64,000 bases of DNA from Paenibacillus sp. FSL H8-0079 (GTDB lineage: Bacteria > Bacillota > Bacilli > Paenibacillales > Paenibacillaceae). The position numbers and the translations under genes are program-made. The DNA lies in the NCBI RefSeq assembly GCF_037991315.1, contig NZ_CP150300.1, forward strand, positions 1,674,001-1,738,000, read 5' to 3'. Positions 1-64,000 of this stretch are shown here, one piece after another (positions within the stretch are counted from its first letter, which is position 1; each line of letters starts with the position of its first letter). Below the pieces are notes generated by a model, which saw only the letters and a program-made list of their open reading frames with translations, was not told the origin of the DNA and ran no database searches.

Positions 1-24
1 GATTAACGGGAAGGGATGTTGAGA

Positions 25-1125
25 ATGAACAGAGAAGGCCATCTGAAATCAGAACAGAATACACATTCGAAATTACACCATAGAAAAGGCTGGAAGGTGC
101 TTGCGATTACCCTTGGAGCTTGCGTGATATTATCTGCTTGCGGCAACAGCAACTCGATTACTTCCGACGAGGCGGAGCAGCGGTCATCCGAACAGACGTC
201 CAATAATGAAGCGAGCGAGAACTCCGATCAGGAGCAGAACTCAAGTTCAGAGGTGAGCACGATGGTTACACCAGACAATTTCATAGATACGTTGATGAAC
301 GGTTCAAAGGATGCAATCTATAGTCAGTTTTCTCCGGAATTGAAGGGAACGTTAACGTTGGAACAATTCAAGGAAGCTGCTAACCAGTTTCTGGAGGGTG
401 TGGAATCTTGGGAGCTAGTGGTAGATGCGGAAATGAATCAAATAACCGAGTATAGCTGGAAGGATCAGACTGGAACGAAAGGTGTTCAAGTTTATTTTTC
501 TGAAGAAAATCAGATTGAAGGTCTCTTAATTCAGCCGCTGGAAACTTATGAGGACACGGATGCCAAATTCACCAAAACAGAGTTCCAATTCCCCATGAAG
601 GGGGAATGGTATGTATTCTGGGGAGGCAATGATGTGTTGTCCAACTATCATTATGCGCATGAAACTCAGCGCTACGCCCTGGATATTGTTCGTACACAGA
701 ATAATTCAAGTTATGAAGGCGATACAAAGGCAAACGAAAACTACTATGCTTTTGGTGAACCACTCTATGCAGCTGCGGACGGAACAGTCGTCGAAATCAA
801 GAACGATATTCCGGACAATGTACCGGGTGTTATGAATCCGGAAGAGCCGGCGGGTAACTATGTGGTCATCGATCATGGAAATGGTGAATACAGCATCACA
901 GGACACATCAAGGAAGGCAGTGTTTCGGTCAAAAAAGGAGATAAGCTCAAGCAGGGAGACCCTATCGGTGAGCTTGGTAATTCGGGTAACTCCAGTGAAG
1001 CTCATCTGCATTTCCAGGTATCGGACGGTCCGGATCTGTTCACATCTCGCTCAATCAACATTCGTTGGGCAGACCAGACTCAGCAGTTAACGCGTGGGAA
1101 CACAATTCAGGGACTTCCAGAGTAG
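25..1125 (+). CDS. M23-family metallopeptidase lipoprotein
   Basis: The predicted product is a membrane-anchored cell-wall endopeptidase. An N-terminal hydrophobic stretch ends in a lipobox (LSAC, Cys about residue 40), followed by an acidic, Ser/Asn-rich linker. The middle third resembles a DUF3887-type domain. The C-terminal third is a LytM/M23 domain, with an H-x-x-x-R-x-A-x-D zinc-binding segment (HETQRYALDI) and the closing HLHF motif; the usual zinc and catalytic residues are therefore present. An earlier ATG at 16 lies directly on the GGGAAGG ribosome site, so the ATG at 25 is preferred. Nothing upstream is visible, so operon context is unknown. Confidence 0.85.
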   Translation: MNREGHLKSEQNTHSKLHHRKGWKVLAITLGACVILSACGNSNSITSDEAEQRSSEQTSNNEASENSDQEQNSSSEVSTMVTPDNFIDTLMNGSKDAIYSQFSPELKGTLTLEQFKEAANQFLEGVESWELVVDAEMNQITEYSWKDQTGTKGVQVYFSEENQIEGLLIQPLETYEDTDAKFTKTEFQFPMKGEWYVFWGGNDVLSNYHYAHETQRYALDIVRTQNNSSYEGDTKANENYYAFGEPLYAAADGTVVEIKNDIPDNVPGVMNPEEPAGNYVVIDHGNGEYSITGHIKEGSVSVKKGDKLKQGDPIGELGNSGNSSEAHLHFQVSDGPDLFTSRSINIRWADQTQQLTRGNTIQGLPE

Positions 1126-1146
1126 TGCTCTGTCAGAAGATTAGGG

Positions 1147-1176
1147 ATGACGAAAACTTCTCTTCTCCGTTATAAT
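1147..1176 (+). promoter_or_regulatory. Candidate promoter of the GNAT gene
   Basis: An ATGACG -35-like hexamer at 1147-1152 is followed by 18 bases and a perfect TATAAT at 1171-1176. It lies 45 bases upstream of the acetyltransferase start. The -35 element is weak, so this rests mainly on the -10 box. Confidence 0.4.
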
Positions 1177-1221
1177 ATCCTCTATGGTAATAGAACGATC
1201 TGGAATGATGGAGGAATAGCG

Positions 1222-1725
1222 ATGAAGCTGGAAGATGTGCAGATTGAATATGCGCGCCTGGAGGACTTGCCGAGGATTGTGGAAATCTATAATTCCACCA
1301 TTGAGAGCCGCATGGTAACAGCGGACTTGGAGCCGGTGACGGTGGAGCAACGTGTTCCGTGGTTCGAGGAACATTCACCGGATCATCGTCCGCTTTGGGT
1401 GATGAAGCAGGCAGGACGGGTGGTAGCCTGGGCGAGCCTCAGTTCGTTCTATGGACGGCCTGCGTATAATGGAACAGTTGAAGTCAGTGTATACGTGGAT
1501 CAGCAATGCCGCGGGATTGGGGCTGGCGGACGTTTGCTCGAAACTGTATTTGCGGCGTGTCCTGCACTTGGAATTACGACGATTCTCGGATTTGTCTTTG
1601 GTCATAATGAACCGAGTCTGGGGTTATTGCGCAAGCATGGTTTTGAACAGTGGGGGTATTATCCCGAAGTGGCTGTGCTGAATGGTGTGAATCGGGATTT
1701 GGCGATTTTGGGCAAAAAAATATAA
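1222..1725 (+). CDS. GNAT N-acetyltransferase, phosphinothricin-acetyltransferase-like
   Basis: A single GNAT domain of about 167 residues. The acetyl-CoA-binding signature is QCRGIGAGG, with conserved N-E-P-S-x-x-L-x-x-x-HGF toward the C-terminus. The overall pattern (IYNSTIES near the N-terminus, VSVYVDQQCRGIG, GFEQWGYYPEVA) matches the Pat/YncA subfamily, which acetylates small amino-group substrates such as methionine sulfoximine or sulfone; the true substrate is unknown. The ATG at 1222 was chosen because GGAGG (1210-1214) stands at proper distance; the reading frame is open from 1147. Followed by a strong terminator. Confidence 0.85.
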   Translation: MKLEDVQIEYARLEDLPRIVEIYNSTIESRMVTADLEPVTVEQRVPWFEEHSPDHRPLWVMKQAGRVVAWASLSSFYGRPAYNGTVEVSVYVDQQCRGIGAGGRLLETVFAACPALGITTILGFVFGHNEPSLGLLRKHGFEQWGYYPEVAVLNGVNRDLAILGKKI

Positions 1726-1757
1726 GTGTCGTTCTTGTTCGTGAGATAAGAACATTG

Positions 1758-1797
1758 AAAACCTCCAACCTAAATTAATAGGATTGGAGGTTTTTTG
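1758..1797. terminator. Bidirectional intrinsic terminator
   Basis: AAAACCTCCAA (1758-1768) pairs with TTGGAGGTTTT (1784-1794), with T-runs available on both strands. It separates the convergent GNAT and DinB-type genes. Confidence 0.85.
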
Positions 1798-1840
1798 TCG
1801 TACAACTATATTCTTCGCTATGTGAAAGTTGAGGTTGTGT

Positions 1841-2332
1841 TTATATGCCAAGCTTATGCTTAACCCCTTGAATCTGTCCCAGATGACGTTCCTCATGATA
1901 ACTTGCAAAGTCAATCCACTGGGTAAGATCCATCTCACCGAATACGGGATGAGAAAAGGACTTGCTGCGCAGCAGGTCAGGGTCATGATCCAATGCAAAG
2001 TTGTTTAACGCTTGGTGAGATTCGTCCAGATCATTGCGTACGTCTGCGAGTGCTTCGGGCGCTGCTGGAGGCTGTAGGTGGGGTGGCGCCTCGACGGAGC
2101 GACTACGATCCAGCGTTAATTCATAAGGTTTTTTGTCCACAGATACGGTCTGTTCCTTCTCGAGCGCAAGACGCGCTTGTTTCCCAATGACATGTTCCAT
2201 CAGATTCAGATGACGCAGTACTTGCATGATACTCCATTGTTCGGGTGAAGGTTTTCGGTTCAGTTGTTCTTCTTCGAGTCCTGAGACGCTTTCCCAGATT
2301 TGGTTGCGTATATCATCATTACGAGTAAACAT
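1841..2332 (-). CDS. DinB-superfamily protein
   Basis: A 163-residue four-helix-bundle protein of the DinB_2/DUF664 type. The metal-binding histidines fit the family pattern: one in the second helix (LRHLNLMEH) and one in the C-terminal HEERHLGQIQG motif. Family members are metal-dependent and many act as thiol-S-transferases using bacillithiol, but no substrate can be inferred. AAGGAGAGG precedes the ATG. It is monocistronic, convergent with the upstream acetyltransferase. Two further DinB-type genes occur in the window (6510, 48812). Confidence 0.8.
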   Translation of the reverse strand: MFTRNDDIRNQIWESVSGLEEEQLNRKPSPEQWSIMQVLRHLNLMEHVIGKQARLALEKEQTVSVDKKPYELTLDRSRSVEAPPHLQPPAAPEALADVRNDLDESHQALNNFALDHDPDLLRSKSFSHPVFGEMDLTQWIDFASYHEERHLGQIQGVKHKLGI

Positions 2333-2490
2333 CGTGCAATCCTCTCCTTATATGGGTTCTATAATGTTGATAGTCTGTGTATGTCCATTACCCAAAATGT
2401 GGATGCTTATTCTATAAGCATAGAGAATTGAATAGATGAATGCGAATCATAGGCATGATTAACCTTGTTAGGTGTAATCTGTTGCAAAAT

Positions 2491-2522
2491 AAAAAAGCCG
2501 TTCTCCATGAACGGTTCGTTTC
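2491..2522 (-). terminator. Small hairpin with T-run on the minus strand
   Basis: GCCGTTC and GAACGG flank a 5-base loop; read on the minus strand the stem is followed by CTTTTTT. No minus-strand gene feeds into it, so it may protect the DinB gene or be a remnant. Confidence 0.45.
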
Positions 2523-2547
2523 AATTATTACGAAGTCCAAAAAAAGA

Positions 2548-2576
2548 TTGACGGGCAGACCCCGGCAAACTATAAT
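2548..2576 (+). promoter_or_regulatory. Strong sigma-A promoter of the amtB operon
   Basis: TTGACG (2548-2553), exactly 17 bases, and a perfect TATAAT (2571-2576). The predicted start lies about 35 bases upstream of the first gene of the coiled-coil/amtB pair. No TnrA or GlnR site was recognised near it. Confidence 0.75.
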
Positions 2577-2617
2577 CGGTAACAAGTAACTTGATATGTA
2601 AGGAGTCCTGACATGAT

Positions 2618-3037
2618 ATGTTAGTAATCGACGAGGTGTATCACCATACAGCATTGCAAATATCATCGTCCGATTTATTGTACCTTATCGAACGACTGAA
2701 GGTCAAAAAAGAAAATGAGATCCAAACGCTCAAGCAGAAGATCGAACAGTTCGAACAAAAGCGTCGAGCGGAAGAGGTCGCTTATCAATCGTTGTCGACC
2801 GTACGCAAATGGTTCGCGGGACACCCCGCATCCCATCATCAGGCGGTAGAATATATGGTTCAGGTGAAGGAACGTTTTCGCAAGATGGAACAGATTCGCA
2901 GACGCATACGTGATCTGGAGCAGATTGCAGAACGGATTAAGCATCCGGACAGCATTGAGCGGGACGAGATTGAGCTTGCGCCCGATACAATCCGTGAGCT
3001 CAGACAGCTTAGTGAAACGGAGGATGTACAAGCATGA
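2618..3037 (+). CDS. Coiled-coil protein of unknown function upstream of amtB
   Basis: A 139-residue charged protein, almost entirely helical, with heptad-like Lys/Glu/Gln-rich segments (about residues 25-55 and 85-115). No membrane segment, signal peptide or catalytic motif is visible. AAGGAG at 2600-2605 lies 12 bases before the ATG. Its stop overlaps the amtB start (ATGA), implying translational coupling. The usual partner of Amt transporters is a PII protein, and this is not one; a role linked to the transporter is inferred from position only. Confidence 0.7.
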   Translation: MLVIDEVYHHTALQISSSDLLYLIERLKVKKENEIQTLKQKIEQFEQKRRAEEVAYQSLSTVRKWFAGHPASHHQAVEYMVQVKERFRKMEQIRRRIRDLEQIAERIKHPDSIERDEIELAPDTIRELRQLSETEDVQA

Positions 3038-4323
3038 CTTTGGAGACGTTAAGCACCGGGATCGATACGGTCTGGGTCGTACTGAGTGCAGCCATGATTT
3101 TGTTGATGGAGGGTGGATTCGCCCTGCTTGAGGCTGGCTTTGTGCGTTATAAAAATAGTGTGAACATTATTATGAAGGTTTTTGCTGATATTACGATTGG
3201 AACGTTGCTGTTCTATGCGATCGGTTTTGGACTGATGTATGGTTCGGACGTTGGCGGTTTTGCCGGAGTAACGGGATTCTTCCTGAATGGGGATTTGTCT
3301 CATCTGGATGTACCGGTATCTCTGGAGACATTTTGGTTGTTCCAGGCTGCCTTTACCATTGCGGTTATTTCTATCGTCTCAGGAGCGGTGGCAGAGCGGA
3401 TCAACTTCCGCGCTTACCTCCTGTATATCATATTGATGACGGCGATCATCTATCCGATTGGTGGACACTGGGCATGGGGCGGCGGCTGGCTTAGTCAGCT
3501 GGGGATGCAGGACTTTGCCGGTTCGGCTGTCATCCATGCGCTTGGGGGATTCTCGGCACTGGCTGCTGCGATTATTATTGGTCCGCGTAAAGGGAAGTAC
3601 ACGCCGCTTGGCGTAAGTGCCATTGCACTACCGAGTAATCTACCACTCGCATCTGTAGGTGCATTTCTGTTATGGTTCGGCTGGTTTGGCTTCAACGCCG
3701 GCAGTACGCTGAGTGCGACGGATGTAAGAATCGGTCACATTGCGATTGTTACGATGTTATCTGCGGCTTCGGGTGGTGCGGTTACGTTACTGTACACTTT
3801 GTTCCGCTTCAATCGCTCGGATGCGCCATCGGTCATTAACGGTTCGCTTGCGGGACTGGTCGGCATTACGGCGGGCTGTGCATTTGTTGGCGATGTAGCC
3901 GCCATATTCATTGGGGCAGTATCCGGCTTATTGATGATGGCTGCCACCAACTGGCTGGACCGTCGGCAGATTGATGATCCGGTCGGTGCTTTTCCGGTGC
4001 ATGCCGCATCAGGAATGTGGGGCACGATTGCTGTAGGTCTGTTTGCCACGGATGGTGGATTATTCATGGGCGGCGGCTGGAGGTTGCTGGGTGTTCAGGC
4101 ACTTGGTCTTACAGCCCTAGTCATCTGGGGATTCGCCATGACCTGGATCGGGTTAAAGCTGATTGGCAAAATTGTGCCTGTACGTTCGACGGAAGAAGAG
4201 GAAGATCTCGGTCTGGATATCAGCTATCATGGTGTGATGGCAGCACATCAGGCCCATGAATTCCTGGATGGTGAGGAGCATATGCGCGCTTACCAGGAAA
4301 AGTCTTCTGATCCAAATCGTTAA
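3034..4323 (+). CDS. amtB: Ammonium transporter
   Basis: A full-length Amt/MEP/Rh channel (429 residues) with about eleven membrane helices. Family blocks are intact: GGFALLEAGFVRYKNSVN in helix 1, FQAAFTIAVISIVSGAVAER, and the GGHWAWGGGWL block. The twin pore histidines are His168 (SAVIHALGG) and His323 (FPVHAASGMWGT). It conducts ammonium/ammonia across the cytoplasmic membrane under nitrogen limitation. Translation is coupled to the preceding coiled-coil gene; no glnK/PII gene follows. The transcript ends at the hairpin at 4346, immediately before a group II intron. Confidence 0.96.
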   Translation: MTLETLSTGIDTVWVVLSAAMILLMEGGFALLEAGFVRYKNSVNIIMKVFADITIGTLLFYAIGFGLMYGSDVGGFAGVTGFFLNGDLSHLDVPVSLETFWLFQAAFTIAVISIVSGAVAERINFRAYLLYIILMTAIIYPIGGHWAWGGGWLSQLGMQDFAGSAVIHALGGFSALAAAIIIGPRKGKYTPLGVSAIALPSNLPLASVGAFLLWFGWFGFNAGSTLSATDVRIGHIAIVTMLSAASGGAVTLLYTLFRFNRSDAPSVINGSLAGLVGITAGCAFVGDVAAIFIGAVSGLLMMAATNWLDRRQIDDPVGAFPVHAASGMWGTIAVGLFATDGGLFMGGGWRLLGVQALGLTALVIWGFAMTWIGLKLIGKIVPVRSTEEEEDLGLDISYHGVMAAHQAHEFLDGEEHMRAYQEKSSDPNR

Positions 4324-4345
4324 ATGGAATATAGGATAAAGAAGT

Positions 4346-4376
4346 AGACTGACAAGGAGTGTCAGTCTCTTTTTTC
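4346..4376 (+). terminator. amtB terminator
   Basis: AGACTGACA and TGTCAGTCT form a perfect 9-bp stem with a 5-base loop, followed by CTCTTTTTTC. The group II intron begins about seven bases beyond the T-run. Confidence 0.9.
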
Positions 4377-4382
4377 TATAGC

Positions 4383-5098
4383 GTGCCCAGCTAAGCACGC
4401 ATCTTCTAGCCGATGAAAATCCGGTCGCGGGAGAGGCCAAGCCCCGTGTAGCTAGGATACTTGCGTATGGAGAAATCTGTGCGTAAAAGCGTATCGACGA
4501 AAGTACCTGTCAGAGACAGGGCGAGCGACAGTCCAGGCCGTAACATCAAGTGAATCCTGCCGCGTCGTCAAAAAGGCCTTGCAAGAGGGAAAAGAGGAAG
4601 CCGAGTCTCGTGTAGATGGACGAAGGCCAGGGAAGCTGTTTTGAACTTGGAGCGACAGCGAAGAATCCTCCGGCGTAAGGGGAGCGGCATGGTCTGAAAG
4701 AGGATGTAGTGAACTGGGGAGACCCTCCCCTGCACGGATTTTTTTTTTTTATGAATCCGTAAAGTGGTACTCTATAAGCCAGAAGGTGAAGTGAGTGAAC
4801 AGCAGGAAGGGAGTCCGAGGGGCTCATACTACCTGGGAACGCAGGACAACACAACCTGCGGGAGGGAAGGAGCCCTACTTTGTTCACGTTTCACCAAGAG
4901 GTACGAGTTCGTGAATGCCAAAATGGCTAACGACACGCTAGAAAACACTCAACAACTCTTATAGGGGAAACTAGGTCATGAGGCCAAAGCAAATATGCTG
5001 CATGCCCATGAAAGATGAACATCGGAAAGCCGTATGAGGGAAAACCTCACGTACGGTTTGATGAGGAGGGGCTGGGTTTTGCCCAGCCTTTTACTCTA
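4383..5098 (+). ncRNA. Group II intron lacking its reverse-transcriptase ORF
   Basis: The stretch begins with a group II 5' end (GTGCCCAGC) and contains long blocks I recognise from domain I-III of Bacillus-type group II introns (CTTCTAGCCGATGAAA, CTAGGATACTTGCGTATGG, GGTCTGAAAGAGGATGTAG, AGGAAGGGAGTCCGAGGGG). Domain V is intact at about 5025-5060: the AGC triad, GCCGTATGAGG, an A-rich loop, CCTCACGTACGG. A domain VI hairpin (GGCTGGG/CCCAGCC) with a candidate branch A lies in CCTTTTACTC. Domain IV, which normally holds the maturase gene, keeps only its first codons. Insertion just behind a transcription terminator is the usual habit of group IIC introns, but the sequence blocks do not settle the subclass. 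The 3' boundary is good to a few bases. Confidence 0.8.
4923..4964 (+). pseudogene. 5' stub of the intron-encoded reverse transcriptase
   Basis: ATG at 4923 encodes MANDTLENTQQL followed after one more codon by TAG. As I recall it, this matches the start of group II intron RT/maturases of Bacilli, which continue for some 400 further residues. The rest of the gene has been deleted, leaving about 60 bases before domain V. Confidence 0.6.
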
Positions 5099-5100
5099 GT

Positions 5101-5286
5101 AAATTGAACTACATATTTACACGAGAACGTAGAGGACAGAAAGAACCTGAAGAAGCGGAGCGTTCGCCTTTATCCCCGGGTTTTTACCTTTGCAAAGGTG
5201 AATCTAAAAAATTCTGGGGATAACAGCGATCGGAAGGTTGTTCTGTCATCGGAGTGGTAAGTGTAAAATATTCTTAAGTTCAATTT
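5101..5286. repeat. 186-bp element with perfect 10-bp terminal inverted repeats
   Basis: AAATTGAACT (5101-5110) is the exact reverse complement of AGTTCAATTT (5277-5286). The interior folds on itself: GACAGAA with TTCTGTC, TATCCCCGG with CTGGGGATA, and a central ACCTTTGCAAAGGT hairpin. It has no coding capacity. The first 35 bases recur with three mismatches at 12821-12855. It abuts the 3' end of the group II intron. It could be a MITE-like element or a structured RNA gene. Confidence 0.65.
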
Positions 5287-5383
5287 ATACAGAAGCAGGG
5301 AAAGACGTCCGGGCGGAAGAATATACAGGTGTGAACCTGAATATGTCTCAGCATAGGTGTATTGTCAAAAGGGGAGGAACTAT

Positions 5384-6325
5384 ATGATTAAGCCAGAACA
5401 ATGTGAACGTCTAACCAGAAAAGCCCGTAAAACACTTGAGGAATATGGTTTGGGAGTCGCTGCCGATCTGTTGTTATCTTCAAGTCGCTGGGGAATCCGC
5501 CTCGATGTATCCACTGTAGATGAATATCGAAGAACAGGAAATTCACGTGTGGGTGGACATCCGGATTTGCCAAGTCGCATGGAGTGGCCCGTAACACAAG
5601 AGGGGGTACCCATGACTTTCCTGGCCCAGCTGAACCTGGTGGATTTGTCTCCGTATACGCCGAATGATGGGCGTGGGACTTTGCCAGAACGGGGAATGGT
5701 ATACTTTTTCGTTGGTAGGGATGAATCGGCCTGTCCCATTGAACATCGTGTGATTTTCGAGCCAAGTGCTCATAACCTGATAAGGCGAGAGCCAGAAGGG
5801 GATACCGCGCTGGAGGGAGCCCCGTTTGTTGCCCATTCGGTGACCGTACTGCCTAATCTTGAGTTTCCTACATATGCATATATAGACGCCAACGCGCTGA
5901 ACGAGCTCTCGCCTCCGCGGAATGAGACCGATGAGACTGAGGCGGAAGTGGATCTGTATGACCGATACCTTGAATTCGAGTCGAGCTGGAATCATCCAAG
6001 TACGCTGAATTGGGGTGGGATGTTTGGATATCCTGACGGACAGCATCCGGATGCCGAGCATCGGGCCTTGTTACAGATCGCGCTGGGAGAAGAGTACGGT
6101 TATAACGAGCAGGAATGTGAGGAGAAGCTAACCAAGCATTACGGCGGAGACGAGGATCGGACATGGCAGGAACTATCCGATACGCTGCTGCTGTTGAAGA
6201 TAGATACCCATGATGCTATTGGTTTCCAATGGTGGGATTGCGGGGAACTGCAATTTTTTATTCGCAAGTCTGACTTGGAGGCTGGACGATTCGAGCAAAC
6301 GTATTGTTCGTTATACTCAAGTTGA
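5384..6325 (+). CDS. DUF1963 (YwqG-family) protein
   Basis: A 313-residue soluble protein. Features typical of DUF1963 are the central GGHPDLPSRMEWP segment, FLAQLNL, a GGMFGYPDGQHPD block and the C-terminal DAIGFQWWDCGELQFFI. The biochemical role of the family is not established. The ATG at 5384 follows GGGGAGG at 5371-5377; an upstream in-frame extension to 5357 lacks a ribosome site. It is monocistronic. Confidence 0.8.
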   Translation: MIKPEQCERLTRKARKTLEEYGLGVAADLLLSSSRWGIRLDVSTVDEYRRTGNSRVGGHPDLPSRMEWPVTQEGVPMTFLAQLNLVDLSPYTPNDGRGTLPERGMVYFFVGRDESACPIEHRVIFEPSAHNLIRREPEGDTALEGAPFVAHSVTVLPNLEFPTYAYIDANALNELSPPRNETDETEAEVDLYDRYLEFESSWNHPSTLNWGGMFGYPDGQHPDAEHRALLQIALGEEYGYNEQECEEKLTKHYGGDEDRTWQELSDTLLLLKIDTHDAIGFQWWDCGELQFFIRKSDLEAGRFEQTYCSLYSS

Positions 6326-6356
6326 GCAAAGATTTGAAATCAAATAGGCAACAAAA

Positions 6357-6397
6357 TGTCCTGAATCCCGTCTATATGAAGGAGGAAGGACTTTTTT
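6357..6397 (+). terminator. Terminator with long loop
   Basis: GTCCT pairs with AGGAC across a long loop and is followed by TTTTTTG. The loop portion (AATCCC...ATGAAGGAGGAAGGAC) resembles the terminator family also found at 36741, 56526 and 63144. Confidence 0.65.
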
Positions 6398-6457
6398 GTT
6401 CGAATATTGTTAGATTTGGTGTGTAGTTTGTTTATATATTAAGGAGGGATATCTTGG

Positions 6458-6486
6458 TTGATAACCGATCATATGTTCTGTATAAT
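6458..6486 (+). promoter_or_regulatory. Sigma-A promoter of the DinB-type gene
   Basis: TTGATA (6458-6463), 17 bases, perfect TATAAT (6481-6486). The transcript would start only about 15 bases before the TTG start codon, giving a very short leader. Confidence 0.65.
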
Positions 6487-6509
6487 GGGATAAAAAGGAA
6501 GTGTGTCTG

Positions 6510-6968
6510 TTGATTCAATCTGCATTCAAACATATTGATGTGGCAGTAACATCGTTAATTGATATATGTGATCAGCTGTCAGAAGAAGATTTGGCTTTGA
6601 CGCCAATAGAGGGCAAACGGCCTGTTGGTGAACTGCTTTCCCATCTGTCTGTGATCTGCCGAGCGGATGTCTATATTTCTGAAGGTGCATCGGAAGAAGA
6701 GATGACTTTATTTTATGAGGAGAACCAGGTTCATTCGCTCAGTCAGATCAAGCAAGCTCTGATTGATAACCAGATGTATCTGTACCAACGGTACAGGCAG
6801 TTTAACACCGAAGAGTTACTGCATGTGACGGATTCATACTGGGGAGCTTCCTATAGTCGGCTAGAGTGGTTACTTGAGATTATGGGACATGTGTATCATC
6901 ACAGGGGACAATTGTATACGATGCTAACCCTGACGGGCAAAGAACCCAAATCCGTGCTTTTTAAATAG
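6510..6968 (+). CDS. DinB-superfamily protein
   Basis: A DinB-fold protein of about 152 residues. A histidine in the second helix (ELLSHLSV) and the C-terminal HVYHHRGQLY motif supply the expected metal ligands. It probably acts as a metal-dependent small-molecule transferase or hydrolase, substrate unknown. The TTG at 6510 was chosen because AAGGAAG at 6494-6500 has normal spacing to it, while the GTG at 6501 directly abuts that site. It is transcribed alone from the promoter at 6458. Confidence 0.78.
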   Translation: MIQSAFKHIDVAVTSLIDICDQLSEEDLALTPIEGKRPVGELLSHLSVICRADVYISEGASEEEMTLFYEENQVHSLSQIKQALIDNQMYLYQRYRQFNTEELLHVTDSYWGASYSRLEWLLEIMGHVYHHRGQLYTMLTLTGKEPKSVLFK

Positions 6969-7229
6969 AAAGGTATTATTCAATACTAGACATACGGTAA
7001 TGATAGGAACGGTTAGATTACATATAAGTACATGTTCAAAAAGAACGGTTTTCAATCCAACAATACTACAAGCTATACTTGAAACACGGAGAATTCCGGC
7101 AAGTTTGAACGTATCCGTGAGGTCAAGGCACGGGAAGTCGGGCACGATTCTTTCCTTATATTGAATAACACAGATTCTGGATTTTAATGTATAATATGTT
7201 TTTTTTATCTAGCGTAAAAGGAGGAAGGA

Positions 7230-7775
7230 ATGGACTATAAATATAGAAAATCGGAACGGGATATAAGCTCGCTGCAACCCAAAACCGGGATCAGACCGGA
7301 ACGGCCTGGTATCTCCGGATTGGGTGGATGGCTTATTTTAATCCAGATCAGTCTTTGGCTTGCGCTGGTGTTTCTCATCTCGGATGTATCGCAGGTGAAT
7401 GTCATCATGGACCCTGCCAGATGGGAAGTAGGCCGTGGTGTCGATCCTCAGATCTACGCGGAGATGATCCGTCCACTCCTATGGTTTGGCTTCATAAGCA
7501 GCAGCATTCTATTGATGATCGTTATCGTGAACCTCGTTCTTTTATATAAACGGAAGAGACAGTTTCCACGCATGATGATGGTAATGTACATGATGAATGT
7601 GATCATAAGCATCGCGACCTGGATTCTGATTGCACGAAATGAGATCCCAAGAGAACAGCATGTGCTTGATGCAACACCGGCTTTTCATCTGATCGTACGA
7701 TCCATTCTGGTGTGCTGTATCTTCATTCCGTACTTCTTGAAGTCGATTCGGGTGAAGAATACGTTTGTGAAGTAA
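7230..7775 (+). CDS. DUF2569-type membrane protein
   Basis: A 181-residue protein with a hydrophilic N-terminus, then GLGGWLILIQISLWLALVFL as the first of four membrane helices (about residues 30-52, 82-106, 114-132, 150-170). The GLGGWL opening and four-helix layout fit DUF2569 proteins of unknown function. GGAGGAAGG stands immediately upstream of the ATG. A strong terminator follows. Confidence 0.7.
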   Translation: MDYKYRKSERDISSLQPKTGIRPERPGISGLGGWLILIQISLWLALVFLISDVSQVNVIMDPARWEVGRGVDPQIYAEMIRPLLWFGFISSSILLMIVIVNLVLLYKRKRQFPRMMMVMYMMNVIISIATWILIARNEIPREQHVLDATPAFHLIVRSILVCCIFIPYFLKSIRVKNTFVK

Positions 7776-7809
7776 CTTGCTTCGCTAGTGACACGGTAGA
7801 ACCCAAATG

Positions 7810-7861
7810 AAAAGGCCCATGGCATACAAAGCGCTAAGCTTGTATACCGTGGGCCTTTTTG
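7810..7861. terminator. Strong bidirectional terminator
   Basis: AAAAGGCCCA(T/C)GG-type arms with an inner CATACAA/TTGTATA pairing form a long stem around GCGCTAAGC; T-runs occur on both strands. It serves the convergent DUF2569 and ThrE genes. Confidence 0.88.
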
Positions 7862-7882
7862 CAACCAAGATATCGATAGAGG

Positions 7883-8350
7883 TCATTTCGATGATGATTT
7901 TGTCCGTATCGAGCCGGGAATTCGGCGTATCATCTGGTTTAATACCTCTGACAGCACGAGGCCTACGGCAATAGCGCCGGATAACATGAGTGCCTTGGCT
8001 GCCATCTCCATGGCTGCACCGTAATCATTTTGCACAAAACTTCGCATCGCATTATAAGCCAGTCCACCAGGAACCAGAGGAATGATGCCTGCGACGCTGA
8101 AGATGATTACGGGTGCGCGAAACATGCGAGAGAATATTTGGCTGATGACCCCTACGGCTATGGTCGCTGCAAGTGTAGCAGGAACCGCATCCGCTGCATA
8201 TTCGAGCACGATATAGATAATCCAGCCGATCATGCCGACAAATCCACCGTGGAGCAGCATGCGCCGTGGTGCGTTGAAGATGATCCCGAACGCGGCTGAA
8301 GCGACAAAACTGGTTAAGGCTTGTTCAATAAAATGGAGCATATCCTGCAT
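7883..8350 (-). CDS. Threonine/serine exporter, ThrE_2 (YjjB-type) subunit
   Basis: A 155-residue integral membrane protein with four to five helices, of the ThrE_2/DUF3815 type. It lies 9 bases downstream of the YjjP-type partner; together they reconstitute the two halves fused in Corynebacterium ThrE. The complex is expected to export threonine, serine or related small metabolites. The characteristic APVIIFSVAGIIPLVPGGLAY segment is present. The C-terminus is basic (RRIPGSIRTKSSSK). Confidence 0.88.
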   Translation of the reverse strand: MQDMLHFIEQALTSFVASAAFGIIFNAPRRMLLHGGFVGMIGWIIYIVLEYAADAVPATLAATIAVGVISQIFSRMFRAPVIIFSVAGIIPLVPGGLAYNAMRSFVQNDYGAAMEMAAKALMLSGAIAVGLVLSEVLNQMIRRIPGSIRTKSSSK

Positions 8351-8359
8351 TCCTCCGTC

Positions 8360-9229
8360 TTACATAAAAAGTGAAAATACAACCGCAATACCGGTACCTA
8401 TGGCAAAGGCAGTCAGAAAGGCCTCGGCTCCTTTGGATAATCCGGATACGAGATGTCCGGCCATCAGGTCGCGTACAGCGTTAGTAATCAGCAGCCCCGG
8501 AACTAGCGGCATAACCGAACCAATAATGATTTTGTCCCGTTCATGACCCACTCCCATGTAGATGAGGAAAAAAGCGAGCAAGCCAATGACGAAGGATGCC
8601 GTAAGCTCGGCAAAAAATTTGACCCGTACCAATCGGTGAAAGGCAATCACTGCTGCGTAACCTATACCACCACAGATCAGCGCCGGAAGAAAGTCGCTCC
8701 AGCCCCCGCCAAACATAATGGTAAAACACCCACTGGATAACGCTGCAGCCGTGAGCTGCACAGCCGTTGAATAGGAGGAGGGCTTGCCTTCAATCTGAAC
8801 CAACAGATCATGAGCTTCCTGCACAGTGAGCTCCCCTTGTCCGATACGGCGGGAGACCGCGTTCACCTCGGATACTTTGTCCAGATCCGTCGTACGCTCC
8901 GAGATGCGAATCAGCTTGGCGGGTTCGGTTGCATCGACAGAGAAGAAGATGCCTGTTGGCACAACGTAACTGTGCGAATGGGGTAAACCCAGCGCTGCCG
9001 CCATGCGTTTCATCGTATCTTCCACACGGTAGGTTTCACCGCCGCTTTGCAGCATGATTTTGCCTGCGAGCAGACAGATTGCAATCACGCGGGATTGTTC
9101 AGTAGGGTTGTTGCCAATCATACCCGTCTCGGTCTGAGATACGGGTGATGAATCATGACGTATGTATTCCAACCGGATCAAGCTCCGTTTCATATGAGAT
9201 AAGGCGTGGTGCCGACACCATTGTATCAT
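8360..9229 (-). CDS. Threonine/serine exporter, ThrE (YjjP-type) subunit
   Basis: A 289-residue protein. A soluble N-terminal part (LLAGKIMLQSGGETYRVEDT, VPTGIFFSV) characteristic of PF06738 is followed by five membrane helices from about residue 160, ending in the PLVPGLLITNAVRDLMAGH block. It pairs with the next gene to form a complete exporter. The start is uncertain: GGGGGTG precedes the ATG at 9229, but homologues commonly begin nearer an internal Met (MIGNNPTEQSR). Confidence 0.86.
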   Translation of the reverse strand: MIQWCRHHALSHMKRSLIRLEYIRHDSSPVSQTETGMIGNNPTEQSRVIAICLLAGKIMLQSGGETYRVEDTMKRMAAALGLPHSHSYVVPTGIFFSVDATEPAKLIRISERTTDLDKVSEVNAVSRRIGQGELTVQEAHDLLVQIEGKPSSYSTAVQLTAAALSSGCFTIMFGGGWSDFLPALICGGIGYAAVIAFHRLVRVKFFAELTASFVIGLLAFFLIYMGVGHERDKIIIGSVMPLVPGLLITNAVRDLMAGHLVSGLSKGAEAFLTAFAIGTGIAVVFSLFM

Positions 9230-9277
9230 ATTTCACACCCCCGTAAGGAATCATACCGCACTAGCGCTATGACGTTA

Positions 9278-9325
9278 AAAAAGCTTCGTTCCCAAGACTT
9301 GATTGTCACAGGAGCGAAGCTTCTT
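9278..9325 (-). terminator. Terminator for the 9.4-kb minus-strand gene
   Basis: GAAGCTTCGCTCC and GGAACGAAGCTTTTTT (minus-strand reading) form a 12-bp stem around a 19-base loop, ending in a T-run. It lies between two minus-strand units. Confidence 0.8.
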
Positions 9326-9358
9326 GAAGCGGGTTCGGAAACAGACGCATAATACCAG

Positions 9359-9664
9359 CTACATCAACAGTGTAATAACCAACAATTCATACAGCACGAG
9401 TGGCAAAATCGTCGGTCCAAACAAGGCACGCGGCTCAGGATATCCATGCATCGGGGTAACCTGGAGATACAGAATTCCCCGGTCTGCGCTGATGATAACG
9501 CCTTCCCATACCTGCCCATCGATATTCTGGACTTGTACCTTCTTGCCTACATGCTGCCGGGCTGTATGATGAAGCATATTCCGCACATTTTGCACGGATT
9601 GAAGCATCGGTTGATTAGCTTGATACACGACACGCGTGGACGGCGTGGATGTGGATTCAGACAT
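9359..9664 (-). CDS. Small Sm-fold-like protein (YuzF-like)
   Basis: About 101 residues. The core VRNMLHHTARQHVGKKVQVQ followed by WEGVIISADRGILYLQV resembles short beta-barrel proteins such as Bacillus YuzF; the family has no assigned function. The C-terminus is hydrophobic (FGPTILPLVLYELLVITLL), possibly a membrane tail. The ATG at 9664 follows GAGGAAGGG; a TTG at 9673 would overlap that site. Confidence 0.65.
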   Translation of the reverse strand: MSESTSTPSTRVVYQANQPMLQSVQNVRNMLHHTARQHVGKKVQVQNIDGQVWEGVIISADRGILYLQVTPMHGYPEPRALFGPTILPLVLYELLVITLLM

Positions 9665-9728
9665 GATGCACAACCCTTCCTCAAAATAAGTTCTTACTTC
9701 AAGGTATGCATCTGCCTACAAAAGGTGA

Positions 9729-10772
9729 TTACACGAACGCCATTTCCAGGCTTCCGCGTCCATTTTCATAAGCCACTTTGCCCAGAGCTCCATTCACAAA
9801 GGTTAACTGGGGCGGAATATGACCGAGATCCACATCGTACAGTACAGGGACATCCAGATCTCCAAGTGCAGAGGAGAGGGCATCCATGAAATTGAAATCC
9901 GCTGTATCGGAATAACCGGCAGGTCGGCCGAACATGAAACCTTTCACACCTGCAAACCAGCCGGCCTGTTTCATCTGCCACAGATGACGGTAGATATCAC
10001 CCGCGTTCATCTCACAGCTCTCCAGATACCAGATGGTTCCTTCGTCTGCACAATACTCATTCAGATATGATGCCACGGGTGCATACGGCGTGCCGATCAG
10101 ACAGGTGATTGTATCCATACAGCCGCCGATCAGCCGACCGGAGAACGACACAGAGGTATCTGCATCTTCCGAGTGGCCGAGCTGTTTCCAGCGCGAAGGT
10201 GTATCCAGGTTAAATCCAGGCAGTTCCGGTTTCCATGCCGCTTGATAATGCGTGGAAGACGATTGTGTGATCTCTCCATCGTGTTTCGTCTGTAAAACAT
10301 CAATCCATCGTGCTGTCACCGGATCGATGGCGCTTGATCTTAAATCCACATAATTGGTGCCATGCGCCGTCGCTGTTCCGGTAAGCAGGGTATAGGCAAA
10401 TAGGAAGGTACTGATATCCGAATAACCCATGACCCATTTGGGAGGCAACGATTTCAAGGCTTCCCAATCTAGCAGGGGCAAGATATCCATCAAGAACTCT
10501 CCACCCCATGGAGGGATAATGGCTTTAATATTTGAATCACGGAAAAACTCATTCATCTCTTCGGCGCGATCCTCTTTGGAGGCACTCACACATTTGATGT
10601 TGTGGCGGAGCGATGGGCTTTCCTGCACGGCAAAACCAAGGCGCTCCATATTGCGTTTGCTCTCCTCAAGATAATGGTGCAGGGATTCGCCTACACCGCT
10701 GGAGGGTGCTGCCACACCGATGGTATTTCCTGGAGCGAGTGGCTGCGGATAACGGATGGAACGTTGATTCAT
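9729..10772 (-). CDS. S66-family peptidase (LD-carboxypeptidase/MccF-like)
   Basis: A 347-residue serine peptidase. The N-terminus (LAPGNTIGVAAPSSG), the GYSDIST nucleophile motif (G-x-S-D) and the ATAHG block are those of family S66. These enzymes cleave murein L,D-tetrapeptides or, in the MccF subgroup, detoxify microcin C-like peptidyl nucleotides; the length and WGGEFLMDILPLLDW segment fit the MccF-like subgroup better. The start at 10772 (MNQRSIRYP) is preferred because GGGAAGGTG lies upstream. Confidence 0.85.
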   Translation of the reverse strand: MNQRSIRYPQPLAPGNTIGVAAPSSGVGESLHHYLEESKRNMERLGFAVQESPSLRHNIKCVSASKEDRAEEMNEFFRDSNIKAIIPPWGGEFLMDILPLLDWEALKSLPPKWVMGYSDISTFLFAYTLLTGTATAHGTNYVDLRSSAIDPVTARWIDVLQTKHDGEITQSSSTHYQAAWKPELPGFNLDTPSRWKQLGHSEDADTSVSFSGRLIGGCMDTITCLIGTPYAPVASYLNEYCADEGTIWYLESCEMNAGDIYRHLWQMKQAGWFAGVKGFMFGRPAGYSDTADFNFMDALSSALGDLDVPVLYDVDLGHIPPQLTFVNGALGKVAYENGRGSLEMAFV

Positions 10773-10869
10773 GTCTAACCACACCTTCCCTATTAACATT
10801 ATTAATCGTTATTATGAATGTTTCCATTATATAGAATATTTACGAAAATCACAGCCTCCTGACGTAAGA

Positions 10870-12207
10870 TTAAGGATTCACAGGAATGTCCAATGAGAAT
10901 GGGGACTTCACTTTCATTGGATAGGTGGAAATGTGCATTTGGATTTTCCCCTGCATCGTGGCTCCATTTTCGACAGTAGAGGAAACAATCGTATGACTGT
11001 CATCCATCCCATCGCCACTCCCCCAACTGGAGCCAGAAATCTCATATGACTTCCCTGCACTGTCTGTAACATCATCGAAACCTAGAACGTACCCGCCGTT
11101 CATACTACCAGCAACAGAAAAGTCGATAATTAGATTTTTGCCTTCAACCTTGCTGCCAACCATTTTCAATCCAGGAGGGCCACCTGTTATCCGACGTGAC
11201 TTCAGATCAAGGGAAAGATCCAGATCCTTTTTATCTAATCCCGAGAAGCCGGATCCCTGTAAGGTCAGCTTTTTCGGTATGGAGAAGTACATGCTTTCGA
11301 AGTAAATGGAGCGTTCATCCCCACCTGTCGAGGTATCTGTTCTCCACGCGCGACCTTGTTCGTCGACCAGTTGAAGATCGCTGAGTCCAAATACCTTTTT
11401 GGTATTCTTTGGATCAAAATTCACATCAAGTACAAGACGGGTTGGATACAGAGTAGCCTCTTTCACTTCAATACGCTGCCCATCCACCGTTAACGTCTGA
11501 TTCACAGGAATAACTTTTTTCATGCCTTTGGTAAGATTTTTGTCTACCGGGAACGTCACTTTCCACTTTTCAGAACCTGCTGTATTTCTTGGATTAAACA
11601 CAACGCTTAGCTCTTCAGGCGGAGGGGCTCCATCCGAGAAGATCACGTCAATCATATTCTCATATACATTCTCGTCTGAAGTCGGTTTAGGTGAAGAATA
11701 ACCAAATGCAACAGGAAGATTTTTTCCGTTCTCATCCAGCAAATCAATGTCATAGTTGAATTTCTCGGAATCTTTCATACCTTTCATCGTGTAAAAAATA
11801 ACCATACGTGACTCGTCTGTGATAATGCCTTCAACGGTCACGGAAGCACCATCATGCTCGTCGCTGACACCGACCTTCTGTAAGAGGGACTGATCGATCG
11901 CCATCATTAATCCTTTATCCTGGCGAATCAGGCTCACAATGCCTTCCATGCCAGGCAATTGCTCCACGAAGGACGCAAAGGCGGGAGAGACACGAATACA
12001 TCCCGTAAATAGCAGGATGAGGGCAGCTGCTGAGATGGAGCTCATATACCAACGCAGCCGGGACTTTCGCTTATGGGCAGCCCGGCGGATTCCGGACTGC
12101 ACAGCCTGATCGGCGGCGGCATCGGGCACAGGCATTGTTTCGTATTCCGTCTTGCGAGCATTCAGACGTTCTTCCAATGCATCAAATGAGTTTTGTTCAT
12201 TCGTCAT
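10870..12207 (-). CDS. DUF4179 anti-sigma factor
   Basis: A 445-residue membrane protein with a cytoplasmic N-terminus of about 50 residues, one membrane helix (SSISAAALILLFTGCIRV) and a large extracytoplasmic DUF4179/DUF5643 region. It overlaps the ECF sigma gene by 4 bases, which strongly suggests it is the cognate anti-sigma factor: the cytoplasmic part would hold the sigma and the outer part sense envelope conditions. The signal is unknown. Confidence 0.85.
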   Translation of the reverse strand: MTNEQNSFDALEERLNARKTEYETMPVPDAAADQAVQSGIRRAAHKRKSRLRWYMSSISAAALILLFTGCIRVSPAFASFVEQLPGMEGIVSLIRQDKGLMMAIDQSLLQKVGVSDEHDGASVTVEGIITDESRMVIFYTMKGMKDSEKFNYDIDLLDENGKNLPVAFGYSSPKPTSDENVYENMIDVIFSDGAPPPEELSVVFNPRNTAGSEKWKVTFPVDKNLTKGMKKVIPVNQTLTVDGQRIEVKEATLYPTRLVLDVNFDPKNTKKVFGLSDLQLVDEQGRAWRTDTSTGGDERSIYFESMYFSIPKKLTLQGSGFSGLDKKDLDLSLDLKSRRITGGPPGLKMVGSKVEGKNLIIDFSVAGSMNGGYVLGFDDVTDSAGKSYEISGSSWGSGDGMDDSHTIVSSTVENGATMQGKIQMHISTYPMKVKSPFSLDIPVNP

Positions 12208-12719
12208 GAGGATACATCTCCTTTCGTTTCAAGTTGATCACGGAGCTGTCCGAGTGCCCGATGTAATCGGGATTTTACGGTGCCGGTTGGAATTTCGAGA
12301 ATATCGGCGATTTCAGTTAAGGAGAAACCTTCGAAATAACTCAGGACAATAATTGGTTTGCAATCCCGATCAAGGGTAGATACAGCCGCAGCAAGATCGG
12401 GGTCCGCAGGACGATCCCAACTGCTGGATTCATGGATCTCGGTGACGGGACTGAACCGACTTTTGCGTTTGCGTTCGTCCGCGCAGTAGTTGAGCAGTAT
12501 GCGGATGAGCCACGTACCGAAGTAGGAGGGCTCTTTTAATTTTTTGAGTTTGCGGAACGCCCTGAAGGTTGATTCCTGAATTGCTTCCAGCGCATCACCT
12601 TCGTTGTGCAGATACGCATAGGCGATACGGTATAGTTGGCTCTGATGCAATTCCATTAAGGCTGCAAAAGCCTCGGCATCCCCTTTTTGTGCGGCGATGG
12701 TAAGTTGAGTAGGGGTCAC
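12204..12719 (-). CDS. ECF RNA polymerase sigma factor
   Basis: A 171-residue sigma-70 family member with only regions 2 and 4. Region 2 contains HQSQLYRIAYAYLHNEGDAL and FGTWLIRILLNYCADERKRK; region 4 contains YFEGFSLTEIADILEIPTGT followed by VKSRLHRAL, the -35-binding helix-turn-helix. It is encoded first in a two-gene unit with its DUF4179 anti-sigma factor, translationally coupled. Such pairs are usually autoregulated, but no promoter motif could be assigned. Confidence 0.93.
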   Translation of the reverse strand: MTPTQLTIAAQKGDAEAFAALMELHQSQLYRIAYAYLHNEGDALEAIQESTFRAFRKLKKLKEPSYFGTWLIRILLNYCADERKRKSRFSPVTEIHESSSWDRPADPDLAAAVSTLDRDCKPIIVLSYFEGFSLTEIADILEIPTGTVKSRLHRALGQLRDQLETKGDVSS

Positions 12720-12820
12720 TTGGCTCCTCCTTTCATGGATATGTTGAGTATTAGACCGTGTAAGGCGTCAAACGGTTCTTATTTTCTAAAAAATATAATG
12801 TATCGGGATTTCTATAGAAG

Positions 12821-12855
12821 TTGAACTACGTATGTATACGAGAACGTAGAGGACA
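12821..12855 (+). repeat. Partial copy of the 186-bp inverted-repeat element
   Basis: Thirty-two of 35 bases match the left end of the element at 5104-5138 (TTGAACTAC, ACGAGAACGTAGAGGACA conserved). Its right part is replaced here by the long hairpin at 12861-12905. Confidence 0.7.
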
Positions 12856-12860
12856 ACAAA

Positions 12861-12905
12861 TAACCGTCAGGACTCTTTTTACTCCAAAAAGAGTCCTGAC
12901 GGTTA
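12861..12905. terminator. Perfect 20-bp hairpin terminator
   Basis: TAACCGTCAGGACTCTTTTT (12861-12880) is the exact reverse complement of 12886-12905, around the 5-base loop ACTCC. It sits downstream of the ankyrin gene on the minus strand, where TTATTTGTTG follows. The perfect pairing is stronger than termination requires. Confidence 0.7.
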
Positions 12906-12940
12906 CTCACGGTATTGCTCACGCTACCTGAACATTATTG

Positions 12941-13462
12941 CTATCTAGCTGCAACGGCTGCTTGCAGGCACGAAGCTGTAGATGTGTTACCACGTTCAAG
13001 TGCAATGTCCAATGGGGTTAGACCTGATGAGTTCAATGCACTCGGATCGGCACCATGTTGGAGTAACATCTCGATGAGTTCGGTCTGATCCGTATGAAAT
13101 GCTGCCGAGTGCAGCGCATATTGTCCATCACTATCCAGAATGTTCGTAGATGCCCCCTGTTCGAGCAAAAGGCGGATCACTTCTGGCGAACGTTCTCCGG
13201 CAAGTGCGGCATGCAGTGCAGTATTGGATGGAATAAAGGAAATCTTGGAATGAGAAATGGCGTTAACATTGGCACCGTGCTCCAGAAGAACTCGAACTGC
13301 TCCTACTTGTCCATAATGAGAGGCATATCCCAGTGGCGTAAGGCCATCTTGATTTTCAATGTTGGTAAGTTCCGGGTCAGCATCAAGCAGTGACTTGAGT
13401 TTCTCAACGTGGCCTTCTTGTACCGCCTGGAATAGATGATTCATCTGTTCTGCATGATTCAT
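12941..13462 (-). CDS. Ankyrin-repeat protein
   Basis: A 173-residue protein of about four to five ankyrin repeats with the standard consensus (NQDGLTPLGYASHYGQVGAV, VLLEHGANVNAIS, LDSDGQYALHSAAFH, LNSSGLTPLDIALERGN). There is no signal peptide or membrane segment, so it is probably a cytoplasmic protein-binding module. The ATG at 13462 follows GGAGG; the ATG at 13477 would include the ribosome site. Confidence 0.85.
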   Translation of the reverse strand: MNHAEQMNHLFQAVQEGHVEKLKSLLDADPELTNIENQDGLTPLGYASHYGQVGAVRVLLEHGANVNAISHSKISFIPSNTALHAALAGERSPEVIRLLLEQGASTNILDSDGQYALHSAAFHTDQTELIEMLLQHGADPSALNSSGLTPLDIALERGNTSTASCLQAAVAAR

Positions 13463-13494
13463 AGCGAATACCTCCATCGGATGGAATATTAGAA

Positions 13495-14598
13495 TTACAG
13501 GGATTCATTATATAGCTTCTTCGCAGCTTCCAGCCCAGGTACGGCAAAACAGGCGAGTGGAGAGGGGAGATCGTTCAATGGGAACCAGCCGATCTCACCA
13601 ATGGCTCCGCCTTCTTCCAGATTACGAGCATGGCCGCCAATCACCTTGGTTGAATAGAGAACAGATATCCAATGTTCCTTCTGCTCTGGCTGGATCGTCT
13701 CTGCCGTGCAGAGCAAACTGTCGATGGCGATATCCAGATCCACTTCTTCCTTGATTTCACGAATGACGGCGGTCTCCAGTGATTCGTAGGGATCGACTTT
13801 CCCGCCGGGAATACTCCAGGTGTGCTGTTCAGGCTTGCGGTTCCGCCAGGCGAGAAGCGCTTCGCCCCGTTCATTCAGGATGACCGCGCCTACGCCGATC
13901 CGAGGCGTAATTTCAGATTCATCTTTTGGATCTGAGCTTAACGCCGACATGGACAGCGCAGCTTGTTCGATCGCATGACGTTGTGAGAAACCACCCGCGT
14001 CCATTTCCCCAGATTGAGGCGTGCGAGTAGACTGGAATGACAATGGAAGATGAGACTGTACAGACCATTCTTCCGCAAGGATACTCATTGAGATCAGGTC
14101 ATAATGCATGCCATCCCGCAAAACTGCAGAACGCTGGCGACCCTCTTCCCGAAATCCGGCTTTTAGGTACGCACGTCTAGCCGCTTCATTGTATTCAATG
14201 ACTTCCAGCGCAATCCGGTTCAGGTTCAATTCGTGGAAGCCATACCGAAGAATCAGAGCCAGGGCGTCGCTGCCGTATCCTTTACCCCGATCATTCTCTT
14301 CGCCGATACCGATAGCCAGACGAGCGGAGCGATTGTTCCATTCGATCCGGTACAGGGCCGTGAAGCCAATGAATCGGTTACCCTCCAGTGTACGTAATGC
14401 AAATTCAAAACCGTTGTCTCGGCGGACAGACGAGGAACCCGTTTCATCTGGCGTTAACGGAATAGCGATATCGGTATCCATGTTGCGCAAATATTCGTAA
14501 TCGTCTGTGAAACGGGAGAGACGCATGCAATCTTCCGGGCATGGAGCCGCGAGCCTCACTTTGGAACCATGAAAACCATTTAAATGACGTGGAGCCAT
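13495..14598 (-). CDS. GNAT acetyltransferase-Nudix hydrolase fusion
   Basis: A 367-residue two-domain enzyme. Residues 10-175 are a RimJ/RimL-like GNAT domain (EENDRGKGYGSDALALILRY, NRIALEVIEYNEAARRAYLKAGF). After a linker of about 55 residues comes a Nudix domain from about residue 228, with the Nudix box GGKVDPYESLETAVIREIKE followed by EVDLD. The usual Gly near the end of the box is Asp here; the catalytic REx-x-E-E residues remain. Fusion suggests the two reactions act on related substrates, which cannot be named from sequence. Confidence 0.82.
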   Translation of the reverse strand: MAPRHLNGFHGSKVRLAAPCPEDCMRLSRFTDDYEYLRNMDTDIAIPLTPDETGSSSVRRDNGFEFALRTLEGNRFIGFTALYRIEWNNRSARLAIGIGEENDRGKGYGSDALALILRYGFHELNLNRIALEVIEYNEAARRAYLKAGFREEGRQRSAVLRDGMHYDLISMSILAEEWSVQSHLPLSFQSTRTPQSGEMDAGGFSQRHAIEQAALSMSALSSDPKDESEITPRIGVGAVILNERGEALLAWRNRKPEQHTWSIPGGKVDPYESLETAVIREIKEEVDLDIAIDSLLCTAETIQPEQKEHWISVLYSTKVIGGHARNLEEGGAIGEIGWFPLNDLPSPLACFAVPGLEAAKKLYNESL

Positions 14599-14710
14599 GT
14601 TGCACCTCTTTTGTTCGATATGAAATCAATCGTTTCTCCCCATTATACTACGAACAGGAGCGGATACCGAAAAATGGCATCAAAGGAGCTACACTCAGGG
14701 GAAAAGACCA

Positions 14711-14739
14711 TAAAAAAAAGCAGCCATCGGGGGCTGCTG
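14711..14739 (-). terminator. Terminator of the FlgB-like gene
   Basis: On the minus strand AGCAGCC and GGCTGCT enclose CCCGAT and are followed by a run of eight or more T residues. Confidence 0.85.
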
Positions 14740-14747
14740 TACATTCA

Positions 14748-15158
14748 TTATTTCAAATCATTCAGTAAATTTTTCATTTTTTTGTAGTGTCCACTGACCC
14801 GATCGACCATGTAGTTATACATGAGCTGATTCTCCGAGAGATTCGCCATTTCCTTGTCAATGTCAACGTTATTGTTGTTATTGTTCATGGCTGTGTCGTT
14901 GTTCTCGACAATTCGGTACTGTACGATGGAAGAATTGGGATCACTGATAGGAAAGTGTTTGTCATGAGTCCGTTTCATGGCGAGCTGATCTGTTTTGCCA
15001 TTTTCAACGATACGTCTAAGCTCTTCCTGAAACTCTACTGTTTTCTTTTTGTAGTTGGGCGTGTCTGCATTGGCAATGTTATTGGTGATGGCATTGTGTT
15101 GTGCAGTCAGTGCCTGTAACAGTGATTCGTTACGTCTTGTCGTATTGGTTTCGATCAC
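14748..15158 (-). CDS. Orphan FlgB-like flagellar rod protein
   Basis: A 136-residue homologue of the proximal rod protein FlgB. The N-terminal motif LTAQHNAITNNIANADTPNY is the canonical rod/hook signature, and the C-terminal helix (VDIDKEMANLSENQLMYNYM) is standard for FlgB. An Asn-only stretch (about six residues) lies in the variable middle. The start is GTG at 15158, eight bases behind AAGGAG. No other flagellar gene is nearby, although flgB is normally first in a large operon, so this is probably a paralogue or a relocated gene. Confidence 0.8.
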   Translation of the reverse strand: MIETNTTRRNESLLQALTAQHNAITNNIANADTPNYKKKTVEFQEELRRIVENGKTDQLAMKRTHDKHFPISDPNSSIVQYRIVENNDTAMNNNNNNVDIDKEMANLSENQLMYNYMVDRVSGHYKKMKNLLNDLK

Positions 15159-15342
15159 GGGCTCAGTCTCCTTCACTGCAGATTATACAGTTACTTCTAT
15201 AATAAAAAATAAAGTTGTACACTGTCAACAAAATCAAAGAAAAAGACAAGCACATGTCGGAGGTCCCCTGAATAGAAGAACCCTGCCTTCATGATATCTT
15301 GTCTTAGACTTCGCCCTCATAGATCAGCCATTGAACAGCCTC

Positions 15343-16158
15343 TTAGGAGGGACGATTGATGTTTTTGCCGTAATAGATCTCATCCATCTCCAGCTTCAGC
15401 CACTCGGTAATCTCCTGTTGTTCCTTCTTGCTCAGCTTATCCTTGGTGTACCCAAACAGATAATTGTCGAGATCGAATTCCCTCAGTTTACACTTGGTAT
15501 GAAAAATGTTCTCCTGATAGACGTTCACGTCAATCATGTCGAAGCTGCTCTTGATCTCGTCCGGAATATAATTCTGAATCGAGCCGATCTCATGGTCAAT
15601 GAACAGCTTACGTCCGCTCGTATCCCGCGTGAAACCACGTACCCGGTAATCCATCGTCATAATGTCCGTATCAAACGAGTGGATCAGATAATTCAGCGCC
15701 TTGAGCGGTGAGATCTCACCGCAGGTGGAGACATCGATGTCTGCACGGAAGGTACTGATACCTTCACTGGGGTGAAACTCAGGATAGGTGTGAACAGTGA
15801 TATGACTTTTATCCAGCTGCATAACGACGTTATCTGGCAGAGGGCCGGGAGATTCATCGAGTGATTCCTCGGGGATCTCCACGATCGGACCTTCGGAGAC
15901 CAGCATCGTCACACTCGCACCTTGAGGCACATAATCCTGCTGCGCAACATTCAGAACATGAGCCCCAATGATGTCAGAGACGTTGTTAAGAATTTTGCTC
16001 AGCCGGGCGGCGTTATACTGTTCATCAATATATTCAATGTAAGCTTCGCGTTCGTCTTTGGTTTTGGTATAACAAATATCATACATATTGAAGCTGAGCG
16101 ACTTGGTCAGGTTGTTAAATCCATGCAGTTGAATGCGCTGCTCTGGCGTAATTGTCAT
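15343..16158 (-). CDS. speD: S-adenosylmethionine decarboxylase proenzyme
   Basis: A 271-residue pyruvoyl enzyme closely matching the Escherichia coli (class 1A) form: [20 protein letters not shown] near the start, [29 protein letters not shown] and [12 protein letters not shown]. The self-cleavage site LDKSHI supplies the Ser that becomes pyruvate. It makes decarboxylated SAM for spermidine synthesis. The usual short Bacillus SpeD is about 130 residues, so this is the longer type. The start at 16158 follows AAGGGG. No speE is adjacent. Confidence 0.95.
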
Positions 16159-16315
16159 GGTTGCAGTTCCCCTTATCCCATACGACATATCATCGCAGTT
16201 ATAATACTACTTATACCCAACCTGCCTCGAAAAAAAACATATGTACGTCATTCGAAATACGATTCTCCTCTGATCACAGCTATGCATGAAAGGACTTCAG
16301 ATAATCTACATTTTT

Positions 16316-16894
16316 TCAGAATGAAGAATCGTCGAAGTCGGCAATATCGTTCATGCGTTCATCCTCAGCTACCGATTGGATATCCTCTGAAGTGACACTG
16401 ATGATCGTATAGTCCTCATTCTGCTCTTTCTTCACGGCTTTTTCCTTCACAAAACGCGGACTGCCTTCCCCGGCATCTTCGTCATAGACGAGCAGAAGAC
16501 CGTCGCTTTTACGCAGCAACAGGTCATCCCGTGCAGTGAACTGCCACGGCCCGATATAAGGTTGATTGCTAATCGCACCGTAATAGTCCACACCCGAGAG
16601 GATGGAACGGTAATACTCCTGCTTGTCTTCTTTCCATTGCTCCTCCGGGTTCTGAAAGGCAGTGATGATCGATAGCTTCAGATGCGGATACGTCTTCTTC
16701 AGATCAATCACCACTTCGCAGGCCCACAGGTCCACACCGTATTGTCCCGGGGTTAGTACCCATTCCAGACCATCCTCGACAAGGGGTGTGAGGCGGGAGG
16801 AGATGGCCTTTTTGATAAAAGGAATACCTTCATGCTTTTGTCCAAAAATCTGCAATTCATGTGCCCGGTAACCGGTGATTAACAGGTTTTTCAG
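16316..16894 (-). CDS. YpsA-family SLOG protein with apparent CTG start
   Basis: A 192-residue DUF1273/YpsA homologue: KHEGIPFIKKAI, EWVLTPGQYGVDLWACEVVI, ITAFQNPEEQW and a Lys/Glu-rich tail. YpsA belongs to the SLOG nucleotide-binding superfamily and affects cell division in Bacillus and Staphylococcus. Extending upstream of the TTG at 16855 restores the conserved N-terminus KNLLITGYRAHELQIFG. The only start that includes it is CTG at 16894, eight bases behind a perfect GGAGG (16903-16907). No ATG, GTG or TTG competes in that position. Confidence 0.85.
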   Translation of the reverse strand: MKNLLITGYRAHELQIFGQKHEGIPFIKKAISSRLTPLVEDGLEWVLTPGQYGVDLWACEVVIDLKKTYPHLKLSIITAFQNPEEQWKEDKQEYYRSILSGVDYYGAISNQPYIGPWQFTARDDLLLRKSDGLLLVYDEDAGEGSPRFVKEKAVKKEQNEDYTIISVTSEDIQSVAEDERMNDIADFDDSSF

Positions 16895-16931
16895 TGTCCG
16901 TTCCTCCTTTCAGGCATATATAACGATGCAG

Positions 16932-18026
16932 TTATTTCGCGGGTGGAGTTTCTGCACGGAACGGATACAGGAATGGCTTCGGAATATCCGTCTCAAATGA
17001 CATCAGTTCATCGGTTGTCGGATGAATAAACGAGAGTATACGTGCATGAAGTCCGAGACGGCCGAGGTCTCTTGTACGTGCGCCGTATTTTCTGTCACCC
17101 GCAATCGGATGTCCGAGATCTTCCATATGCACACGAATCTGATTTTTGCGACCTGTTTCCAGGCGCACTTCAAGCAGGGAGAACTCCCGGTTCGACTTCA
17201 GTCGTTTGTAATGCGTAATCGCATGTTGTCCATCATTCGGACGCGAGCTGGAGTACATCTTCAGCGTTTTGGTTTCCTTCAGCCAGGAAGAAATGGTACC
17301 TTCTTCTTTCGCTACCGAACCTTCAACAAGAGCGACGTAGACGCGATCCTGTACATTTTCTTTCCAGTTGTTTTGCAGCTTCTGTTGTACCTCTTCACTT
17401 TTGGCAAACATCATGACACCTGACGTATCCCGATCCAGACGATGGACGACAAAAATCCGGTTCAGCGGATTGGTGCGGCGCACATGCTCTGTCAGTTGGC
17501 GATAAGCCGTCAGGTCATCTGTCTTGTCAGCAGCAATGGACAACAGTCCAGCTTCCTTACGGATCACAATGATATCATCGTCTTCATGCAAAATGTTAAT
17601 GCCTGTCAAGGACGGAGCAGCGACTGCACCTTCTTTTCTAATATATACAATCTGGCCTGGCGTCAGCGCCTCATTAAACTTGGTTACGACTTTCTGATCC
17701 ACGGATACCTGTCCGCGACCCAAAATGGATTTTACCGCATTACGTCCCGATTTCAGATGTTGCAGCAAGAAATTCAACAGTTCATCCGGTTCCGTTACTT
17801 TGTACTGGCGCGGTGGTTCCTGCTTGCGATAATAGGAATTGCCCGGGCGTTTAGAAGCACTGGCGTTTTTGGATTTGTTGCCTCCGGCTTTCTTGGGCGC
17901 GGCCGACGATTTCGCGGCTAATGGCTTCTTGTTCTCTTCTGTATTGCGTGATGCGGAAGCACCAGCATATGATTTCCCCTTGGCCGAAGCCGATGTTTTG
18001 CCTGTTGGACGTTTGCGTTTATTCAT
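16932..18026 (-). CDS. RluA-family pseudouridine synthase
   Basis: A 364-residue enzyme. The first 75 residues are a Lys/Ala/Ser-rich disordered extension. An S4-like RNA-binding segment follows (about 85-140), then the synthase domain with the catalytic motif HRLDRDTSGVMMFAK and the VRLETGRKNQIRVHMEDLGH block. It isomerises specific uridines in rRNA or tRNA; the target is not deducible. ATG at 18026 follows AAGGAGAT. The low-complexity basic extension is unusual in length for the family. Confidence 0.9.
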   Translation of the reverse strand: MNKRKRPTGKTSASAKGKSYAGASASRNTEENKKPLAAKSSAAPKKAGGNKSKNASASKRPGNSYYRKQEPPRQYKVTEPDELLNFLLQHLKSGRNAVKSILGRGQVSVDQKVVTKFNEALTPGQIVYIRKEGAVAAPSLTGINILHEDDDIIVIRKEAGLLSIAADKTDDLTAYRQLTEHVRRTNPLNRIFVVHRLDRDTSGVMMFAKSEEVQQKLQNNWKENVQDRVYVALVEGSVAKEEGTISSWLKETKTLKMYSSSRPNDGQHAITHYKRLKSNREFSLLEVRLETGRKNQIRVHMEDLGHPIAGDRKYGARTRDLGRLGLHARILSFIHPTTDELMSFETDIPKPFLYPFRAETPPAK

Positions 18027-18215
18027 GAATAATAATCTCCTTCTGAACAGCCTGTACCGCTTGTGTGCATACGATCCGTTCATTTCGTTATGCAGTTCAA
18101 TATACCACTAACAGTCGACAAATAAAAATAGGTTCATGGAATCTGCTATACATCCAATCCGAAGAGTTGTGAGATTCATAGGATATGGTATCCCATAGCA
18201 TTGGAGGTGTTACTC

Positions 18216-18623
18216 ATGGGCGTGTTTCTCGATATGAGAACTTCGATGAACTCGGGAACCGTAGGACAGCCCGGAATATCTCTAGGTCCATCCCCGGAAG
18301 CATTCGGCGCGATTGGTCTTCAGACACAGGGCGTGGCGAATCCCATTATTACGTTGAACGGGACAGTAGGTGTTACTGGAGAACTGGGAGATACCTTTGT
18401 TGTGGAGCTGGTACGGGGATTCCTATATGATCCCTTCTATGTCATCTACCGTGCTGAAGGTACGGTTGGACAGAACGGCGGTGCCGAATTTCATTCGTTC
18501 ACAGCTCAGGATCTGTCTGCACCACCAGCAATGGAAAGCGTGTATACTTCGTTCATCTCGGGGGTGTCCACAGCAGTAAGAACCGGGCCGGAATTGTTTT
18601 ATGGCATTGCAGCCACCAACTAG
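18216..18623 (+). CDS. Conserved-looking hypothetical protein
   Basis: A 135-residue protein rich in Gly, Val and Thr with predicted beta structure and no membrane segment or lipobox. The segment NPIITLNGTVGVTGELGDTF and the aromatic GFLYDPFYVIYRAEGTV suggest a beta-sandwich surface or spore-coat type protein, but no family was recognised. GGAGG precedes the ATG at 18216. It is monocistronic. Confidence 0.6.
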   Translation: MGVFLDMRTSMNSGTVGQPGISLGPSPEAFGAIGLQTQGVANPIITLNGTVGVTGELGDTFVVELVRGFLYDPFYVIYRAEGTVGQNGGAEFHSFTAQDLSAPPAMESVYTSFISGVSTAVRTGPELFYGIAATN

Positions 18624-18753
18624 TTGTGAAGGACGTAATGTGAGAACAGCAGAGTGCTTCAATATCGCTTCGCCCACGGCAGAGTTCGCTTCATACCCAG
18701 AAACCAAGAAGTATAAGGCAATGTAGCGATAGGTTTCGACTAGCGCTCAGCAT

Positions 18754-18785
18754 GAACCCCCCGGCTCAAGGAGTCGGGGGTTTTT
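18754..18785 (+). terminator. Intrinsic terminator
   Basis: CCCCCCG and CGGGGG enclose GCTCAAGGAGT and are followed by TTTTTG. It lies downstream of the 18.2-kb gene, 130 bases beyond its stop. Confidence 0.8.
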
Positions 18786-18847
18786 GTCATACAAGCATCA
18801 GTACATCTCAATGTAGCTCGCTCATCTGAAGGAGGTGTCCGTGTGGA

Positions 18848-19558
18848 TCAGTTGGCGCGACCCTTGAGAATGATGTTGTTGGCTTTGCCAAAGTCGATGG
18901 CAACTTTGCCTGCGAGTGCAGCTGTTCGCTCAGCAAGAATAACGGCGTTAACACCACAGGAGAAGAGAGCAACATCAAAGGTATCTTGATTTGCCTGAAT
19001 CCACTCAAGCGTATCCTCCTTCTGATCATAGCTGTCGAAGGGCAGTGCAGTCACAATGTTCAGATGATACGGCTCACGTTCAAGCGTGGCACGCAGTGCC
19101 TCAACCTCACGGGTAACGAGAAGCACTCGCTTGCCTGCAAGCATCTGCCAGAAACGCGGGTTCTGCACCAGCTCCCGATTGACACAGGCATGACAAGTCA
19201 GTGGAGGAGAGATGCCAAAATGTGCAAACACCATATCGGTCAGGGGTCTTTTGAGATAATCCGGAGCGTTAATGGTGCTATCACCGCGGGGAAGAATGCC
19301 GACGATATCGGCCCGTTGCAAGGAAGCCGCGACCTCATCCCGTAGCTGCGGGTTGGGAAGGCTCAGTCCTTTTTGTCCTAGATTGGCCTTAATGGCCCAA
19401 CGCTCCTGAAGAACCTGTTCTGTGGGCCATACGGTTTCTTGAGACATGACGATATTCTCGCCATCGCCAACTCGCACCAGAGAAAGAGGACGCTGTTCAA
19501 GAAGCGCCGCTTCAAGCTGATCAAGCACACCTTCCATTTCAAGATAGATCGAATTCAT
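18848..19558 (-). CDS. GT-D fold glycosyltransferase (DUF1792)
   Basis: A 236-residue protein matching the GT-D fold family first described from streptococcal serine-rich-repeat glycoprotein glycosylation. The N-terminal LSLVRVGDGENIVM holds the D-x-E metal/nucleotide-sugar motif. LLVTREVEALRATL and VALFSCGVNAVILAERTAAL are typical of the C-terminal half. It probably transfers a hexose onto a protein- or lipid-linked glycan. It is divergent from the glycan genes that follow. Confidence 0.75.
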   Translation of the reverse strand: MNSIYLEMEGVLDQLEAALLEQRPLSLVRVGDGENIVMSQETVWPTEQVLQERWAIKANLGQKGLSLPNPQLRDEVAASLQRADIVGILPRGDSTINAPDYLKRPLTDMVFAHFGISPPLTCHACVNRELVQNPRFWQMLAGKRVLLVTREVEALRATLEREPYHLNIVTALPFDSYDQKEDTLEWIQANQDTFDVALFSCGVNAVILAERTAALAGKVAIDFGKANNIILKGRAN

Positions 19559-19868
19559 TCCAGTGGTTGCCCCCTTTGAAAATTGAACTGCTCTATTCTA
19601 TGTTGCGGCTACAGTAACGATATGTACGTTCGACCCGCAGGGCACCATCTTCAAGTGTATATCAATCTATTTCATTGAAAGGTAGTACATCTGTCGTTAC
19701 CGCTTCTATCAGCGATTCATATGTTATAGAGTGCTGGGTTGGTGAGCGGGATGTTTCTCGTAAGCAATCAGTCAGGTAGAAGAGGTTTTCGTAGAAGACG
19801 GTATCATCACATTGAAAAAGGTCTGTATCCGGTAAACGGAATTTGCAGCGTTCATGAGGAGGAATGTT

Positions 19869-20558
19869 ATGTCCAGGAAAGTTGTGATTGAGATTAACTT
19901 CAACAATTACGGGATGGACCCGCAGCGATTGACGCGGGAATGGCTGGAGCGTCGGATGAGCATCTTCCGCACGTTCACATTGCATTGCCTGAAGGCACAG
20001 ACGAATCAGGATTTCCTAACGGTGGTGAAGCTGTCCAAGGAATCGGGGGACTTGATGCAGGAAATTCTGGCAAGTCAGGAGCCGCTTCCTTCCAATATTC
20101 GTTTTGGAACCAATATCGAGAGTGTGCGTGCCATTCTGGCATTTGCCGAAGGTGCGGAGCAACTCTATATTGCCCGTCTGGATTCGGATGATCTGTACCA
20201 TAAGACTTTTGTTCAACAGCTCTACGATATTCAGCCACAACCGCAGACGATGGCCCTAATTAATCAGAATGGTTATCTGTGGGATAGCGTGAATAATGAG
20301 ATGGCCCCGGCATTTCACCGTTCTCCGCAATTCTATGTCTACTTGTACCAAACGACCGAATATGCAGCGGGGTACCGGGTGAAGCTTCCGGGCAGGGGTA
20401 CACATGGCAATGTCATCGAACTGCTTCACGAGCTGCTTGCTCCGCGCAATTATGTCAACATCGTGCATTCCAATAATACTTCAGTCAAAAGGGTACCGCC
20501 CAATGACCGGTTAAGCCGGGATGAGATGGCACAGGTATTACGCGAATTCATGATCTGA
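19869..20558 (+). CDS. Putative glycosyltransferase (rhamnosyltransferase-like)
   Basis: A 229-residue protein. The order VVIEINFNNYG, LTREWLERRMSIFRTFTLHC, then YIARLDSDDLYH (a D-x-D-type metal site) and the VHSNNTS stretch resembles putative rhamnosyltransferases of the PF11316 type. GAGGAGG precedes the ATG at 19869. It is 18 bases upstream of the dehydratase gene and is probably the first gene of a glycan operon. Confidence 0.7.
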   Translation: MSRKVVIEINFNNYGMDPQRLTREWLERRMSIFRTFTLHCLKAQTNQDFLTVVKLSKESGDLMQEILASQEPLPSNIRFGTNIESVRAILAFAEGAEQLYIARLDSDDLYHKTFVQQLYDIQPQPQTMALINQNGYLWDSVNNEMAPAFHRSPQFYVYLYQTTEYAAGYRVKLPGRGTHGNVIELLHELLAPRNYVNIVHSNNTSVKRVPPNDRLSRDEMAQVLREFMI

Positions 20559-20576
20559 GCTGGGAGGGATTCATCC

Positions 20577-21566
20577 ATGATTCAAGGACAAACGATTCTG
20601 ATCACCGGAGGAACAGGCTCCTGGGGTCAAAAGCTGACCGAGGTGCTGCTGGAGCAGGACCCGGCTGAGATTCGTCTTCTGTCACGTAATGAATACGCCC
20701 AGATTGCGATGCAGCGTGAGTTCAACCATGACCCGCGTCTGCGATTCGTCATTGGGGACATCCGGGATTATCGGGCAGTGGAAGATGCGTGCAAAGGCGT
20801 AGATGTGCTCTTCCATCTAGCTGCGTTGAAGCATGTTCCAGTCTGCGAGGACCAGCCAGATGAAGCGTTCAAGACCAATGTGATCGGGACGCAGAACATT
20901 ATTCGGGCTGCGATCCGCATGCAGGTTCCCAAAGTCATTGATGTGTCCACCGATAAGGCGGTAGATCCGATTAACGTATATGGCATGACAAAGGCCTTGG
21001 GTGAAAAAATGATGATTCGCGCCAACTGGCTGAGTGAAGGCACTCGGTTTGTCTGCATCCGCGGGGGCAATGTGCTTGGAACCAGCGGCAGTGTCGTGCC
21101 TTTGTTCCATCGTCAGATCGATGAAGGCAAGAGCCCGACCATTACGGACAAAGGCATGACCCGCTTTTTCCTAACGCGTACCGAAGCCATACATCTACTG
21201 CTTAAGGCGGCTGAGGCGGCGGTGGGCGGGGAGACGTTTGTGATGAAAATGAAAGCTTGCAAGATGACGGAACTGGCCTCCGTCATGTTGGAACAGGCAG
21301 GTCGTCCATCCTTCGATTATAAGGTGACAGGCATACGTCCAGGCGAGAAATTGCATGAAGTGCTCATTTCGCCCTATGAAGCACCGCGCACGTACCAATA
21401 CGATGCGCAGTATTATGTCATCCTGCCTGAGCATCAGGACAAGGGACTGACCGATCAGTACAGTAGCCTGTCTCGTGTGAACTTCTCCGAGTATCGTTCG
21501 GACAGTGCCATGATGAACAAGCCAGCGATCGCCCGGTTTTTGCGTGCAGGCGGATATATCGACTAA
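20577..21566 (+). CDS. UDP-sugar 4,6-dehydratase (PseB/CapD-like)
   Basis: A 329-residue extended SDR enzyme. Rossmann motif ILITGGTGSWGQ at the N-terminus; the dehydratase active-site block DVSTDKAVDPINVYGMTKAL carries the D-K and Y-x-x-x-K residues of the PseB/FlaA1/CapD group. It probably makes a 4-keto-6-deoxy sugar from UDP-GlcNAc. The IRPGEKLHEVLIS segment is typical of the same group. The neighbouring dehydrogenase, transferases and methyltransferase point to a surface polysaccharide or protein glycan. Confidence 0.85.
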   Translation: MIQGQTILITGGTGSWGQKLTEVLLEQDPAEIRLLSRNEYAQIAMQREFNHDPRLRFVIGDIRDYRAVEDACKGVDVLFHLAALKHVPVCEDQPDEAFKTNVIGTQNIIRAAIRMQVPKVIDVSTDKAVDPINVYGMTKALGEKMMIRANWLSEGTRFVCIRGGNVLGTSGSVVPLFHRQIDEGKSPTITDKGMTRFFLTRTEAIHLLLKAAEAAVGGETFVMKMKACKMTELASVMLEQAGRPSFDYKVTGIRPGEKLHEVLISPYEAPRTYQYDAQYYVILPEHQDKGLTDQYSSLSRVNFSEYRSDSAMMNKPAIARFLRAGGYID

Positions 21567-21600
21567 TGGAAGGGAGGTGGAGCGTTTGGAGGTGGAAGGA

Positions 21601-23004
21601 ATGGAAGAGAATCATCAGCACAAGCAGCACGAAGGAAAAGAAGAGTTACAGCAACGCAAACTAATACAACATATTAATGACCGCTCCCTGAAGGCTGTCG
21701 TCATTGGTCTCGGTTATGTAGGTTTACCTATGGCCGTGGAGATGGCACAAGCAGGTTATCAGGTTCATGGGATTGACATCGATACCTCCAAGATAGCGAA
21801 GCTGACCGCCGGGCATTCGTATGTCATCGGTATAGAAGATGATGTCCTGCAGTCTCTGATGCAGGCAGGCTTATTCGCGGCAAGCACTGATTATGCAGCA
21901 GTGGAGCAAGTCAATATCATTGTCATCTGTGTGCCGACTCCGCTGACCGCCGAGCATCAACCGGATATCTCGTATATTTCGGCAGCGGTGGATGGCATGA
22001 CTCCTTATCTGCAGGAGGGTAGCCTGGTTATTTTGGAAAGCACGACCTATCCGGGCACGACGGAGGAACGCGTGAAACAACCGATTGAAGCGGCGAACGG
22101 CTGGCGAGCTGGAGAACAGTTCTACGTCTGTTATTCTCCAGAGCGGGTAGATCCGGGCAGTGTGAATTATGGTGTGAAAAATACCCCGAAGATCATTGGC
22201 GGCTCTACACCTGCCTGTCTGGATTATGGTAAACAGTTCTACGGCTCGTTCCTCAATGAAGTTGTGCCGGTCAGTTCAACGACGGTAGCGGAGACGGCGA
22301 AGCTGTTCGAAAATACGTTTCGCAGTGTCAACATTGCACTCGTGAATGAGCTGACTCCGGCCTGTGAACAGATGGGTGTAAACATCTGGGAGGTGCTGGG
22401 TGCGGCGGCAACCAAGCCATTTGGTTACATGCCATTCTATCCAGGTCCCGGCATAGGCGGACATTGTATTCCAATCGATCCGATCTATCTGTCCTGGGCT
22501 GCAAACCGGCAGGGGTCGGAGCTGCAATTCATCCAGCTGGCAGATGCAACCAATCGGCAAATGCCAGAGAGAGTGGTGAAGCGTGCAACGGAGCTGCTGG
22601 AGCAGAATGGTGTATCTGTTCAGGCAGCGCATGTTGTTCTGGCGGGTATGGCTTATAAAAAAGACATCGACGACTTGCGCGAATCGCCAGCGCTGGACGT
22701 CTTCCGGCTACTGAGCGCAGCGGGTGCAGAGGTGATTTTCACCGATCCAATGGTGCCTGTCTTCCGTAAGGATGACGGTACGATGCTCCAGTCTCGGCCT
22801 GCTGCGCCAGAATTGTGGACAGGGGCTGATCTGGTGATTATCACCACGGATCATTCGGGATTCAATTATCAGGAGATGGCGGATCATGCGAAGCTGATTT
22901 TTGATACACGCAATGCAACGGCCGGATGCCACGGGGGAAATATTGTGGTGCTGGGCCAACCTGTTCGGCAAGGAAAAACGGGAGAAGTCTATGGCAAATT
23001 ATGA
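21601..23004 (+). CDS. Nucleotide-sugar 6-dehydrogenase (WecC/WbpA type)
   Basis: About 467 residues. After a charged N-terminal extension comes the Rossmann motif VVIGLGYVGLPMAVEMAQ. The catalytic block is FYPGPGIGGHCIPIDP with the nucleophilic Cys, and AGMAYKKDIDDLRESPAL follows in the C-terminal domain. It oxidises a UDP-hexosamine C6 to the uronic acid in two steps. Alternative starts are TTG at 21586 (behind GGGAGG) and ATG at 21601 (behind GGAGG); both are plausible. It overlaps the methyltransferase start. Confidence 0.88.
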   Translation: MEENHQHKQHEGKEELQQRKLIQHINDRSLKAVVIGLGYVGLPMAVEMAQAGYQVHGIDIDTSKIAKLTAGHSYVIGIEDDVLQSLMQAGLFAASTDYAAVEQVNIIVICVPTPLTAEHQPDISYISAAVDGMTPYLQEGSLVILESTTYPGTTEERVKQPIEAANGWRAGEQFYVCYSPERVDPGSVNYGVKNTPKIIGGSTPACLDYGKQFYGSFLNEVVPVSSTTVAETAKLFENTFRSVNIALVNELTPACEQMGVNIWEVLGAAATKPFGYMPFYPGPGIGGHCIPIDPIYLSWAANRQGSELQFIQLADATNRQMPERVVKRATELLEQNGVSVQAAHVVLAGMAYKKDIDDLRESPALDVFRLLSAAGAEVIFTDPMVPVFRKDDGTMLQSRPAAPELWTGADLVIITTDHSGFNYQEMADHAKLIFDTRNATAGCHGGNIVVLGQPVRQGKTGEVYGKL

Positions 23005-23737
23005 CCGGGTGAGTGAACGCTATTACGGCGAAATCAATTCGGAAGATTCTCATGAAGCAACCCGGACACGCGTCCACTGGATGTGCCGCGAGACCACAGG
23101 TAAACGCATCCTGGATGTTGGTTGCAGTCAGGGCATTACGTCCATTTTGCTGGCGCGTGAAGGATTTCGTGTAACAGGGGTCGATTTGGAAGAAGAAAGT
23201 ATCCGATACGCGCAAGCCGAGCTTGCTAAAGAGTCCAAGCCAGTTAGGAACAATGTGGATTTTCGAATGCTGGACATTACGCAATGGAAAGTAAGGACTA
23301 CCTTTGACACGGTGCTGCTTGGAGAAGTGCTGGAGCATTTTGCTCATCCGGAGACGCTATTGGTGCAGATTCATCGGCTGTTGCAAGAGGATGGGACGCT
23401 GGTTGTGACTGTGCCGTATGGATATCACCCGTTCTATGACCACAAGCAGACCTTCTATGCAGGAAGCCTGGCGATGTGTCTAATGCCGTATTTTGAAGTC
23501 TTGAAACTGGAAGTTCATCATAAATATCTATGTTGCGTGGCCCGCAGACGGCAGAATACACAGCTGCATATGTCGCCAGAAATGGATCAATTGTTGGAGT
23601 GGATGGAGCTGGATCATATCCATTTTGCTGAGGTGGAACAACAGCATCTTCGCGTAATGAAGCAGCGCAAGAAGGTACTGGACAGTGCGGTGGAGCAGGT
23701 GAAACGTCTTCGCCGTCAGGGGAGTGGGGAAGTGTAG
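22991..23737 (+). CDS. Class I SAM-dependent methyltransferase
   Basis: About 248 residues. Motif I is ILDVGCSQGITSILLAREG, followed by an acidic residue after strand 2 (GVDLEEES) and FDTVLLGEVLEHF (motif post-II), as in UbiG/COQ5-like enzymes. The ATG at 22991 follows GGGAGAAG and overlaps the end of the dehydrogenase gene by 14 bases, implying co-translation. In this setting it may methylate a sugar or glycan terminus. The C-terminus is a Lys/Arg-rich helix. Confidence 0.82.
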   Translation: MANYDRVSERYYGEINSEDSHEATRTRVHWMCRETTGKRILDVGCSQGITSILLAREGFRVTGVDLEEESIRYAQAELAKESKPVRNNVDFRMLDITQWKVRTTFDTVLLGEVLEHFAHPETLLVQIHRLLQEDGTLVVTVPYGYHPFYDHKQTFYAGSLAMCLMPYFEVLKLEVHHKYLCCVARRRQNTQLHMSPEMDQLLEWMELDHIHFAEVEQQHLRVMKQRKKVLDSAVEQVKRLRRQGSGEV

Positions 23738-23888
23738 TGGTGAAGGTATGGACAGGGCGGGGAACAGGACAGATACAGCGGTAAGGGGGAGGTTAGAGCC
23801 AAAGCCAAGGATACTTTAACTGTGTTGCAAGTAAATGGAGCATTTCTATTCCAAACTGCTGATAAGTGTGAAGACAGAGCTACTCTAT

Positions 23889-24090
23889 GTTCTAACGAAT
23901 CTCACACGTCTTATGTTGGTGATTTTGGAGAGGGGAAGAATGTAACGAATCTAGGCGGCGCTATTTCATCCGGTAGCTGCTATAAACGACCAATGGTTGC
24001 CCTAAAATGCGAGAATAGCGCGCCTCAGATTCGTTAGATTTTCCAATTGGCTGAAATGCACAAAATAGCTTCACCTCAGTTCGTTAGCCA
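23889..24090. repeat. Palindromic intergenic repeat with AACGAATCT arms
   Basis: AACGAATCT at 23944-23952 pairs with AGATTCGTT at 24027-24035, and the pairing continues inward (GGCG-CGCTATT with AATAGCG-CGCC). Related arms occur outside: TAACGAATCT near 23893 and CCTCAGTTCGTTAG near 24075-24088. No gene is convincing in the 520-bp gap. This resembles a dispersed REP-like element. Confidence 0.6.
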
Positions 24091-24259
24091 CGGTGAAAAT
24101 GATATGTGTTTTTTATTGAACTTTGAGAATTGTGGTACTTGTACCAATACTAACTTCTAAATACCAATGCTAGTACTTTGTTCGAAGTATCTAGTCAATG
24201 AAAGAACAAACCCGTTATGAAATTTCGCAATACGCGTACGACAGGAAGGGGCTCAAAAC

Positions 24260-25390
24260 GTGATCACCATCAGTCTGTGCATGATTGTGAAGAACGAGGA
24301 ACGCACGCTGGCACGCTGTCTCGATTCGGTTGCTGGCATCGCGGACGAGATCGTCATCGTGGATACCGGTTCATCAGATCGTACGATGGACATCGCTGCG
24401 CAGTATACCGACCAGGTCTACACGTATGAATGGAAAGAAGACTTTGCCGCAGCGCGGAATGAGTCATTCGCCAAGGCCACGCAGGAGTATATTCTGTGGC
24501 TGGATGCGGATGATGTGCTGCTGCCCGCGGAACGGGCGAAGCTTGCGGTGTTAAAGCAGCAGTTGCCGTCTGAGGGGGAGACGGCGGCTGTGATCTTGAA
24601 CTACACGCTGGCCGAGGGGCCGGAGGGAAGTCCGCTCGTGACGGACCGACGCCTTCGCCTGGTCAAGCGGGATGCCGGGTGCCGCTGGCATGGCCGGCTG
24701 CACGAGCAGCTCAGCTTCCCGCCGAGCGGGGTCATTACGGCAGATATTGCCGTCACGCACCGCCGCGAAGCGGGACATCATTCGGCGCGAAACGTGCGCA
24801 TTCTGCGCAAATGGATCGCCGAAGAGGGCGTAGCCCAAGGTCGCCTGCTGTTCTATTATGCAGGCGAATGTTATGACCGCCAGCGTTATGCGGCGGCGGC
24901 ACGCGGGTACGCGAAGCTGCTGGAGCAGCCGAGCGGTTACCGCGAAGATCGTCTCATTGCCTGCGCGCGGCTGGCGGAATGTCATGAGCGGCTTGGCGAG
25001 CCGGGCCGTAAGCTTGGCGCATTGCTGCAGTCGTTCCAATATGACCTGCCCCATGCCGATTTTTGCTGCGCCATTGCGGCTTGCTTCCATGAACGGCAAG
25101 AACCCGTCTCGGCGATCTATTGGTATATGCAAGCCGTAGACGTGAGCAGCCGCGATCCCGGTCTGCGCCCGGTGCCCGTGGCTTGCCGCACCTGGCTACC
25201 ACATGCCCGTCTTTCCCTATGCTATGCCCATCTGGGCAACTGGGAACAGGCACTGATGCATAACACCAAAGCCCGTGAGTATCTGCCGAACGATCCCGGA
25301 TTGCTTGCCAATCGGCAGAAGCTCGAAGTGGTGGTGCGCAAGGAGATAAAGGAGCGGGAAGATCGTGGTGAAGTGTCACCTCGCAAGTAG
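24260..25390 (+). CDS. Family 2 glycosyltransferase with TPR-like C-terminus
   Basis: A 376-residue protein. The N-terminal GT-A domain opens with ISLCMIVKNEERTLARCLDS, followed by VDTGSSDRT and the metal-binding YILWLDADD. From about residue 190 the protein is helical with repeats reminiscent of TPRs (YYAGECYDRQRYAAAARGYA, YAHLGNWEQALMHNTKAREY), as in SunS-like glycosyltransferases. It starts at GTG behind AGGAAGGGG. The gene is notably GC-richer than the flanking intergenic DNA. It may complete the upstream glycan cluster. Confidence 0.82.
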   Translation: MITISLCMIVKNEERTLARCLDSVAGIADEIVIVDTGSSDRTMDIAAQYTDQVYTYEWKEDFAAARNESFAKATQEYILWLDADDVLLPAERAKLAVLKQQLPSEGETAAVILNYTLAEGPEGSPLVTDRRLRLVKRDAGCRWHGRLHEQLSFPPSGVITADIAVTHRREAGHHSARNVRILRKWIAEEGVAQGRLLFYYAGECYDRQRYAAAARGYAKLLEQPSGYREDRLIACARLAECHERLGEPGRKLGALLQSFQYDLPHADFCCAIAACFHERQEPVSAIYWYMQAVDVSSRDPGLRPVPVACRTWLPHARLSLCYAHLGNWEQALMHNTKAREYLPNDPGLLANRQKLEVVVRKEIKEREDRGEVSPRK

Positions 25391-25566
25391 GGAGACGAAC
25401 TGGGACAGATGAGTACAGAAGGGTTTGAAGCGGATTAGGAAATAGGGGGAATAGATTGAAGTAGAAGTGAAATAACAACAAAAACTAATTCGTTGCTGGT
25501 AGATGCGATAGGGCGGATCAGTGAAAATAAGCGTTGAGTGGAAATAGAGTGTAAGGCACAATTGCG

Positions 25567-25640
25567 AGCAGAAGCAGAAGCAGAAGCAGAAGCAGAAGCA
25601 GAAGCAGAAGCAGAAGCAGAAGCAGAAGCAGAAGCAGAAG
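25567..25640. repeat. Hexanucleotide tandem repeat (AGCAGA)n
   Basis: About 12 uninterrupted copies of AGCAGA lie in intergenic DNA 180 bp behind the glycosyltransferase gene. No open frame of reasonable length crosses it. Confidence 0.9.
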
Positions 25641-25791
25641 GTGCTTATGATTAAGCGGTAGAATAGATGTGATAGATAAGTTATGTGCTGCCTTATGTTT
25701 AAAGTTCTATAGTACGAAGTTGTTAGTGAAAAAGCATATCAAACCACCAATGAAGTATAAGTAATTATACGATAACATGTAGAACAAGCGT

Positions 25792-25831
25792 AGCCCCGCT
25801 TAACCGAAAGAGTCGGTGAGTGGGGCTTTTA
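25792..25831 (+). terminator. Intrinsic terminator-like hairpin
   Basis: AGCCCC and GGGGCT form the outer stem, with an inner ACCGA/TCGGT pairing, followed by TTTTAAT. It is some 400 bases beyond the nearest plus-strand gene, so its client is unclear. Confidence 0.55.
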
Positions 25832-26003
25832 ATGCTTCACGTGCCGCGTGTATCTCCTGCCATGGTGTAATGAAAGTAGCATTTGGTGAAATTTTCACAA
25901 GGCATACAGAGCGTTGGAACTTCTGACATGCGGTGCAGTGAGGATTACTCATCAAGATGAGACCTCGAGTGTTCAGAGCCGTCATATTAGCGGCTAAGTT
26001 GTT

Positions 26004-26528
26004 TTATTTTTCGGGTGCCAGGCATCGCACAGACTGATCTTTCATCCGTAAGCTCTTGCACGCCCAGCCCCATCCATCATATATTTCGTCATCGATGTTG
26101 AGGGTGATGGTCTCATCCGTATATTCATTCCAGTTTTCAATCCGGAGTGTGTTTTCACTTTCCCATTCAAGATGATTATTTCCGTGGGGCTCGGCACGAT
26201 AGATCGTTTTTACTGTGGAGTCCTCAGGGGCATTCGTCTTCTTCACATCGACCCACATCGTAACCCCGCCTGCCGCACCACCATAGGGCACACCATAAAT
26301 CTCGGCGGTATATTCACCGTTCCGCGAAGGCATGGAATAGCTCAATTCTCCTTTCTCAGAACGGTCAAACGTGGAGAAGTAAGGACGGAGCCAGAAATAC
26401 AGGAATACGGCGGCAAACAGTACAAGAATCAACAATGTAAATGTAATGAGAATTGGGTGTCTACGTATCCAAGGTTTGCGAGAATTTGTATGGGATGAAC
26501 TTGAATTAGCTTGAGTCTTTGAATCCAT
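26004..26528 (-). CDS. DUF5412-like membrane-anchored protein
   Basis: A 174-residue protein: Ser/Thr-rich N-terminus, one membrane helix (about residues 28-48), then an extracytoplasmic domain with SRNGEYTAEIYGVPYGGAAG and a C-terminal WNEYTDETITLNIDDE segment resembling DUF5412. No function is known for the family. It lies just downstream of the AraC regulator (23 bases), so both may share a transcript. Confidence 0.65.
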   Translation of the reverse strand: MDSKTQANSSSSHTNSRKPWIRRHPILITFTLLILVLFAAVFLYFWLRPYFSTFDRSEKGELSYSMPSRNGEYTAEIYGVPYGGAAGGVTMWVDVKKTNAPEDSTVKTIYRAEPHGNNHLEWESENTLRIENWNEYTDETITLNIDDEIYDGWGWACKSLRMKDQSVRCLAPEK

Positions 26529-26551
26529 AAGGTTGAACCTCCAATTGTAGC

Positions 26552-27445
26552 TTACAGTGAAATTTGCTTTGCAGGAATATAAATGTCCATTTCTCCGTAG
26601 TGGTCCTGAGCCAGACTGCCATCAATTCTTTCAAAATAGTATGGATCACTCTTCTCATACCCCGAATGGCCCTGCCAATATTCATCAATAAATGTCCAGA
26701 CACTGTCCAAGTGATCAATATTGATGAGACTTGGATGGAAATCACAGACGAATTTGAATACGGCATACTGGTTGGCCGGGACCTCAATTCCGTCCAGCTC
26801 TTCAGGGACATGATCTAGACTAGTTACTTCTACAGACGGCTGGTATGTACTGTAATCCTCATTAATCTCATTGGTAAATCCAATATATACGTTGGGTTGC
26901 AACACGTTAGGAATCGAATGAAAGTGTTTTTCAAAAAAGTCGTTGCCTGCTGAATTAGCTTCATAGTGCTCTTCATTGTCTGCATACCGAATGTGGGATC
27001 GTTGCCCAATGAGTTTCATGGCCGGTTTTCGTACATATGTTGGTTTGAAAATATATCCATATGGAAGCATTGTGATCATGGATGAAGTCATGCGGGCTGT
27101 GAATTCAAGATCTCCAGCTCCCTGTTTGCGATATTGCAAAGGTGTGATGCCGAAGGCTTGTTTGAAAGCACGTATGTAGGATTGTTCATGTTCAAAAGCA
27201 TAATGTCCACTGATATCGATAATCTTCCAGTTCAGATTCACCAATTGCTCCAGGCTGCGTGCCAATTTGCGTGAGCGAATGTATTCTCCAGGCAGTTGTC
27301 CGCTCACATGTTTGAACATGCGATGCAGGTGGAACTTGGATATATGAGTCACGGATGCCAGATGATCCAGCGTTAATTTGTCTTGAATATGATCTTCTAT
27401 GTAGTCGAATAGCTTATCCAATGTATTCAGCAAATCATGTTGCAT
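26552..27445 (-). CDS. AraC-family regulator with GyrI-like effector domain
   Basis: A 297-residue protein. Residues 5-105 form two helix-turn-helix units (LTLDHLASVTHISKFHLHRM and the second in EQSYIRAFKQAFGITPLQYR). From about 125 onward is a GyrI-like small-molecule-binding domain (RKPAMKLIGQ, PANQYAVFKF, MDIYIPA). It is divergent from the two-gene ABC exporter at 27.5 kb, with about 115 bp between, so it probably controls that transporter in response to a bound drug-like molecule. Confidence 0.88.
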   Translation of the reverse strand: MQHDLLNTLDKLFDYIEDHIQDKLTLDHLASVTHISKFHLHRMFKHVSGQLPGEYIRSRKLARSLEQLVNLNWKIIDISGHYAFEHEQSYIRAFKQAFGITPLQYRKQGAGDLEFTARMTSSMITMLPYGYIFKPTYVRKPAMKLIGQRSHIRYADNEEHYEANSAGNDFFEKHFHSIPNVLQPNVYIGFTNEINEDYSTYQPSVEVTSLDHVPEELDGIEVPANQYAVFKFVCDFHPSLINIDHLDSVWTFIDEYWQGHSGYEKSDPYYFERIDGSLAQDHYGEMDIYIPAKQISL

Positions 27446-27559
27446 AGCGATCTCCTTACTTCTGATAGTACTTACAGCAAGAAATGTTCATTTTTTCCTT
27501 ATCACCGATGATATCATAACCAAGTACATAATTTAATTACAAGATTGGAGAAACCATCC

Positions 27560-29383
27560 ATGTTTGCTGACAAAAGAACTTATACGACGTTAGGCATGCT
27601 AACTCGATTATGGACATTAACAGGCAAGTACCGAATGTTCATCATCCTGTTGCTTTTTGCCGCATTTATGGTTTCCCTGATTGAGGTCGGATATCTGGAA
27701 TCGATCCGAAGATTGGTCAAAGGCGCTACAGAATCGAAGTTTCCGTTACTCTACTCAGGTTTGATCATAGGCGTATCCATTGTCGTATTACGATTGATTG
27801 TAACCGTATTCATGACGTGGGTCGAGACGTTATTTCAGCAAAAGACACTATTGTCTATGCAGTCTCTATTGCTCAAGTCCCTTGGCATCACAGAGACGCG
27901 TGATCTGGCAAACTATCATACGGGGGATCTATCTTCCAGGGTTTGGACTTCTGCCAAGGAAGCACAAAAAGGGATAAATCAACACGGCATTGAACTTGCA
28001 AAAAATGTGATACAACTTATTCTTGCTTTTGCTTATTTCAGCTGGGTGAGCCTGCCATTGTCATTGGCTATTATTGCATTCACATTGATCTATCCTCTTG
28101 TAACGGTAGGACTGGGTAGACGTCTGCAACGACAACATGATCAGTTGAATGTCAGTGCGGCGTCAAGAGATGAGATGCTGACTGAAATCATTCAAGCCCC
28201 TGTGGAGATCCGGAGCTATGGACTCGGGGGTTCTGTGCACCAACATTTTAAAGATCGAATGGATCGAGTGTTCAGACATACGATGTCCGTATCTGTGTTA
28301 CAACGTCTTTCGGAGGCAGCCGGACGGGTCTCGACGTATGGTGGCATGATTCTGATTCTCTATCTAGGCGGCATGCAGGTGTTGAATGGACATATGGATG
28401 TGGGAGGTTTGGCGGCTTTTTTGGTGGCAAGCAGTCAGTTAACTCGTCCGATTGAGTCTCTGTCCGGTTTGTGGAATGATTTTATCGGTTCAGCTTCTCA
28501 TGCGTCCAGGGTCTTTGAAGTTCTGGATCTGGAGAAAAAGAACACGGATGCTAATACTAGTACCAATGCATATGTACAACGATCCGAACCGGGTTCAGGT
28601 GAACTTGTGAAGCAATCTAAACCGAATGGCATTAAGGTACAGCACGTGTCTTACAGGTATGCAGAGCAAGAAGAAGTGCTAACGGATATTTCTTTTGTAG
28701 CCACGAAAGGAAAGCTCACTGTAATCACTGGGCCAAGTGGATGTGGAAAGACCACGTTATTGGAATTAATAGCGGGATTAGATACACCTGTCATTGGTTC
28801 GATCCAGGTAATGAATCAGAAGAATTCATCAAATGATACGCAAGAAGTTAAAGCAGAGCATCTCAATCAGGTATATGTTCCGCAACAATCCTTTATTTTC
28901 ACAGGTACAGTGGAAGAAAATATTGTTTTTGGACAAGAGGGGATATCTGCCGATCAAGTAAAGGTTGCGGCCCATATGACGCATGCACATGACGCGATTA
29001 TGCGTCAATCGCTCGGCTATGGGACAGAGCTTCAGCCGCAAGGCGGGACGATGTCGGGTGGTGAGCTTCAGCGTATTAGTTTAGCCAGAGCGATGCTGAG
29101 GAACCCGGATATTCTATTGTTGGATGAACCGACGTCATCTCAAGACCCGTGGCATGAGCAACGATTGAATGATCTCTTTGCCCGAATCACTGCTGACAAA
29201 GGCACAACGGTTATTGCAGTTACTCATCGATTATCGCTGATCGAACGGGCAGATCAGGTCATCTATATTCAGAAGGGACGCGTCGAAGATACGGGGACTC
29301 ATCGTGAATTGCTGGATCGTGCAAACGGATATCGAAGCTATATTACGGAGCAGGATACGGAAGTGGAGGGACAGCATGAGTAA
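27560..29383 (+). CDS. ABC exporter half-transporter, subunit 1
   Basis: A 607-residue type IV ABC half-transporter with six membrane helices, then a nucleotide-binding domain. Walker A is GPSGCGKTTL, the signature is MSGGELQRISLARAML, and Walker B is ILLLDEPTSS with the catalytic Glu; the D-loop reads SSQD instead of SALD. The ATG at 27560 follows GGAG; the frame is open from a TTG at 27545. The last codons overlap the second subunit, and the two probably form a heterodimer exporting lipophilic or peptide-like substrates. The AraC regulator lies divergently upstream. Confidence 0.9.
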   Translation: MFADKRTYTTLGMLTRLWTLTGKYRMFIILLLFAAFMVSLIEVGYLESIRRLVKGATESKFPLLYSGLIIGVSIVVLRLIVTVFMTWVETLFQQKTLLSMQSLLLKSLGITETRDLANYHTGDLSSRVWTSAKEAQKGINQHGIELAKNVIQLILAFAYFSWVSLPLSLAIIAFTLIYPLVTVGLGRRLQRQHDQLNVSAASRDEMLTEIIQAPVEIRSYGLGGSVHQHFKDRMDRVFRHTMSVSVLQRLSEAAGRVSTYGGMILILYLGGMQVLNGHMDVGGLAAFLVASSQLTRPIESLSGLWNDFIGSASHASRVFEVLDLEKKNTDANTSTNAYVQRSEPGSGELVKQSKPNGIKVQHVSYRYAEQEEVLTDISFVATKGKLTVITGPSGCGKTTLLELIAGLDTPVIGSIQVMNQKNSSNDTQEVKAEHLNQVYVPQQSFIFTGTVEENIVFGQEGISADQVKVAAHMTHAHDAIMRQSLGYGTELQPQGGTMSGGELQRISLARAMLRNPDILLLDEPTSSQDPWHEQRLNDLFARITADKGTTVIAVTHRLSLIERADQVIYIQKGRVEDTGTHRELLDRANGYRSYITEQDTEVEGQHE

Positions 29384-31325
29384 CAAGAGTGAAACCGTAG
29401 CGTATGCCGATAAGGTTGAAATGAAGAGCAGCCATGAGAAGCGTGGAGCAAACGAAATGAAAGAAGATAATGAAATAGATACTGGACATAAAACGGATGA
29501 AAATCATGTTCCAGATGATCCAAAGCAAGTTGTATCACTGAGAACAGTGTGGCCTGTTATTTTCCGTTGGATGAAGCCTTATGGATTAGCTGTAGCGATC
29601 TTGCTCATTTTTATCTCAGCAGATGCGGTCTTTGATTGGGGACTTGCCTTTGTACAGGGATTCTTCGTGGATGCTATTCATGATGGGGGACAGGAACAGC
29701 TTAATGCCACCGCAATAATTTTCATCGCCATTTTGGCAGGATTTATTGTATTGCTCGCGATGCATCGTTATGTACTGGTATGGCTCAAGGAGTCCCTGTA
29801 CAGAGACATGTCTATGGACTTGCTGAAGTTATTAAACAGGATGCCTTATGCGTGGGTTCGCAGACAGAAGTCCGGAGATGTAATGCTTCGCATCAAAGAA
29901 GACACCAAGCATGGTGCAGAAGTGGTCGAGGCCATTGCAGAGGGTGTTACGGTTGTATTCATTATTATATTATCACTGGGATACTTGTATAAAGCCGATG
30001 CATGGGTTGCAGTTATCGCCTTAGTGAGTGCAGGGATAATTTGGTTCACGGCGAGGTTGTATGATCAGCGAATTGTACATCTGTCCGATGAGGTCGAATC
30101 CAGAGAAGGCGAGTCACAACAGCAGATCCAACAGTACGTTGAAGGAATCCCAGTGATTCAGATGTATGATGCTTCACCTTGGTTTCTCGCTCGATTTCGA
30201 ACACAACAGCAATCACTGAATCGTGTTCAGGCCAAGTTGCAGATGACTTTGAGCATGTCGGATAACGTGGCGATGGCGGTATTTGGTTTGGCTCAGTTGG
30301 CAGCGTTGTTTCTAATTGGTTTGTCAGCAGCTAGAGGAACCTTGTCTCCGGGTATGGTTGTTGCAAGTAGTCTGCTGTTCGAATTGGTGGTGTGGCCCGT
30401 GCTCGGCTTGTCCAGCCAGTGGAGTCAGATGCAAGCCAGCGTGGGCGCATTTGGACGTATCTCTGCATGGTTGAAATTGGCGGAGAACAAGAAGACAGAC
30501 GCAACCAGTACTAAGCAGGAGACGCGTGCACAGGGAAGTTTTGACCAAGATCAAGGGTACACACAACAAACAGCATATCAAGAGAAAGAAATTGCTATGC
30601 TACGTCTTCAACAGGTTACAGTAATAGATGATGACAGTGGTCGGAGGATTCTGGATCAGATTACGCTAAATCTGGTTCCAGGTGAATTGGTTGCGGTAGT
30701 TGGTGCCAGTGGTGCAGGCAAATCTACACTATGCCAAGTGTGCGCAGGGCTGATCGAGCCAACAAACGGAAACGTATTGCTGGGTGATAAACATGTTGCA
30801 GAGTATATAGAGATGGATAATAAATCTAGACTGACGTATATGCCGCAGACACCAACTTTTTTTACAGGAACGATCGAGGACAATATCCGTCTCAATATAG
30901 ACGCTACGTTGGACAAGGTAAAGCTTGCGGCAGAGCAGGCAGGTTTGCATGAATTCATTGAGGCCAATGAAGAGCAATACGCTGCGATGTTGCAAGAGAA
31001 AGGGGCCAATCTATCCGGAGGCCAGCAACAGCGACTATCGCTTGCCAGACTCTTTATGAGATCATCCGATCTGTATATTCTGGACGAACCAACGTCATCA
31101 TTGGATATTCAGACAGAACAGAACGTAATGAATCACTTGCTGAACTTTATGAAAGGCAGAATAGGATTACTTGTCACACATCGGATGGAGGTCGCTCGTC
31201 AGTGCTCTCGTATCCTTGTGATGGAGCATGGCCGAATTGCCGAGGATGGAACGCATGAACAACTGATGCAGAGGAAAGGATTGTATTATCGCATGAATGT
31301 TAGAGGCGCTGCTGCAAATGAATGA
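29376..31325 (+). CDS. ABC exporter half-transporter, subunit 2
   Basis: A 649-residue partner of the preceding gene, starting at ATG 29376 behind GGAGGG and overlapping it by 8 bases. The first 45 residues are acidic and hydrophilic. The transmembrane region spans about 65-350, and the nucleotide-binding domain has Walker A GASGAGKSTL, signature [14 protein letters not shown] and Walker B LYILDEPTSSLD. The canonical catalytic Glu is present here too, so both composite sites may hydrolyse ATP. Substrate unknown. Confidence 0.9.
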   Translation: MSNKSETVAYADKVEMKSSHEKRGANEMKEDNEIDTGHKTDENHVPDDPKQVVSLRTVWPVIFRWMKPYGLAVAILLIFISADAVFDWGLAFVQGFFVDAIHDGGQEQLNATAIIFIAILAGFIVLLAMHRYVLVWLKESLYRDMSMDLLKLLNRMPYAWVRRQKSGDVMLRIKEDTKHGAEVVEAIAEGVTVVFIIILSLGYLYKADAWVAVIALVSAGIIWFTARLYDQRIVHLSDEVESREGESQQQIQQYVEGIPVIQMYDASPWFLARFRTQQQSLNRVQAKLQMTLSMSDNVAMAVFGLAQLAALFLIGLSAARGTLSPGMVVASSLLFELVVWPVLGLSSQWSQMQASVGAFGRISAWLKLAENKKTDATSTKQETRAQGSFDQDQGYTQQTAYQEKEIAMLRLQQVTVIDDDSGRRILDQITLNLVPGELVAVVGASGAGKSTLCQVCAGLIEPTNGNVLLGDKHVAEYIEMDNKSRLTYMPQTPTFFTGTIEDNIRLNIDATLDKVKLAAEQAGLHEFIEANEEQYAAMLQEKGANLSGGQQQRLSLARLFMRSSDLYILDEPTSSLDIQTEQNVMNHLLNFMKGRIGLLVTHRMEVARQCSRILVMEHGRIAEDGTHEQLMQRKGLYYRMNVRGAAANE

Positions 31326-31599
31326 ACCTACTTTGAAGAAGGCGATGGATACGTTAGATTTCTTGAGTCAGGATCGGGAAGCACGTCGTTTGTATGAAGA
31401 GCGGCAGAAGTATTTGCATGACGAAGCTTCCATGATTGAATGGGCTACGGAAAAGGGCATAGCTAAGGGATTAGTGGAAGGGGAAAAAAGAAAGGCGATT
31501 GAGATTGCAAAAAACATGCTCTCATTTGGAATTGAAGTTTCAGTTATTGCCAAAACAAGTGGTCTAACTGTGTCTGAAGTTGAGGCGTTGAAAGATTAG
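31318..31599 (+). pseudogene. C-terminal remnant of an Rpn/PD-(D/E)XK nuclease-type transposase
   Basis: The 94 residues from MNEPTLKKAM resemble the tail of Rpn-family proteins: LDFLSQDREARRLYEERQKY, then MIEWATEKGIAKGLVEGE and a helical end. The nuclease domain that should precede it is absent; the frame runs back into the ABC exporter's 3' end with an 8-base overlap. It is most likely a truncated mobile-gene remnant. Confidence 0.65.
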
Positions 31600-31912
31600 A
31601 AATACCACCAGTGTGAAACAGTTATTGTATGACTTAATAGTTTTGTCAAAATTAAATGCAATCGTTTTGTCCAACTAGGGCAGGACGGTTGTTTTTATTT
31701 TAATGAAGAAGCTTCAAACGTTTTACAGTAAAACGCGGTTGCTCATTCGGGGCTGGGCCGTTAAACTAAAGGGAGCGGCGTTTGCTTGACGGACAAGTCA
31801 TGAGAACGCCATTTTGTTGTCAAGGATGCGGCATATGAGCCGCTTTCGGATGTCAGAATCGGATCGGACCAAGCTGGTGGAAGAACACCGGTGATAAGTA
31901 AGGAGTCTTTAC
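31600..31912. other. Intergenic stretch before recQ
   Basis: No gene is supported. A T-rich hairpin-like segment follows ACTAGGGCAGGACGG near 31676-31700. A good ribosome site (AAGGAG) at 31901-31906 serves recQ. No promoter was identified with confidence. Confidence 0.5.
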
Positions 31913-33793
31913 ATGAGTGTGCAAACACCTACATTAGAAGAAGCGCAGGGTCTCCTGCAAAAATATTATGGCTACCCCGACTTCCGTGAGGGACAGAAAA
32001 AGATTGTAGCCAGCCTACTCGAACGTGAAGATACGTTGGGGATTATGCCAACTGGGGGCGGTAAGTCGATCTGTTATCAGATCCCCGCTCTGTTATATTC
32101 GGGTCTGACACTTGTTGTCTCCCCGTTGATCTCATTGATGAAGGACCAGGTCGATGCGTTGACGACCGCCGGAATTGCTGCCGCGTATATTAATAGTACA
32201 CTTAGCGGCAAAGAAGTGAATGATCGCATCCGCGCGGCGCAGCGCGGTGAGCTGAAGTTGCTCTATGTCGCGCCTGAGCGACTGGAGCTGGATTGGTTCC
32301 GCGAGGAGATGGGCTATTTGCCGATCTCTTGCGTTGCTGTGGATGAGGCCCACTGTGTATCGCAGTGGGGGCATGATTTTCGGACAAGCTACCTGGCGGT
32401 AGCGCCGTTTGTGGACAGTTTGCCGGAGCGGCCGGTGGTTGCGGCCTTTACGGCTACAGCGACGCCCGAGGTCATGGGCGATATTCTGCGTTTGCTGCGT
32501 TTGCAGGACCCGCAGACGTATGTGACCGGACTTGGGCGGGATAATCTGGCGTTTAGCGTGCTTCGCGGCGAGAGCAAGAAGGACTTTGTCCTGAATTATG
32601 CGCGCGAGCATGCCAGCGAGCCGGGGATTATATACGCCGCGACCCGTAAGGACGTGGACGATCTGCATCAGCGTTTGTTGCAGGCGGGATTGCCCGCAGG
32701 ACGCTACCATGCCGGGATGACGGACGATGAACGGTCCCAGAGCCAGGAAGCTTTTTTGTATGATGATATACGGGTGATGGTGGCGACCAATGCGTTCGGG
32801 ATGGGGATTGATAAATCGAACGTGCGTTACGTTATTCATAACAGCATGCCGAAGAACATGGAAGCATATGTGCAGGAAGCTGGACGTGCGGGTCGGGACG
32901 GTGAGCCAAGCCAGTGTATTCTGTTATTCGGGGCACAGGACATTATCACCCAGAAATTCTTGATCGAGCAGAATCCGATGGAGGGCGACCGGAAACAGAA
33001 CGATTACCGGAAGCTACAGCAAATGGTGGATTACTGTTACACGACACGTTGTCTGCGCAGTGCGCAGCTGGATTATTTCGGTGAGGTGCATGACGATACA
33101 CCGTGCGGTACTTGCAGTTCCTGTACGGACGACCGTGAGTTGGTAGACATGACGATTGATGCACAGAAAATATTCAGCTGCATTCACCGCATGCGTGAAC
33201 GGTATGGTGTATCATTGGTAGCTTCGGTGCTCAAAGGCTCTCGTGCCAAAAAGGTACTCGATTACGGCTTCAACTCTCTGCCAACCTATGGCGTGATGGG
33301 TAATCGTACGGAGCGTGAAATTTCGGAGATCATCAACGTGATGGTATCCGAAGGATATCTGATGCTGTCCGAGGGACAGTATCCGGTCGTTCGTCTGCAA
33401 CCACTGGCGGTCGAAGTACTCAAAGGCCAGCGTGAAGTGATGCAGCGTGTGGTCCGCAAGACAGCGGCAACGGCTTCGGGTACGAACTACGGCGGACGTC
33501 GTGGTCGCGATGCGATGCCATCTGCGGTCAACGAGACCGTATTCGAACAGCTGCGTCTGATCCGTCGTGATCTGGCAGCCAAAGAGCATGTGCCATCGTA
33601 CATTATTTTCAATGATGCGACTCTGCGCGAGATGAGTGTGGTATGTCCACAGACAGAACGTGACATGCTGGATATCAAAGGGGTCGGTGAGGTCAAGTAC
33701 CGCAAGTACGGACTGCCGTTCCTGGAGTTTTTCCAGAAGCAATCGGGCGAAGAAGTGGATACGGATGACGATGCGTTTTACGAGTATGAGTAG
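31913..33793 (+). CDS. recQ: ATP-dependent DNA helicase RecQ
   Basis: A 626-residue superfamily 2 helicase. Motif I is [14 protein letters not shown], motif [17 protein letters not shown] and motif [12 protein letters not shown]. The zinc-binding cysteines are in CYTTRCLR and CGTCSSC. A winged-helix region follows, and a C-terminal HRDC-type domain (about residues 525-600; [20 protein letters not shown]). It unwinds DNA 3' to 5' in recombination and fork repair. It is longer than the shortest RecQ forms and keeps all domains. Spacing of AAGGAG to ATG is normal. Confidence 0.95.
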
Positions 33794-34429
33794 GTATGAG
33801 CACGTATAAGTAAGTATGATCAATTATGAGCGAGTTTGGCTGGATGGGATGGAGTGAGAATTTTTGTTACATTCGCCCTTTCAAGTCTTTGAAGTTCGTG
33901 ACACGTAAAGCTTAATTGATCTAAAAGTTGGTAGATATGCTTCATGCAAGTCGATGGTTCGTCCATGATACGGGGGAAGCGTTCGGCAGAGGTTCGAGGC
34001 TAAAACCTAGAGGCTAAAGGCAGTAAAATGTGGATATCGAATTGCGGATGGAATGCGAATGAGGTCTTTTACAGGTTGAAGTTGAGTTTGAGGTTAATTA
34101 TGATGTCTCCTCATTGTGGACAAAAGAAGGTAAATTGTCTTTTAAAGGGTGGACATTGCCGATCGCATTGGCCGATAGTAGATTATACAGCATGTAGTTT
34201 GGTTGGAGACACTTTATGCTGTATGTTGTGGTCTGGGTTTGGTGGGGTGTATATGCCTTTTTGAAAAGAGTGTCCACTCTTTGAAAGACAAAAGTTGAAT
34301 ATGTCCATGAGACATGGAATGGCTAGTACAAAAGGGGTTTAGATGAACAGCATCCGGGGCAGGATGGCTGCGATGCTTTCCTTTTATAAAAAATATGTGG
34401 TCTGGGTGTCCAGGCAAAGGTTGTGAACC
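33794..34429. other. Gene-poor gap between recQ and the radical SAM gene
   Basis: No convincing gene. A perfect inverted repeat, AAAGAGTG-TC-CACTCTTT, lies near 34267-34284 without a T-run. The phrase TGTGGTCTGGGT recurs at about 34229 and 34396. An open frame at 34028-34264 has no ribosome site and an odd Cys/Trp-rich composition. Confidence 0.5.
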
Positions 34430-36472
34430 ATGAAGGTTATTCTTTCTACATTAAATGCAAAGTACATCCATACCTCTTTGGCCTTGCGGTGTCTGAAAGC
34501 GTACAGTGAGAAGGATTTTGATATTGACCTGGCGGAGTATACGATCAAGGACCCGGTGATGAATATTGTGTCTGATCTGTATCAGCGCGGCGCGGACGTG
34601 ATTGGTTTCTCGTGTTACATCTGGAACATTGAAGAGACGATCAAGGTCATTGATAATCTGAAAAAGGTTATGCCGAACGTGAAAATTCTGCTTGGCGGGC
34701 CGGAAGTGTCCTACGACACGGAATATTGGATGAACCGGATTCCAAATGTCGATTTCATCGTGATGGGTGAAGGGGAAGAGACGTTGCATCAGCTCTTGAC
34801 GGAGCTGGAAGGAAGCAAGAAGTTCCACTTTGTCTATGGACTGGCGTATCGCAAAGGGGAAGAGGTCATTCTCATGCCAGGACGCCCGAAAGCGGATCTG
34901 AACGATCTGCCGTCACCGCATCGATTTGATGAGGATATCCCGGAGCTTGGGAAGCGGGTTGTTTATTTTGAGACCAGTCGGGGCTGTCCGTTCAGTTGTC
35001 AGTTCTGTCTGTCCAGTATTGAGGTCGGCGTGCGGTATTACGATATCGAGCGGACGAAGTCAGATATTCTGTATCTGATCGAGAAGGGTGCAAAGCTAAT
35101 CAAGTTTGTGGACCGGACATTCAACATCAAGCGGGATTATGCGCTCGAAATGTTCAAATTCCTGATTGAGAATCATCAGGGGACAGTATTCCAGTTTGAA
35201 ATTACGGCAGATATTATGCGTCCCGAAGTACTGGACTATCTGGCAGAGAATGCGCCGCCGGGCACATTCCGGTTCGAGATCGGGGTACAGTCCACGAACG
35301 ATCCGACGAATGAACTGGTGAAACGCCGTCAGAATTTTACCAAGCTGAGCCGTACCGTCAATAAAGTCAAAGCTAGTGGCAAAATCGACCAGCATCTGGA
35401 TCTCATCGCCGGACTGCCGGAGGAAAATTACGATACGTTCCGCAAAACGTTTAATGATGTGTTTGCACTGGGGCCGGAAGAGCTTCAGCTCGGATTCCTC
35501 AAAATGCTGCGTGGTACAGGTCTGCGTCTGGATGCGGAGAAGTACAACTATACGTACATGGATCACGCGCCGTATGAGATTCTGGGCAGTGACGTGCTGC
35601 CGTTCAGCGACATTGTGCGCTTGAAGCGGTTGGAAGATGTACTGGAGAAATACTGGAACGCACATCGGATGGACCATACGCTGAAATATCTGATGGAGCA
35701 GGAGTTCAACTCGCCGTTTGATTTCTTCCAGGCATTTGGGGATTACTGGGAAGGTCAGGGTTGGCAGAAGATTGGTCACCAACTGGAGGATCTGTTTACT
35801 CGTTTGCACAGCTTCCTGGAGTCGCGGAATACGCCGCATATGGATATCGTGCTCGGCCTGATGAAGCTGGACTATTTCCTCGGTCACAAATACAAACCAC
35901 GCAAAATCTGGTGGGAAGATCCGCTTCAGAAAGACCAGTGGGCGGGTTATATGAAAACGTTGGCTGAACGTCCGGAAGACGTTCGCCTGCCACGTGTTGC
36001 CGGCGCCGCAGGCACGGCATGGCTGGAAAGCAGCGGCACGGGTGCGAGTGCCGCTGGGGCAAGTTCGGCTGCTGCCGGAGAAGACTCTGCCGCAGATGCG
36101 GCGGGTGTGATCGGCAGTGAAGCCGGGGGTACAGCGTCGCGCGTTGCGGGCGACGCAGTTGGGTCAGCCGTCGATGGAGCGGCGGACATGGAGGACGGCA
36201 ACGCTTCGCGTGCGTTGCCGATGACCTCGGCCATGACCGCACAGACGGTCATGGGTGCCCGTGCTTTCGCCGACCTCGGTCTCGGCGAAAAGGAATTGCA
36301 GAAGCACACCGTATTGGATGTGCTTCCGTTCCGGCTTGAGCGTGTGCTAGCTGGCGCCAGCCCGCTTGCCGCGAAAGGCCAGACGCTGCTGGTCGTTGTA
36401 TACCAGCAGCATGAAGGGCAGCAGGCGCAGTATTACACGCTGCCGCTGGGAGAAGAAGCCGCTGCAATATAG
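34430..36472 (+). CDS. B12-binding radical SAM protein (DUF4080 type)
   Basis: A 680-residue protein. Residues 1-130 are a cobalamin-binding Rossmann-like domain (GADVIGFSCYIWNIEETIKV, VKILLGGPEVSYD). The radical SAM core carries the 4Fe-4S triad Cys186, Cys190, Cys193 in SRGCPFSCQFC. A DUF4080 C-terminal region follows. Residues about 523-600 are an Ala/Gly/Ser-rich low-complexity insert of much higher GC, before a conserved-looking end. The reaction is unknown; relatives are often misannotated as methylthiotransferases. Confidence 0.85.
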   Translation: MKVILSTLNAKYIHTSLALRCLKAYSEKDFDIDLAEYTIKDPVMNIVSDLYQRGADVIGFSCYIWNIEETIKVIDNLKKVMPNVKILLGGPEVSYDTEYWMNRIPNVDFIVMGEGEETLHQLLTELEGSKKFHFVYGLAYRKGEEVILMPGRPKADLNDLPSPHRFDEDIPELGKRVVYFETSRGCPFSCQFCLSSIEVGVRYYDIERTKSDILYLIEKGAKLIKFVDRTFNIKRDYALEMFKFLIENHQGTVFQFEITADIMRPEVLDYLAENAPPGTFRFEIGVQSTNDPTNELVKRRQNFTKLSRTVNKVKASGKIDQHLDLIAGLPEENYDTFRKTFNDVFALGPEELQLGFLKMLRGTGLRLDAEKYNYTYMDHAPYEILGSDVLPFSDIVRLKRLEDVLEKYWNAHRMDHTLKYLMEQEFNSPFDFFQAFGDYWEGQGWQKIGHQLEDLFTRLHSFLESRNTPHMDIVLGLMKLDYFLGHKYKPRKIWWEDPLQKDQWAGYMKTLAERPEDVRLPRVAGAAGTAWLESSGTGASAAGASSAAAGEDSAADAAGVIGSEAGGTASRVAGDAVGSAVDGAADMEDGNASRALPMTSAMTAQTVMGARAFADLGLGEKELQKHTVLDVLPFRLERVLAGASPLAAKGQTLLVVVYQQHEGQQAQYYTLPLGEEAAAI

Positions 36473-36527
36473 ATGCAGCGGCCTGATACGAGCTGCATGG
36501 CCTATTGGCATCATTCAGCAGGAAGAT

Positions 36528-36697
36528 GTGCCACGGCTTTACGGTCCGTGGCACGTTTGGGGCAGGCATCACCGCTATGTGCGGGGGATGCCCGACTTGA
36601 TGAGCACCGCGCTATTGACCGCGGTGCTTCTCCATGAGGTGCTGCCCATTGGGCGCAGCACCTCATCCTTACGCGGCTTGTCATTGCACAAGTCGCG
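36528..36697. repeat. Cluster of five consecutive GC-rich hairpins
   Basis: Stems, in order: GTGCCACGG/CCGTGGCAC (36528-36554), GGCATC/GATGCC (36565-36592), GCACCGCG/CGCGGTGC (36604-36627), ATGAGGTGCTGC/GCAGCACCTCAT (36634-36666) and GCGGCTTGT/ACAAGTCGC (36673-36696, one G-T pair). None has a T-run. They fill most of the gap between the radical SAM gene and the integron terminator. Confidence 0.75.
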
Positions 36698-36740
36698 CTC
36701 CGCTTCACTTTAACCCAAATATATATGTTCCGAAAGCATC

Positions 36741-36792
36741 GGAAGGTCGTCTGATTCCCTAGGGGATGAAGAAGGGCCTTCCTTTTTGTTTT
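36741..36792 (+). terminator. Terminator ahead of the integron recombinase
   Basis: GGAAGG (36741-36746) pairs with CCTTCC (36777-36782) around an inner ATTCCC/GGGGAT stem; TTTTTGTTTTT follows. Close relatives stand at 56526 and 63144, the latter ahead of the decayed recombinase copy. Confidence 0.75.
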
Positions 36793-36808
36793 TCAGAAAG
36801 AGTTTCCT

Positions 36809-37924
36809 ATGAATGAACATGCTACTACCACAGAGACGATTACCATAACAAAAGGTTCCGCTGAATTACTGCACATCTACATCCCGTATAACCCTGCATA
36901 TATTGAGCGCATTCGTCGGATTAAGGGCAGAAGGTGGGAATCCAAACCAAAAGTGTGGATCATCCCTTACACCACAGCTGCTATACAGGAGTTCATGAAT
37001 CAATTTGATCCAGTTGATGTCCAGATTGCCCCGGAGTTGTGGGTGGAAAGCGAAGATTTACAGCATTGGAAAACTAGCAAGGGAAGTAATGTATGGAGTA
37101 AAGAGTCACTTCAGAAGGAATTAACATTACGAGGATACAGCCGTAAAAGAATTAAAGCGTATTGTAATCAGGTCGAACGTTTTCTGAGTAGCCTTGCGCT
37201 TAAAGATACCGATGTGACTAGTTCCAAAGTTCAGACGTATTGTTTAGGTTTGCTAGAGCAAGGGATCTCCCATTCAAGCGTGAATCAGACGATCAGCGCA
37301 ATTCGTTTCTATTGCAAACATGTACTCCATCATCCTACAGAAATCCAGTATATTCGTCCCAAAAAGCAGATAAAATTACCTAAAGTCATGTCAGAAAAAG
37401 AAGTTGCTCAACTACTCAAATCTGTTACCAATCTAAAGCATAAGACGATTCTGTTTCTTACGTATTCTTCTGGTCTTCGTGTTGGCGAAGTCGTTCGTCT
37501 TCAATGCAGCGATCTGGATATTGAGCGTCAGACACTTATTGTACGGCAGGGAAAAGGTCAGAAGGATCGGAGAACTCTTCTCTCTAACCTAGCTTGGGAA
37601 ATTGTGCAGGAATACATTACGGAGTATAGACCCAATCGTTGGTTATTTCCGGGACAATCTTCGGATCGGCATCTTACCGAACGCAGCGTACAGAAGGTTT
37701 TTGAAGAAGCTAGACAACGCGCAGGTATTGTAAAAAAGGTTAGTATTCATGCCTTAAGGCACTCCTTCGCTACGCATTTACTGGAAAACGGAACAGACTT
37801 GCGCTACATTCAGGAGCTACTTGGTCATACGAGTGCACGAACAACTCAGCGATATACGCATGTGAGTATGAAAAATATCCAGCGTATTCAGAGCCCGCTG
37901 GATCGTTTGGATCTGGGAGAGTGA
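36809..37924 (+). CDS. IntI/Xer-like tyrosine recombinase of the integron
   Basis: A 371-residue site-specific recombinase. Residues 18-75 form an extra N-terminal domain (YIERIRRIKGRRWESKPKVW) not found in XerC/D or classical IntI. A SAM-like core-binding domain spans about 95-175. The catalytic set is complete: Arg224 (SGLRVGE), Lys249 (RQGKGQKDRRT), His314 and Arg317 (HALRHSFATH), His340 (LLGHTS), Tyr349 (TQRYTH). The tail QSPLDRL is shared with IntI proteins (RSPLD). The IntI-specific insertion between the Lys motif and the FP(G/S) segment, about 30 residues in IntI1, is absent. It should excise and insert the cassettes downstream. AAAGAG precedes the ATG. Confidence 0.88.
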   Translation: MNEHATTTETITITKGSAELLHIYIPYNPAYIERIRRIKGRRWESKPKVWIIPYTTAAIQEFMNQFDPVDVQIAPELWVESEDLQHWKTSKGSNVWSKESLQKELTLRGYSRKRIKAYCNQVERFLSSLALKDTDVTSSKVQTYCLGLLEQGISHSSVNQTISAIRFYCKHVLHHPTEIQYIRPKKQIKLPKVMSEKEVAQLLKSVTNLKHKTILFLTYSSGLRVGEVVRLQCSDLDIERQTLIVRQGKGQKDRRTLLSNLAWEIVQEYITEYRPNRWLFPGQSSDRHLTERSVQKVFEEARQRAGIVKKVSIHALRHSFATHLLENGTDLRYIQELLGHTSARTTQRYTHVSMKNIQRIQSPLDRLDLGE

Positions 37925-37961
37925 GTTCTCCTATAAATCTACCTTTTTCACCAAATTCTTC

Positions 37962-37990
37962 TTCGCAAATACCACAGCATCGGTTATCAT
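37962..37990 (+). promoter_or_regulatory. Candidate cassette promoter (Pc)
   Basis: TTCGCA, 17 bases, TATCAT, located 59 bases before the first crossover. The same two hexamers at the same spacing are conserved at 63327-63355 behind the decayed recombinase copy, although the spacer sequence has diverged; this favours a functional promoter. It would transcribe the first cassettes. Confidence 0.6.
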
Positions 37991-38048
37991 AGACGTAGTT
38001 CGGATATCAGGCAAGATCCGTGGTATTTACGAAGTGCATAAATTAGAT

Positions 38049-38056
38049 GTTAGGTG
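38049..38056 (+). other. attI-like crossover joining the first cassette
   Basis: GTTAGGTG fits the G^TTRRRY core cleaved by integron integrases; the first base belongs to attI and the rest to cassette 1. It lies 125 bp after the recombinase stop. The left side (GCATAAATTAGAT) does not show the palindromic arm of the attC sites, as expected for attI. Confidence 0.7.
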
Positions 38057-38082
38057 AAATTTCTGAAAATGGAGGAACTAAT

Positions 38083-38682
38083 TTGTGGGATAAATTAATA
38101 CAGCTCGATGGTGAAACATTAAAATCAGTAATTTCGCTTTTCGCGTTATTTTTTTCATTACTAGCTATAGTAATTACTTTTTGGAATGTAAATAGACAAC
38201 GAGTTGCTAATCTAAAGAATGACACTGAAAAATTTAAAAGAGAATTAAATCTAAAAACATGTGATGAGTTCATTGAAAAGATATTTAGTGCTAAACAACT
38301 GCTGCAAAGGACGCGAAGTCTTGAGGGACAATTAAGGTGGATGATATTTGGAGCTAAGTCGCAAGAAGAATTTAATGAAGATTTATGGGGGATTATTGAA
38401 GATAAGAGCATAGAGGATTTATGGCTGTACATTCTGAAGAGAGAAATAATTCTTAAAAAGTACAAGGGAGATTGTGAAAAACTGTATAAGGAATGGGATA
38501 GATCTACACAAGAAATTTGGAAATTTAAGAACTTTTGGATTCCAGGGAGAACAGATCAAGAACTTTTTGAAGAAATCATAAAACCTAATGAGGTAGCTGA
38601 ACCTTTAATTGAACTAACTGAAAAATTACAGAGACAGATTCAGAATGATTTTTTAGGTCATATTTATCAAAATAAGATTTGA
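38083..38682 (+). CDS. Cassette 1 protein, single membrane anchor and coiled coil
   Basis: About 199 residues. A short cytoplasmic start (MWDKLIQLDGETLKS) leads into one membrane helix (about 13-35; ISLFALFFSLLAIVITFW), then a long charged helical domain. No catalytic motif was recognised. TTG at 38083 is preferred because GGAGG lies seven bases upstream; an ATG at 38047 lies across the recombination site and would place part of attI in the protein. It is AT-rich like the other cassettes, and no internal promoter was recognised. Confidence 0.7.
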   Translation: MWDKLIQLDGETLKSVISLFALFFSLLAIVITFWNVNRQRVANLKNDTEKFKRELNLKTCDEFIEKIFSAKQLLQRTRSLEGQLRWMIFGAKSQEEFNEDLWGIIEDKSIEDLWLYILKREIILKKYKGDCEKLYKEWDRSTQEIWKFKNFWIPGRTDQELFEEIIKPNEVAEPLIELTEKLQRQIQNDFLGHIYQNKI

Positions 38683-38722
38683 AATATAGACCAGTTATGT
38701 TTATGAATGAAGTCAGAAACAT

Positions 38723-38883
38723 CACCTAACATAACATTCCTGCATCGTCGCTGACGCTCCTTGGTCGCCAAGGGGGATTTCGAAGTAGTGATTTCATGCG
38801 ACACATTCAACCAGCTAAGTCTGACGACCCGGACCTACGGTCCTTAAGCTGCTTGAACGTCAGGAATGCACAAACGTTATCAG
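38723..38883 (+). other. attC site 1 (cassette 1/2 junction)
   Basis: R'' CACCTAAC, 5-base spacer, L'' ATTCCTG; then about 110 bases of imperfectly paired DNA; L' CAGGAAT, 8-base spacer, R' GTTATCAG. R'' matches the start of cassette 1 and R' begins cassette 2. Confidence 0.85.
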
Positions 38884-39365
38884 AAAATACTGAAAAGAGG
38901 TATAGTAAAATCAATTCCAAAAACTTAATTGAATGGTCAGAGAAGTATGCGGTTATAGAGCGGACAAAAAAAGGTTTTATAACATATATGGAAAATTGGA
39001 AAAAAGAAAATAGAGGTGACTTCTGGGACACTTTTAAGGGCAAGTCAAATTTAAAGTTAATCAATTCAGAATTTTATTCTTTGCAACTGACATACATTAA
39101 TGAATCTAATGACTTCGTGTATTGTAATTTAAATATTATGTACATTGGAGAGTATGTAGGGAGCTATAGAATGGTCTTTACACTTGATGGTGAAGTTGCT
39201 GACGATTCAATTGATATTGATAGATTTATGGATAAGATTATTAATGAGGGTACTACAAGAGTAGAGATTATTAAAAAAGCTATAAAACATGGGTATTTAA
39301 TAGATGAAATAGCTGGACTTGTAGAACTAGATAAAGATTTAATAAAACCATTATTTGAAAGTTAA
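38796..39365 (+). CDS. Cassette 2 protein, unknown function
   Basis: The frame encodes up to 189 residues ending IDEIAGLVELDKDLIKPLFE, an acidic soluble protein of unknown family with a beta-rich middle (LQLTYINESNDFVYCNLNIM). The start is unresolved. The only upstream ATG (38796) lies inside attC site 1 without a ribosome site. Inside the cassette, AGAGG is followed nine bases later by an in-frame ATC at 38910, the same distance from the cassette boundary as the TTG of cassette 1. The first internal ATG is near 38986. Confidence 0.6.
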   Translation: MRHIQPAKSDDPDLRSLSCLNVRNAQTLSENTEKRYSKINSKNLIEWSEKYAVIERTKKGFITYMENWKKENRGDFWDTFKGKSNLKLINSEFYSLQLTYINESNDFVYCNLNIMYIGEYVGSYRMVFTLDGEVADDSIDIDRFMDKIINEGTTRVEIIKKAIKHGYLIDEIAGLVELDKDLIKPLFES

Positions 39366-39384
39366 TCAAAGAAGTTAGTAACTT

Positions 39385-39503
39385 CTGATAACATAATATT
39401 CATGCTACGGCTCCAAGTGGAGCCTTGGTCTGCAAGAGGAATTTCGAGGAGGCATTTCAGCAGACAACCCTGTGGGGTTTCATGAATACAGGAACGTTAG
39501 ATG
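39385..39503 (+). other. attC site 2 (cassette 2/3 junction)
   Basis: R'' CTGATAAC, 5-base spacer, L'' ATTCATG; L' CATGAAT, 8-base spacer ACAGGAAC, R' GTTAGATG; 119 bp in all. R'' is the reverse complement of the start of cassette 2. An inner hairpin GGCTCC-AAGT-GGAGCC stands in the variable part. Confidence 0.87.
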
Positions 39504-39971
39504 AAATTACCGAAATATGAATTCAAATTACTATCAAGAAGGAAGCTGTCGTACAAGATGATTATAAAAGATCAAGTTATGGAAATGCTATTAATTTCGA
39601 GTCCATCTTATAAAAATAGATATGATAAATACATTAAAGAAAATTATAAACCGGGAGAAGAAAGATTGATTTATATAGAAGTATGTGATTTTATCCATCA
39701 TCTATTTGATAATTATCTGAAGCGCGAAGTGGATGAATTCGATAAAATCTTTGAACTTATTGAAAGATTACATACTGATGGAGACGATTTTGTAAAAGAA
39801 TTAGCTACCGTAGGATTTTTGGAAGATCTTCAGAACATATTATTGCGGCAGAACATTGATTTAATTGTTTTTGAAGTCTATTTAAGACCAGTATCAAGAA
39901 CTTGGTGGAATAATTTAATTGATTTTTGGAATGGAAAAACGGGATACCTTGGAGGGCCATTAAGAGAATAA
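39501..39971 (+). CDS. Cassette 3 protein (immunity-like/DUF7674-like)
   Basis: Up to 156 residues, soluble and helical. The core FDKIFELIERLHTDGDDFV followed by ELATVGFLEDLQNILLR resembles small DUF7674-type proteins of the immunity class; this is a tentative match. The ATG at 39501 is supplied by the recombination site itself (GTTAGATG). No good ribosome site lies before it, and the internal ATG near 39558 (MIIKDQVMEM) behind AAGGAAG is an alternative. Confidence 0.65.
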   Translation: MKLPKYEFKLLSRRKLSYKMIIKDQVMEMLLISSPSYKNRYDKYIKENYKPGEERLIYIEVCDFIHHLFDNYLKREVDEFDKIFELIERLHTDGDDFVKELATVGFLEDLQNILLRQNIDLIVFEVYLRPVSRTWWNNLIDFWNGKTGYLGGPLRE

Positions 39972-40007
39972 TAGGATTTGAAGTTAATTCAAAGAAGTCG
40001 GTGACAT

Positions 40008-40177
40008 CATCTAACATTATATCCACGCATCGGAGCCTGACGGCTCCTCGGTCCGCCCGGAGAGATTGGCAGGAAATGGAATCAGGCGGACACATCTGCA
40101 CCGACTAACCGCGTCGCGGCCGGCTGCTGGCGCAGCCTTAAGTCGGTGAGACGTCGTGGATACAGAAACGTTATGGG
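40008..40177 (+). other. attC site 3 (cassette 3/4 junction)
   Basis: R'' CATCTAAC, 5-base spacer, L'' ATCCACG; L' CGTGGAT, 8-base spacer ACAGAAAC, R' GTTATGGG; 170 bp. R'' matches the start of cassette 3. The interior has GGAGCC-TGAC-GGCTCC and GGCTGC-TGGC-GCAGCC hairpins. Confidence 0.87.
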
Positions 40178-40226
40178 AAATTGACCAAGACACTAACAAG
40201 ATTTAATACCAATGTAAAAGTTCATA

Positions 40227-40340
40227 TCATTTTTCGATATTTATAGCTTTCTCAATTTTCGCTTCCAACTTATCAATGTTACTAGGCCGAACATAGTGAA
40301 TAACTACAATATTTTTATTTCTATATTTATCTACTACAGG
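40227..40340 (-). pseudogene. 3' remnant of a reverse-strand cassette 4 gene
   Basis: Read on the minus strand, an open frame enters from 40340 and ends at TGA (40227-40229), encoding a natural-looking C-terminus (VVDKYRNKNIVVIHYVRPSN, then a Lys/Glu/Ile-rich helix). The composition is AT-rich like other cassettes and changes abruptly at about 40340, where the inserted block begins. The 5' part may be the fragment at 42.5-42.7 kb. Confidence 0.55.
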
Positions 40341-40610
40341 CTGTGGGCTGAGCCGTTGCGGGAGCCGGACACATAGTTGGAAGGGTACAGGGAATTATGG
40401 GAAGATCGGTTTGACAGACTGTGCGATTATAAGGATCAGGGCAACGGCATGGAATCCTGGGGCAAAGCGCTGTATAAGGAAATTGAAGCGCCGGCGCGTA
40501 TTGTGATGATGGATGTATTCTCCGACGCGGACGGCAATATTACTGAAGGCATGCCGAAGGGCATTACGGAAACCTGGGAGCGTTTGGCGGTGCGTCTGTC
40601 TGGCCAAGCT
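40341..40610 (+). pseudogene. Scrambled SRPBCC/AHSA1-domain remnant
   Basis: Pieces typical of AHSA1-type proteins occur in shortened order: YRELWEDRFDRLCDY (a C-terminal segment), SWGKALYKEIEAPARIV then DVFSDADGNITEGMP (middle strands), and GITETWERLAVRL (C-terminal helix) with the intervening strands missing. It looks like two related genes joined by deletion. It forms the left part of the DNA inserted into cassette 4. Confidence 0.6.
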
Positions 40611-40673
40611 TCAGCAGGCTTAAGCAGTCCAAGGCAAATTATTATCTTCGCAGACATAATAGACCGACTGGAG

Positions 40674-40698
40674 ACCGCCCATATGTTGCGGTTTTTTG
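40674..40698 (+). terminator. Weak terminator-like hairpin
   Basis: ACCGC and GCGGT enclose CCATATGTT and are followed by TTTTTTG. It points in the plus direction, behind the SRPBCC remnant. Confidence 0.5.
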
Positions 40699-40767
40699 TT
40701 TATAAGGAGCAAGAGTCGATAGAATGCATCGGATCGGTTTTTCAAGCTCCTTCATCCCACTTGCAGG

Positions 40768-41454
40768 TTATCTTCCGACATTAACGATTTTTCTGACCCA
40801 TGTCGGCTCATCCGTCGCAGCGCGTACAAGGCAGTCGGCACAATCTGCGAAGGGCAGCGGCCGGAACGGGGCAATGCGTGCCGACGGACCTGCGGTATAG
40901 CTCAGAGTGGCAGCAGCATTACTCAGCCCCGACGGTCTTACAATAACCCAATCCAGATCACTCCGCTGCACCGCATACTCAGCCGCAGCCTTATCCTTGA
41001 TCGCTTTTGAGAAGATACGGCGATTAATACCCATCGCCCACCGATTGCCTGCGGACAGCTCTTTGCCGTCGCTCAAACCAATGCCGCTCTGCATGACCAG
41101 GCGCTTAACGCCGGCACGCTGACAAGCCTTAAGAATATTCGGAATTCCCTCAGACATGACTGTACCCGGTGAGAAGTTTGCCGCAAGGATATTCAGGATT
41201 CCCTTTGACACGACGGTACCCGGCGAGGAGTTACTGGCCGGACCAATGCAGCTGATTACCACATCCGTACCAGCGATGACTGCGGCCATACTCGACGCAT
41301 CGAATACATCCCCCTGCCGGATGATGAGCCGCTCTGCGGGGGGAATGACTTCCGGCCGGCGGGCTACGGCTATAACCTCATGTCCCAACTCGAGTGCCCG
41401 TTCCACCACTTTTCTTCCAGTTCCTCCTGTTGCTCCAATAATCGCAATTTTCAT
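40768..41454 (-). CDS. NmrA-like NAD(P)-binding protein
   Basis: A 228-residue atypical SDR protein. It opens with MKIAIIGATGGTGRKVVERA (GxxGxxG Rossmann motif), followed by DVVISCIGPAS and a C-terminal WVIVRPSGLSN typical of NAD(P)H-binding/NmrA-like proteins. Residues about 97-125 contain an internal near-tandem duplication (SPGTVVSKGILNIL and SPGTVMSEGIPNIL). It is divergent from a TetR regulator 206 bp away, which probably controls it. The role may be quinone or redox sensing; substrate unknown. Confidence 0.82.
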   Translation of the reverse strand: MKIAIIGATGGTGRKVVERALELGHEVIAVARRPEVIPPAERLIIRQGDVFDASSMAAVIAGTDVVISCIGPASNSSPGTVVSKGILNILAANFSPGTVMSEGIPNILKACQRAGVKRLVMQSGIGLSDGKELSAGNRWAMGINRRIFSKAIKDKAAAEYAVQRSDLDWVIVRPSGLSNAAATLSYTAGPSARIAPFRPLPFADCADCLVRAATDEPTWVRKIVNVGR

Positions 41455-41660
41455 TAAAACGTCTCCTCTTTATTAGTGATTATAGTTATTTTCATCCCCT
41501 TACACGTACATAAATGCACAGTAGAGTGCTAAGGAACTTATATGTATAATTGTAAAGAGGAAAAGAAAGTCTGCAATTAGCAAAAAATCAGGTTCCGTGC
41601 ATTAGTACACAAAACCTGTAGCATTGTGCATTTATTCTCAGGAAAGTCGGTGATTCTCCA

Positions 41661-42239
41661 GTGTTAAAGATAGATCGAAGGATACGCAAATCACAGGAAG
41701 CCATAAAAAAGGCTGTTGTTGAACTGATGATTGAAAAAAACTTTGATCAAATTACGCTACAAGATATTTCCGATAGGGCAGATGTTAGCCGAAGGACCAT
41801 CTACCTACACTACATGGACAAATTTGATCTTCTGGATAAGCTCCTCGAAGAACATATTGACGAGCTGCGGGAACTCTGCGATACGGCAGGCCAGGACGCC
41901 GAGTATATGGATGTAGGGTTGTTATGGTTCGAGTATTTGGAGAGGCATTATTTATTCTTTTCCGCGATGCTGGCAAGTAAAGGAAGTCCATTTTTTCGTA
42001 ATCAATTTCTTGCGTTTTTCCTCCAAGAGTTAGGGAAGAAAGAGAACAATTTGCCTGAAGAGAGCAATCAAGAATTGGCTGATGGGGAGATAGTTGATAT
42101 TCAATTTTTGGGATCAGCTATCGTGGGGATAGTGGAATGGTGGTTCAAGAATAAAAAGCCTCTCTCGCCTTTGTTCATGGCTGAGCGGTTGGGAACGCTG
42201 CTTGAACGGAATCTTGAAGCTGATTTTCCGCGTGCCTGA
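41661..42239 (+). CDS. TetR/AcrR-family regulator
   Basis: A 192-residue repressor. The N-terminal helix-turn-helix is clear: KAVVELMIEKNFDQITLQDI followed by SDRADVSRRTIYLHYMDKFD. The C-terminal ligand domain includes FLGSAIVGIVEWWF, typical of the TetR_C_7/YxaF-like group. It starts at GTG. It is divergent from the NmrA-like gene and probably represses it. The 3' end runs directly into the IS5-type remnant. Confidence 0.88.
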   Translation: MLKIDRRIRKSQEAIKKAVVELMIEKNFDQITLQDISDRADVSRRTIYLHYMDKFDLLDKLLEEHIDELRELCDTAGQDAEYMDVGLLWFEYLERHYLFFSAMLASKGSPFFRNQFLAFFLQELGKKENNLPEESNQELADGEIVDIQFLGSAIVGIVEWWFKNKKPLSPLFMAERLGTLLERNLEADFPRA

Positions 42240-42501
42240 AGCAAGCTTCTACGTGGTGTCCATGCACAAATTTCAAGTTTTGTGCCGCCTCGCAGGCTGC
42301 ATACACGCCGTGAAACTGGTCATTCCGCCGAAGAAAAACCGCAAGCAGCTGGGTGAGTATGACAAGGAACTGTACCGTGTCCTTCACCTGATAGAGAACG
42401 CGTTTTCACATTTGAAGCGCTGGCGTGGAATTGCTACGCGGTATACTAAGCATGCAGCTTTTTTTGTTGCTGCCGTTCAGATTCGTTGTATTTCCTTATG
42501 A
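42240..42501 (+). mobile_element. IS5-family transposase 3' remnant
   Basis: The encoded stretch LVIPPKKNRKQLGEYDKELY and HLIENAFSHLKRWRGIATRY, ending VAAVQIRCISL, is the C-terminal part of an IS5/IS427-type DDE transposase. The rest of the element is missing. It marks the right edge of the block inserted in cassette 4. Confidence 0.8.
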
Positions 42502-42535
42502 CTCAAGGTATTAACCTAACTAATGTCGACACGAT

Positions 42536-42744
42536 CTAGCGTTTCTGTCGTTGTAGTAATTTTTTTTCTTGAAATGCCTCAATGGCTTCCTTAGATGAGT
42601 TGAAATTAAAACATTATCAGGATTTTTGTTTTCTTGAGACATTTTAAATTGATAGGGTAATTTTCCTTTCATTTTTATCTCAAAGGGAGGATTTACTTCA
42701 GCGTATTCAAAGAAGAGGTCAACATCCCATAACAATATATTCAC
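42536..42744 (-). pseudogene. 5' part of a reverse-strand cassette 4 gene
   Basis: On the minus strand an ATG at 42744 opens inside attC site 4 and encodes MNILLWDVDLFFEYAEVNPP and onward. After about 45 residues the more protein-like continuation (SSKEAIEAFQEKKLLQRQKR) is in another frame, implying a frameshift. It ends near the inserted IS remnant. With the fragment at 40.2 kb it may represent one gene split by the insertion. Confidence 0.45.
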
Positions 42745-42823
42745 GCTGCGGGCATACGCCCTGGGTCCGGCATACGCCGGATACCCAGCCTGCGCTGGGT
42801 CGTGAATACAGGAACGTTAGATG
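42726..42823 (+). other. attC site 4 (cassette 4/5 junction)
   Basis: R'' CCCATAAC, 5-base spacer, L'' ATTCACG; L' CGTGAAT, 8-base spacer ACAGGAAC, R' GTTAGATG; 98 bp, the shortest site. R'' is the reverse complement of the start of cassette 4, 2.5 kb away, across the inserted block. Inner hairpins: GGGCATACGCCC and CCCAGCCTGCGCTGGG. Confidence 0.87.
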
Positions 42824-42857
42824 AAATTCCTGAAAACGAGATAAAAAGATGAAGTAG

Positions 42858-43481
42858 GTGAAGTTTAAGTTGTCTTATATGAAACCAGTAATCCGAGAAC
42901 CTTATTACGATAAACCTAATTGGATTGAGAATGAAGTGAATCGAAAGGAATTTACTTTTTTATCCTCAGAAAGTAGTGAAGCAGAAGTTGAATTGTTTTT
43001 ACTGCATTTATTTGGATACAACAGCATTGATGTATCGAAGTCTTTCGAGGAATCTTTTGAAGAGCTATTTGAGCAAGATGAAGTAGCGCTACTAGGTGGG
43101 GCAGCTTTTATAAAGGATGATGAGACATGTATCATGCCTAGCTGCTGTTGTGGGCTAGAAGAAATACAATCAATAGAACATTCAATCCAAGCTAAACAAA
43201 GTCCATGGCTTGGGCATGACCCATCGCCTGGAATTCAGTATTTTGATGATTACGCCTTAGTATGGTCAGATGATCCGGAACCACTTAAGGAAGAACTCAT
43301 AAGCATTAAGTTTACCTATAATGAACTGGCAGAAAGCCTTAAGAAATGCAAAAAGGACTTATTGGAATTTATAGAAGAACCATTATATAAATGGATTAAG
43401 GTAAGAGATGGTGACATAGCGAATCGAATGAAGCAAAAGATGTTTCATTGGTTTTTGAAAGAAAATTCAAATAAAGAATAG
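42858..43481 (+). CDS. Cassette 5 protein A, unknown
   Basis: A 207-residue acidic soluble protein. The middle holds a Cys cluster and Trp/Gly-rich segment (MPSCCCGLEEIQSIEHSIQA, SPWLGHDPSPGIQYFDDYAL) reminiscent of immunity-type proteins, but I cannot name a family. Start GTG at 42858; an internal ATG (42879) is possible, and neither has a strong ribosome site. The stop overlaps the next start (TAGTG). Confidence 0.65.
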   Translation: MKFKLSYMKPVIREPYYDKPNWIENEVNRKEFTFLSSESSEAEVELFLLHLFGYNSIDVSKSFEESFEELFEQDEVALLGGAAFIKDDETCIMPSCCCGLEEIQSIEHSIQAKQSPWLGHDPSPGIQYFDDYALVWSDDPEPLKEELISIKFTYNELAESLKKCKKDLLEFIEEPLYKWIKVRDGDIANRMKQKMFHWFLKENSNKE

Positions 43482-43663
43482 TGGTGAACCAATATGGATA
43501 TTCGATCCTTGATTTACTTATATGGCAACAAGACATGAATTGGCCAATTGCACTAGAAATACTTAAACCAGAGCTAGAAAGAATAAGGAACTACCCAACA
43601 AGTGATGAGATACAAAGTGATTTAATAGAAGAAGTAGAAGTAATACTAAAACGACTCTTGTAG
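43481..43663 (+). CDS. Cassette 5 protein B, DUF5071-like fragment
   Basis: Sixty residues. The segment LLIWQQDMNWPIALEILKPE matches the conserved core of DUF5071, whose members are about twice as long; N- and C-terminal parts are missing or degenerate. GTG at 43481 or 43484 starts it, coupled to the preceding gene. It may be a shortened functional protein or a remnant. Confidence 0.55.
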   Translation: MVNQYGYSILDLLIWQQDMNWPIALEILKPELERIRNYPTSDEIQSDLIEEVEVILKRLL

Positions 43664-43687
43664 GTAGTACATAGAAGGGGAGTACTT

Positions 43688-43760
43688 CTGATAACAGAAC
43701 ATTCGAGCTGGGGCTCCTGATGGAGCCTTGGTCTGCGGGTTAAATTTCAAGGAAGTAGTC
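43688..43760 (+). other. Truncated attC half-site (5)
   Basis: CTGATAAC plus spacer and an inner GGCTCC-TGAT-GGAGCC hairpin closely match the left half of attC site 2, but the L'-R' half with GTTRRRY is missing. Its R'' does not match the start of cassette 5 (GTTAGATG), so this tail derives from another cassette. Confidence 0.7.
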
Positions 43761-43800
43761 TATTAGAACAACGGTACAAGAAGCATAAGAAGGAGTTTAT

Positions 43801-44250
43801 ATGAAATATACTAAAGCATGTCTTATAGTCATTCTTATCATCTTGTGTAGTACGGGATGTGGAACAAGAGAAATGATAGAAATTAATTATAATGTGCAAG
43901 AAATACCTAATCATGATTTTATGCTTACTGTGAATAACTACTTTCAACATTTTGATGATATCCGGAGATGGAAAGACTACACGACAGAAACATATGTGAA
44001 AAGCGTATATGCATGGTGTACAGGAGACTATACAGAAGAAGCAACAGTCGATGAGATGGTTAAAGTATATTATCAATTGAACAAGGATTCTCTTAAGTTA
44101 GAATCGGTAGATATAAATAACATTGAAGTAAGTGAAAATGATGAGATCTTAATTGAAGTATCTAGAACATGGGAAGATGGCCAAAAAGATGAATCCACGT
44201 ATTCCATACTCTTCGAAAACGAGGGATGGAAAATTGACGATCGAATGTGA
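43801..44250 (+). CDS. Small lipoprotein of unknown function
   Basis: A 149-residue precursor. The signal peptide ends in the lipobox STGC (Cys about 20). The mature domain is acidic and resembles small extracytoplasmic domains with an NTF2-like end (TYSILFENEGWKIDDRM). GAAGGAG precedes the ATG. It follows the broken attC half-site and may be a former cassette gene now fixed; a terminator follows. Confidence 0.7.
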   Translation: MKYTKACLIVILIILCSTGCGTREMIEINYNVQEIPNHDFMLTVNNYFQHFDDIRRWKDYTTETYVKSVYAWCTGDYTEEATVDEMVKVYYQLNKDSLKLESVDINNIEVSENDEILIEVSRTWEDGQKDESTYSILFENEGWKIDDRM

Positions 44251-44322
44251 ACGTTGATTGGAAAGCACTAGCATATGTATGAATGGTTTGAATGAACTGA
44301 AGGTATACTTGCGAAAACAAAG

Positions 44323-44352
44323 AAGCCGGGGCATTAAATGTCCGGCTTTTTT
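44323..44352 (+). terminator. Intrinsic terminator
   Basis: AAGCCGG and CCGGCTT enclose GGCATTAAATGT and are followed by TTTTTTG. It closes the integron-side transcription unit before the sulfur operon. Confidence 0.88.
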
Positions 44353-44457
44353 GTCGATCCTATGTCTCTAAACTCGCACAACAAGAAGACTTTCCCGACA
44401 CAAAATATGGTGAATAGGGAATCGTGTAATCGTACCCATTGAATAATTAAATTTACA

Positions 44458-44474
44458 TATAGAATAGTTCTATA
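44458..44474 (+). promoter_or_regulatory. Candidate activator-binding palindrome
   Basis: TATAGAATAGTTCTATA is a perfect 7-bp inverted repeat with 3-base centre, lying 11 bases upstream of the predicted -35. The position and T-N11-A form suit a LysR-type activator; in Bacillus subtilis the comparable operon is activated by the LysR protein YtlI. No such gene is in the window. Confidence 0.45.
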
Positions 44475-44484
44475 AGTATACCCG

Positions 44485-44514
44485 TTGACGATATTCCCAC
44501 TGGGATGATATTTT
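44485..44514 (+). promoter_or_regulatory. Promoter of the cystine/sulfur operon
   Basis: TTGACG (44485-44490), 18 bases, TATTTT (44509-44514). An imperfect palindrome, ATTCCC-ACT-GGGAT, fills the spacer and could be an operator. The leader to the first ATG is about 70 bases with no riboswitch-like structure recognised. Confidence 0.55.
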
Positions 44515-44591
44515 TAGATCAATTAATTCCTACTTAACATGTATGAATTGGTGGTTTAAAAATAATATAAAACATAACGGGGGATAAAAAC

Positions 44592-45419
44592 ATGAAAAAA
44601 TGGTCTGTTTTAACACTAACTACTGCACTAGTTCTGGCGTTGACAGGATGCAACACCGGGGGAGAAGCGAAGACGGCATCGGGAGCTGAGGGGGCAAACG
44701 AACCAACCCAGATTATTGTGGGAACAGGCACACAGTTTCCAAATGTAGCCTTTATTGACGAAAATGATAAGCTGACGGGTTACGATGTAGAACTGGTCAG
44801 AGAAATTGATAAACGGCTTGATGATTACGAGTTCGAGTTTCAGACACTGGAGTTCACCAACTTGCTGCTGAGCCTTGAAACGAACAAGATTGACATGGTT
44901 GCACATCAAATGGAAAAAAATCCGGAGCGCGAGGAGAAATATCTGTTCAACAAAGAAGCGTATTCCCATTGGAAAAACAAAATTGCCGTTCTTAAAGATG
45001 ACAACTCCATTCAATCCATTGACGATTTGAAGGGCAAGAAAGTATTTACTACAGCAACCAGTGCACAAGCCATCTTGCTGGAAAACTACAACAAGGAGCA
45101 TGACAATGCACTTGAGATTGTGTATTCAAGTGGTGTGGCCAACGATTTAATCTCACAACTCAAGTCCAAACGGGTTGTAGCGTCTATAGCTGCAGACTTT
45201 ACCCTTCCACTTATCGATCCAAACAACGATTTGAAACTGGTCGGTGCGCCGCTTAGTGAATCAGACACGCTGTTTATGTTCCGCAAAAACGACCCTGAGC
45301 AGCAAAAACTCGCTGACCGTGTCGATGAAGTGCTGAAGGAAATCAAGGCTGACGGCACATTGAAGCAACTGAGCGAGCAATGGCTTGGTTTTGACGCTAC
45401 GCAATCGGAAGCCAAATAA
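44592..45419 (+). CDS. Amino-acid (cystine-type) ABC transporter binding lipoprotein
   Basis: A 275-residue family 3 solute-binding protein: lipobox LTGC (Cys about 20), then two lobes with IIVGTGTQFPNVAFIDENDK, LTGYDVELVREI, and the LKGKKVFTTATSAQAILLEN segment. Similarity and gene order suggest the TcyJ/TcyK group, which binds cystine and related sulfur amino acids at the outer membrane face. It is first in an operon with two permeases, an ATPase and flavin monooxygenases. Confidence 0.85.
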   Translation: MKKWSVLTLTTALVLALTGCNTGGEAKTASGAEGANEPTQIIVGTGTQFPNVAFIDENDKLTGYDVELVREIDKRLDDYEFEFQTLEFTNLLLSLETNKIDMVAHQMEKNPEREEKYLFNKEAYSHWKNKIAVLKDDNSIQSIDDLKGKKVFTTATSAQAILLENYNKEHDNALEIVYSSGVANDLISQLKSKRVVASIAADFTLPLIDPNNDLKLVGAPLSESDTLFMFRKNDPEQQKLADRVDEVLKEIKADGTLKQLSEQWLGFDATQSEAK

Positions 45420-45446
45420 CACGTAGAGGAAAGGCAGGTCGCTGCG

Positions 45447-46142
45447 ATGGGTGCACCATTTGAATTCAGTTATGTCATTGACTACTTTGTAAAGCTCCTA
45501 CCCACCATCAGTACTACGCTTCTAATTGTAGTTAGTGCAATGGTGCTTGGACTTATCATCAGTTCCATCGCGGCACTGCCGCAGATGTATAATATTCCGG
45601 TGCTGAAACAGCTGTCTAAGCTGTATGTATCCTTTTTTCGCGGTACACCGATCCTGATTCAACTGTTTTTGTTCTATTACGGTGTACCGGAAATTTTAGG
45701 TTTGTTCGGTATTAATGCCAATCGTGCACCTGCGCTGTATTTTGTCATTATGACTTACTCGTTGAATAGCGGAGCGTTTATGGTAGAGATGATTCGGGCT
45801 TCAGTCGCATCTGTGGATCGGGGGCAGGTCGAGGCTGCTTATGCGCTGGGCATGTCCGGCCCACAAGCCTTTTTCCGGATTGTATTGCCGCAGGCATATG
45901 TGACGGCACTGCCTATATTCTCCAATATGGTGATTGGCAGCCTGAAGGATACATCACTTGCTTTCAGTGTGGGTGTCATGGAGATGACCGGTAAATCCTC
46001 CACACTGGCGACGATCTCTCGTCATTTTATCGAAGCGTATATCTCACTGGCTCTCATTTATTTTGTTCTAAGCTTTGTGCTGGATCGGGTGTTCCGTGTG
46101 CTTGAGCGGAAAGTACAGAAGAGGGGGTTTGCTCCGATATGA
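45447..46142 (+). CDS. Amino-acid ABC transporter permease (TcyL-like)
   Basis: A 231-residue His/Glu/Gln-type permease with five membrane helices. The EAA-loop motif is VEAAYALGMSGPQAFFRIVL followed by PQAY, and FFRGTPILIQLFLFYYG lies near the N-terminus. It forms a heterodimeric channel with the next gene, and overlaps it by four bases (ATGA). Confidence 0.9.
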   Translation: MGAPFEFSYVIDYFVKLLPTISTTLLIVVSAMVLGLIISSIAALPQMYNIPVLKQLSKLYVSFFRGTPILIQLFLFYYGVPEILGLFGINANRAPALYFVIMTYSLNSGAFMVEMIRASVASVDRGQVEAAYALGMSGPQAFFRIVLPQAYVTALPIFSNMVIGSLKDTSLAFSVGVMEMTGKSSTLATISRHFIEAYISLALIYFVLSFVLDRVFRVLERKVQKRGFAPI

Positions 46143-46849
46143 GCTTTGATCTTTCCTTTGTATGGACCGCTTTCGTGGAGCTTCTCGGTGTCATCCCGAT
46201 TACGCTGGCGATTACCGCTGTATCGGTTGTCTTCGGTTTTATCATCGGCACAGCCGTTGCGCTTGTCCGCCAATTTCGGATTCCTGTGCTGAGTCAGCTG
46301 GCGGCTGCCTACGTTACATTTATTCGCGGTACGCCAATGATTACGCATTTGCTTCTGATCTATTTCGGTCTGCCCATGGTGATTGACAGTGTGACAGCAT
46401 CGCTCGGACTTGGATTCAACTCCGCGTCGATTCCGTTGATCGGCTTTGCCTACCTCGCATTTTCGATTACGGCTGGGGCTTATGCGTCAGAGATTGTTAG
46501 ATCCGGCTTGCTCTCGGTTGATCGCGGGCAGATCGAGGCTGCTTATTCCCTTGGCATGACAGCATCGAAGGCGATGCGCCGAATTGTGCTGCCACAGGCT
46601 TTTTCGGCGAGTCTGCCCAACATTTCGAACATGCTGATTGGTATGCTGCATGGTTCAACGCTGGCATTTGCGGTCTCAGTGGTGGAGATTAACGCCAAGG
46701 CGCAAATTGTCGCATCGACCAACTGGAAGTTTTTTGAGGCGTATGTAGCGGCAGCTCTCATTTTCTGGGGTCTGACCATAACTATTGAAAGACTGACCGC
46801 GCTGGCAGAGAAGCGGTTCAGGGCGTACAGCCGGGGAGGCGTGTCATGA
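46139..46849 (+). CDS. Amino-acid ABC transporter permease (TcyM-like)
   Basis: A 236-residue permease paralogous to the preceding one: [20 protein letters not shown] and the EAA loop [20 protein letters not shown]. Coupled to both neighbours by ATGA overlaps, which keeps subunit synthesis balanced. Confidence 0.9.
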
Positions 46850-47598
46850 TTGAACTAAAGCAAATACACAAAAGCTTCGGGGATAACAAAGTGCTTTCGG
46901 GAATTGACCTGAGCGTAAAGCGCGGAGAGGTTGTTGCCATTCTGGGACCAAGTGGTTCTGGCAAAACAACACTTCTACGCTGCATTAATTATTTGGAGAA
47001 GCCGGATTCTGGGCATATCAGCATCGGAGACTTTACCCTGAATTACAAGCAGCATAACAAAAAGGATATCCATGCTCTGCGCCAAAAGTCAGCGATGGTA
47101 TTCCAGCAATATAATTTATTTCGCCACAAAACGGCGCTGCAAAATGTGATGGAGGGGCTTGTCGCTGTCCGTAAAGTGCCGAAGGAGGAAGCAAAGGCGC
47201 GCAGCGCGGCCTTGCTGGAGAAAGTTGGCCTCGGAAACAAGCTCGATGCGTACCCTAGCGAGCTGTCTGGTGGACAGCAGCAGCGCGTCGGCATTGCACG
47301 GGCGTTGGCGATGAATCCAGAGGTCATTTTGTTTGACGAGCCGACCTCTGCTCTGGACCCCGAACTTGTAGGCGAGGTGCTGGCTGTCATTCGCCAAATT
47401 GCGGAGGAAGGAATAACGATGATCATCGTTACTCACGAAATGGGTTTTGCGCAGGAAGTAGCGAACCATGTTGTATTCATGGATGGCGGTGTCATTGTGG
47501 AGGAAGGCGATCCGAAGCAGTTATTCCGATATCCGAAGGAAGAACGCACGAAGCAATTTCTCAAACGCATTACGCCTGACGCCGCATATTCGATATAA
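46846..47598 (+). CDS. Amino-acid ABC transporter ATPase (TcyN-like)
   Basis: A 250-residue nucleotide-binding subunit with Walker [12 protein letters not shown]-loop [12 protein letters not shown], signature [15 protein letters not shown] and Walker [16 protein letters not shown]. Drives uptake through the two upstream permeases. It is followed by a 145-bp gap before the first flavin monooxygenase. Confidence 0.93.
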
Positions 47599-47743
47599 GA
47601 GAATCAATTTCATAATACCTTTAGCTACTTCAATCAAGGCAAGATATAGATCAAAACGATTCAATTTGTCTATATCTTGTTACAAAAAACCATTTTTAGT
47701 GAGTTATGAAATTGATTCAAGCAACATTGGAGGGGGACTGTAC

Positions 47744-48760
47744 ATGTCATTTACATTAGGAATTTTGGACCAAAGCATCGTGTTTCCCGGCCAGACGGCT
47801 GCGGAGGCGCTGAACAATACAGTAGAACTGGCGAAGCTCGCGGAGTCGCTTGGCTATGATCGGTTCTGGGTAGCAGAGCATCATGACTCGGAAGGTGTTG
47901 CCGGATCATCGCCAGAAGTGCTCGTATCGTATTTGCTGGCACAGACCCATACAATAAGGGTCGGCTCCGGTGGTGTAATGCTCCAGCATTACAGTCCATA
48001 TAAGGTAGCGGAAAACTTCAATATACTTGCGACGCTGGCCCCGGGACGGGTTGAATTGGGCATCGGGCGAGCGCCGGGCGGCTTACCTCGTTCCACGAAG
48101 GCGCTGCAAAAGGGAGTCGCAGAGCCGGAAACGCTGGAAGACAAATTGGTGGAACTTAAGGACTTCCTGCATTCTCCGGCGAGTGAATCCCATGCGCAGC
48201 CAGGGCTGACGGCTCATCCGTTACCAGGACAGCCAGCGGGTATTTATATGCTGGGTACGAGCGTTTCCAGTGCAGAGCTGGCTGCAAGGCAGGGGCTTCC
48301 TTATGCGTTCGCCCTATTTATTAACAGTGATCCCGAGACGGCACGCGCTGCGTTGGATGCTTACCACACACAGTTTAACGCTGAGCAAGGCGGGGAGCCA
48401 CAAGCGATTCTGGCTTTGTCTGTCATAGCAGCAGATACGGAGGAAGAGGCTAATGCGCTGGCGGGACAGCATAAAAGTGTACGTGTGACGCTGGCCAGTG
48501 GCAAAACCGTTAATGTGCAGACGTTAGAGCAGGCAGCGGAATTCGCAAGGCAGGCGGGAGAAACGTATACGGCGGTTGAGCGCGAAGCGGACATTACTCG
48601 CGGTACGAAGGAAACGGTGCGAAAGCGGCTGCTCGAACTATCGGAGGAATACGGTGTGAACAGTTTTGTATTCACAACGATTATTCCTGATTTTGATAAG
48701 CGGACCCGTTCCTTCCAGTTGCTTAGAGAAGCATTTACAGAGGAACTGGTGCAACGTTAA
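47744..48760 (+). CDS. LLM-class flavin-dependent oxidoreductase (YtmO/CmoO-like)
   Basis: A 338-residue luciferase-like protein of the MsnO8 group: FTLGILDQSIVFPGQTAAEA, YDRFWVAEHHDSEGVAGSSP, VRVGSGGVMLQHYSPYKVAE and PGRVELGIGRAPGG. In Bacillus the neighbour YtmO/CmoO takes part in breakdown of S-modified cysteines imported by Tcy transporters. The ATG at 47744 follows GGAGGGGG; the frame is open much further upstream without a ribosome site. Confidence 0.85.
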   Translation: MSFTLGILDQSIVFPGQTAAEALNNTVELAKLAESLGYDRFWVAEHHDSEGVAGSSPEVLVSYLLAQTHTIRVGSGGVMLQHYSPYKVAENFNILATLAPGRVELGIGRAPGGLPRSTKALQKGVAEPETLEDKLVELKDFLHSPASESHAQPGLTAHPLPGQPAGIYMLGTSVSSAELAARQGLPYAFALFINSDPETARAALDAYHTQFNAEQGGEPQAILALSVIAADTEEEANALAGQHKSVRVTLASGKTVNVQTLEQAAEFARQAGETYTAVEREADITRGTKETVRKRLLELSEEYGVNSFVFTTIIPDFDKRTRSFQLLREAFTEELVQR

Positions 48761-48811
48761 TAATGTTCACAATCGAATTCATTTCATAATACAGATCGGA
48801 GAGCGGTAATC

Positions 48812-49306
48812 ATGGGGAACGCAACAGGGAAGACAACATCAATCATATCGGCGTATGTAGACGCTTATGAAGAGATTGAACAGGAAATCGCGGGACTGAC
48901 CGAGCGGCAGTTGAAATGGAAATCGTCTCCATCCTCCTGGAGTGTTACCGAAGTGCTGGCGCATCTGGTGGACCACAGCATCGTCGTTTCCTTTCGCATC
49001 CGGGAAATACTAGCAGGATCTAAAGCGACGTTACCCGGTTTTAACCAAGATGCGTGGGTTGCTGGACAGAAAGCAAATGAGGAGCAAATCTCTCACCTGA
49101 TTACGATTGCTCATGGCCTGGTTCAATACAACTCAGGGCTACTGGAGCGCCTGGGCGATGAGGAATGGAGCAAAACCGGCATCAACTTCAAAGGGGAGGC
49201 GGTATCTCTTTCTGCGATCATCCCGGCTTTTGTAGCTCATGTGGAGAACCATCTCAACCAGATTCGCAGAATCAAGCAAGAAGCGGCTGAAAAGCAGGTG
49301 CAATGA
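48812..49306 (+). CDS. DinB-superfamily protein of the sulfur operon
   Basis: A 164-residue DinB_2-type four-helix protein: SSWSVTEVLAHLVDHSIVVS supplies the first histidine and AHVENHLNQIRRI the C-terminal pair. GGAGAG precedes the ATG. Its stop overlaps the GNAT start. Many members are bacillithiol- or thiol-dependent transferases, which would suit a sulfur-salvage operon, but this is inference. Confidence 0.78.
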   Translation: MGNATGKTTSIISAYVDAYEEIEQEIAGLTERQLKWKSSPSSWSVTEVLAHLVDHSIVVSFRIREILAGSKATLPGFNQDAWVAGQKANEEQISHLITIAHGLVQYNSGLLERLGDEEWSKTGINFKGEAVSLSAIIPAFVAHVENHLNQIRRIKQEAAEKQVQ

Positions 49307-49887
49307 TGGGAAAGACTGAGGCGCAATCAACGGAAAAGCAACAACCGAATCCGAGCAATGACGGCCGGGAACTGATCATCAGGGAAGCGGCAGCCGATGA
49401 CGTTCGCTTGCTGGAGGCCATCCTGTTTGAGGCATACAGCCAATATGAACAAGAGCTTCCTCAGGATGTATGGCTTGCCTATAAAGCAAGCATTGTAGAA
49501 GCTATTAATAAATCGTCAACGATAGCCAAGCTTGTAGCAGAACTGGACGGAGAAGTTGTAGGCAGTGTGTTTGTATATGCTTCATCCGAGACAGCATACG
49601 GTAATGCAGAGCTTGGCATCCATTCCCCGATTATCCGTCTGCTGGGCGTGACTGGTAAGGCGCGCGGCAGAGGTGTGGCTACAGAGCTCATTCGAGCCAG
49701 CGCCAAACTTGCGAGAGAACAAGGTGCGGATACGTTGTACCTTCATTCCTCGGACATGATGGGAGAGGCCATCCGTCTCTATGAGCGACTGGGCTTTGAA
49801 CGAGCCCATGATAAGGAGTTTACTACAGGGCAGACGTTAGTCAAAAGCTATCGTTTGCAGTTGGCTGACACTACACTGCTTCAATAA
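49303..49887 (+). CDS. GNAT N-acetyltransferase of the sulfur operon
   Basis: A 194-residue GNAT domain behind a hydrophilic start; core VVGSVFVYASSETAYGNAEL and the acetyl-CoA loop TGKARGRGVATELIRASAK. In the Bacillus counterpart operon an acetyltransferase N-acetylates S-modified cysteine before monooxygenation, so the same role is likely here. Coupled to the DinB gene by ATGA overlap. Confidence 0.8.
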   Translation: MMGKTEAQSTEKQQPNPSNDGRELIIREAAADDVRLLEAILFEAYSQYEQELPQDVWLAYKASIVEAINKSSTIAKLVAELDGEVVGSVFVYASSETAYGNAELGIHSPIIRLLGVTGKARGRGVATELIRASAKLAREQGADTLYLHSSDMMGEAIRLYERLGFERAHDKEFTTGQTLVKSYRLQLADTTLLQ

Positions 49888-49911
49888 ATGGATCAATGCG
49901 GGAGGGTGACC

Positions 49912-51249
49912 ATGAGTAAAGCGAAACAGCTTAAATTAGGCAGCATTATTTTGGGTGTTGGTGGAACGATGTCCAGTTGGCGTCATCCCAGTGTGCCGGT
50001 GGATGCCAGCGTTAATCTTGAGTTTTACACACAGCAGGCCCAAACAGCGGAACGAGGCAAATTCGACCTTGTGTTTATTGCCGATGGGCTGTTTATCACT
50101 GAAAAATCAATTCCTCATTTTCTAAATCGCTTCGAGCCACTTACGATTTTGTCTGCGCTTGCGGCAGTAACCACCCGAATTGGGCTGGTTGGCACGCTAT
50201 CCAGCTCGTATAGTGAACCCTTTAACGCGGCCCGTCAGTTTGCTTCTCTCGATCATATCAGTAAGGGGCGCGGAGGCTGGAATCTGGTCACATCGCCGTT
50301 AGAAGGCTCGGCAACAAACTATAGCAAAGAGTCGCATCCGACCCACGGGGAGCGTTACGAGATTGCCGAGGAGTTTTTGGACGTTGTGCGCGGTTTGTGG
50401 GACTCCTGGGAGACGGACGCCTTTGTGCGAAACAAGGAGACGGGCGTCTTTTTTGATCCTGCCAAGCTGCACCGTGTCAATCATGAAGGTAAGCATTTTA
50501 AGGTAGCGGGGCCGCTCAACATTGCACGTACGAAGCAGGGACAACCTGTAGTGTTTCAGGCTGGCTCGTCGGAGCCTGGAAAACAGCTTGCGGCGAAGGG
50601 TGCCGATGCAGTTTTTACAGGGCAAAACTCGATTGAGGACGCAAGAGCATTCTATGAGGATGTGAAGCGGCGTACCGTGGAGGAAGGACGCGCGGCAGAC
50701 GATCTTGCCATTATGGTAGGCATTGTTCCGATTATCGGGAAAACCGACGAAGAGGCGGAGCAGAGATATCAGGTGGCTGCGAGACAGACTCCGATTGAGG
50801 AAGCGCTGGACGTGTTGGGCCGGTTTTTCGACCATCATGATTTTCACCAATATGCACTGGATGAGCCATTCCCGGAGCTGGGGGATCTCGGTCAGAACTC
50901 GTTTCGTAGCGGCACGGACCGAATCAAAGCAAGAGCCCGCGAGCATGGACAAACTTTGCGGCAGGTTGCTCTTGAAGCGGTGGCCCCACGTTCTCCGTTC
51001 ATCGGCTCGGCCGAGACGGTAGCGGATACGCTGCAGCATTGGTTCGAGACAAAAGCAGCCGATGGCTTCATCGTACACCCGATTACGCCAGAGGATCTTA
51101 ATATTTTTGTGGATAACGTCGTGCCGATTTTGCAGGAGCGCGGTGTGTTTCGCACGGAATATGAATTCGATACACTGCGGGGACATCTGGGTTTGCCTGT
51201 GCCGGAAAACCGTTATGCAAAGCAGCCGACAGCAGCTGAAGCACTTTGA
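49912..51249 (+). CDS. NtaA/DszA-type flavin monooxygenase 1
   Basis: A 445-residue two-component monooxygenase of the NtaA/SnaA/DszA/CmoJ family: [60 protein letters not shown] and a WNLVTSP motif. Uses reduced FMN from a separate reductase, none of which is encoded nearby. ATG at 49912 follows GGGAGG. About two-thirds identical in pattern to the next gene, so the pair arose by duplication. Confidence 0.88.
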
Positions 51250-51313
51250 ACAAAACGTTTGCAGATAGAACGGATATAAAAATGAGATTACATTAACTGA
51301 GAGGGGAACCGTA

Positions 51314-52636
51314 ATGTCGAGAGAGGGTCAATTAAGGCTGGGAACATCACTGCACGGCGTCGGCTCCAGCGTTTCGGGCTGGAGACATCCCGAGCTGCCA
51401 TCAGATGCAAGCATCAATATCGATTTTTACATCCAGCAGGCTAGACAGGCGGAGGCCGGCAAGCTTGATTTTGTATTTATTGCCGATGGCTTGCATATTA
51501 CAGAGCAGTCCATCCCCCATTTTTTGAATCGTTTTGAGCCACTTACTGTCCTGTCTGCTCTTGCCGCATCGACCAGAAACATTGGACTGGCAGGAACACT
51601 CTCCACATCCTATAGCGAACCGTTTACGGTGGCTCGTCAGTTTGCATCCCTGGATCATCTCAGCGGTGGACGCGCAGCGTGGAATGTAGTGACTTCGCCG
51701 TCGGAAGGTGTAGCGGACAACTTCAACAAGGGGGGCCATCCGGACCATGAAACCCGTTATCGTATGGCGGAAGAGTACGTGGAGGTAACACGTGGATTAT
51801 GGGACTCCTGGGAGGACGATGCGTTGATTCGGGACAAGGAAAGCGGTGTGTTCTTTGATCCGGAGAAGCTGCACAAGCTGAATCATAAAGGCGAATTTTA
51901 CGAGGTGGCCGGACCGCTGAACATTGCGCGTTCGAAGCAGGGGCATCCCGTCGTTTTCCAGGCAGGCGCGTCGGAATCGGGCCGGGATTTTGCTGCAAAA
52001 ACGGCTGATGCTGTATTTGTCCACGGTCAATCGCTGGAGGAAGCCAAGGTGGTATACGATGATCTGAAGCAGCGCGCGGTCTCCTTCGGACGTAAGCCTG
52101 AAGACATACTGATTCTGCCGGGCATTGCACCCATTGTGGGACATACCGAAGAGGAAGCCCAGCGTAAATATGATGAGGTTCTCCATCTGGGCTCCGTTGA
52201 TGATGCGGTTCAATATTTAAGTCGTTACTTTGATTATCATGATTTTACCCAATATGATCTGGATGAGCCTTTTCCGGATTTAGGCGATTTTGGTTCCAAT
52301 GGATTCCGAAGTTTTACGGATCAGATTAAGCGGGAAGCACGGGAGCAAGGATCGACACTACGCGAGGTTGCGTTACATGTTGCACAGCCCCGATCCCCGT
52401 TTTTTGGTACACCTGAAACAATTGCCGACAAGATGCAGCTATGGTTCGAAGAGGGGGCAGTGGACGGATTCATTATCCTGCCGACTGTACCGGATGGACT
52501 CGAAGCTTTTGTAGAGTTGGTCGTGCCTGTGTTGCAACAGCGTGGACTGTTCCGTACGGAATACGAGCATGATACGCTGCGGGGAAATCTGGGACTTTCA
52601 GTGCCTGTTAATCGATACGTGAAGCAGGGTGGGTGA
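51314..52636 (+). CDS. NtaA/DszA-type flavin monooxygenase 2
   Basis: A 440-residue paralogue of the preceding enzyme, with the same blocks ([67 protein letters not shown]). The two may have different substrate ranges or act on successive S-oxidation steps. GAGAGGGG precedes the ATG. It ends the operon, followed by a terminator. Confidence 0.88.
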
Positions 52637-52680
52637 ATCATTAGGCAAGAAAAGTTGATTCATAGTATATTGATTATAAA

Positions 52681-52745
52681 AAGAAACCGTCTCTATCCAA
52701 TGGTTGGGTGGTACCTCCATTTCACCAAAGAACGGTTTCTTTTTT
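52681..52745 (+). terminator. Terminator of the sulfur operon
   Basis: AAGAAACCGT (52681-52690) and ACGGTTTCTT (52732-52741) are perfect 10-bp arms around a 41-base loop, followed by TTTTTG. Confidence 0.85.
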
Positions 52746-53026
52746 GTTTTGTCATTTGAGTACGTTTTACAGAGAGCGTCTATTCATTCATAATCTGTTA
52801 ATGAATGATTTCTCCAGATTAAGTTTAACGGTCAATGGAATTAGAACGAATCAGGCCAGTAAACTGGCAACCATCTTTAAAGATAATTTGGAGGCCTATT
52901 TGGCTGTTGAGGAAATCCCTGATTACCTGGCGAACTTTTTTTTGTAAAAGAGCTTCAAACAAGATATGAAATGGAGAGCTAAAGAATTAATTAGATGAAA
53001 TCCGAGAAAATAATGGAGGTAACAGA

Positions 53027-53671
53027 ATGGATCTGAAAACGTACTTGGCAGAATATTTTCCAAACCTGACCTTAGAACCGCCTCTTTTTTATAATGGGGA
53101 TGTTGGAATACGATTCGAACTTGGCAATTCTCTGATGTTTGGAATGAGTACGGAGTATTACATGGAACAAGTTTATCATCGATCACTTGAATTATTTAAG
53201 GCTCTTCATGATCAAGAAGATGAAGTCCTATTAATAACTCAAGCTTATTTGGGAGATAGGCCTAAACACAAAGTGAAAAAATTGAACCTGTACAGAAAAT
53301 ATATCAAGAAGAAAGGGCCGATTAGAGCCTTGAGCCTTGAGATATTTCCAGGTTTGGATTGTGAACCAGATGACATGCAAGATCCAAGAAACACCATGTA
53401 TAGGTACTGGACTAAATGTAGAGTTGAGGACTTGAAATATAATCAGTTAATCAAAGCTATATGTAATCATGATGTTGGAATTAAGCCAAAGATTTATCAT
53501 AGGGTGTATTTTGTTAATATAAGTAAGAAAACGATATTTCATATCTATGATGATAGAGGTTGCGATGTTATTTCAGCATCAAGGGAAGAACTAATGGGTA
53601 TTTATAAAGAATATAACGATTGGATTCTAGATTATGATCGAGAGATAATTAACAATGTATTTCTAGGATAA
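53027..53671 (+). CDS. DUF3885-domain protein
   Basis: A 214-residue protein; the C-terminal block RVYFVNISKKTIFHIYDDRG followed by CDVIS and WILDYDRE is typical of DUF3885, a family of unknown function often scattered in Bacilli near immunity-type genes. GGAGG precedes the ATG. Monocistronic. Confidence 0.75.
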   Translation: MDLKTYLAEYFPNLTLEPPLFYNGDVGIRFELGNSLMFGMSTEYYMEQVYHRSLELFKALHDQEDEVLLITQAYLGDRPKHKVKKLNLYRKYIKKKGPIRALSLEIFPGLDCEPDDMQDPRNTMYRYWTKCRVEDLKYNQLIKAICNHDVGIKPKIYHRVYFVNISKKTIFHIYDDRGCDVISASREELMGIYKEYNDWILDYDREIINNVFLG

Positions 53672-53765
53672 TGCGGGAAAAACCTGAAATTTAATCGAAC
53701 ATAATTCCTAATGGAATGCATGGTCGATGAACCAAGACCGTGTTCAGATGTAAGGAGTAAGGATT

Positions 53766-54245
53766 ATGGATAAAAAAGAAAAGAATTTTATTATTGCTAT
53801 AATTGTACTTGCTGTAGTTGTACTGGGGACTATATGGTACCTAAAAGTGGGATATTTATTAAGGAAACCAGAGATGCCCGAGGCAAAAATTGCAATTCAG
53901 ACCCAAATGGTCGATGGTGGTGCGATTAGTTTACGAAATGCTGATTACACGGAAAATCAAATCAAGGTTGGATATGAAGTGAAAGGGTTTAGTTTGATGG
54001 AGTATAACATTTCTTGTGAGCTTTATCGTGACGGGAATTTGATTTCAACTTCTGGCTCAACAGGTGGCGGTTTGATAGAACTGGACGAAAAGCATTATTA
54101 CTTCATTGGTAGTGAGAATATAACTCAAATGAATCTGCCTGAATCTATACATCTAAACGTGGAGATTAAAGTGATACCCAATGATTTTAGACAAAAATCG
54201 ATAACTTCATCCTTTGACGTAAGCCTTGATAAAGAAGTGCAATAG
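53766..54245 (+). CDS. Membrane-anchored hypothetical protein
   Basis: A 159-residue protein: short basic start, one membrane helix (about 8-28), then an extracytoplasmic beta-rich domain with repeated VGYEVKGFSLMEYNISCELY-like strands. No family recognised. AAGGAG precedes the ATG. Convergent with the next gene. Confidence 0.65.
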   Translation: MDKKEKNFIIAIIVLAVVVLGTIWYLKVGYLLRKPEMPEAKIAIQTQMVDGGAISLRNADYTENQIKVGYEVKGFSLMEYNISCELYRDGNLISTSGSTGGGLIELDEKHYYFIGSENITQMNLPESIHLNVEIKVIPNDFRQKSITSSFDVSLDKEVQ

Positions 54246-54315
54246 ATAGAAGAGGGCAGCTATTCCCGGTGATTCAGACAACTGTTAGAGGGATGATTGT
54301 TGTATGGTGAATGCC

Positions 54316-54921
54316 TCAATTCAAATGGTACTTCTTCATGACAGAGTTACGGAAAGTTTCGTATTCTGATAACGCTTGTGCAGTGGAGGATTGAGGTACA
54401 CTATATTGACTTATCCCTTCAAGGCTGAATTTGCCTAAGTTATCATTAATTAATCCATAATCACCAAAGGAGTTTTTCATCAAGAAGAGCACACTTTTAT
54501 CACCTTTCTGCAGTTCTACATAGTCATTAACTGTGTACTTGACGTCTCCTTCCAGGCTGACGGGTTCAATGATTGTTAATTCGTTCTGATCAGTAGGAAA
54601 ATCGTTCGGTTGCTTTAATATCTTTTCAATCTTGATGTTTGTATTGGTGTGAAAGGATTGCATAGTCCCATCATCAAATGCAGTAATAACATGCTCTCGA
54701 TCTCTGACATCTGCTGTGGCATAACCAATGACGATCAGTTCAGCGAACGCATCCAGCTTATCAATTTTATGAAATGTTAAGGAGTTGGACGAAAGGTTGA
54801 CGACTTTATGAATGGCTACGTCCGGTTTCGATTGACCATTTACGTAAGCGATTGCACCAGAGAAGATAGCCGATAAGATTAATACAGAGACTAGTACAAC
54901 CTTCCTTTTGAAAAAAGACAT
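54316..54921 (-). CDS. Hypothetical protein with signal anchor
   Basis: About 201 residues. An N-terminal hydrophobic segment (VVLVSVLILSAIFSGAIAYV) is followed by an extracytoplasmic domain containing ELIVIGYATADVRDREHVIT and LQKGDKSVLFLMKNSFGDYG, the latter a phrase common in small Bacillus lipoprotein-like sensors. ATG at 54921 follows GGAGAGG; the frame upstream to 54984 has no ribosome site. Confidence 0.65.
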   Translation of the reverse strand: MSFFKRKVVLVSVLILSAIFSGAIAYVNGQSKPDVAIHKVVNLSSNSLTFHKIDKLDAFAELIVIGYATADVRDREHVITAFDDGTMQSFHTNTNIKIEKILKQPNDFPTDQNELTIIEPVSLEGDVKYTVNDYVELQKGDKSVLFLMKNSFGDYGLINDNLGKFSLEGISQYSVPQSSTAQALSEYETFRNSVMKKYHLN

Positions 54922-55152
54922 GATATCATCCTCTCCGTTAGATTTAGTATTTTGAAAGTATTTTGCTTCATTTCTACTATACACATATCTGATAATTATT
55001 GTGAATTAATAATATAAACCTAATAGAATATCACTATTAAATTTAACATCGAAAATATAGTGGAACCAATGAAAAGGTGGGAACGCTTGTACGTAGGAAT
55101 GGTTACAGATAAAATATATACATAATTAAAACTTGAAGGAGAATGATTCCCA

Positions 55153-55503
55153 ATGACGTTACTAAACTTATTTCATGAAAAACCAACCAAACTATGGAGC
55201 GAAAGAATGATTGAAGGCGGAGATGAGATTTTTACGGAAGAGAGATTACTCATGTCTGACAAAGCCTTGGATAACTTTTTAAACCAGTTAATAACATTAC
55301 AAGAAACGAAACATCCTGAGCATATTATGAAAGCTGTAGAAGAAGTTGTGGTTACATTTAATGAGATGAATGAGGAAAATGGCTATTTCATTGAAACGAT
55401 GGAACGTGAAGAATTGGCCGATTTTATCGACAAGGCAGCTAGGCTTGCTGGATTAGACATTGAGGACGATGAAGATATTACGGAAGAATGGAGAGAGTGG
55501 TAA
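55153..55503 (+). CDS. Small acidic hypothetical protein
   Basis: A 116-residue acidic, helical protein with no membrane segment; ends DIEDDEDITEEWREW. No family was recognised. GAAGGAGAATG precedes the ATG. Codon use is ordinary. Confidence 0.6.
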   Translation: MTLLNLFHEKPTKLWSERMIEGGDEIFTEERLLMSDKALDNFLNQLITLQETKHPEHIMKAVEEVVVTFNEMNEENGYFIETMEREELADFIDKAARLAGLDIEDDEDITEEWREW

Positions 55504-55548
55504 TTCAGTTGAATTGTAGCAATAATTTTAATTATAAGGGTGATAGAT

Positions 55549-56144
55549 ATGGAACGAGGACTCATTATATTTTTGAACGGAACGTCAAGTTCGGGGAAGA
55601 CGAGCATCGCGATGGAAATGAAAAATCAGGGAGAGGTTCCGTTTCACCATCTATCTGTAGATCAATTTCTTCATAATTATGATCAGTTTATCGACAATAC
55701 ATATCCAGATATGAAACCAACAAGAGAAGTGGAACACCATGTGATGACAGATATCCTGTTCGACCCATCAATTCGTTGTACTGTGCAACCATTAAGCTGT
55801 TTTCGGAAATGAGTTTGAATGTCATCGTGGATACGCTGATCAGCAATGACAAGTGGTTTAACGATTTTTATAATTTACTATCGGATTATCCGATATTGTT
55901 TGTAGGCGTGCATTGCTCCAAAGAAGAACTCACCAGAAGAGAGCAGAGCAGGGGAGATCGCGAGATTGGACTGGCCCATTCCCAGTTCGACTACATATAC
56001 TCCTATGATGAATATGATCTGGAAGTGAATACGGAAGAACTCAGTTCAGCTGCATGTGCGGAAAAGATACTAAGTTATATGAAGTCCGAAAAGGAATACT
56101 CGGCATTTAAGAAGTTAAGCAGAAGAGAGGTAAAAACATCGTAA
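55549..56144 (+). pseudogene. Frameshifted chloramphenicol phosphotransferase-like gene
   Basis: The first frame encodes GLIIFLNGTSSSGKTSIAME, a P-loop kinase start typical of chloramphenicol 3-O-phosphotransferase-like proteins, and is lost near 55780-55800. The second frame continues naturally with TIKLFSEMSLNVIVDTLIS, HCSKEELTRREQSRGDREIG and HSQFDYIY, all expected of the family. One frameshift around DPSIRCT/CATIKLF explains both. ATG at 55549 behind AAGGG. Either a real pseudogene or a sequencing error. Confidence 0.75.
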
Positions 56145-56149
56145 AAGAA

Positions 56150-56455
56150 ATGAATTTAAGACCAAGGCTGGTAAGCTGGCGTTTTGATGATGAGGTAAGA
56201 TCGGATAACTTGGAAGAATGGAATTGGATAGAGATCACGATAGTTTTTACAGATGGTTCCAGACGATGGAGCATCTTATATACACCAGAACGTTTGCTAA
56301 ATAACTTGTCTCGACCGGACATAGACCCACCAGGTCTTCATATGCAGCAACTGATTGTTGTTAGAAGCTATGAAGTGGATGACATTGAGAGAGTGCTGAA
56401 CGTTTTTGATGAAGAAGATAAATTGATCGAGGCATCAAGGGAATATCCAGAGTAG
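56150..56455 (+). CDS. Hypothetical protein
   Basis: A 101-residue acidic protein with alternating strands (EWNWIEITIVFTDGSRRWSI) and a C-terminal helix. No family recognised and no strong ribosome site at the ATG, five bases after the preceding pseudogene's stop, so coupling is possible. Confidence 0.55.
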   Translation: MNLRPRLVSWRFDDEVRSDNLEEWNWIEITIVFTDGSRRWSILYTPERLLNNLSRPDIDPPGLHMQQLIVVRSYEVDDIERVLNVFDEEDKLIEASREYPE

Positions 56456-56525
56456 CTTCGAAATGATGAGTTCTATATCAGATGTGTTAATACATGTTTA
56501 TGTTTTATGTCTTGAAAAGAAGATT

Positions 56526-56577
56526 GGAAGGTTGTCTGATCTCTATGGAGTAGAGAAGGACCTTCCTATTTGTTTTT
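56526..56577 (+). terminator. Terminator of the GGAAGG/CCTTCC family
   Basis: GGAAGG (56526-56531) pairs with CCTTCC (56561-56566) around an inner CTCTA/TAGAG stem, followed by TATTTGTTTTT. Closely related to 36741 and 63144. Confidence 0.75.
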
Positions 56578-56607
56578 AAACCTTTGGTGTACAAGGGGGA
56601 GAACGTT

Positions 56608-56886
56608 ATGAATCCCGAAGATCATATTCAACAAATGTTACAGGCGATCATTAAAAAAACACAATCCATCATCAACGATACTGGTAAACAATCCTTCGGC
56701 TCTTTGGCGTATTTCATGGAGCACATGATAGCCTACCGGGATGAACAGCAATACATGTCTAACGAGTGGCATATCCGCACACCGCGCTGGCTAGGGGAGT
56801 ATGGAAATACGCCGGAGGAAGAAGAGCTTCTTTCAGACATTTACCGATTGCAAGCGTACATTGCAGAAAAGTTAAAGGGCGGATAA
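56608..56886 (+). CDS. Small hypothetical protein
   Basis: Ninety-two residues, helical, soluble (SIINDTGKQSFGSLAYFMEH; C-terminal LLSDIYRLQAYIAEKLKGG). GGGGGAG precedes the ATG at 56608. No family recognised. It lies just upstream of the Fur-regulated siderophore genes but ends before their promoter. Confidence 0.55.
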   Translation: MNPEDHIQQMLQAIIKKTQSIINDTGKQSFGSLAYFMEHMIAYRDEQQYMSNEWHIRTPRWLGEYGNTPEEEELLSDIYRLQAYIAEKLKGG

Positions 56887-56958
56887 GCAGCTCGCGATGT
56901 CGCATTAGTCCGGCTGAAATGTCGCAAAAGTACATGGTAACACGATACGAAGATCGTA

Positions 56959-56964
56959 TATACT
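56959..56964 (+). promoter_or_regulatory. Candidate -10 element of the siderophore operon
   Basis: TATACT at 56959-56964 places the start site just before or inside the Fur box that follows. No good -35 hexamer is seen 17 bases upstream. Confidence 0.4.
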
Positions 56965-56977
56965 CTCTTTATGTTTC

Positions 56978-56996
56978 GATAATGAAAATCATTATC
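56978..56996 (+). promoter_or_regulatory. Fur box
   Basis: GATAATGAAAATCATTATC differs from the classical 19-bp Fur box at a single central base. It lies 28 bases before the binding-protein start, so iron-bound Fur should repress the three-gene siderophore module. Confidence 0.9.
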
Positions 56997-57023
56997 ACCA
57001 GTATACATAAGGGGGATTTACAA

Positions 57024-58064
57024 ATGAAACAAGGAACAAAGGGGCAAACGGCTGGTAACAAAGCCTACACTGCTCACAAATCACGATTACTCATGGGCTT
57101 GATGATGGCCCTTATTCTAGTCCTGACGGCTTGCGGTGCCGCAACAGGTACAGATAGTGGTAAGCAATCTGCTGCAACGCCAGCGGAGACACCTGCGAAT
57201 GCGGAAACGCAGACGGAAGGAGCTTTTCCCGTAACGATCAAGGGTATGAAGGGTGACATCACTCTAAACGAAAAACCACAGAAAATTGCAGTGCTGGATG
57301 TTAAGTTTCTGGATCAAATGTTAGCCGTTGGCGAGAAGCCAGCAGGTAGTGTTATCGCTGGAGGTAACACTGATTTTCCAGAATACTTAGGCGATCAACC
57401 GAGTGATGTACAGGTTCTGGGTACACGGGATGAGCCTAACCTGGAAGCGATTGTTGCACTCGACCCGGATCTGATCATCATGACCGACTTCCAGGAGAAA
57501 CAGTATGAGAGTGTAAGCAAAATTGCACCTACCCTGGTACTCGATTTCTACGAAGACTGGCGTGATACGTTAGCCACGGTTGCTAAAATTACAGACAAGC
57601 AGGACGAGGCAGAGAAAGTGCGCACAGCCTATGAGGAAAAAGTTGCTGGCCTGAAGGCACAGCTGACAGAGAAAATGGGAGATGAGACAGTCGCTCTGAT
57701 TCGTCCGCGTAAAGAAGGTATCCGTGTCCATGGCATCGAGCACCGCACAGGCGGCATTTTGTATAATGATTTGGGCTTAAACATGCCTGAACTCGTAAAA
57801 GAGATCAAGGATGATACCTCTGTTGAAATCTCGATGGAAAAAGTCCCTGATATTAAGGCAGATCGTTATTTTGTGCTGTCGGATGAGCTGTTTGCAGCAG
57901 AGGCAGAGGCTATGTTGACTAATCCAGTGTGGAAGTCCCTCGATGCTGTGAAAAATAACCTCACGTATGACGTAAACTCAACTCTGTGGATCGCTTATTA
58001 CGGACCGCTTGCGATTAATCTGATTGTAGATCAGGCATCGGAAGCCCTGCTCGGATCGAACTAA
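57024..58064 (+). CDS. Ferric-siderophore ABC transporter binding lipoprotein
   Basis: A 346-residue family 8 (FecB/FhuD-like) solute-binding protein: signal peptide with lipobox LTAC, then PQKIAVLDVKFLDQMLAVGE, VGTR-type loop (QVLGTRDEPNLEAIVALDPD) and a C-terminal STLWIAYYGPLAINLIVDQ. Captures an iron-siderophore outside the membrane. The ATG at 57024 follows AGGGGG directly after the Fur box. Next to it lie a reductase and a regulator with a paralogous binding domain, but no permease or ATPase. Confidence 0.88.
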   Translation: MKQGTKGQTAGNKAYTAHKSRLLMGLMMALILVLTACGAATGTDSGKQSAATPAETPANAETQTEGAFPVTIKGMKGDITLNEKPQKIAVLDVKFLDQMLAVGEKPAGSVIAGGNTDFPEYLGDQPSDVQVLGTRDEPNLEAIVALDPDLIIMTDFQEKQYESVSKIAPTLVLDFYEDWRDTLATVAKITDKQDEAEKVRTAYEEKVAGLKAQLTEKMGDETVALIRPRKEGIRVHGIEHRTGGILYNDLGLNMPELVKEIKDDTSVEISMEKVPDIKADRYFVLSDELFAAEAEAMLTNPVWKSLDAVKNNLTYDVNSTLWIAYYGPLAINLIVDQASEALLGSN

Positions 58065-58065
58065 T

Positions 58066-58842
58066 ATGAACCCATATCTCTCGACAGACTTATGGAAAGA
58101 GACGGTAGAGGATCATTCGATTTTGCTTGGTGAGCCGCCTGAACATAGTGTCCGTACCATTGCTTTGAGTGAGTTGCATGACGAAGAGGCGTGTCGAGAG
58201 TATATCAGCTGGTTTCAGAACTATATCGATGCGCCTGACATGAAAGTCGCAGCCTCCATGTTAGCCAAGCGGCTTGGCTATCTATGGACGGCTCCGCTGG
58301 TGACCGCGATGACTTTTCATCATCAGCATGTTTCGTTTCAGCTGGAGAACAGCTTTCTCTATCATCCGGCGCTCTCAGATCATGAGGGCGGCACACGATT
58401 TCCTTTTCTAGCGGTGAATGGGCTTCAGGCTGAAGAACTGACTGGAGACAGGATCGTATGGCGGGAAAAGGCAGTCCAGAGCATGTTTGCGGTACAGCTT
58501 ACACCTCTGTTAAAGACACTTGCTGCGATTGCGCCTCTTTCGATGAGTATTCTCTGGGAGAATATCATGGTACGTATCGGCCGACTATTCGCTCCTGATG
58601 AAGCCGAGACAGAGCAGGAAAGTAAGATCATTCGAGAGGACTTCTCCTATCTGACGCAGGTGGCATCCGGGGAAGTGTTTGGTGAGAGGAAGAATCCGTT
58701 AACCCGCTTCACCGATTGTAAGGATAATGTACATGTTGCCAAAAGCGAGCGAATTACCTGTTGTTTCTATTATCAGATGTCAGGCGAATATTGTCTCAAA
58801 TGTCCGAAAATTGACAATGAGAAAGAATCTCAACTAAAATGA
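58066..58842 (+). CDS. FhuF-like ferric-siderophore reductase
   Basis: A 258-residue protein with the C-terminal cysteine motif of FhuF-type 2Fe-2S proteins: ITCCFYYQMSGEYCLKCPK (C-C-x10-C-x2-C). These proteins reduce ferric siderophores in the cytoplasm to release iron. The start is one base after the preceding stop, implying translational coupling under the same Fur box. Confidence 0.82.
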   Translation: MNPYLSTDLWKETVEDHSILLGEPPEHSVRTIALSELHDEEACREYISWFQNYIDAPDMKVAASMLAKRLGYLWTAPLVTAMTFHHQHVSFQLENSFLYHPALSDHEGGTRFPFLAVNGLQAEELTGDRIVWREKAVQSMFAVQLTPLLKTLAAIAPLSMSILWENIMVRIGRLFAPDEAETEQESKIIREDFSYLTQVASGEVFGERKNPLTRFTDCKDNVHVAKSERITCCFYYQMSGEYCLKCPKIDNEKESQLK

Positions 58843-58887
58843 CAACAGCAAGAATTTTACCTTTGCGATTGTCAGGAGATGAGAGAA

Positions 58888-60609
58888 ATGTCGCTGCAAG
58901 AACAGACAAGTCTATGGAGTGATACAACGATCAAGATGCTTGACGGGTATAGCGGTACTTTGCAGACAGGCAGCGTTTTACACGAAACGGATTTAACTTC
59001 AAATGTGCTGCTGTTGGCATATGGAGGCGAAGGGGAGCTTGCAATGGATGGCGAGGGTTGCCACATTGGAGCTTCTTTTGCCTGTCATGTGGTGAAGGGA
59101 TCATCCTTTACGCTGACGGCCAGATCAGAGGACATTCATTATATTGTCATTATGTACAAGGCTTCTTCCATAGAGGGAGCTTCCCTTGTTGTACCTTCAT
59201 ATCGCAAGCATCCGCTGCGCAGGTCATTTGTTCAAAACTCGGCAACCCATGCGGAATGGATCGAAAACGCCGAAAAAATCGTTGCCAAATGGCGACGCGG
59301 TGAAGGACTGGAACGTTTCTATGCCAACGCTTTGCTCCAAGGAATGATCTACGAGCTGATCATGGAGTATGAACGTGGTCAAGGGGGAGCGGAGTCCGAC
59401 ATGGTGGATGTAGTCGCTTCTTATATCACATCGCACTATCGTCAAAACTTGGAGCTAAAAGAGCTGGCAGCTCTGGCGGGCTGTAGTGTAAGACAGCTGC
59501 AGCGACGATTCAAACAAGAGAAGCAGCTTGGACCGATGGAATACGTCATTCAGCTGCGTATGGAAAGTGCCTCACGCATGTTGTGTCATACGGATGCTTC
59601 CATCGGTGAAATTGCGGACAAAATGGGCTATCGCGATATGTATTACTTCAGCAGAGCATTTAAAAAATATAATGGCGTCCCACCGCTACATTACCGGCAT
59701 GCCGCCGCTTCGAGAAGAGATGCAGACTATGCGAATGCTTTGCTGCAAAATCGCACAGCTTCTTCCTATGAATCAGCAGAAGGCCCGGTCATCTGCCATA
59801 TGCGCGGGGAGTACACCGTCACCGAAATACCACAGCGTATCGCTGTCCTCGATGTGCAATATGCTGATCATTTGCTTGCACTGGGCTTGTCTCCGGTAGG
59901 AAGTGTCGGACTAGGAAGTACCGTGTTAACGTTCCCTCAATCACTCCGGGCAGGACTCCAGCATACAGCATTACTTGGTACGTATGAATACCCCGATCTC
60001 CCGGCGGTAGAGCGACTTGCGCCGGATCTGATTATTTGCACCGAGGTGCATGATCAGCATCATGAACGGTTAAGCCAGATCGCTCCAGTGCTCATGTTCA
60101 AGCGTAATGAAAACTGGCAGACCATCCTGAGTCTATTCGGTGAACTGACAGGCAAGCGAGCAAAGGCCAAGCAGATTATCGCGAATTATCATCGCCGAAC
60201 AGCTTTGCTGTCCGAGGAATTGTCCTCTGTACTGGCAGGAAAAAGTGTGGCATTGATACGTCCACTGGATTCCCTCGTGCGCGTCCATTCTGCTGCTCAT
60301 CGCACAGGCGCTGTGCTGTACCGGGATCTGGGTCTGCCCGTTCCGTTATTTGTTGCAGATACCACCGACACGGCCTATCATATCTCGGTTGAGAGATTAC
60401 CGGCAGTACAAGCTAGCCACTACTTTTTGCTGAGTAATGAGCTTATGCAGGATGGGATATCTGCGACAGAGACGAGGGTTTTGGAAATGCTGGATGGGAG
60501 CGAGCAACAGTGTGTACATTCTGTTGATGCTGCAACATGGATCGGCTGTTATGGGCCGATAGGTGTTAAGGGGATTGTGGATCAGATCGAGCAGGCGTTG
60601 TTGGGATGA
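58888..60609 (+). CDS. AraC-family activator fused to a siderophore-binding domain (Btr-like)
   Basis: A 573-residue protein. An N-terminal cupin-like region, then the AraC helix-turn-helix pair (about residues 175-275; LELKELAALAGCSVRQLQRR, FSRAFKKYNGVPPLHYR), then a complete FecB-like periplasmic-type binding domain (about 300-573). Same architecture as Bacillus subtilis Btr/YbbB, which binds the siderophore in the cytoplasm and activates its uptake genes. The binding domain is a paralogue of the upstream transport protein (PQRIAVLDVQYADHLLALGL). ATG 58888 rather than 58879, which overlaps the AGGAG site. Confidence 0.9.
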   Translation: MSLQEQTSLWSDTTIKMLDGYSGTLQTGSVLHETDLTSNVLLLAYGGEGELAMDGEGCHIGASFACHVVKGSSFTLTARSEDIHYIVIMYKASSIEGASLVVPSYRKHPLRRSFVQNSATHAEWIENAEKIVAKWRRGEGLERFYANALLQGMIYELIMEYERGQGGAESDMVDVVASYITSHYRQNLELKELAALAGCSVRQLQRRFKQEKQLGPMEYVIQLRMESASRMLCHTDASIGEIADKMGYRDMYYFSRAFKKYNGVPPLHYRHAAASRRDADYANALLQNRTASSYESAEGPVICHMRGEYTVTEIPQRIAVLDVQYADHLLALGLSPVGSVGLGSTVLTFPQSLRAGLQHTALLGTYEYPDLPAVERLAPDLIICTEVHDQHHERLSQIAPVLMFKRNENWQTILSLFGELTGKRAKAKQIIANYHRRTALLSEELSSVLAGKSVALIRPLDSLVRVHSAAHRTGAVLYRDLGLPVPLFVADTTDTAYHISVERLPAVQASHYFLLSNELMQDGISATETRVLEMLDGSEQQCVHSVDAATWIGCYGPIGVKGIVDQIEQALLG

Positions 60610-60640
60610 GAGGGAGTTCTGATATGACTCCCTCTATTTC
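60609..60640 (+). terminator. Terminator of the siderophore module
   Basis: AGAGGGAGT (60609-60617) and ACTCCCTCT (60627-60635) form a perfect 9-bp stem overlapping the regulator's stop codon; the T-tract is weak (ATTTCT). Confidence 0.65.
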
Positions 60641-60862
60641 TGTATATTCAGAATTCATCGAATTAGTGGATAACTTCTTAAAACAGAGGTGTATCTTAAC
60701 TTAAGAACACAATCATTCTATTATGTAGGTCGCATTTGTTTCTTCATATTATTGTTACGAAGAACGTTGACAGAAGTAATTGACGAAAGATACAATCCAT
60801 ATATTCCCTATAGTTTCAAATTGTTTATATAGATTGATCGTTTTGAAAATAACTTCAACTCT

Positions 60863-61183
60863 CTATTTGGAATTTGATTTTTTGGATATACCTTCAGGAA
60901 GAGATAGTGTCTTAATACTTAAAGGATCGTAGTTCACGAAAACAAATACCTTCTTTTTCTTATCGCCTTCAATGTAGCCATGGAGGCCTAACGACTTGGC
61001 TAGATCGGGAGGAGAGAATTTATACTCCGTAAAACGAACGCTTACACCGTATTTTTCAAGAACATAATTTGCAGCGAACTTCTCGGCGGAGGATACAATC
61101 ATCTTTTCCTCTTCGGAGGCACATGCTCCAAGCAAGAGAGATGAGATAATTAAGATTACAAACAGGAAGAAAGGTTTTCTCAA
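60863..61183 (-). CDS. Small lipoprotein, possible immunity protein
   Basis: A 106-residue precursor with signal peptide and lipobox LLGAC (Cys about 21), then a small acidic/basic domain (AANYVLEKYGVSVRFTEYKF, FVFVNYDPLS). TTG at 61183 behind GAGGTG is preferred to ATG at 61204. Divergent from a lipase-like gene 104 bp away. Staphylococcal type VII lipase loci encode immunity lipoproteins beside the lipase; the resemblance of layout is the only basis for a similar role here. Confidence 0.7.
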   Translation of the reverse strand: MRKPFFLFVILIISSLLLGACASEEEKMIVSSAEKFAANYVLEKYGVSVRFTEYKFSPPDLAKSLGLHGYIEGDKKKKVFVFVNYDPLSIKTLSLPEGISKKSNSK

Positions 61184-61286
61184 AAGGGACACCTCTACTT
61201 TCATAGACTGGTATTAATATACTATAAAGATTGAATTATCACTAGTTTACATAATCATATTGAAATGTTCAATTCAGGAGGTATTT

Positions 61287-62675
61287 ATGCGGAACGATTA
61301 CATTAGCGATGAGTTGTATAAGGAAATATCTGATCTTGCCTACCAGGACAACGTTACTGCCGGAGCACCGCTTACAGAAGAGGGAGATTATGCACAATGG
61401 AAGGTCATTGAACCTGAAGGTGCCGAGCTCCACAATAAAGTGTCGGGTTTCGATTCCGTCATCCTCCACAACAATCAGACGAATCAAATTGTCATCGGTT
61501 ACCGCGGAACAGAACCAGGTGGGAGCTGGCTTGGGAGAGCAGCCGATTACGAAACAGACGTGTTCGATGTTTTAGGTGGACGCACCAGAGAACTGGAGGA
61601 TGCCGTAACTGCCCCTAATCATCATAACATTTTCAAGAAAAGCTTTATTCAATCCATTAAGGACGATATCAATTGGGAGAACAATCAATTTCATCAGGCG
61701 GAAGTGCTTTATGAACAAGTCAAAGCAAAATATCCTGACGCAAGTATCTCTCTTACGGGACATTCGCTTGGAGGTGGTTTAGCGCAATATGTGGCAGCGC
61801 GACAGGATTTGTCGGCCATGACATACAGTGCTCCGAGTGTAACCAATCTGCTGGACGATGCAAGCTTGGCGAAAGTGAACGAAGGTTACTATGATAAAAA
61901 AGTGGTGAACATCGTTCAGCCAAATGATTCAGTAGGTGCAGGAGGACTTTTTGAATATGACAGACATGTTGGCAGTACGTACTACAAAGGCCAGGATTTT
62001 GACTCGGCCAATGCGATGTACCAAAACTGGAGGCTGCAATTCCAGCTCACGGTGCCGATTAGTCCGATGGGGCCCAGCGGCCCGTTAGTCACATACAATT
62101 TCCCAATTGATATCGATCTGGACAAGTTTCAGGTCGGTAATATTGTTCGATTGATGGACTCGTTTTCCAAGGAAGAAGGCAAAGGATATCACTCGATGAA
62201 CCAGTATCAGTTTGATGAACAGGGTAACTTGGTAGGTCCACTTATCGATCGCGCAACAGGAAAAAAAATTGACATCTCACCACGCTGGAATGCTTATCAG
62301 GAATCACGGATGGCTTTGTCAAATCTCGTTGGCGGGTTGGTGGCTCCCTTGATTGCGGCTGTATCCAATGGAAAGTCAGGTCAAGGTGGTGGGACAATCC
62401 GACTAACGCCGGAGGAATTGGCACAGGCAGCCAAGGAAATGCGCCTTAGTCTGAGCGGGTTTTCCAATGATGCACAAGCTTCCATCCGAATGTTCGAGGC
62501 TTATACTTCCACAAGTGAAAGCCATTCCTTCACGTCAATCGCTTACGAAGCTACGGCGACACTGGAACGAATTAACCGTTGGTATCAGGAATCCATCAGC
62601 GAGATTGCCGAGTACATTGAACGCAAGCACGAAGATTTCGTTCAAGCAGACCAGTTCTTAACGGGAGGTAATTGA
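61287..62675 (+). CDS. Lipase-like protein with helical C-terminal targeting region
   Basis: A 462-residue protein. The N-terminal two-thirds is an alpha/beta-hydrolase of the Mbeg1/DUF2974 type, with the nucleophile motif ISLTGHSLGGGLAQYVAAR (Ser about 165) and VIGYRGTEPG at the oxyanion side. The last 110 residues are predicted helical with WXG/LXG-like character (LSLSGFSNDAQASIRMFEAY, ATLERINRWYQESISEIAEY). This reversed order (enzyme first, helical domain last) recalls the type VII secreted lipase TslA. AGGAGGT precedes the ATG at 61287. No signal peptide. Confidence 0.82.
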   Translation: MRNDYISDELYKEISDLAYQDNVTAGAPLTEEGDYAQWKVIEPEGAELHNKVSGFDSVILHNNQTNQIVIGYRGTEPGGSWLGRAADYETDVFDVLGGRTRELEDAVTAPNHHNIFKKSFIQSIKDDINWENNQFHQAEVLYEQVKAKYPDASISLTGHSLGGGLAQYVAARQDLSAMTYSAPSVTNLLDDASLAKVNEGYYDKKVVNIVQPNDSVGAGGLFEYDRHVGSTYYKGQDFDSANAMYQNWRLQFQLTVPISPMGPSGPLVTYNFPIDIDLDKFQVGNIVRLMDSFSKEEGKGYHSMNQYQFDEQGNLVGPLIDRATGKKIDISPRWNAYQESRMALSNLVGGLVAPLIAAVSNGKSGQGGGTIRLTPEELAQAAKEMRLSLSGFSNDAQASIRMFEAYTSTSESHSFTSIAYEATATLERINRWYQESISEIAEYIERKHEDFVQADQFLTGGN

Positions 62676-62676
62676 C

Positions 62677-62982
62677 ATGGGAAGAATATCGGTATCTTTA
62701 TCCGATCTGAGAAGAGCCGTTCAGCAATGTGAGCAGTTGCAGGAGCGCTTAGTGCAGCAGGAGCAGAAGATGCGTTCAATACATAGTAGACTGGAGCAAG
62801 ATTGGGCTGGGAATGCTGCGACCACGCTAGGGTTCAAGATGCAATCATTTCTAGATGGGACATCCGCCCGAATGGATGAGTTGGAGGCGCATAAAGAAGA
62901 ACTCCGACGGTATATCTACAGGATGGAGGAAGCTGATCGTGAGGATCGTAGAGATCACAGGGAACACAGTATGTTAAGATGA
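62677..62982 (+). CDS. WXG100-like small helical protein
   Basis: A 101-residue helical hairpin protein: first helix ISVSLSDLRRAVQQCEQLQE, turn with WAGNAA in the WxG position, second helix with FLDGTSARMDELEAHKEEL, and a charged tail. The ATG lies one base behind the lipase stop, behind GGGAGG. It probably pairs with the lipase's helical domain as a secretion partner. No Ess/Yuk machinery is in the window. Confidence 0.75.
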   Translation: MGRISVSLSDLRRAVQQCEQLQERLVQQEQKMRSIHSRLEQDWAGNAATTLGFKMQSFLDGTSARMDELEAHKEELRRYIYRMEEADREDRRDHREHSMLR

Positions 62983-63143
62983 GAATTTCGAACAGTGGTA
63001 TGCAGATTCTGTTGAAACAAAGATCGGCACAGGGTTGTAATGTAGAAATCCTGAATGTCAATCCACGAAGTTATGACATTCAGATGATGTGGTGAAGCGA
63101 TACGCTCTACCTTTTTTAAAGTTGATAGGTTCCAAAGCATCGG

Positions 63144-63190
63144 AAGGTCGTCGGATTCCCTATGGGATGAAGAAGGACCTTTTTGTTTTA
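63144..63190 (+). terminator. Terminator ahead of the decayed recombinase copy
   Basis: AAGGTC (63144-63149) pairs with GACCTT (63176-63181) around ATTCCC/GGGAT, followed by TTTTTGTTTTA. The flanking AAAGCATCGGAAGGTCGTC matches 36734-36752. Confidence 0.7.
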
Positions 63191-63290
63191 TTACTATAAC
63201 GAAAGGTTCGACTGCATACTCCCGTCCTGTACAACCCTGCATATATTCAGCGTATTCAGAACCCATTGGATCGATTGGATAAAGGTTTGA
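63190..63290 (+). pseudogene. Internally deleted copy of the integron recombinase
   Basis: The left half (CCTGCATATATT ending) matches codons 12-32 of the recombinase at 36.8 kb, the right half (AGCGTATTCAGAACCC, GGATCG, TTGGAT) its last 14 codons. About 970 bp between are missing, apparently by recombination between AGCG(C/T)ATTC repeats. The start codon is also lost. The homology continues through the promoter-like block at 63327. Confidence 0.8.
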
Positions 63291-63326
63291 GAAAACTAAT
63301 ATATTTCCCTTATTCGCCAATTCACC

Positions 63327-63355
63327 TTCGCAATTGTAACAATATGGGTTATCAT
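63327..63355 (+). promoter_or_regulatory. Second copy of the candidate cassette promoter
   Basis: TTCGCA, 17 bases, TATCAT, with flanks (TTATCAT-A-ACGTAGTTC) as at 37962-37990. It points at the gene at 63390. Confidence 0.55.
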
Positions 63356-63389
63356 ATACGTAGTTCAGGCACTAGTAGGAGGTAATTCA

Positions 63390-63995
63390 ATGAAAAAAAA
63401 TATAGCAATAATCGCACTAATGGTTGGATTGATAATAAGCATGTTTTTCAACTATCAATTCAAAGTGTACAAAGACAATCGAGAAGTTGATTACGCGGTT
63501 AAACTAAATCATGGAACTCAAATGGGTATAAAAGAATCCATTTTCAATTTAGATAATGTGATAAAAAGCTTAGAGGACGGCTCTTCCAAGGAAACAGTCA
63601 TACACGCATTAGGAAATGTGGCAGTATCTTTGAAAGTGGGTGAAGAATCATTTGTCTTTCTGAAATCCGACTTCAGGGAAGATCAATTATCATCAACTTA
63701 TTTAATCTATAATGTGTTTAGAGATATGTATACGCATATAAGAGTAGAAATCATAGGCGAAATTTTATCGAATAAGATATCGCTAGAAAAAGAATCGAGA
63801 AATCAACTGATTAAGGATATAGGAGTGCTTAAACAAGATTTGGAGTATATTGATAGCCAATTTAACGAGGATATTCTGAAAGAACAAAGTCCTAGGTGGA
63901 TTGAAAACAAATGGAAAGAGTTAATTGGAGAGATTGTAAATCGAAATACGGATTATAAATTATATGAAAGAATGAAAATGAAATACAATTTATAA
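63390..63995 (+). CDS. Hypothetical protein with signal anchor
   Basis: A 201-residue protein: short basic N-terminus, one hydrophobic helix (IAIIALMVGLIISMFFNYQF), then a charged, mainly helical extracytoplasmic domain. No family recognised. AGGAGG precedes the ATG. It stands directly behind the decayed recombinase/promoter remnant, the position held by cassette 1 in the intact system, so it may be a fixed former cassette. It ends five bases before the window edge. Confidence 0.6.
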   Translation: MKKNIAIIALMVGLIISMFFNYQFKVYKDNREVDYAVKLNHGTQMGIKESIFNLDNVIKSLEDGSSKETVIHALGNVAVSLKVGEESFVFLKSDFREDQLSSTYLIYNVFRDMYTHIRVEIIGEILSNKISLEKESRNQLIKDIGVLKQDLEYIDSQFNEDILKEQSPRWIENKWKELIGEIVNRNTDYKLYERMKMKYNL

Positions 63996-64000
63996 GCATG

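Follow-up and report, generated by a model that had tools for sequence, protein, structure and literature searches.

The window, as the whole 64,000-nucleotide stretch of Paenibacillus sp. FSL H8-0079 DNA is called here, hosts a tyrosine recombinase gene followed by an array of gene cassettes. The array and its flanks include the following features:

32000..36800, plus strand: conserved left flank, with a RecQ-type helicase (31913-33793, by eye) and a radical SAM protein (34430-36472, Pfam)
36809..37924, plus strand: intact tyrosine recombinase of 371 aa (PF00589, E 9e-42)
37925..38052, plus strand: attI-type region, ending in TTTACGAAGTGCATAAATTAGAT followed by G^TTA, with the putative crossover after the G at 38049
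38050..38876, plus strand: cassette 1, ORF 38047-38682 (211 aa), attC-like site 38724-38883
38877..39496, plus strand: cassette 2, ORF 38796-39365 (189 aa), attC-like site 39386-39503
39497..40170, plus strand: cassette 3, ORF 39501-39971 (DUF7674, PF24722), attC-like site 40009-40177
40171..42816, plus strand: cassette 4 (2.6 kb), attC-like site 42727-42823
40768-41454, minus strand: NAD(P)H-binding protein of cassette 4 (Pfam)
41661-42239, plus strand: TetR-type regulator of cassette 4 (Pfam)
about 42202-42501: transposase-like remnant of cassette 4 (read by eye)
42817..43780, plus strand: cassette 5, with decayed end, ORFs 42858-43481 and 43481-43663, decayed terminal site 43689-43780
43790..45103, plus strand: conserved right flank, 98.7% identical to L005:19800-21113 and, from 43841, 95.4% to L004

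The recombinase lies where a sequence-only reading of the window had placed it. Of the five cassettes counted in that reading, four are intact; the fifth, which begins at 42817, terminates in a decayed site whose R'' does not fit the cassette start, and breaks the own-start/own-end rule described below. The left flank is found 5' of the recombinase in 14 of 18 Paenibacillus loci, and in 1 of 19 further family loci. The cassette 1 ORF has no match in Pfam or PADLOC, and the cassette 2 ORF, which as listed starts within the site of cassette 1, has none in Pfam. Rfam recognizes in the window a group II intron located elsewhere, and names none of the array repeats.

The sites of cassettes 1 to 4 have the attC geometry (R''-5 nt-L''...L'-8 nt-R') that had been proposed for the four junctions, and their L boxes pair at 7/7 positions. 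A covariance search blank at these sites had been set as grounds for rejecting the array; a model of our own, not that of IntegronFinder, matches all four, with scores of 59.9, 87.1, 79.6 and 99.3 bits, respectively. These scores are not independent, because the four sites are among the 57 used to make the model. A weak fifth match (21.9 bits, E 0.055) corresponds to the decayed site at 43689-43780, which is found also in L005, a strain of the same species, and in L004. A repeat finder blind to integrons detected five copies of the R''/L'' block and four of the L'/R' block, and recovered, in cassettes 1-4, the inverted repeats that join own start and own end.

Similar sites are widespread. At E<=0.1, 146 matches were obtained across 27 sources, and sites were found in 17 of the 18 Paenibacillus recombinase loci, L019 having none. 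Twenty more hand-chosen regions behind family recombinases yielded 211 matches at E<=0.5; sites are present in 19, and the twentieth is truncated at the end of its contig. Orientation within an array is uniform for all but 2 of 347 sites (one overlapping minus-strand match excluded); 2 of the 5 sites in L066 are reversed. In the second array of the genome, L024, the sites at 8849 and 9279 lie upstream of a recombinase remnant. ORFs are co-directional with the array in 214 of the 268 cassettes and opposite to it in 39; the remaining 15 have no ORF of 60 aa.

The end of a cassette is complementary to its own start. The start of cassette 1, GTTAGGTGAAATTTCTGA, pairs with the cassette end GTTAGGTGATGTTTCTGA (reverse complement), as both the repeat finder and a strict own-start/own-end scan indicate. 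The strict scan of 36809-44600 returned three matches (cassettes 1, 3 and 4, the last being GTTATGGGAAATTGACCA / GTTATGGGATGTTGACCT), cassette 2 failing the strict rule; no match was found in 1-36000 and 45000-64000 (shuffled means 0-0.05). The rule was evaluated in 268 cassettes, those left from 305 consecutive ones after setting aside 37 in which GTT/AAC is not intact in all three places. Own end matches own start at three variable bases in 217 (shuffled mean 17.3, maximum 28), while R'' and R' of one site, as standing in the array, match in 26/268. The resulting terminal stem is about 17 bp long, cassette-specific and marked by a conserved mismatch at positions 10-11. GTTA opens all 268 cassettes (GTT having been required beforehand), and the 7-bp core GTTRRRY, typical of canonical integrons, fits the start of 63 of them and 3 of the 5 window junctions, and is thus not the rule here.

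Own-end complementarity is what a folded excised circle requires. The bottom strand folds better in circular than in array form in 242/267 cases, and better than the top strand in 211/267 (both by energies with no shuffled baseline). Inner hairpins covary in 50 two-sided cells vs 16.8 +- 5.0 in shuffled data; further pair types show no excess (17 vs 18.0). The recombinase might instead act on double-stranded palindromes in a Cre-like or Xer-like manner, needing no single-strand folding. The enzyme, described below, has XerA-type structural neighbours and no IntI-specific segment, as this alternative would expect. Full pairing of the L boxes is seen in 154 of 313 sites and pairing at 6/7 positions in 89, and no extrahelical base was seen to recur regularly. 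In 57 sites, with spacing kept at 5/8, fewer than 5/7 L-box bases pair, a point against the integron explanation itself. Yet the spacers are unequal (5 vs 8 nt), the inner hairpins covary by most measures, and the circle folds best. Moreover, stems of different cassettes share little past GTTA, while pairing within a cassette is kept over about 17 bp. Action on double-stranded sites is thus considered unlikely.

A candidate attI with a G^TT crossover lies between the recombinase and the first cassette, as the junction at 38049 indicates. The attI-type region (37925-38052) is 98.4% identical to that of L005, and identity stops at GTTA. The layout is repeated in most arrays examined: prediction recovered the start of the first cassette in 39 of 43 arrays, agreeing at 9 or more of the 12 bases compared (12/12 in the window; the four failures score 4-6), and the attI-like junction lies 63-168 nt past the recombinase match in 36 of the 43. 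The conserved promoter block postulated in the same place found no support in a sigma-70 scan, which gave 3 matches vs 2.9 +- 1.5 by chance; conservation between loci lies there in the attI-like stretch.

Cassettes have been exchanged between arrays. Cassette 2 is identical to L004:12232-12851 at 620/620 bases, and cassette 3 to L024:15903-16576 at 674/674, in both cases between unrelated flanks; cassette 3 is also 98% identical to L014:14006-14680. Homologous pairs (at least 75% identity over at least 75% of the length) number 76, of which 24 link different loci and 52 lie within one locus (36 in L068, 10 in L073). Boundaries of exchange fall at G^TT, the junctions of 11 pairs having been inspected. 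In L005 the flanks are 95.9% and 98.7% identical to those of the window, and the last, decayed cassette is shared (42721-43800, 89.4%), but similarity to cassettes 1-4 is confined to the sites. These comparisons show that near-identical cassettes have spread between arrays and species, and that cassettes 1-4 have been replaced between a conserved attI and a conserved last cassette. A lack of cassette-precise differences at GTT between related strains was the other ground for rejection set in the sequence-only reading; such differences are present, and its interpretation of the array as integron-like, in a chromosome of Paenibacillus type, is supported by them as well as by the covariance matches. 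Hairpin-rich, intergenic and unnamed by Rfam, the repeats could in principle be terminators, MITE-like or RNA elements spread by transposition. Their boundaries are those of cassette exchange, however, their orientation is shared, and own-start/own-end barcodes are not expected from copies of one element, so that this origin has next to no probability.

The recombinase consists of an extra N-terminal domain (residues 1-90) and a core (about 92-368) with the fold and active site of tyrosine recombinases. R224, K249, H314, R317 and H340 are invariant among 79 relatives and Y349 is nearly so; we take these six to be the catalytic residues. The N-terminal domain has no match above the Pfam cut-off, though it may resemble the HARP domain; a fold search against viral proteins returned generic phage integrases. 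The nearest structural neighbours in a PDB comparison, which left the N-terminal domain aside, are XerA-type enzymes. The XerA-type model NF040815 gives 214.6 bits, below its curated cut-off of 220, which 4 of 9 relatives pass. The own-rule scan found no match behind recombinases lacking the N-terminal domain (L114, L116, L117, L304, L305, L135 and L137).

Layout, attC-like sites and GTT crossover all resemble those of integrons, and the IntI model TIGR02249 recognizes the window protein with 197.8 bits, as might be expected if an integron of the ordinary canonical kind, normal IntI included, had been acquired from another phylum. The score is nevertheless under the curated cut-off of 265, as in 9/9 relatives (193-239 bits), while the IntI of Limnochorda reaches 481.8. 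About 41 residues holding the IntI-specific region (I2) are absent: the segment measures 42-44 residues in 20/20 family rows (43 in the window protein) vs 84 in 17/17 IntI rows, and the alignment to 2A3V falls in two pieces, with 18 residues vs 60 in IntI. In the tree the IntI rows (INT, 17 rows, 100/100), obtained through a Limnochorda search and in viral contigs and not including class 1-3 IntI, and the Paenibacillus-type rows (PB, 12 rows, 100/97) form separate clades. INT+PB alone as one group is disfavoured (p-AU 0.0285, the group being named after the tree was seen); INT+PB+BAC+BCT and PB+BAC+BCT held together give p-AU 0.316 and 0.419, and all array-linked recombinases may or may not share one origin. 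Four Xer rows (XerA/XerC/XerD) are split by a 100/100 branch from the 44-row group holding the array-linked recombinases. Canonical IntI was rejected as a candidate on the missing I2 segment, tree position and TIGR02249 score. Judged by its sequence, the recombinase is no IntI and branches outside the IntI clade as sampled, and a canonical integron of foreign origin is highly improbable.

The arrays might also be moved in trans by a canonical IntI or by XerCD, the neighbouring recombinase being a passenger. Arrays devoid of an intact neighbouring recombinase appear common: 106 of 148 family genomes contain sites, whereas a match to the recombinase at E<=1e-60 was obtained in 89 of 295, and several copies in other genomes are broken. 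In the genome studied here a third cluster has 17 sites, yet the only close recombinase match besides the window copy is the remnant in the second array. Against a role in trans, regions behind family recombinases almost always have sites, attI-like junctions mostly lie at a short, defined distance from the gene, and of 398 genomes from the phylum 2 have a canonical IntI above the cut-off, neither belonging to the genus or family concerned. Mobilization in trans is accordingly rated as very unlikely.

The array shares with canonical sedentary chromosomal integrons a recombinase gene with adjoining attI, mostly co-oriented cassettes, R''/L''/L'/R' sites, G^TT crossover and cassette-precise exchange. 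It differs in the recombinase, which lacks the IntI-specific segment and carries an extra N-terminal domain, and in the terminal stem of about 17 bp with a conserved mismatch, where canonical sites have the 7-bp core. The recombinase gene is moreover co-directional with the array and has attI at its 3' side; in canonical integrons the integrase is usually divergent from the array.

The sequence-only reading regarded a chromosomal integron in the Bacillota as notable. The presence of one is by itself not new, since a complete canonical integron has been published for Limnochorda pilosa, of the same phylum (PMC9024848), and a review names Firmicutes among integron phyla (PMC8618304). That the recombinase is not an IntI had been passed over in the sequence-only reading, as had the long cassette-specific stem, the family-wide spread and the Bacteroidota relatives. 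Limnochorda has a true IntI, of another clade, and its own-end rule holds over 9 bp, where the stem ends. A canonical attC scan of its loci found none, and the repeat finder then revealed two attC copies, so this control of canonical stem length consists of one readable cassette. A loose own-rule scan gave one match in the canonical Limnochorda region (L129), at a position with no known site.

Related recombinases are hosted by two Bacteroidota plasmids, from Rufibacter tibetensis (L221) and Pontibacter kalidii (L223). They are 35-37% identical to the window protein, have an N-terminal extension and a 42-residue segment, and are followed by attC-like arrays. Own ends match in 10 cassettes, located by hand via the matching ends, with a mismatch at position 11 in 10/10. 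Apart from being plasmid-borne, these systems differ from the window in the N-terminal part (210 residues), in site sequence and in the stem, which ends after about position 14. Chryseobacterium L219 features a different repeat type, 38-bp palindromes within 282-nt repeats.

Taken as a whole, the window array is very probably a sedentary chromosomal integron-type platform run by the adjoining recombinase, and we infer that this Paenibacillus system works like an integron. The adjoining recombinase would be the catalyst and a folded strand the substrate. Circular gene cassettes would be inserted at the attI directly downstream of the recombinase gene, and excised at attC-like sites, the cut falling between G and TT. 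As substrate, attC is most likely a single strand folded into L'/L'' arms, inner hairpins and a terminal stem of about 17 bp; this stem would form in full only when the end of a cassette is brought to its own start, which happens in the excised circle. The IntI-specific region and the extrahelical bases of canonical integrons may be replaced here by the extra N-terminal domain and the mismatch conserved at 10-11. The IntI-specific domain, known for its role in single-strand attC recombination, is missing, which counts against this explanation.

No report of this Paenibacillus system was among the literature matches listed, bioRxiv and most subscription papers lying outside the coverage; in the Paenibacillus genome paper PMC3012674, integrons appear in the reference list only. 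We lean towards a second integron lineage, in which folded-attC capture is performed by recombinases of a family where the IntI-specific domain never existed, and would use instead a long cassette-specific stem with a fixed mismatch and an N-terminal domain. The lineage, found on Bacillota chromosomes and Bacteroidota plasmids, would be either a surviving pre-I2 state or an independent invention. As the recombinase lacks a part regarded as essential, gene capture may be older, or have arisen more than once. Escudero et al. 2016 (PMC4792948) describe the origin of the IntI-specific domain and attC as a chicken-and-egg paradox, each seeming useless alone; attC-like arrays with signs of exchange beside a recombinase devoid of that domain make the paradox testable. 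Methods of finding integrons that, as PMC9668308 describes, demand the IntI-specific domain would plausibly see such arrays at best as orphan, although sites occur in so many of the family genomes sampled. Homologues of anti-phage genes are among the cassette genes, so that a large and flexible pool of genes may have gone unnoticed in a bacterial family common in soil.

The chromosome holding the window is a single contig of 6.7 Mb, and the nearest named relatives of the window are found in Paenibacillus. The array is headed by one gene:

36809-37924, tyrosine recombinase of 371 residues, followed by an attI-like stretch and the cassettes

The cassettes of the window have TTA at their start and a structured site at their end. 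Four sites display the R''-5-L''...L'-8-R' layout with complete pairing of the L boxes. They are recovered at 59.9-99.3 bits by a covariance model derived from 57 strict sites, scores that are not independent because the window's four are among the 57; the decayed fifth scores 21.9 bits. The window sites are found as well by a blind repeat search, independent of the model. By eye, the consensus of the 97-nt sites, such as that at 42727-42823, features three inner hairpins, and their tetraloops are of the ATNC type in most sites. Covariation was assessed on 31 sites, each about 97 nt long. Two-sided cells in the named structure number 50, versus 16.8 +- 5.0 after shuffling, and all 50 fall in the three inner hairpins; pairs changed on both sides are 8 versus 4.7, and further pair types show no excess (17 versus 18.0). 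The test is uninformative on the outer stems, because their pairing had been demanded by the scan. Group II intron domains are also present in the window, at 4407-5100 (RF02003, 97.6 bits; RF00029, 52.6 bits).

In an integron array, the R' arm of each site belongs to the following cassette, and attC is thus complete only in the excised circle, where the end of a cassette meets its own start. This own-end rule was checked on the 268 of 305 consecutive cassettes that have intact cores. Start and end of the same cassette are complementary at three variable bases in 217 of the 268, whereas the two arms of one site in the array are so in 26 (shuffled mean 17.3, maximum 28). Complementarity in the terminal stem reaches about position 17, being 0.84-0.95 at positions 5-9 and 12-16 and falling to 0.74 at position 17 and 0.53 at 18. 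The stem is interrupted by a gap, with values of 0.41 at position 10 and 0.03 at position 11, and AA is found at positions 10-11 of 224/268 cassette starts. The canonical attC core is given as 7 bp, GTTRRRY, in PMC8876359; this consensus fits 63 of the 268 starts, and GTTA is present in all 268. In the canonical integron of Limnochorda, the own-end match ends after 9 bp in the single readable cassette. The bottom strand is better folded than the top one in 211 of 267 circles (raw count).

The start of the first cassette was predicted from the R'' of the first site, and looked for behind each recombinase; two loci (L025 and L113) were unusable and left out. At least 9 of the 12 compared bases were recovered in 39 of 43 arrays (raw count), in 36 of these at 63-168 nt past the end of the recombinase match. 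In the remaining four (L011, L060, L066, L075) the predicted start was not recovered, with 4-6 of 12 bases matching. As read by eye, the attI-like stretch closes on ACGAAGTRCATARATTAGAT/GTTA in the group of the window, small variants apart; in other groups it resembles CGAAGTTCGTAAATAAGAC/GTT, and two loci (L062 and L064) carry an additional upstream copy of the latter type, also seen by eye. The ATG of the ORF listed for cassette 1 lies at 38047-38049, and since its last base is the crossover G the start codon is supplied by attI. The same AGATG/TTA is found again in attI of close relatives.

Cassettes have moved between arrays as units. The 268 cassettes include 76 similar pairs (at least 75% identity over at least 75% of the length), of which 24 link different loci and 52 lie inside a single locus. 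The latter come mainly from L068 and L073, arrays of near-copies in which near-identical cassettes are both tandem and dispersed inside a single array. At the inspected junctions of 11 pairs, identity starts or stops at G^TT or in a few adjoining shared bases. Exceptions are the adjoining sites, which are alike everywhere, and the L068 pair on its left, because the cassettes next to it are copies too. Cassette 3 of the window is identical over 674 bases to a cassette in the second array of its own genome, and cassette 2 over 620 bases to one of Paenibacillus sp. LS1; the flanks of these identical cassettes have an ungapped identity of 0.21-0.28. Cassettes 99% identical also occur in L057 and L070, where the adjoining recombinase shares just 61% and 47% identity with that of the window.

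The same-species strain Paenibacillus sp. SZ31 (L005) matches the window in the left (95.9%) and right (98.7%) flanks. Its identity is 98.4% from the recombinase stop through attI, stops at 38052, at GTTA, and is 89.4% over 42721-43800, a stretch made up of the last site plus the decayed cassette 5. When the arrays are compared directly, the likeness of cassettes 1-4 is confined to their sites. Turnover therefore falls downstream of attI and short of the last cassette, as in an integron inserting at attI. Of 18 Paenibacillus loci, 14 have the left flank upstream of the recombinase, and the platform is thus sedentary, most of them having it at one position in the chromosome.

The window's recombinase shares 98% identity with its homologue in P. 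amylolyticus Heshi-A3 and 95% with that of strain SZ31. It is not an IntI. The cut-off of TIGR02249 is reached neither by the query nor by any of nine relatives, and where VchIntIA (2A3V) has 60 residues the window recombinase has 18, the alignment falling in two pieces. In a 50-row alignment, the segment D253-Q295 measures 42-44 residues in 20/20 rows of the family with the N-terminal domain, and 84 in 17/17 IntI. The IntI (100/100) and Paenibacillaceae (100/97) clades are separate in the tree, both inside a 44-row group that also takes in array-less recombinases; a 100/100 branch sets this group apart from the Xer enzymes. A clade of IntI and Paenibacillaceae rows alone, a grouping tested after the tree had been seen, is disfavoured (p-AU 0.0285); a single origin of these two plus the rows from other Bacilli and from Bacteroidota is not rejected (p-AU 0.316). 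Over about residues 92-368, the predicted structure (mean pLDDT 82.5) resembles those of Xer enzymes and of IntI4; residues 1-90 make a separate domain, matched by no Pfam family.

Within the Paenibacillaceae, as defined by named members, the recombinase is matched at E<=1e-60 in 89/295 genomes, and sites at E<=1e-5 are found in 106/148 genomes and 15/17 genera. Many recombinase copies beside arrays are broken or absent. The genome under study hosts three site clusters, of 4, 10 and 17, which add up to 31 sites. The second (C1:1746849-1762111; 10 sites) includes a recombinase remnant, 84% identical to residues 296-371, and the third (C1:2622116-2637871; 17 sites) is about 0.9 Mb off. Elsewhere in the Bacilli, sites are present in 6 of 15 regions surrounding weaker recombinase relatives. 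In one locus, L113 (14001-15850), two attC-like sites (57.6 and 64.2 bits) lie behind a recombinase that lacks the N-terminal domain and points away from them, the orientation found in canonical integrons. A contig catalogued as viral (IMGVR_UViG_2829729602_000005) encodes a 49% identical recombinase, with one in-frame stop in the translated piece, and has 4 own-rule hits. Canonical IntI exceed the cut-off in 2/398 genomes of the phylum and 0/14 control genomes. One of the two is Limnochorda, the sole complete Firmicutes integron named in the consulted part of the IntegronFinder 2.0 paper (PMC9024848).

Full-length relatives of the recombinase are also encoded by Bacteroidota plasmids. Of five examined, those of Rufibacter and Pontibacter, both typed as mobilizable, carry attC-like arrays. 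In ten cassettes picked by eye from their matching ends, own-end agreement is 0.7-1.0 at positions 1-10, partly by selection, is never found at position 11, and is 0.8-0.9 at 12-14. Automatic scans gave no hits in the plasmids of Persicobacter (two scans) and Chryseobacterium oryzae (one scan). In the Chryseobacterium sp. SNU WT5 plasmid (L219, 9984-17810), a recombinase of the family is followed by four 282-nt repeats, which include 38-bp palindromes, differ in type from the attC-like sites, and are interspersed with genes for an IS110 transposase and for the reverse transcriptase of a group II intron. The arrangement resembles an array built on a different type of site.

The longest ORF is co-directed with the array in 214/268 cassettes. 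Cargo was searched in 112 ORFs, corresponding to 108 of the 120 longest (249 non-redundant) plus four from the window. Among the matches listed (25 of 88 Pfam families), abortive-infection, restriction, GNAT, isochorismatase, IS110 and many DUF families are found; PADLOC matches listed (25 of 189) include Old/GajA, NucC and reverse transcriptases. Five ORFs of the window, four in cassettes and one in a flank, have no match in PADLOC. Putative members of the broad APH (2/112) and beta-lactamase (1/112) Pfam families also occur among the matches listed.

Judging from sequence, the system most likely works like an integron by means of the neighbouring recombinase, which would excise cassettes as single strands and insert them at G^TT. 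Candidates that may stand in for the I2 domain and the extrahelical bases are the N-terminal domain and the terminal stem's conserved mismatch.
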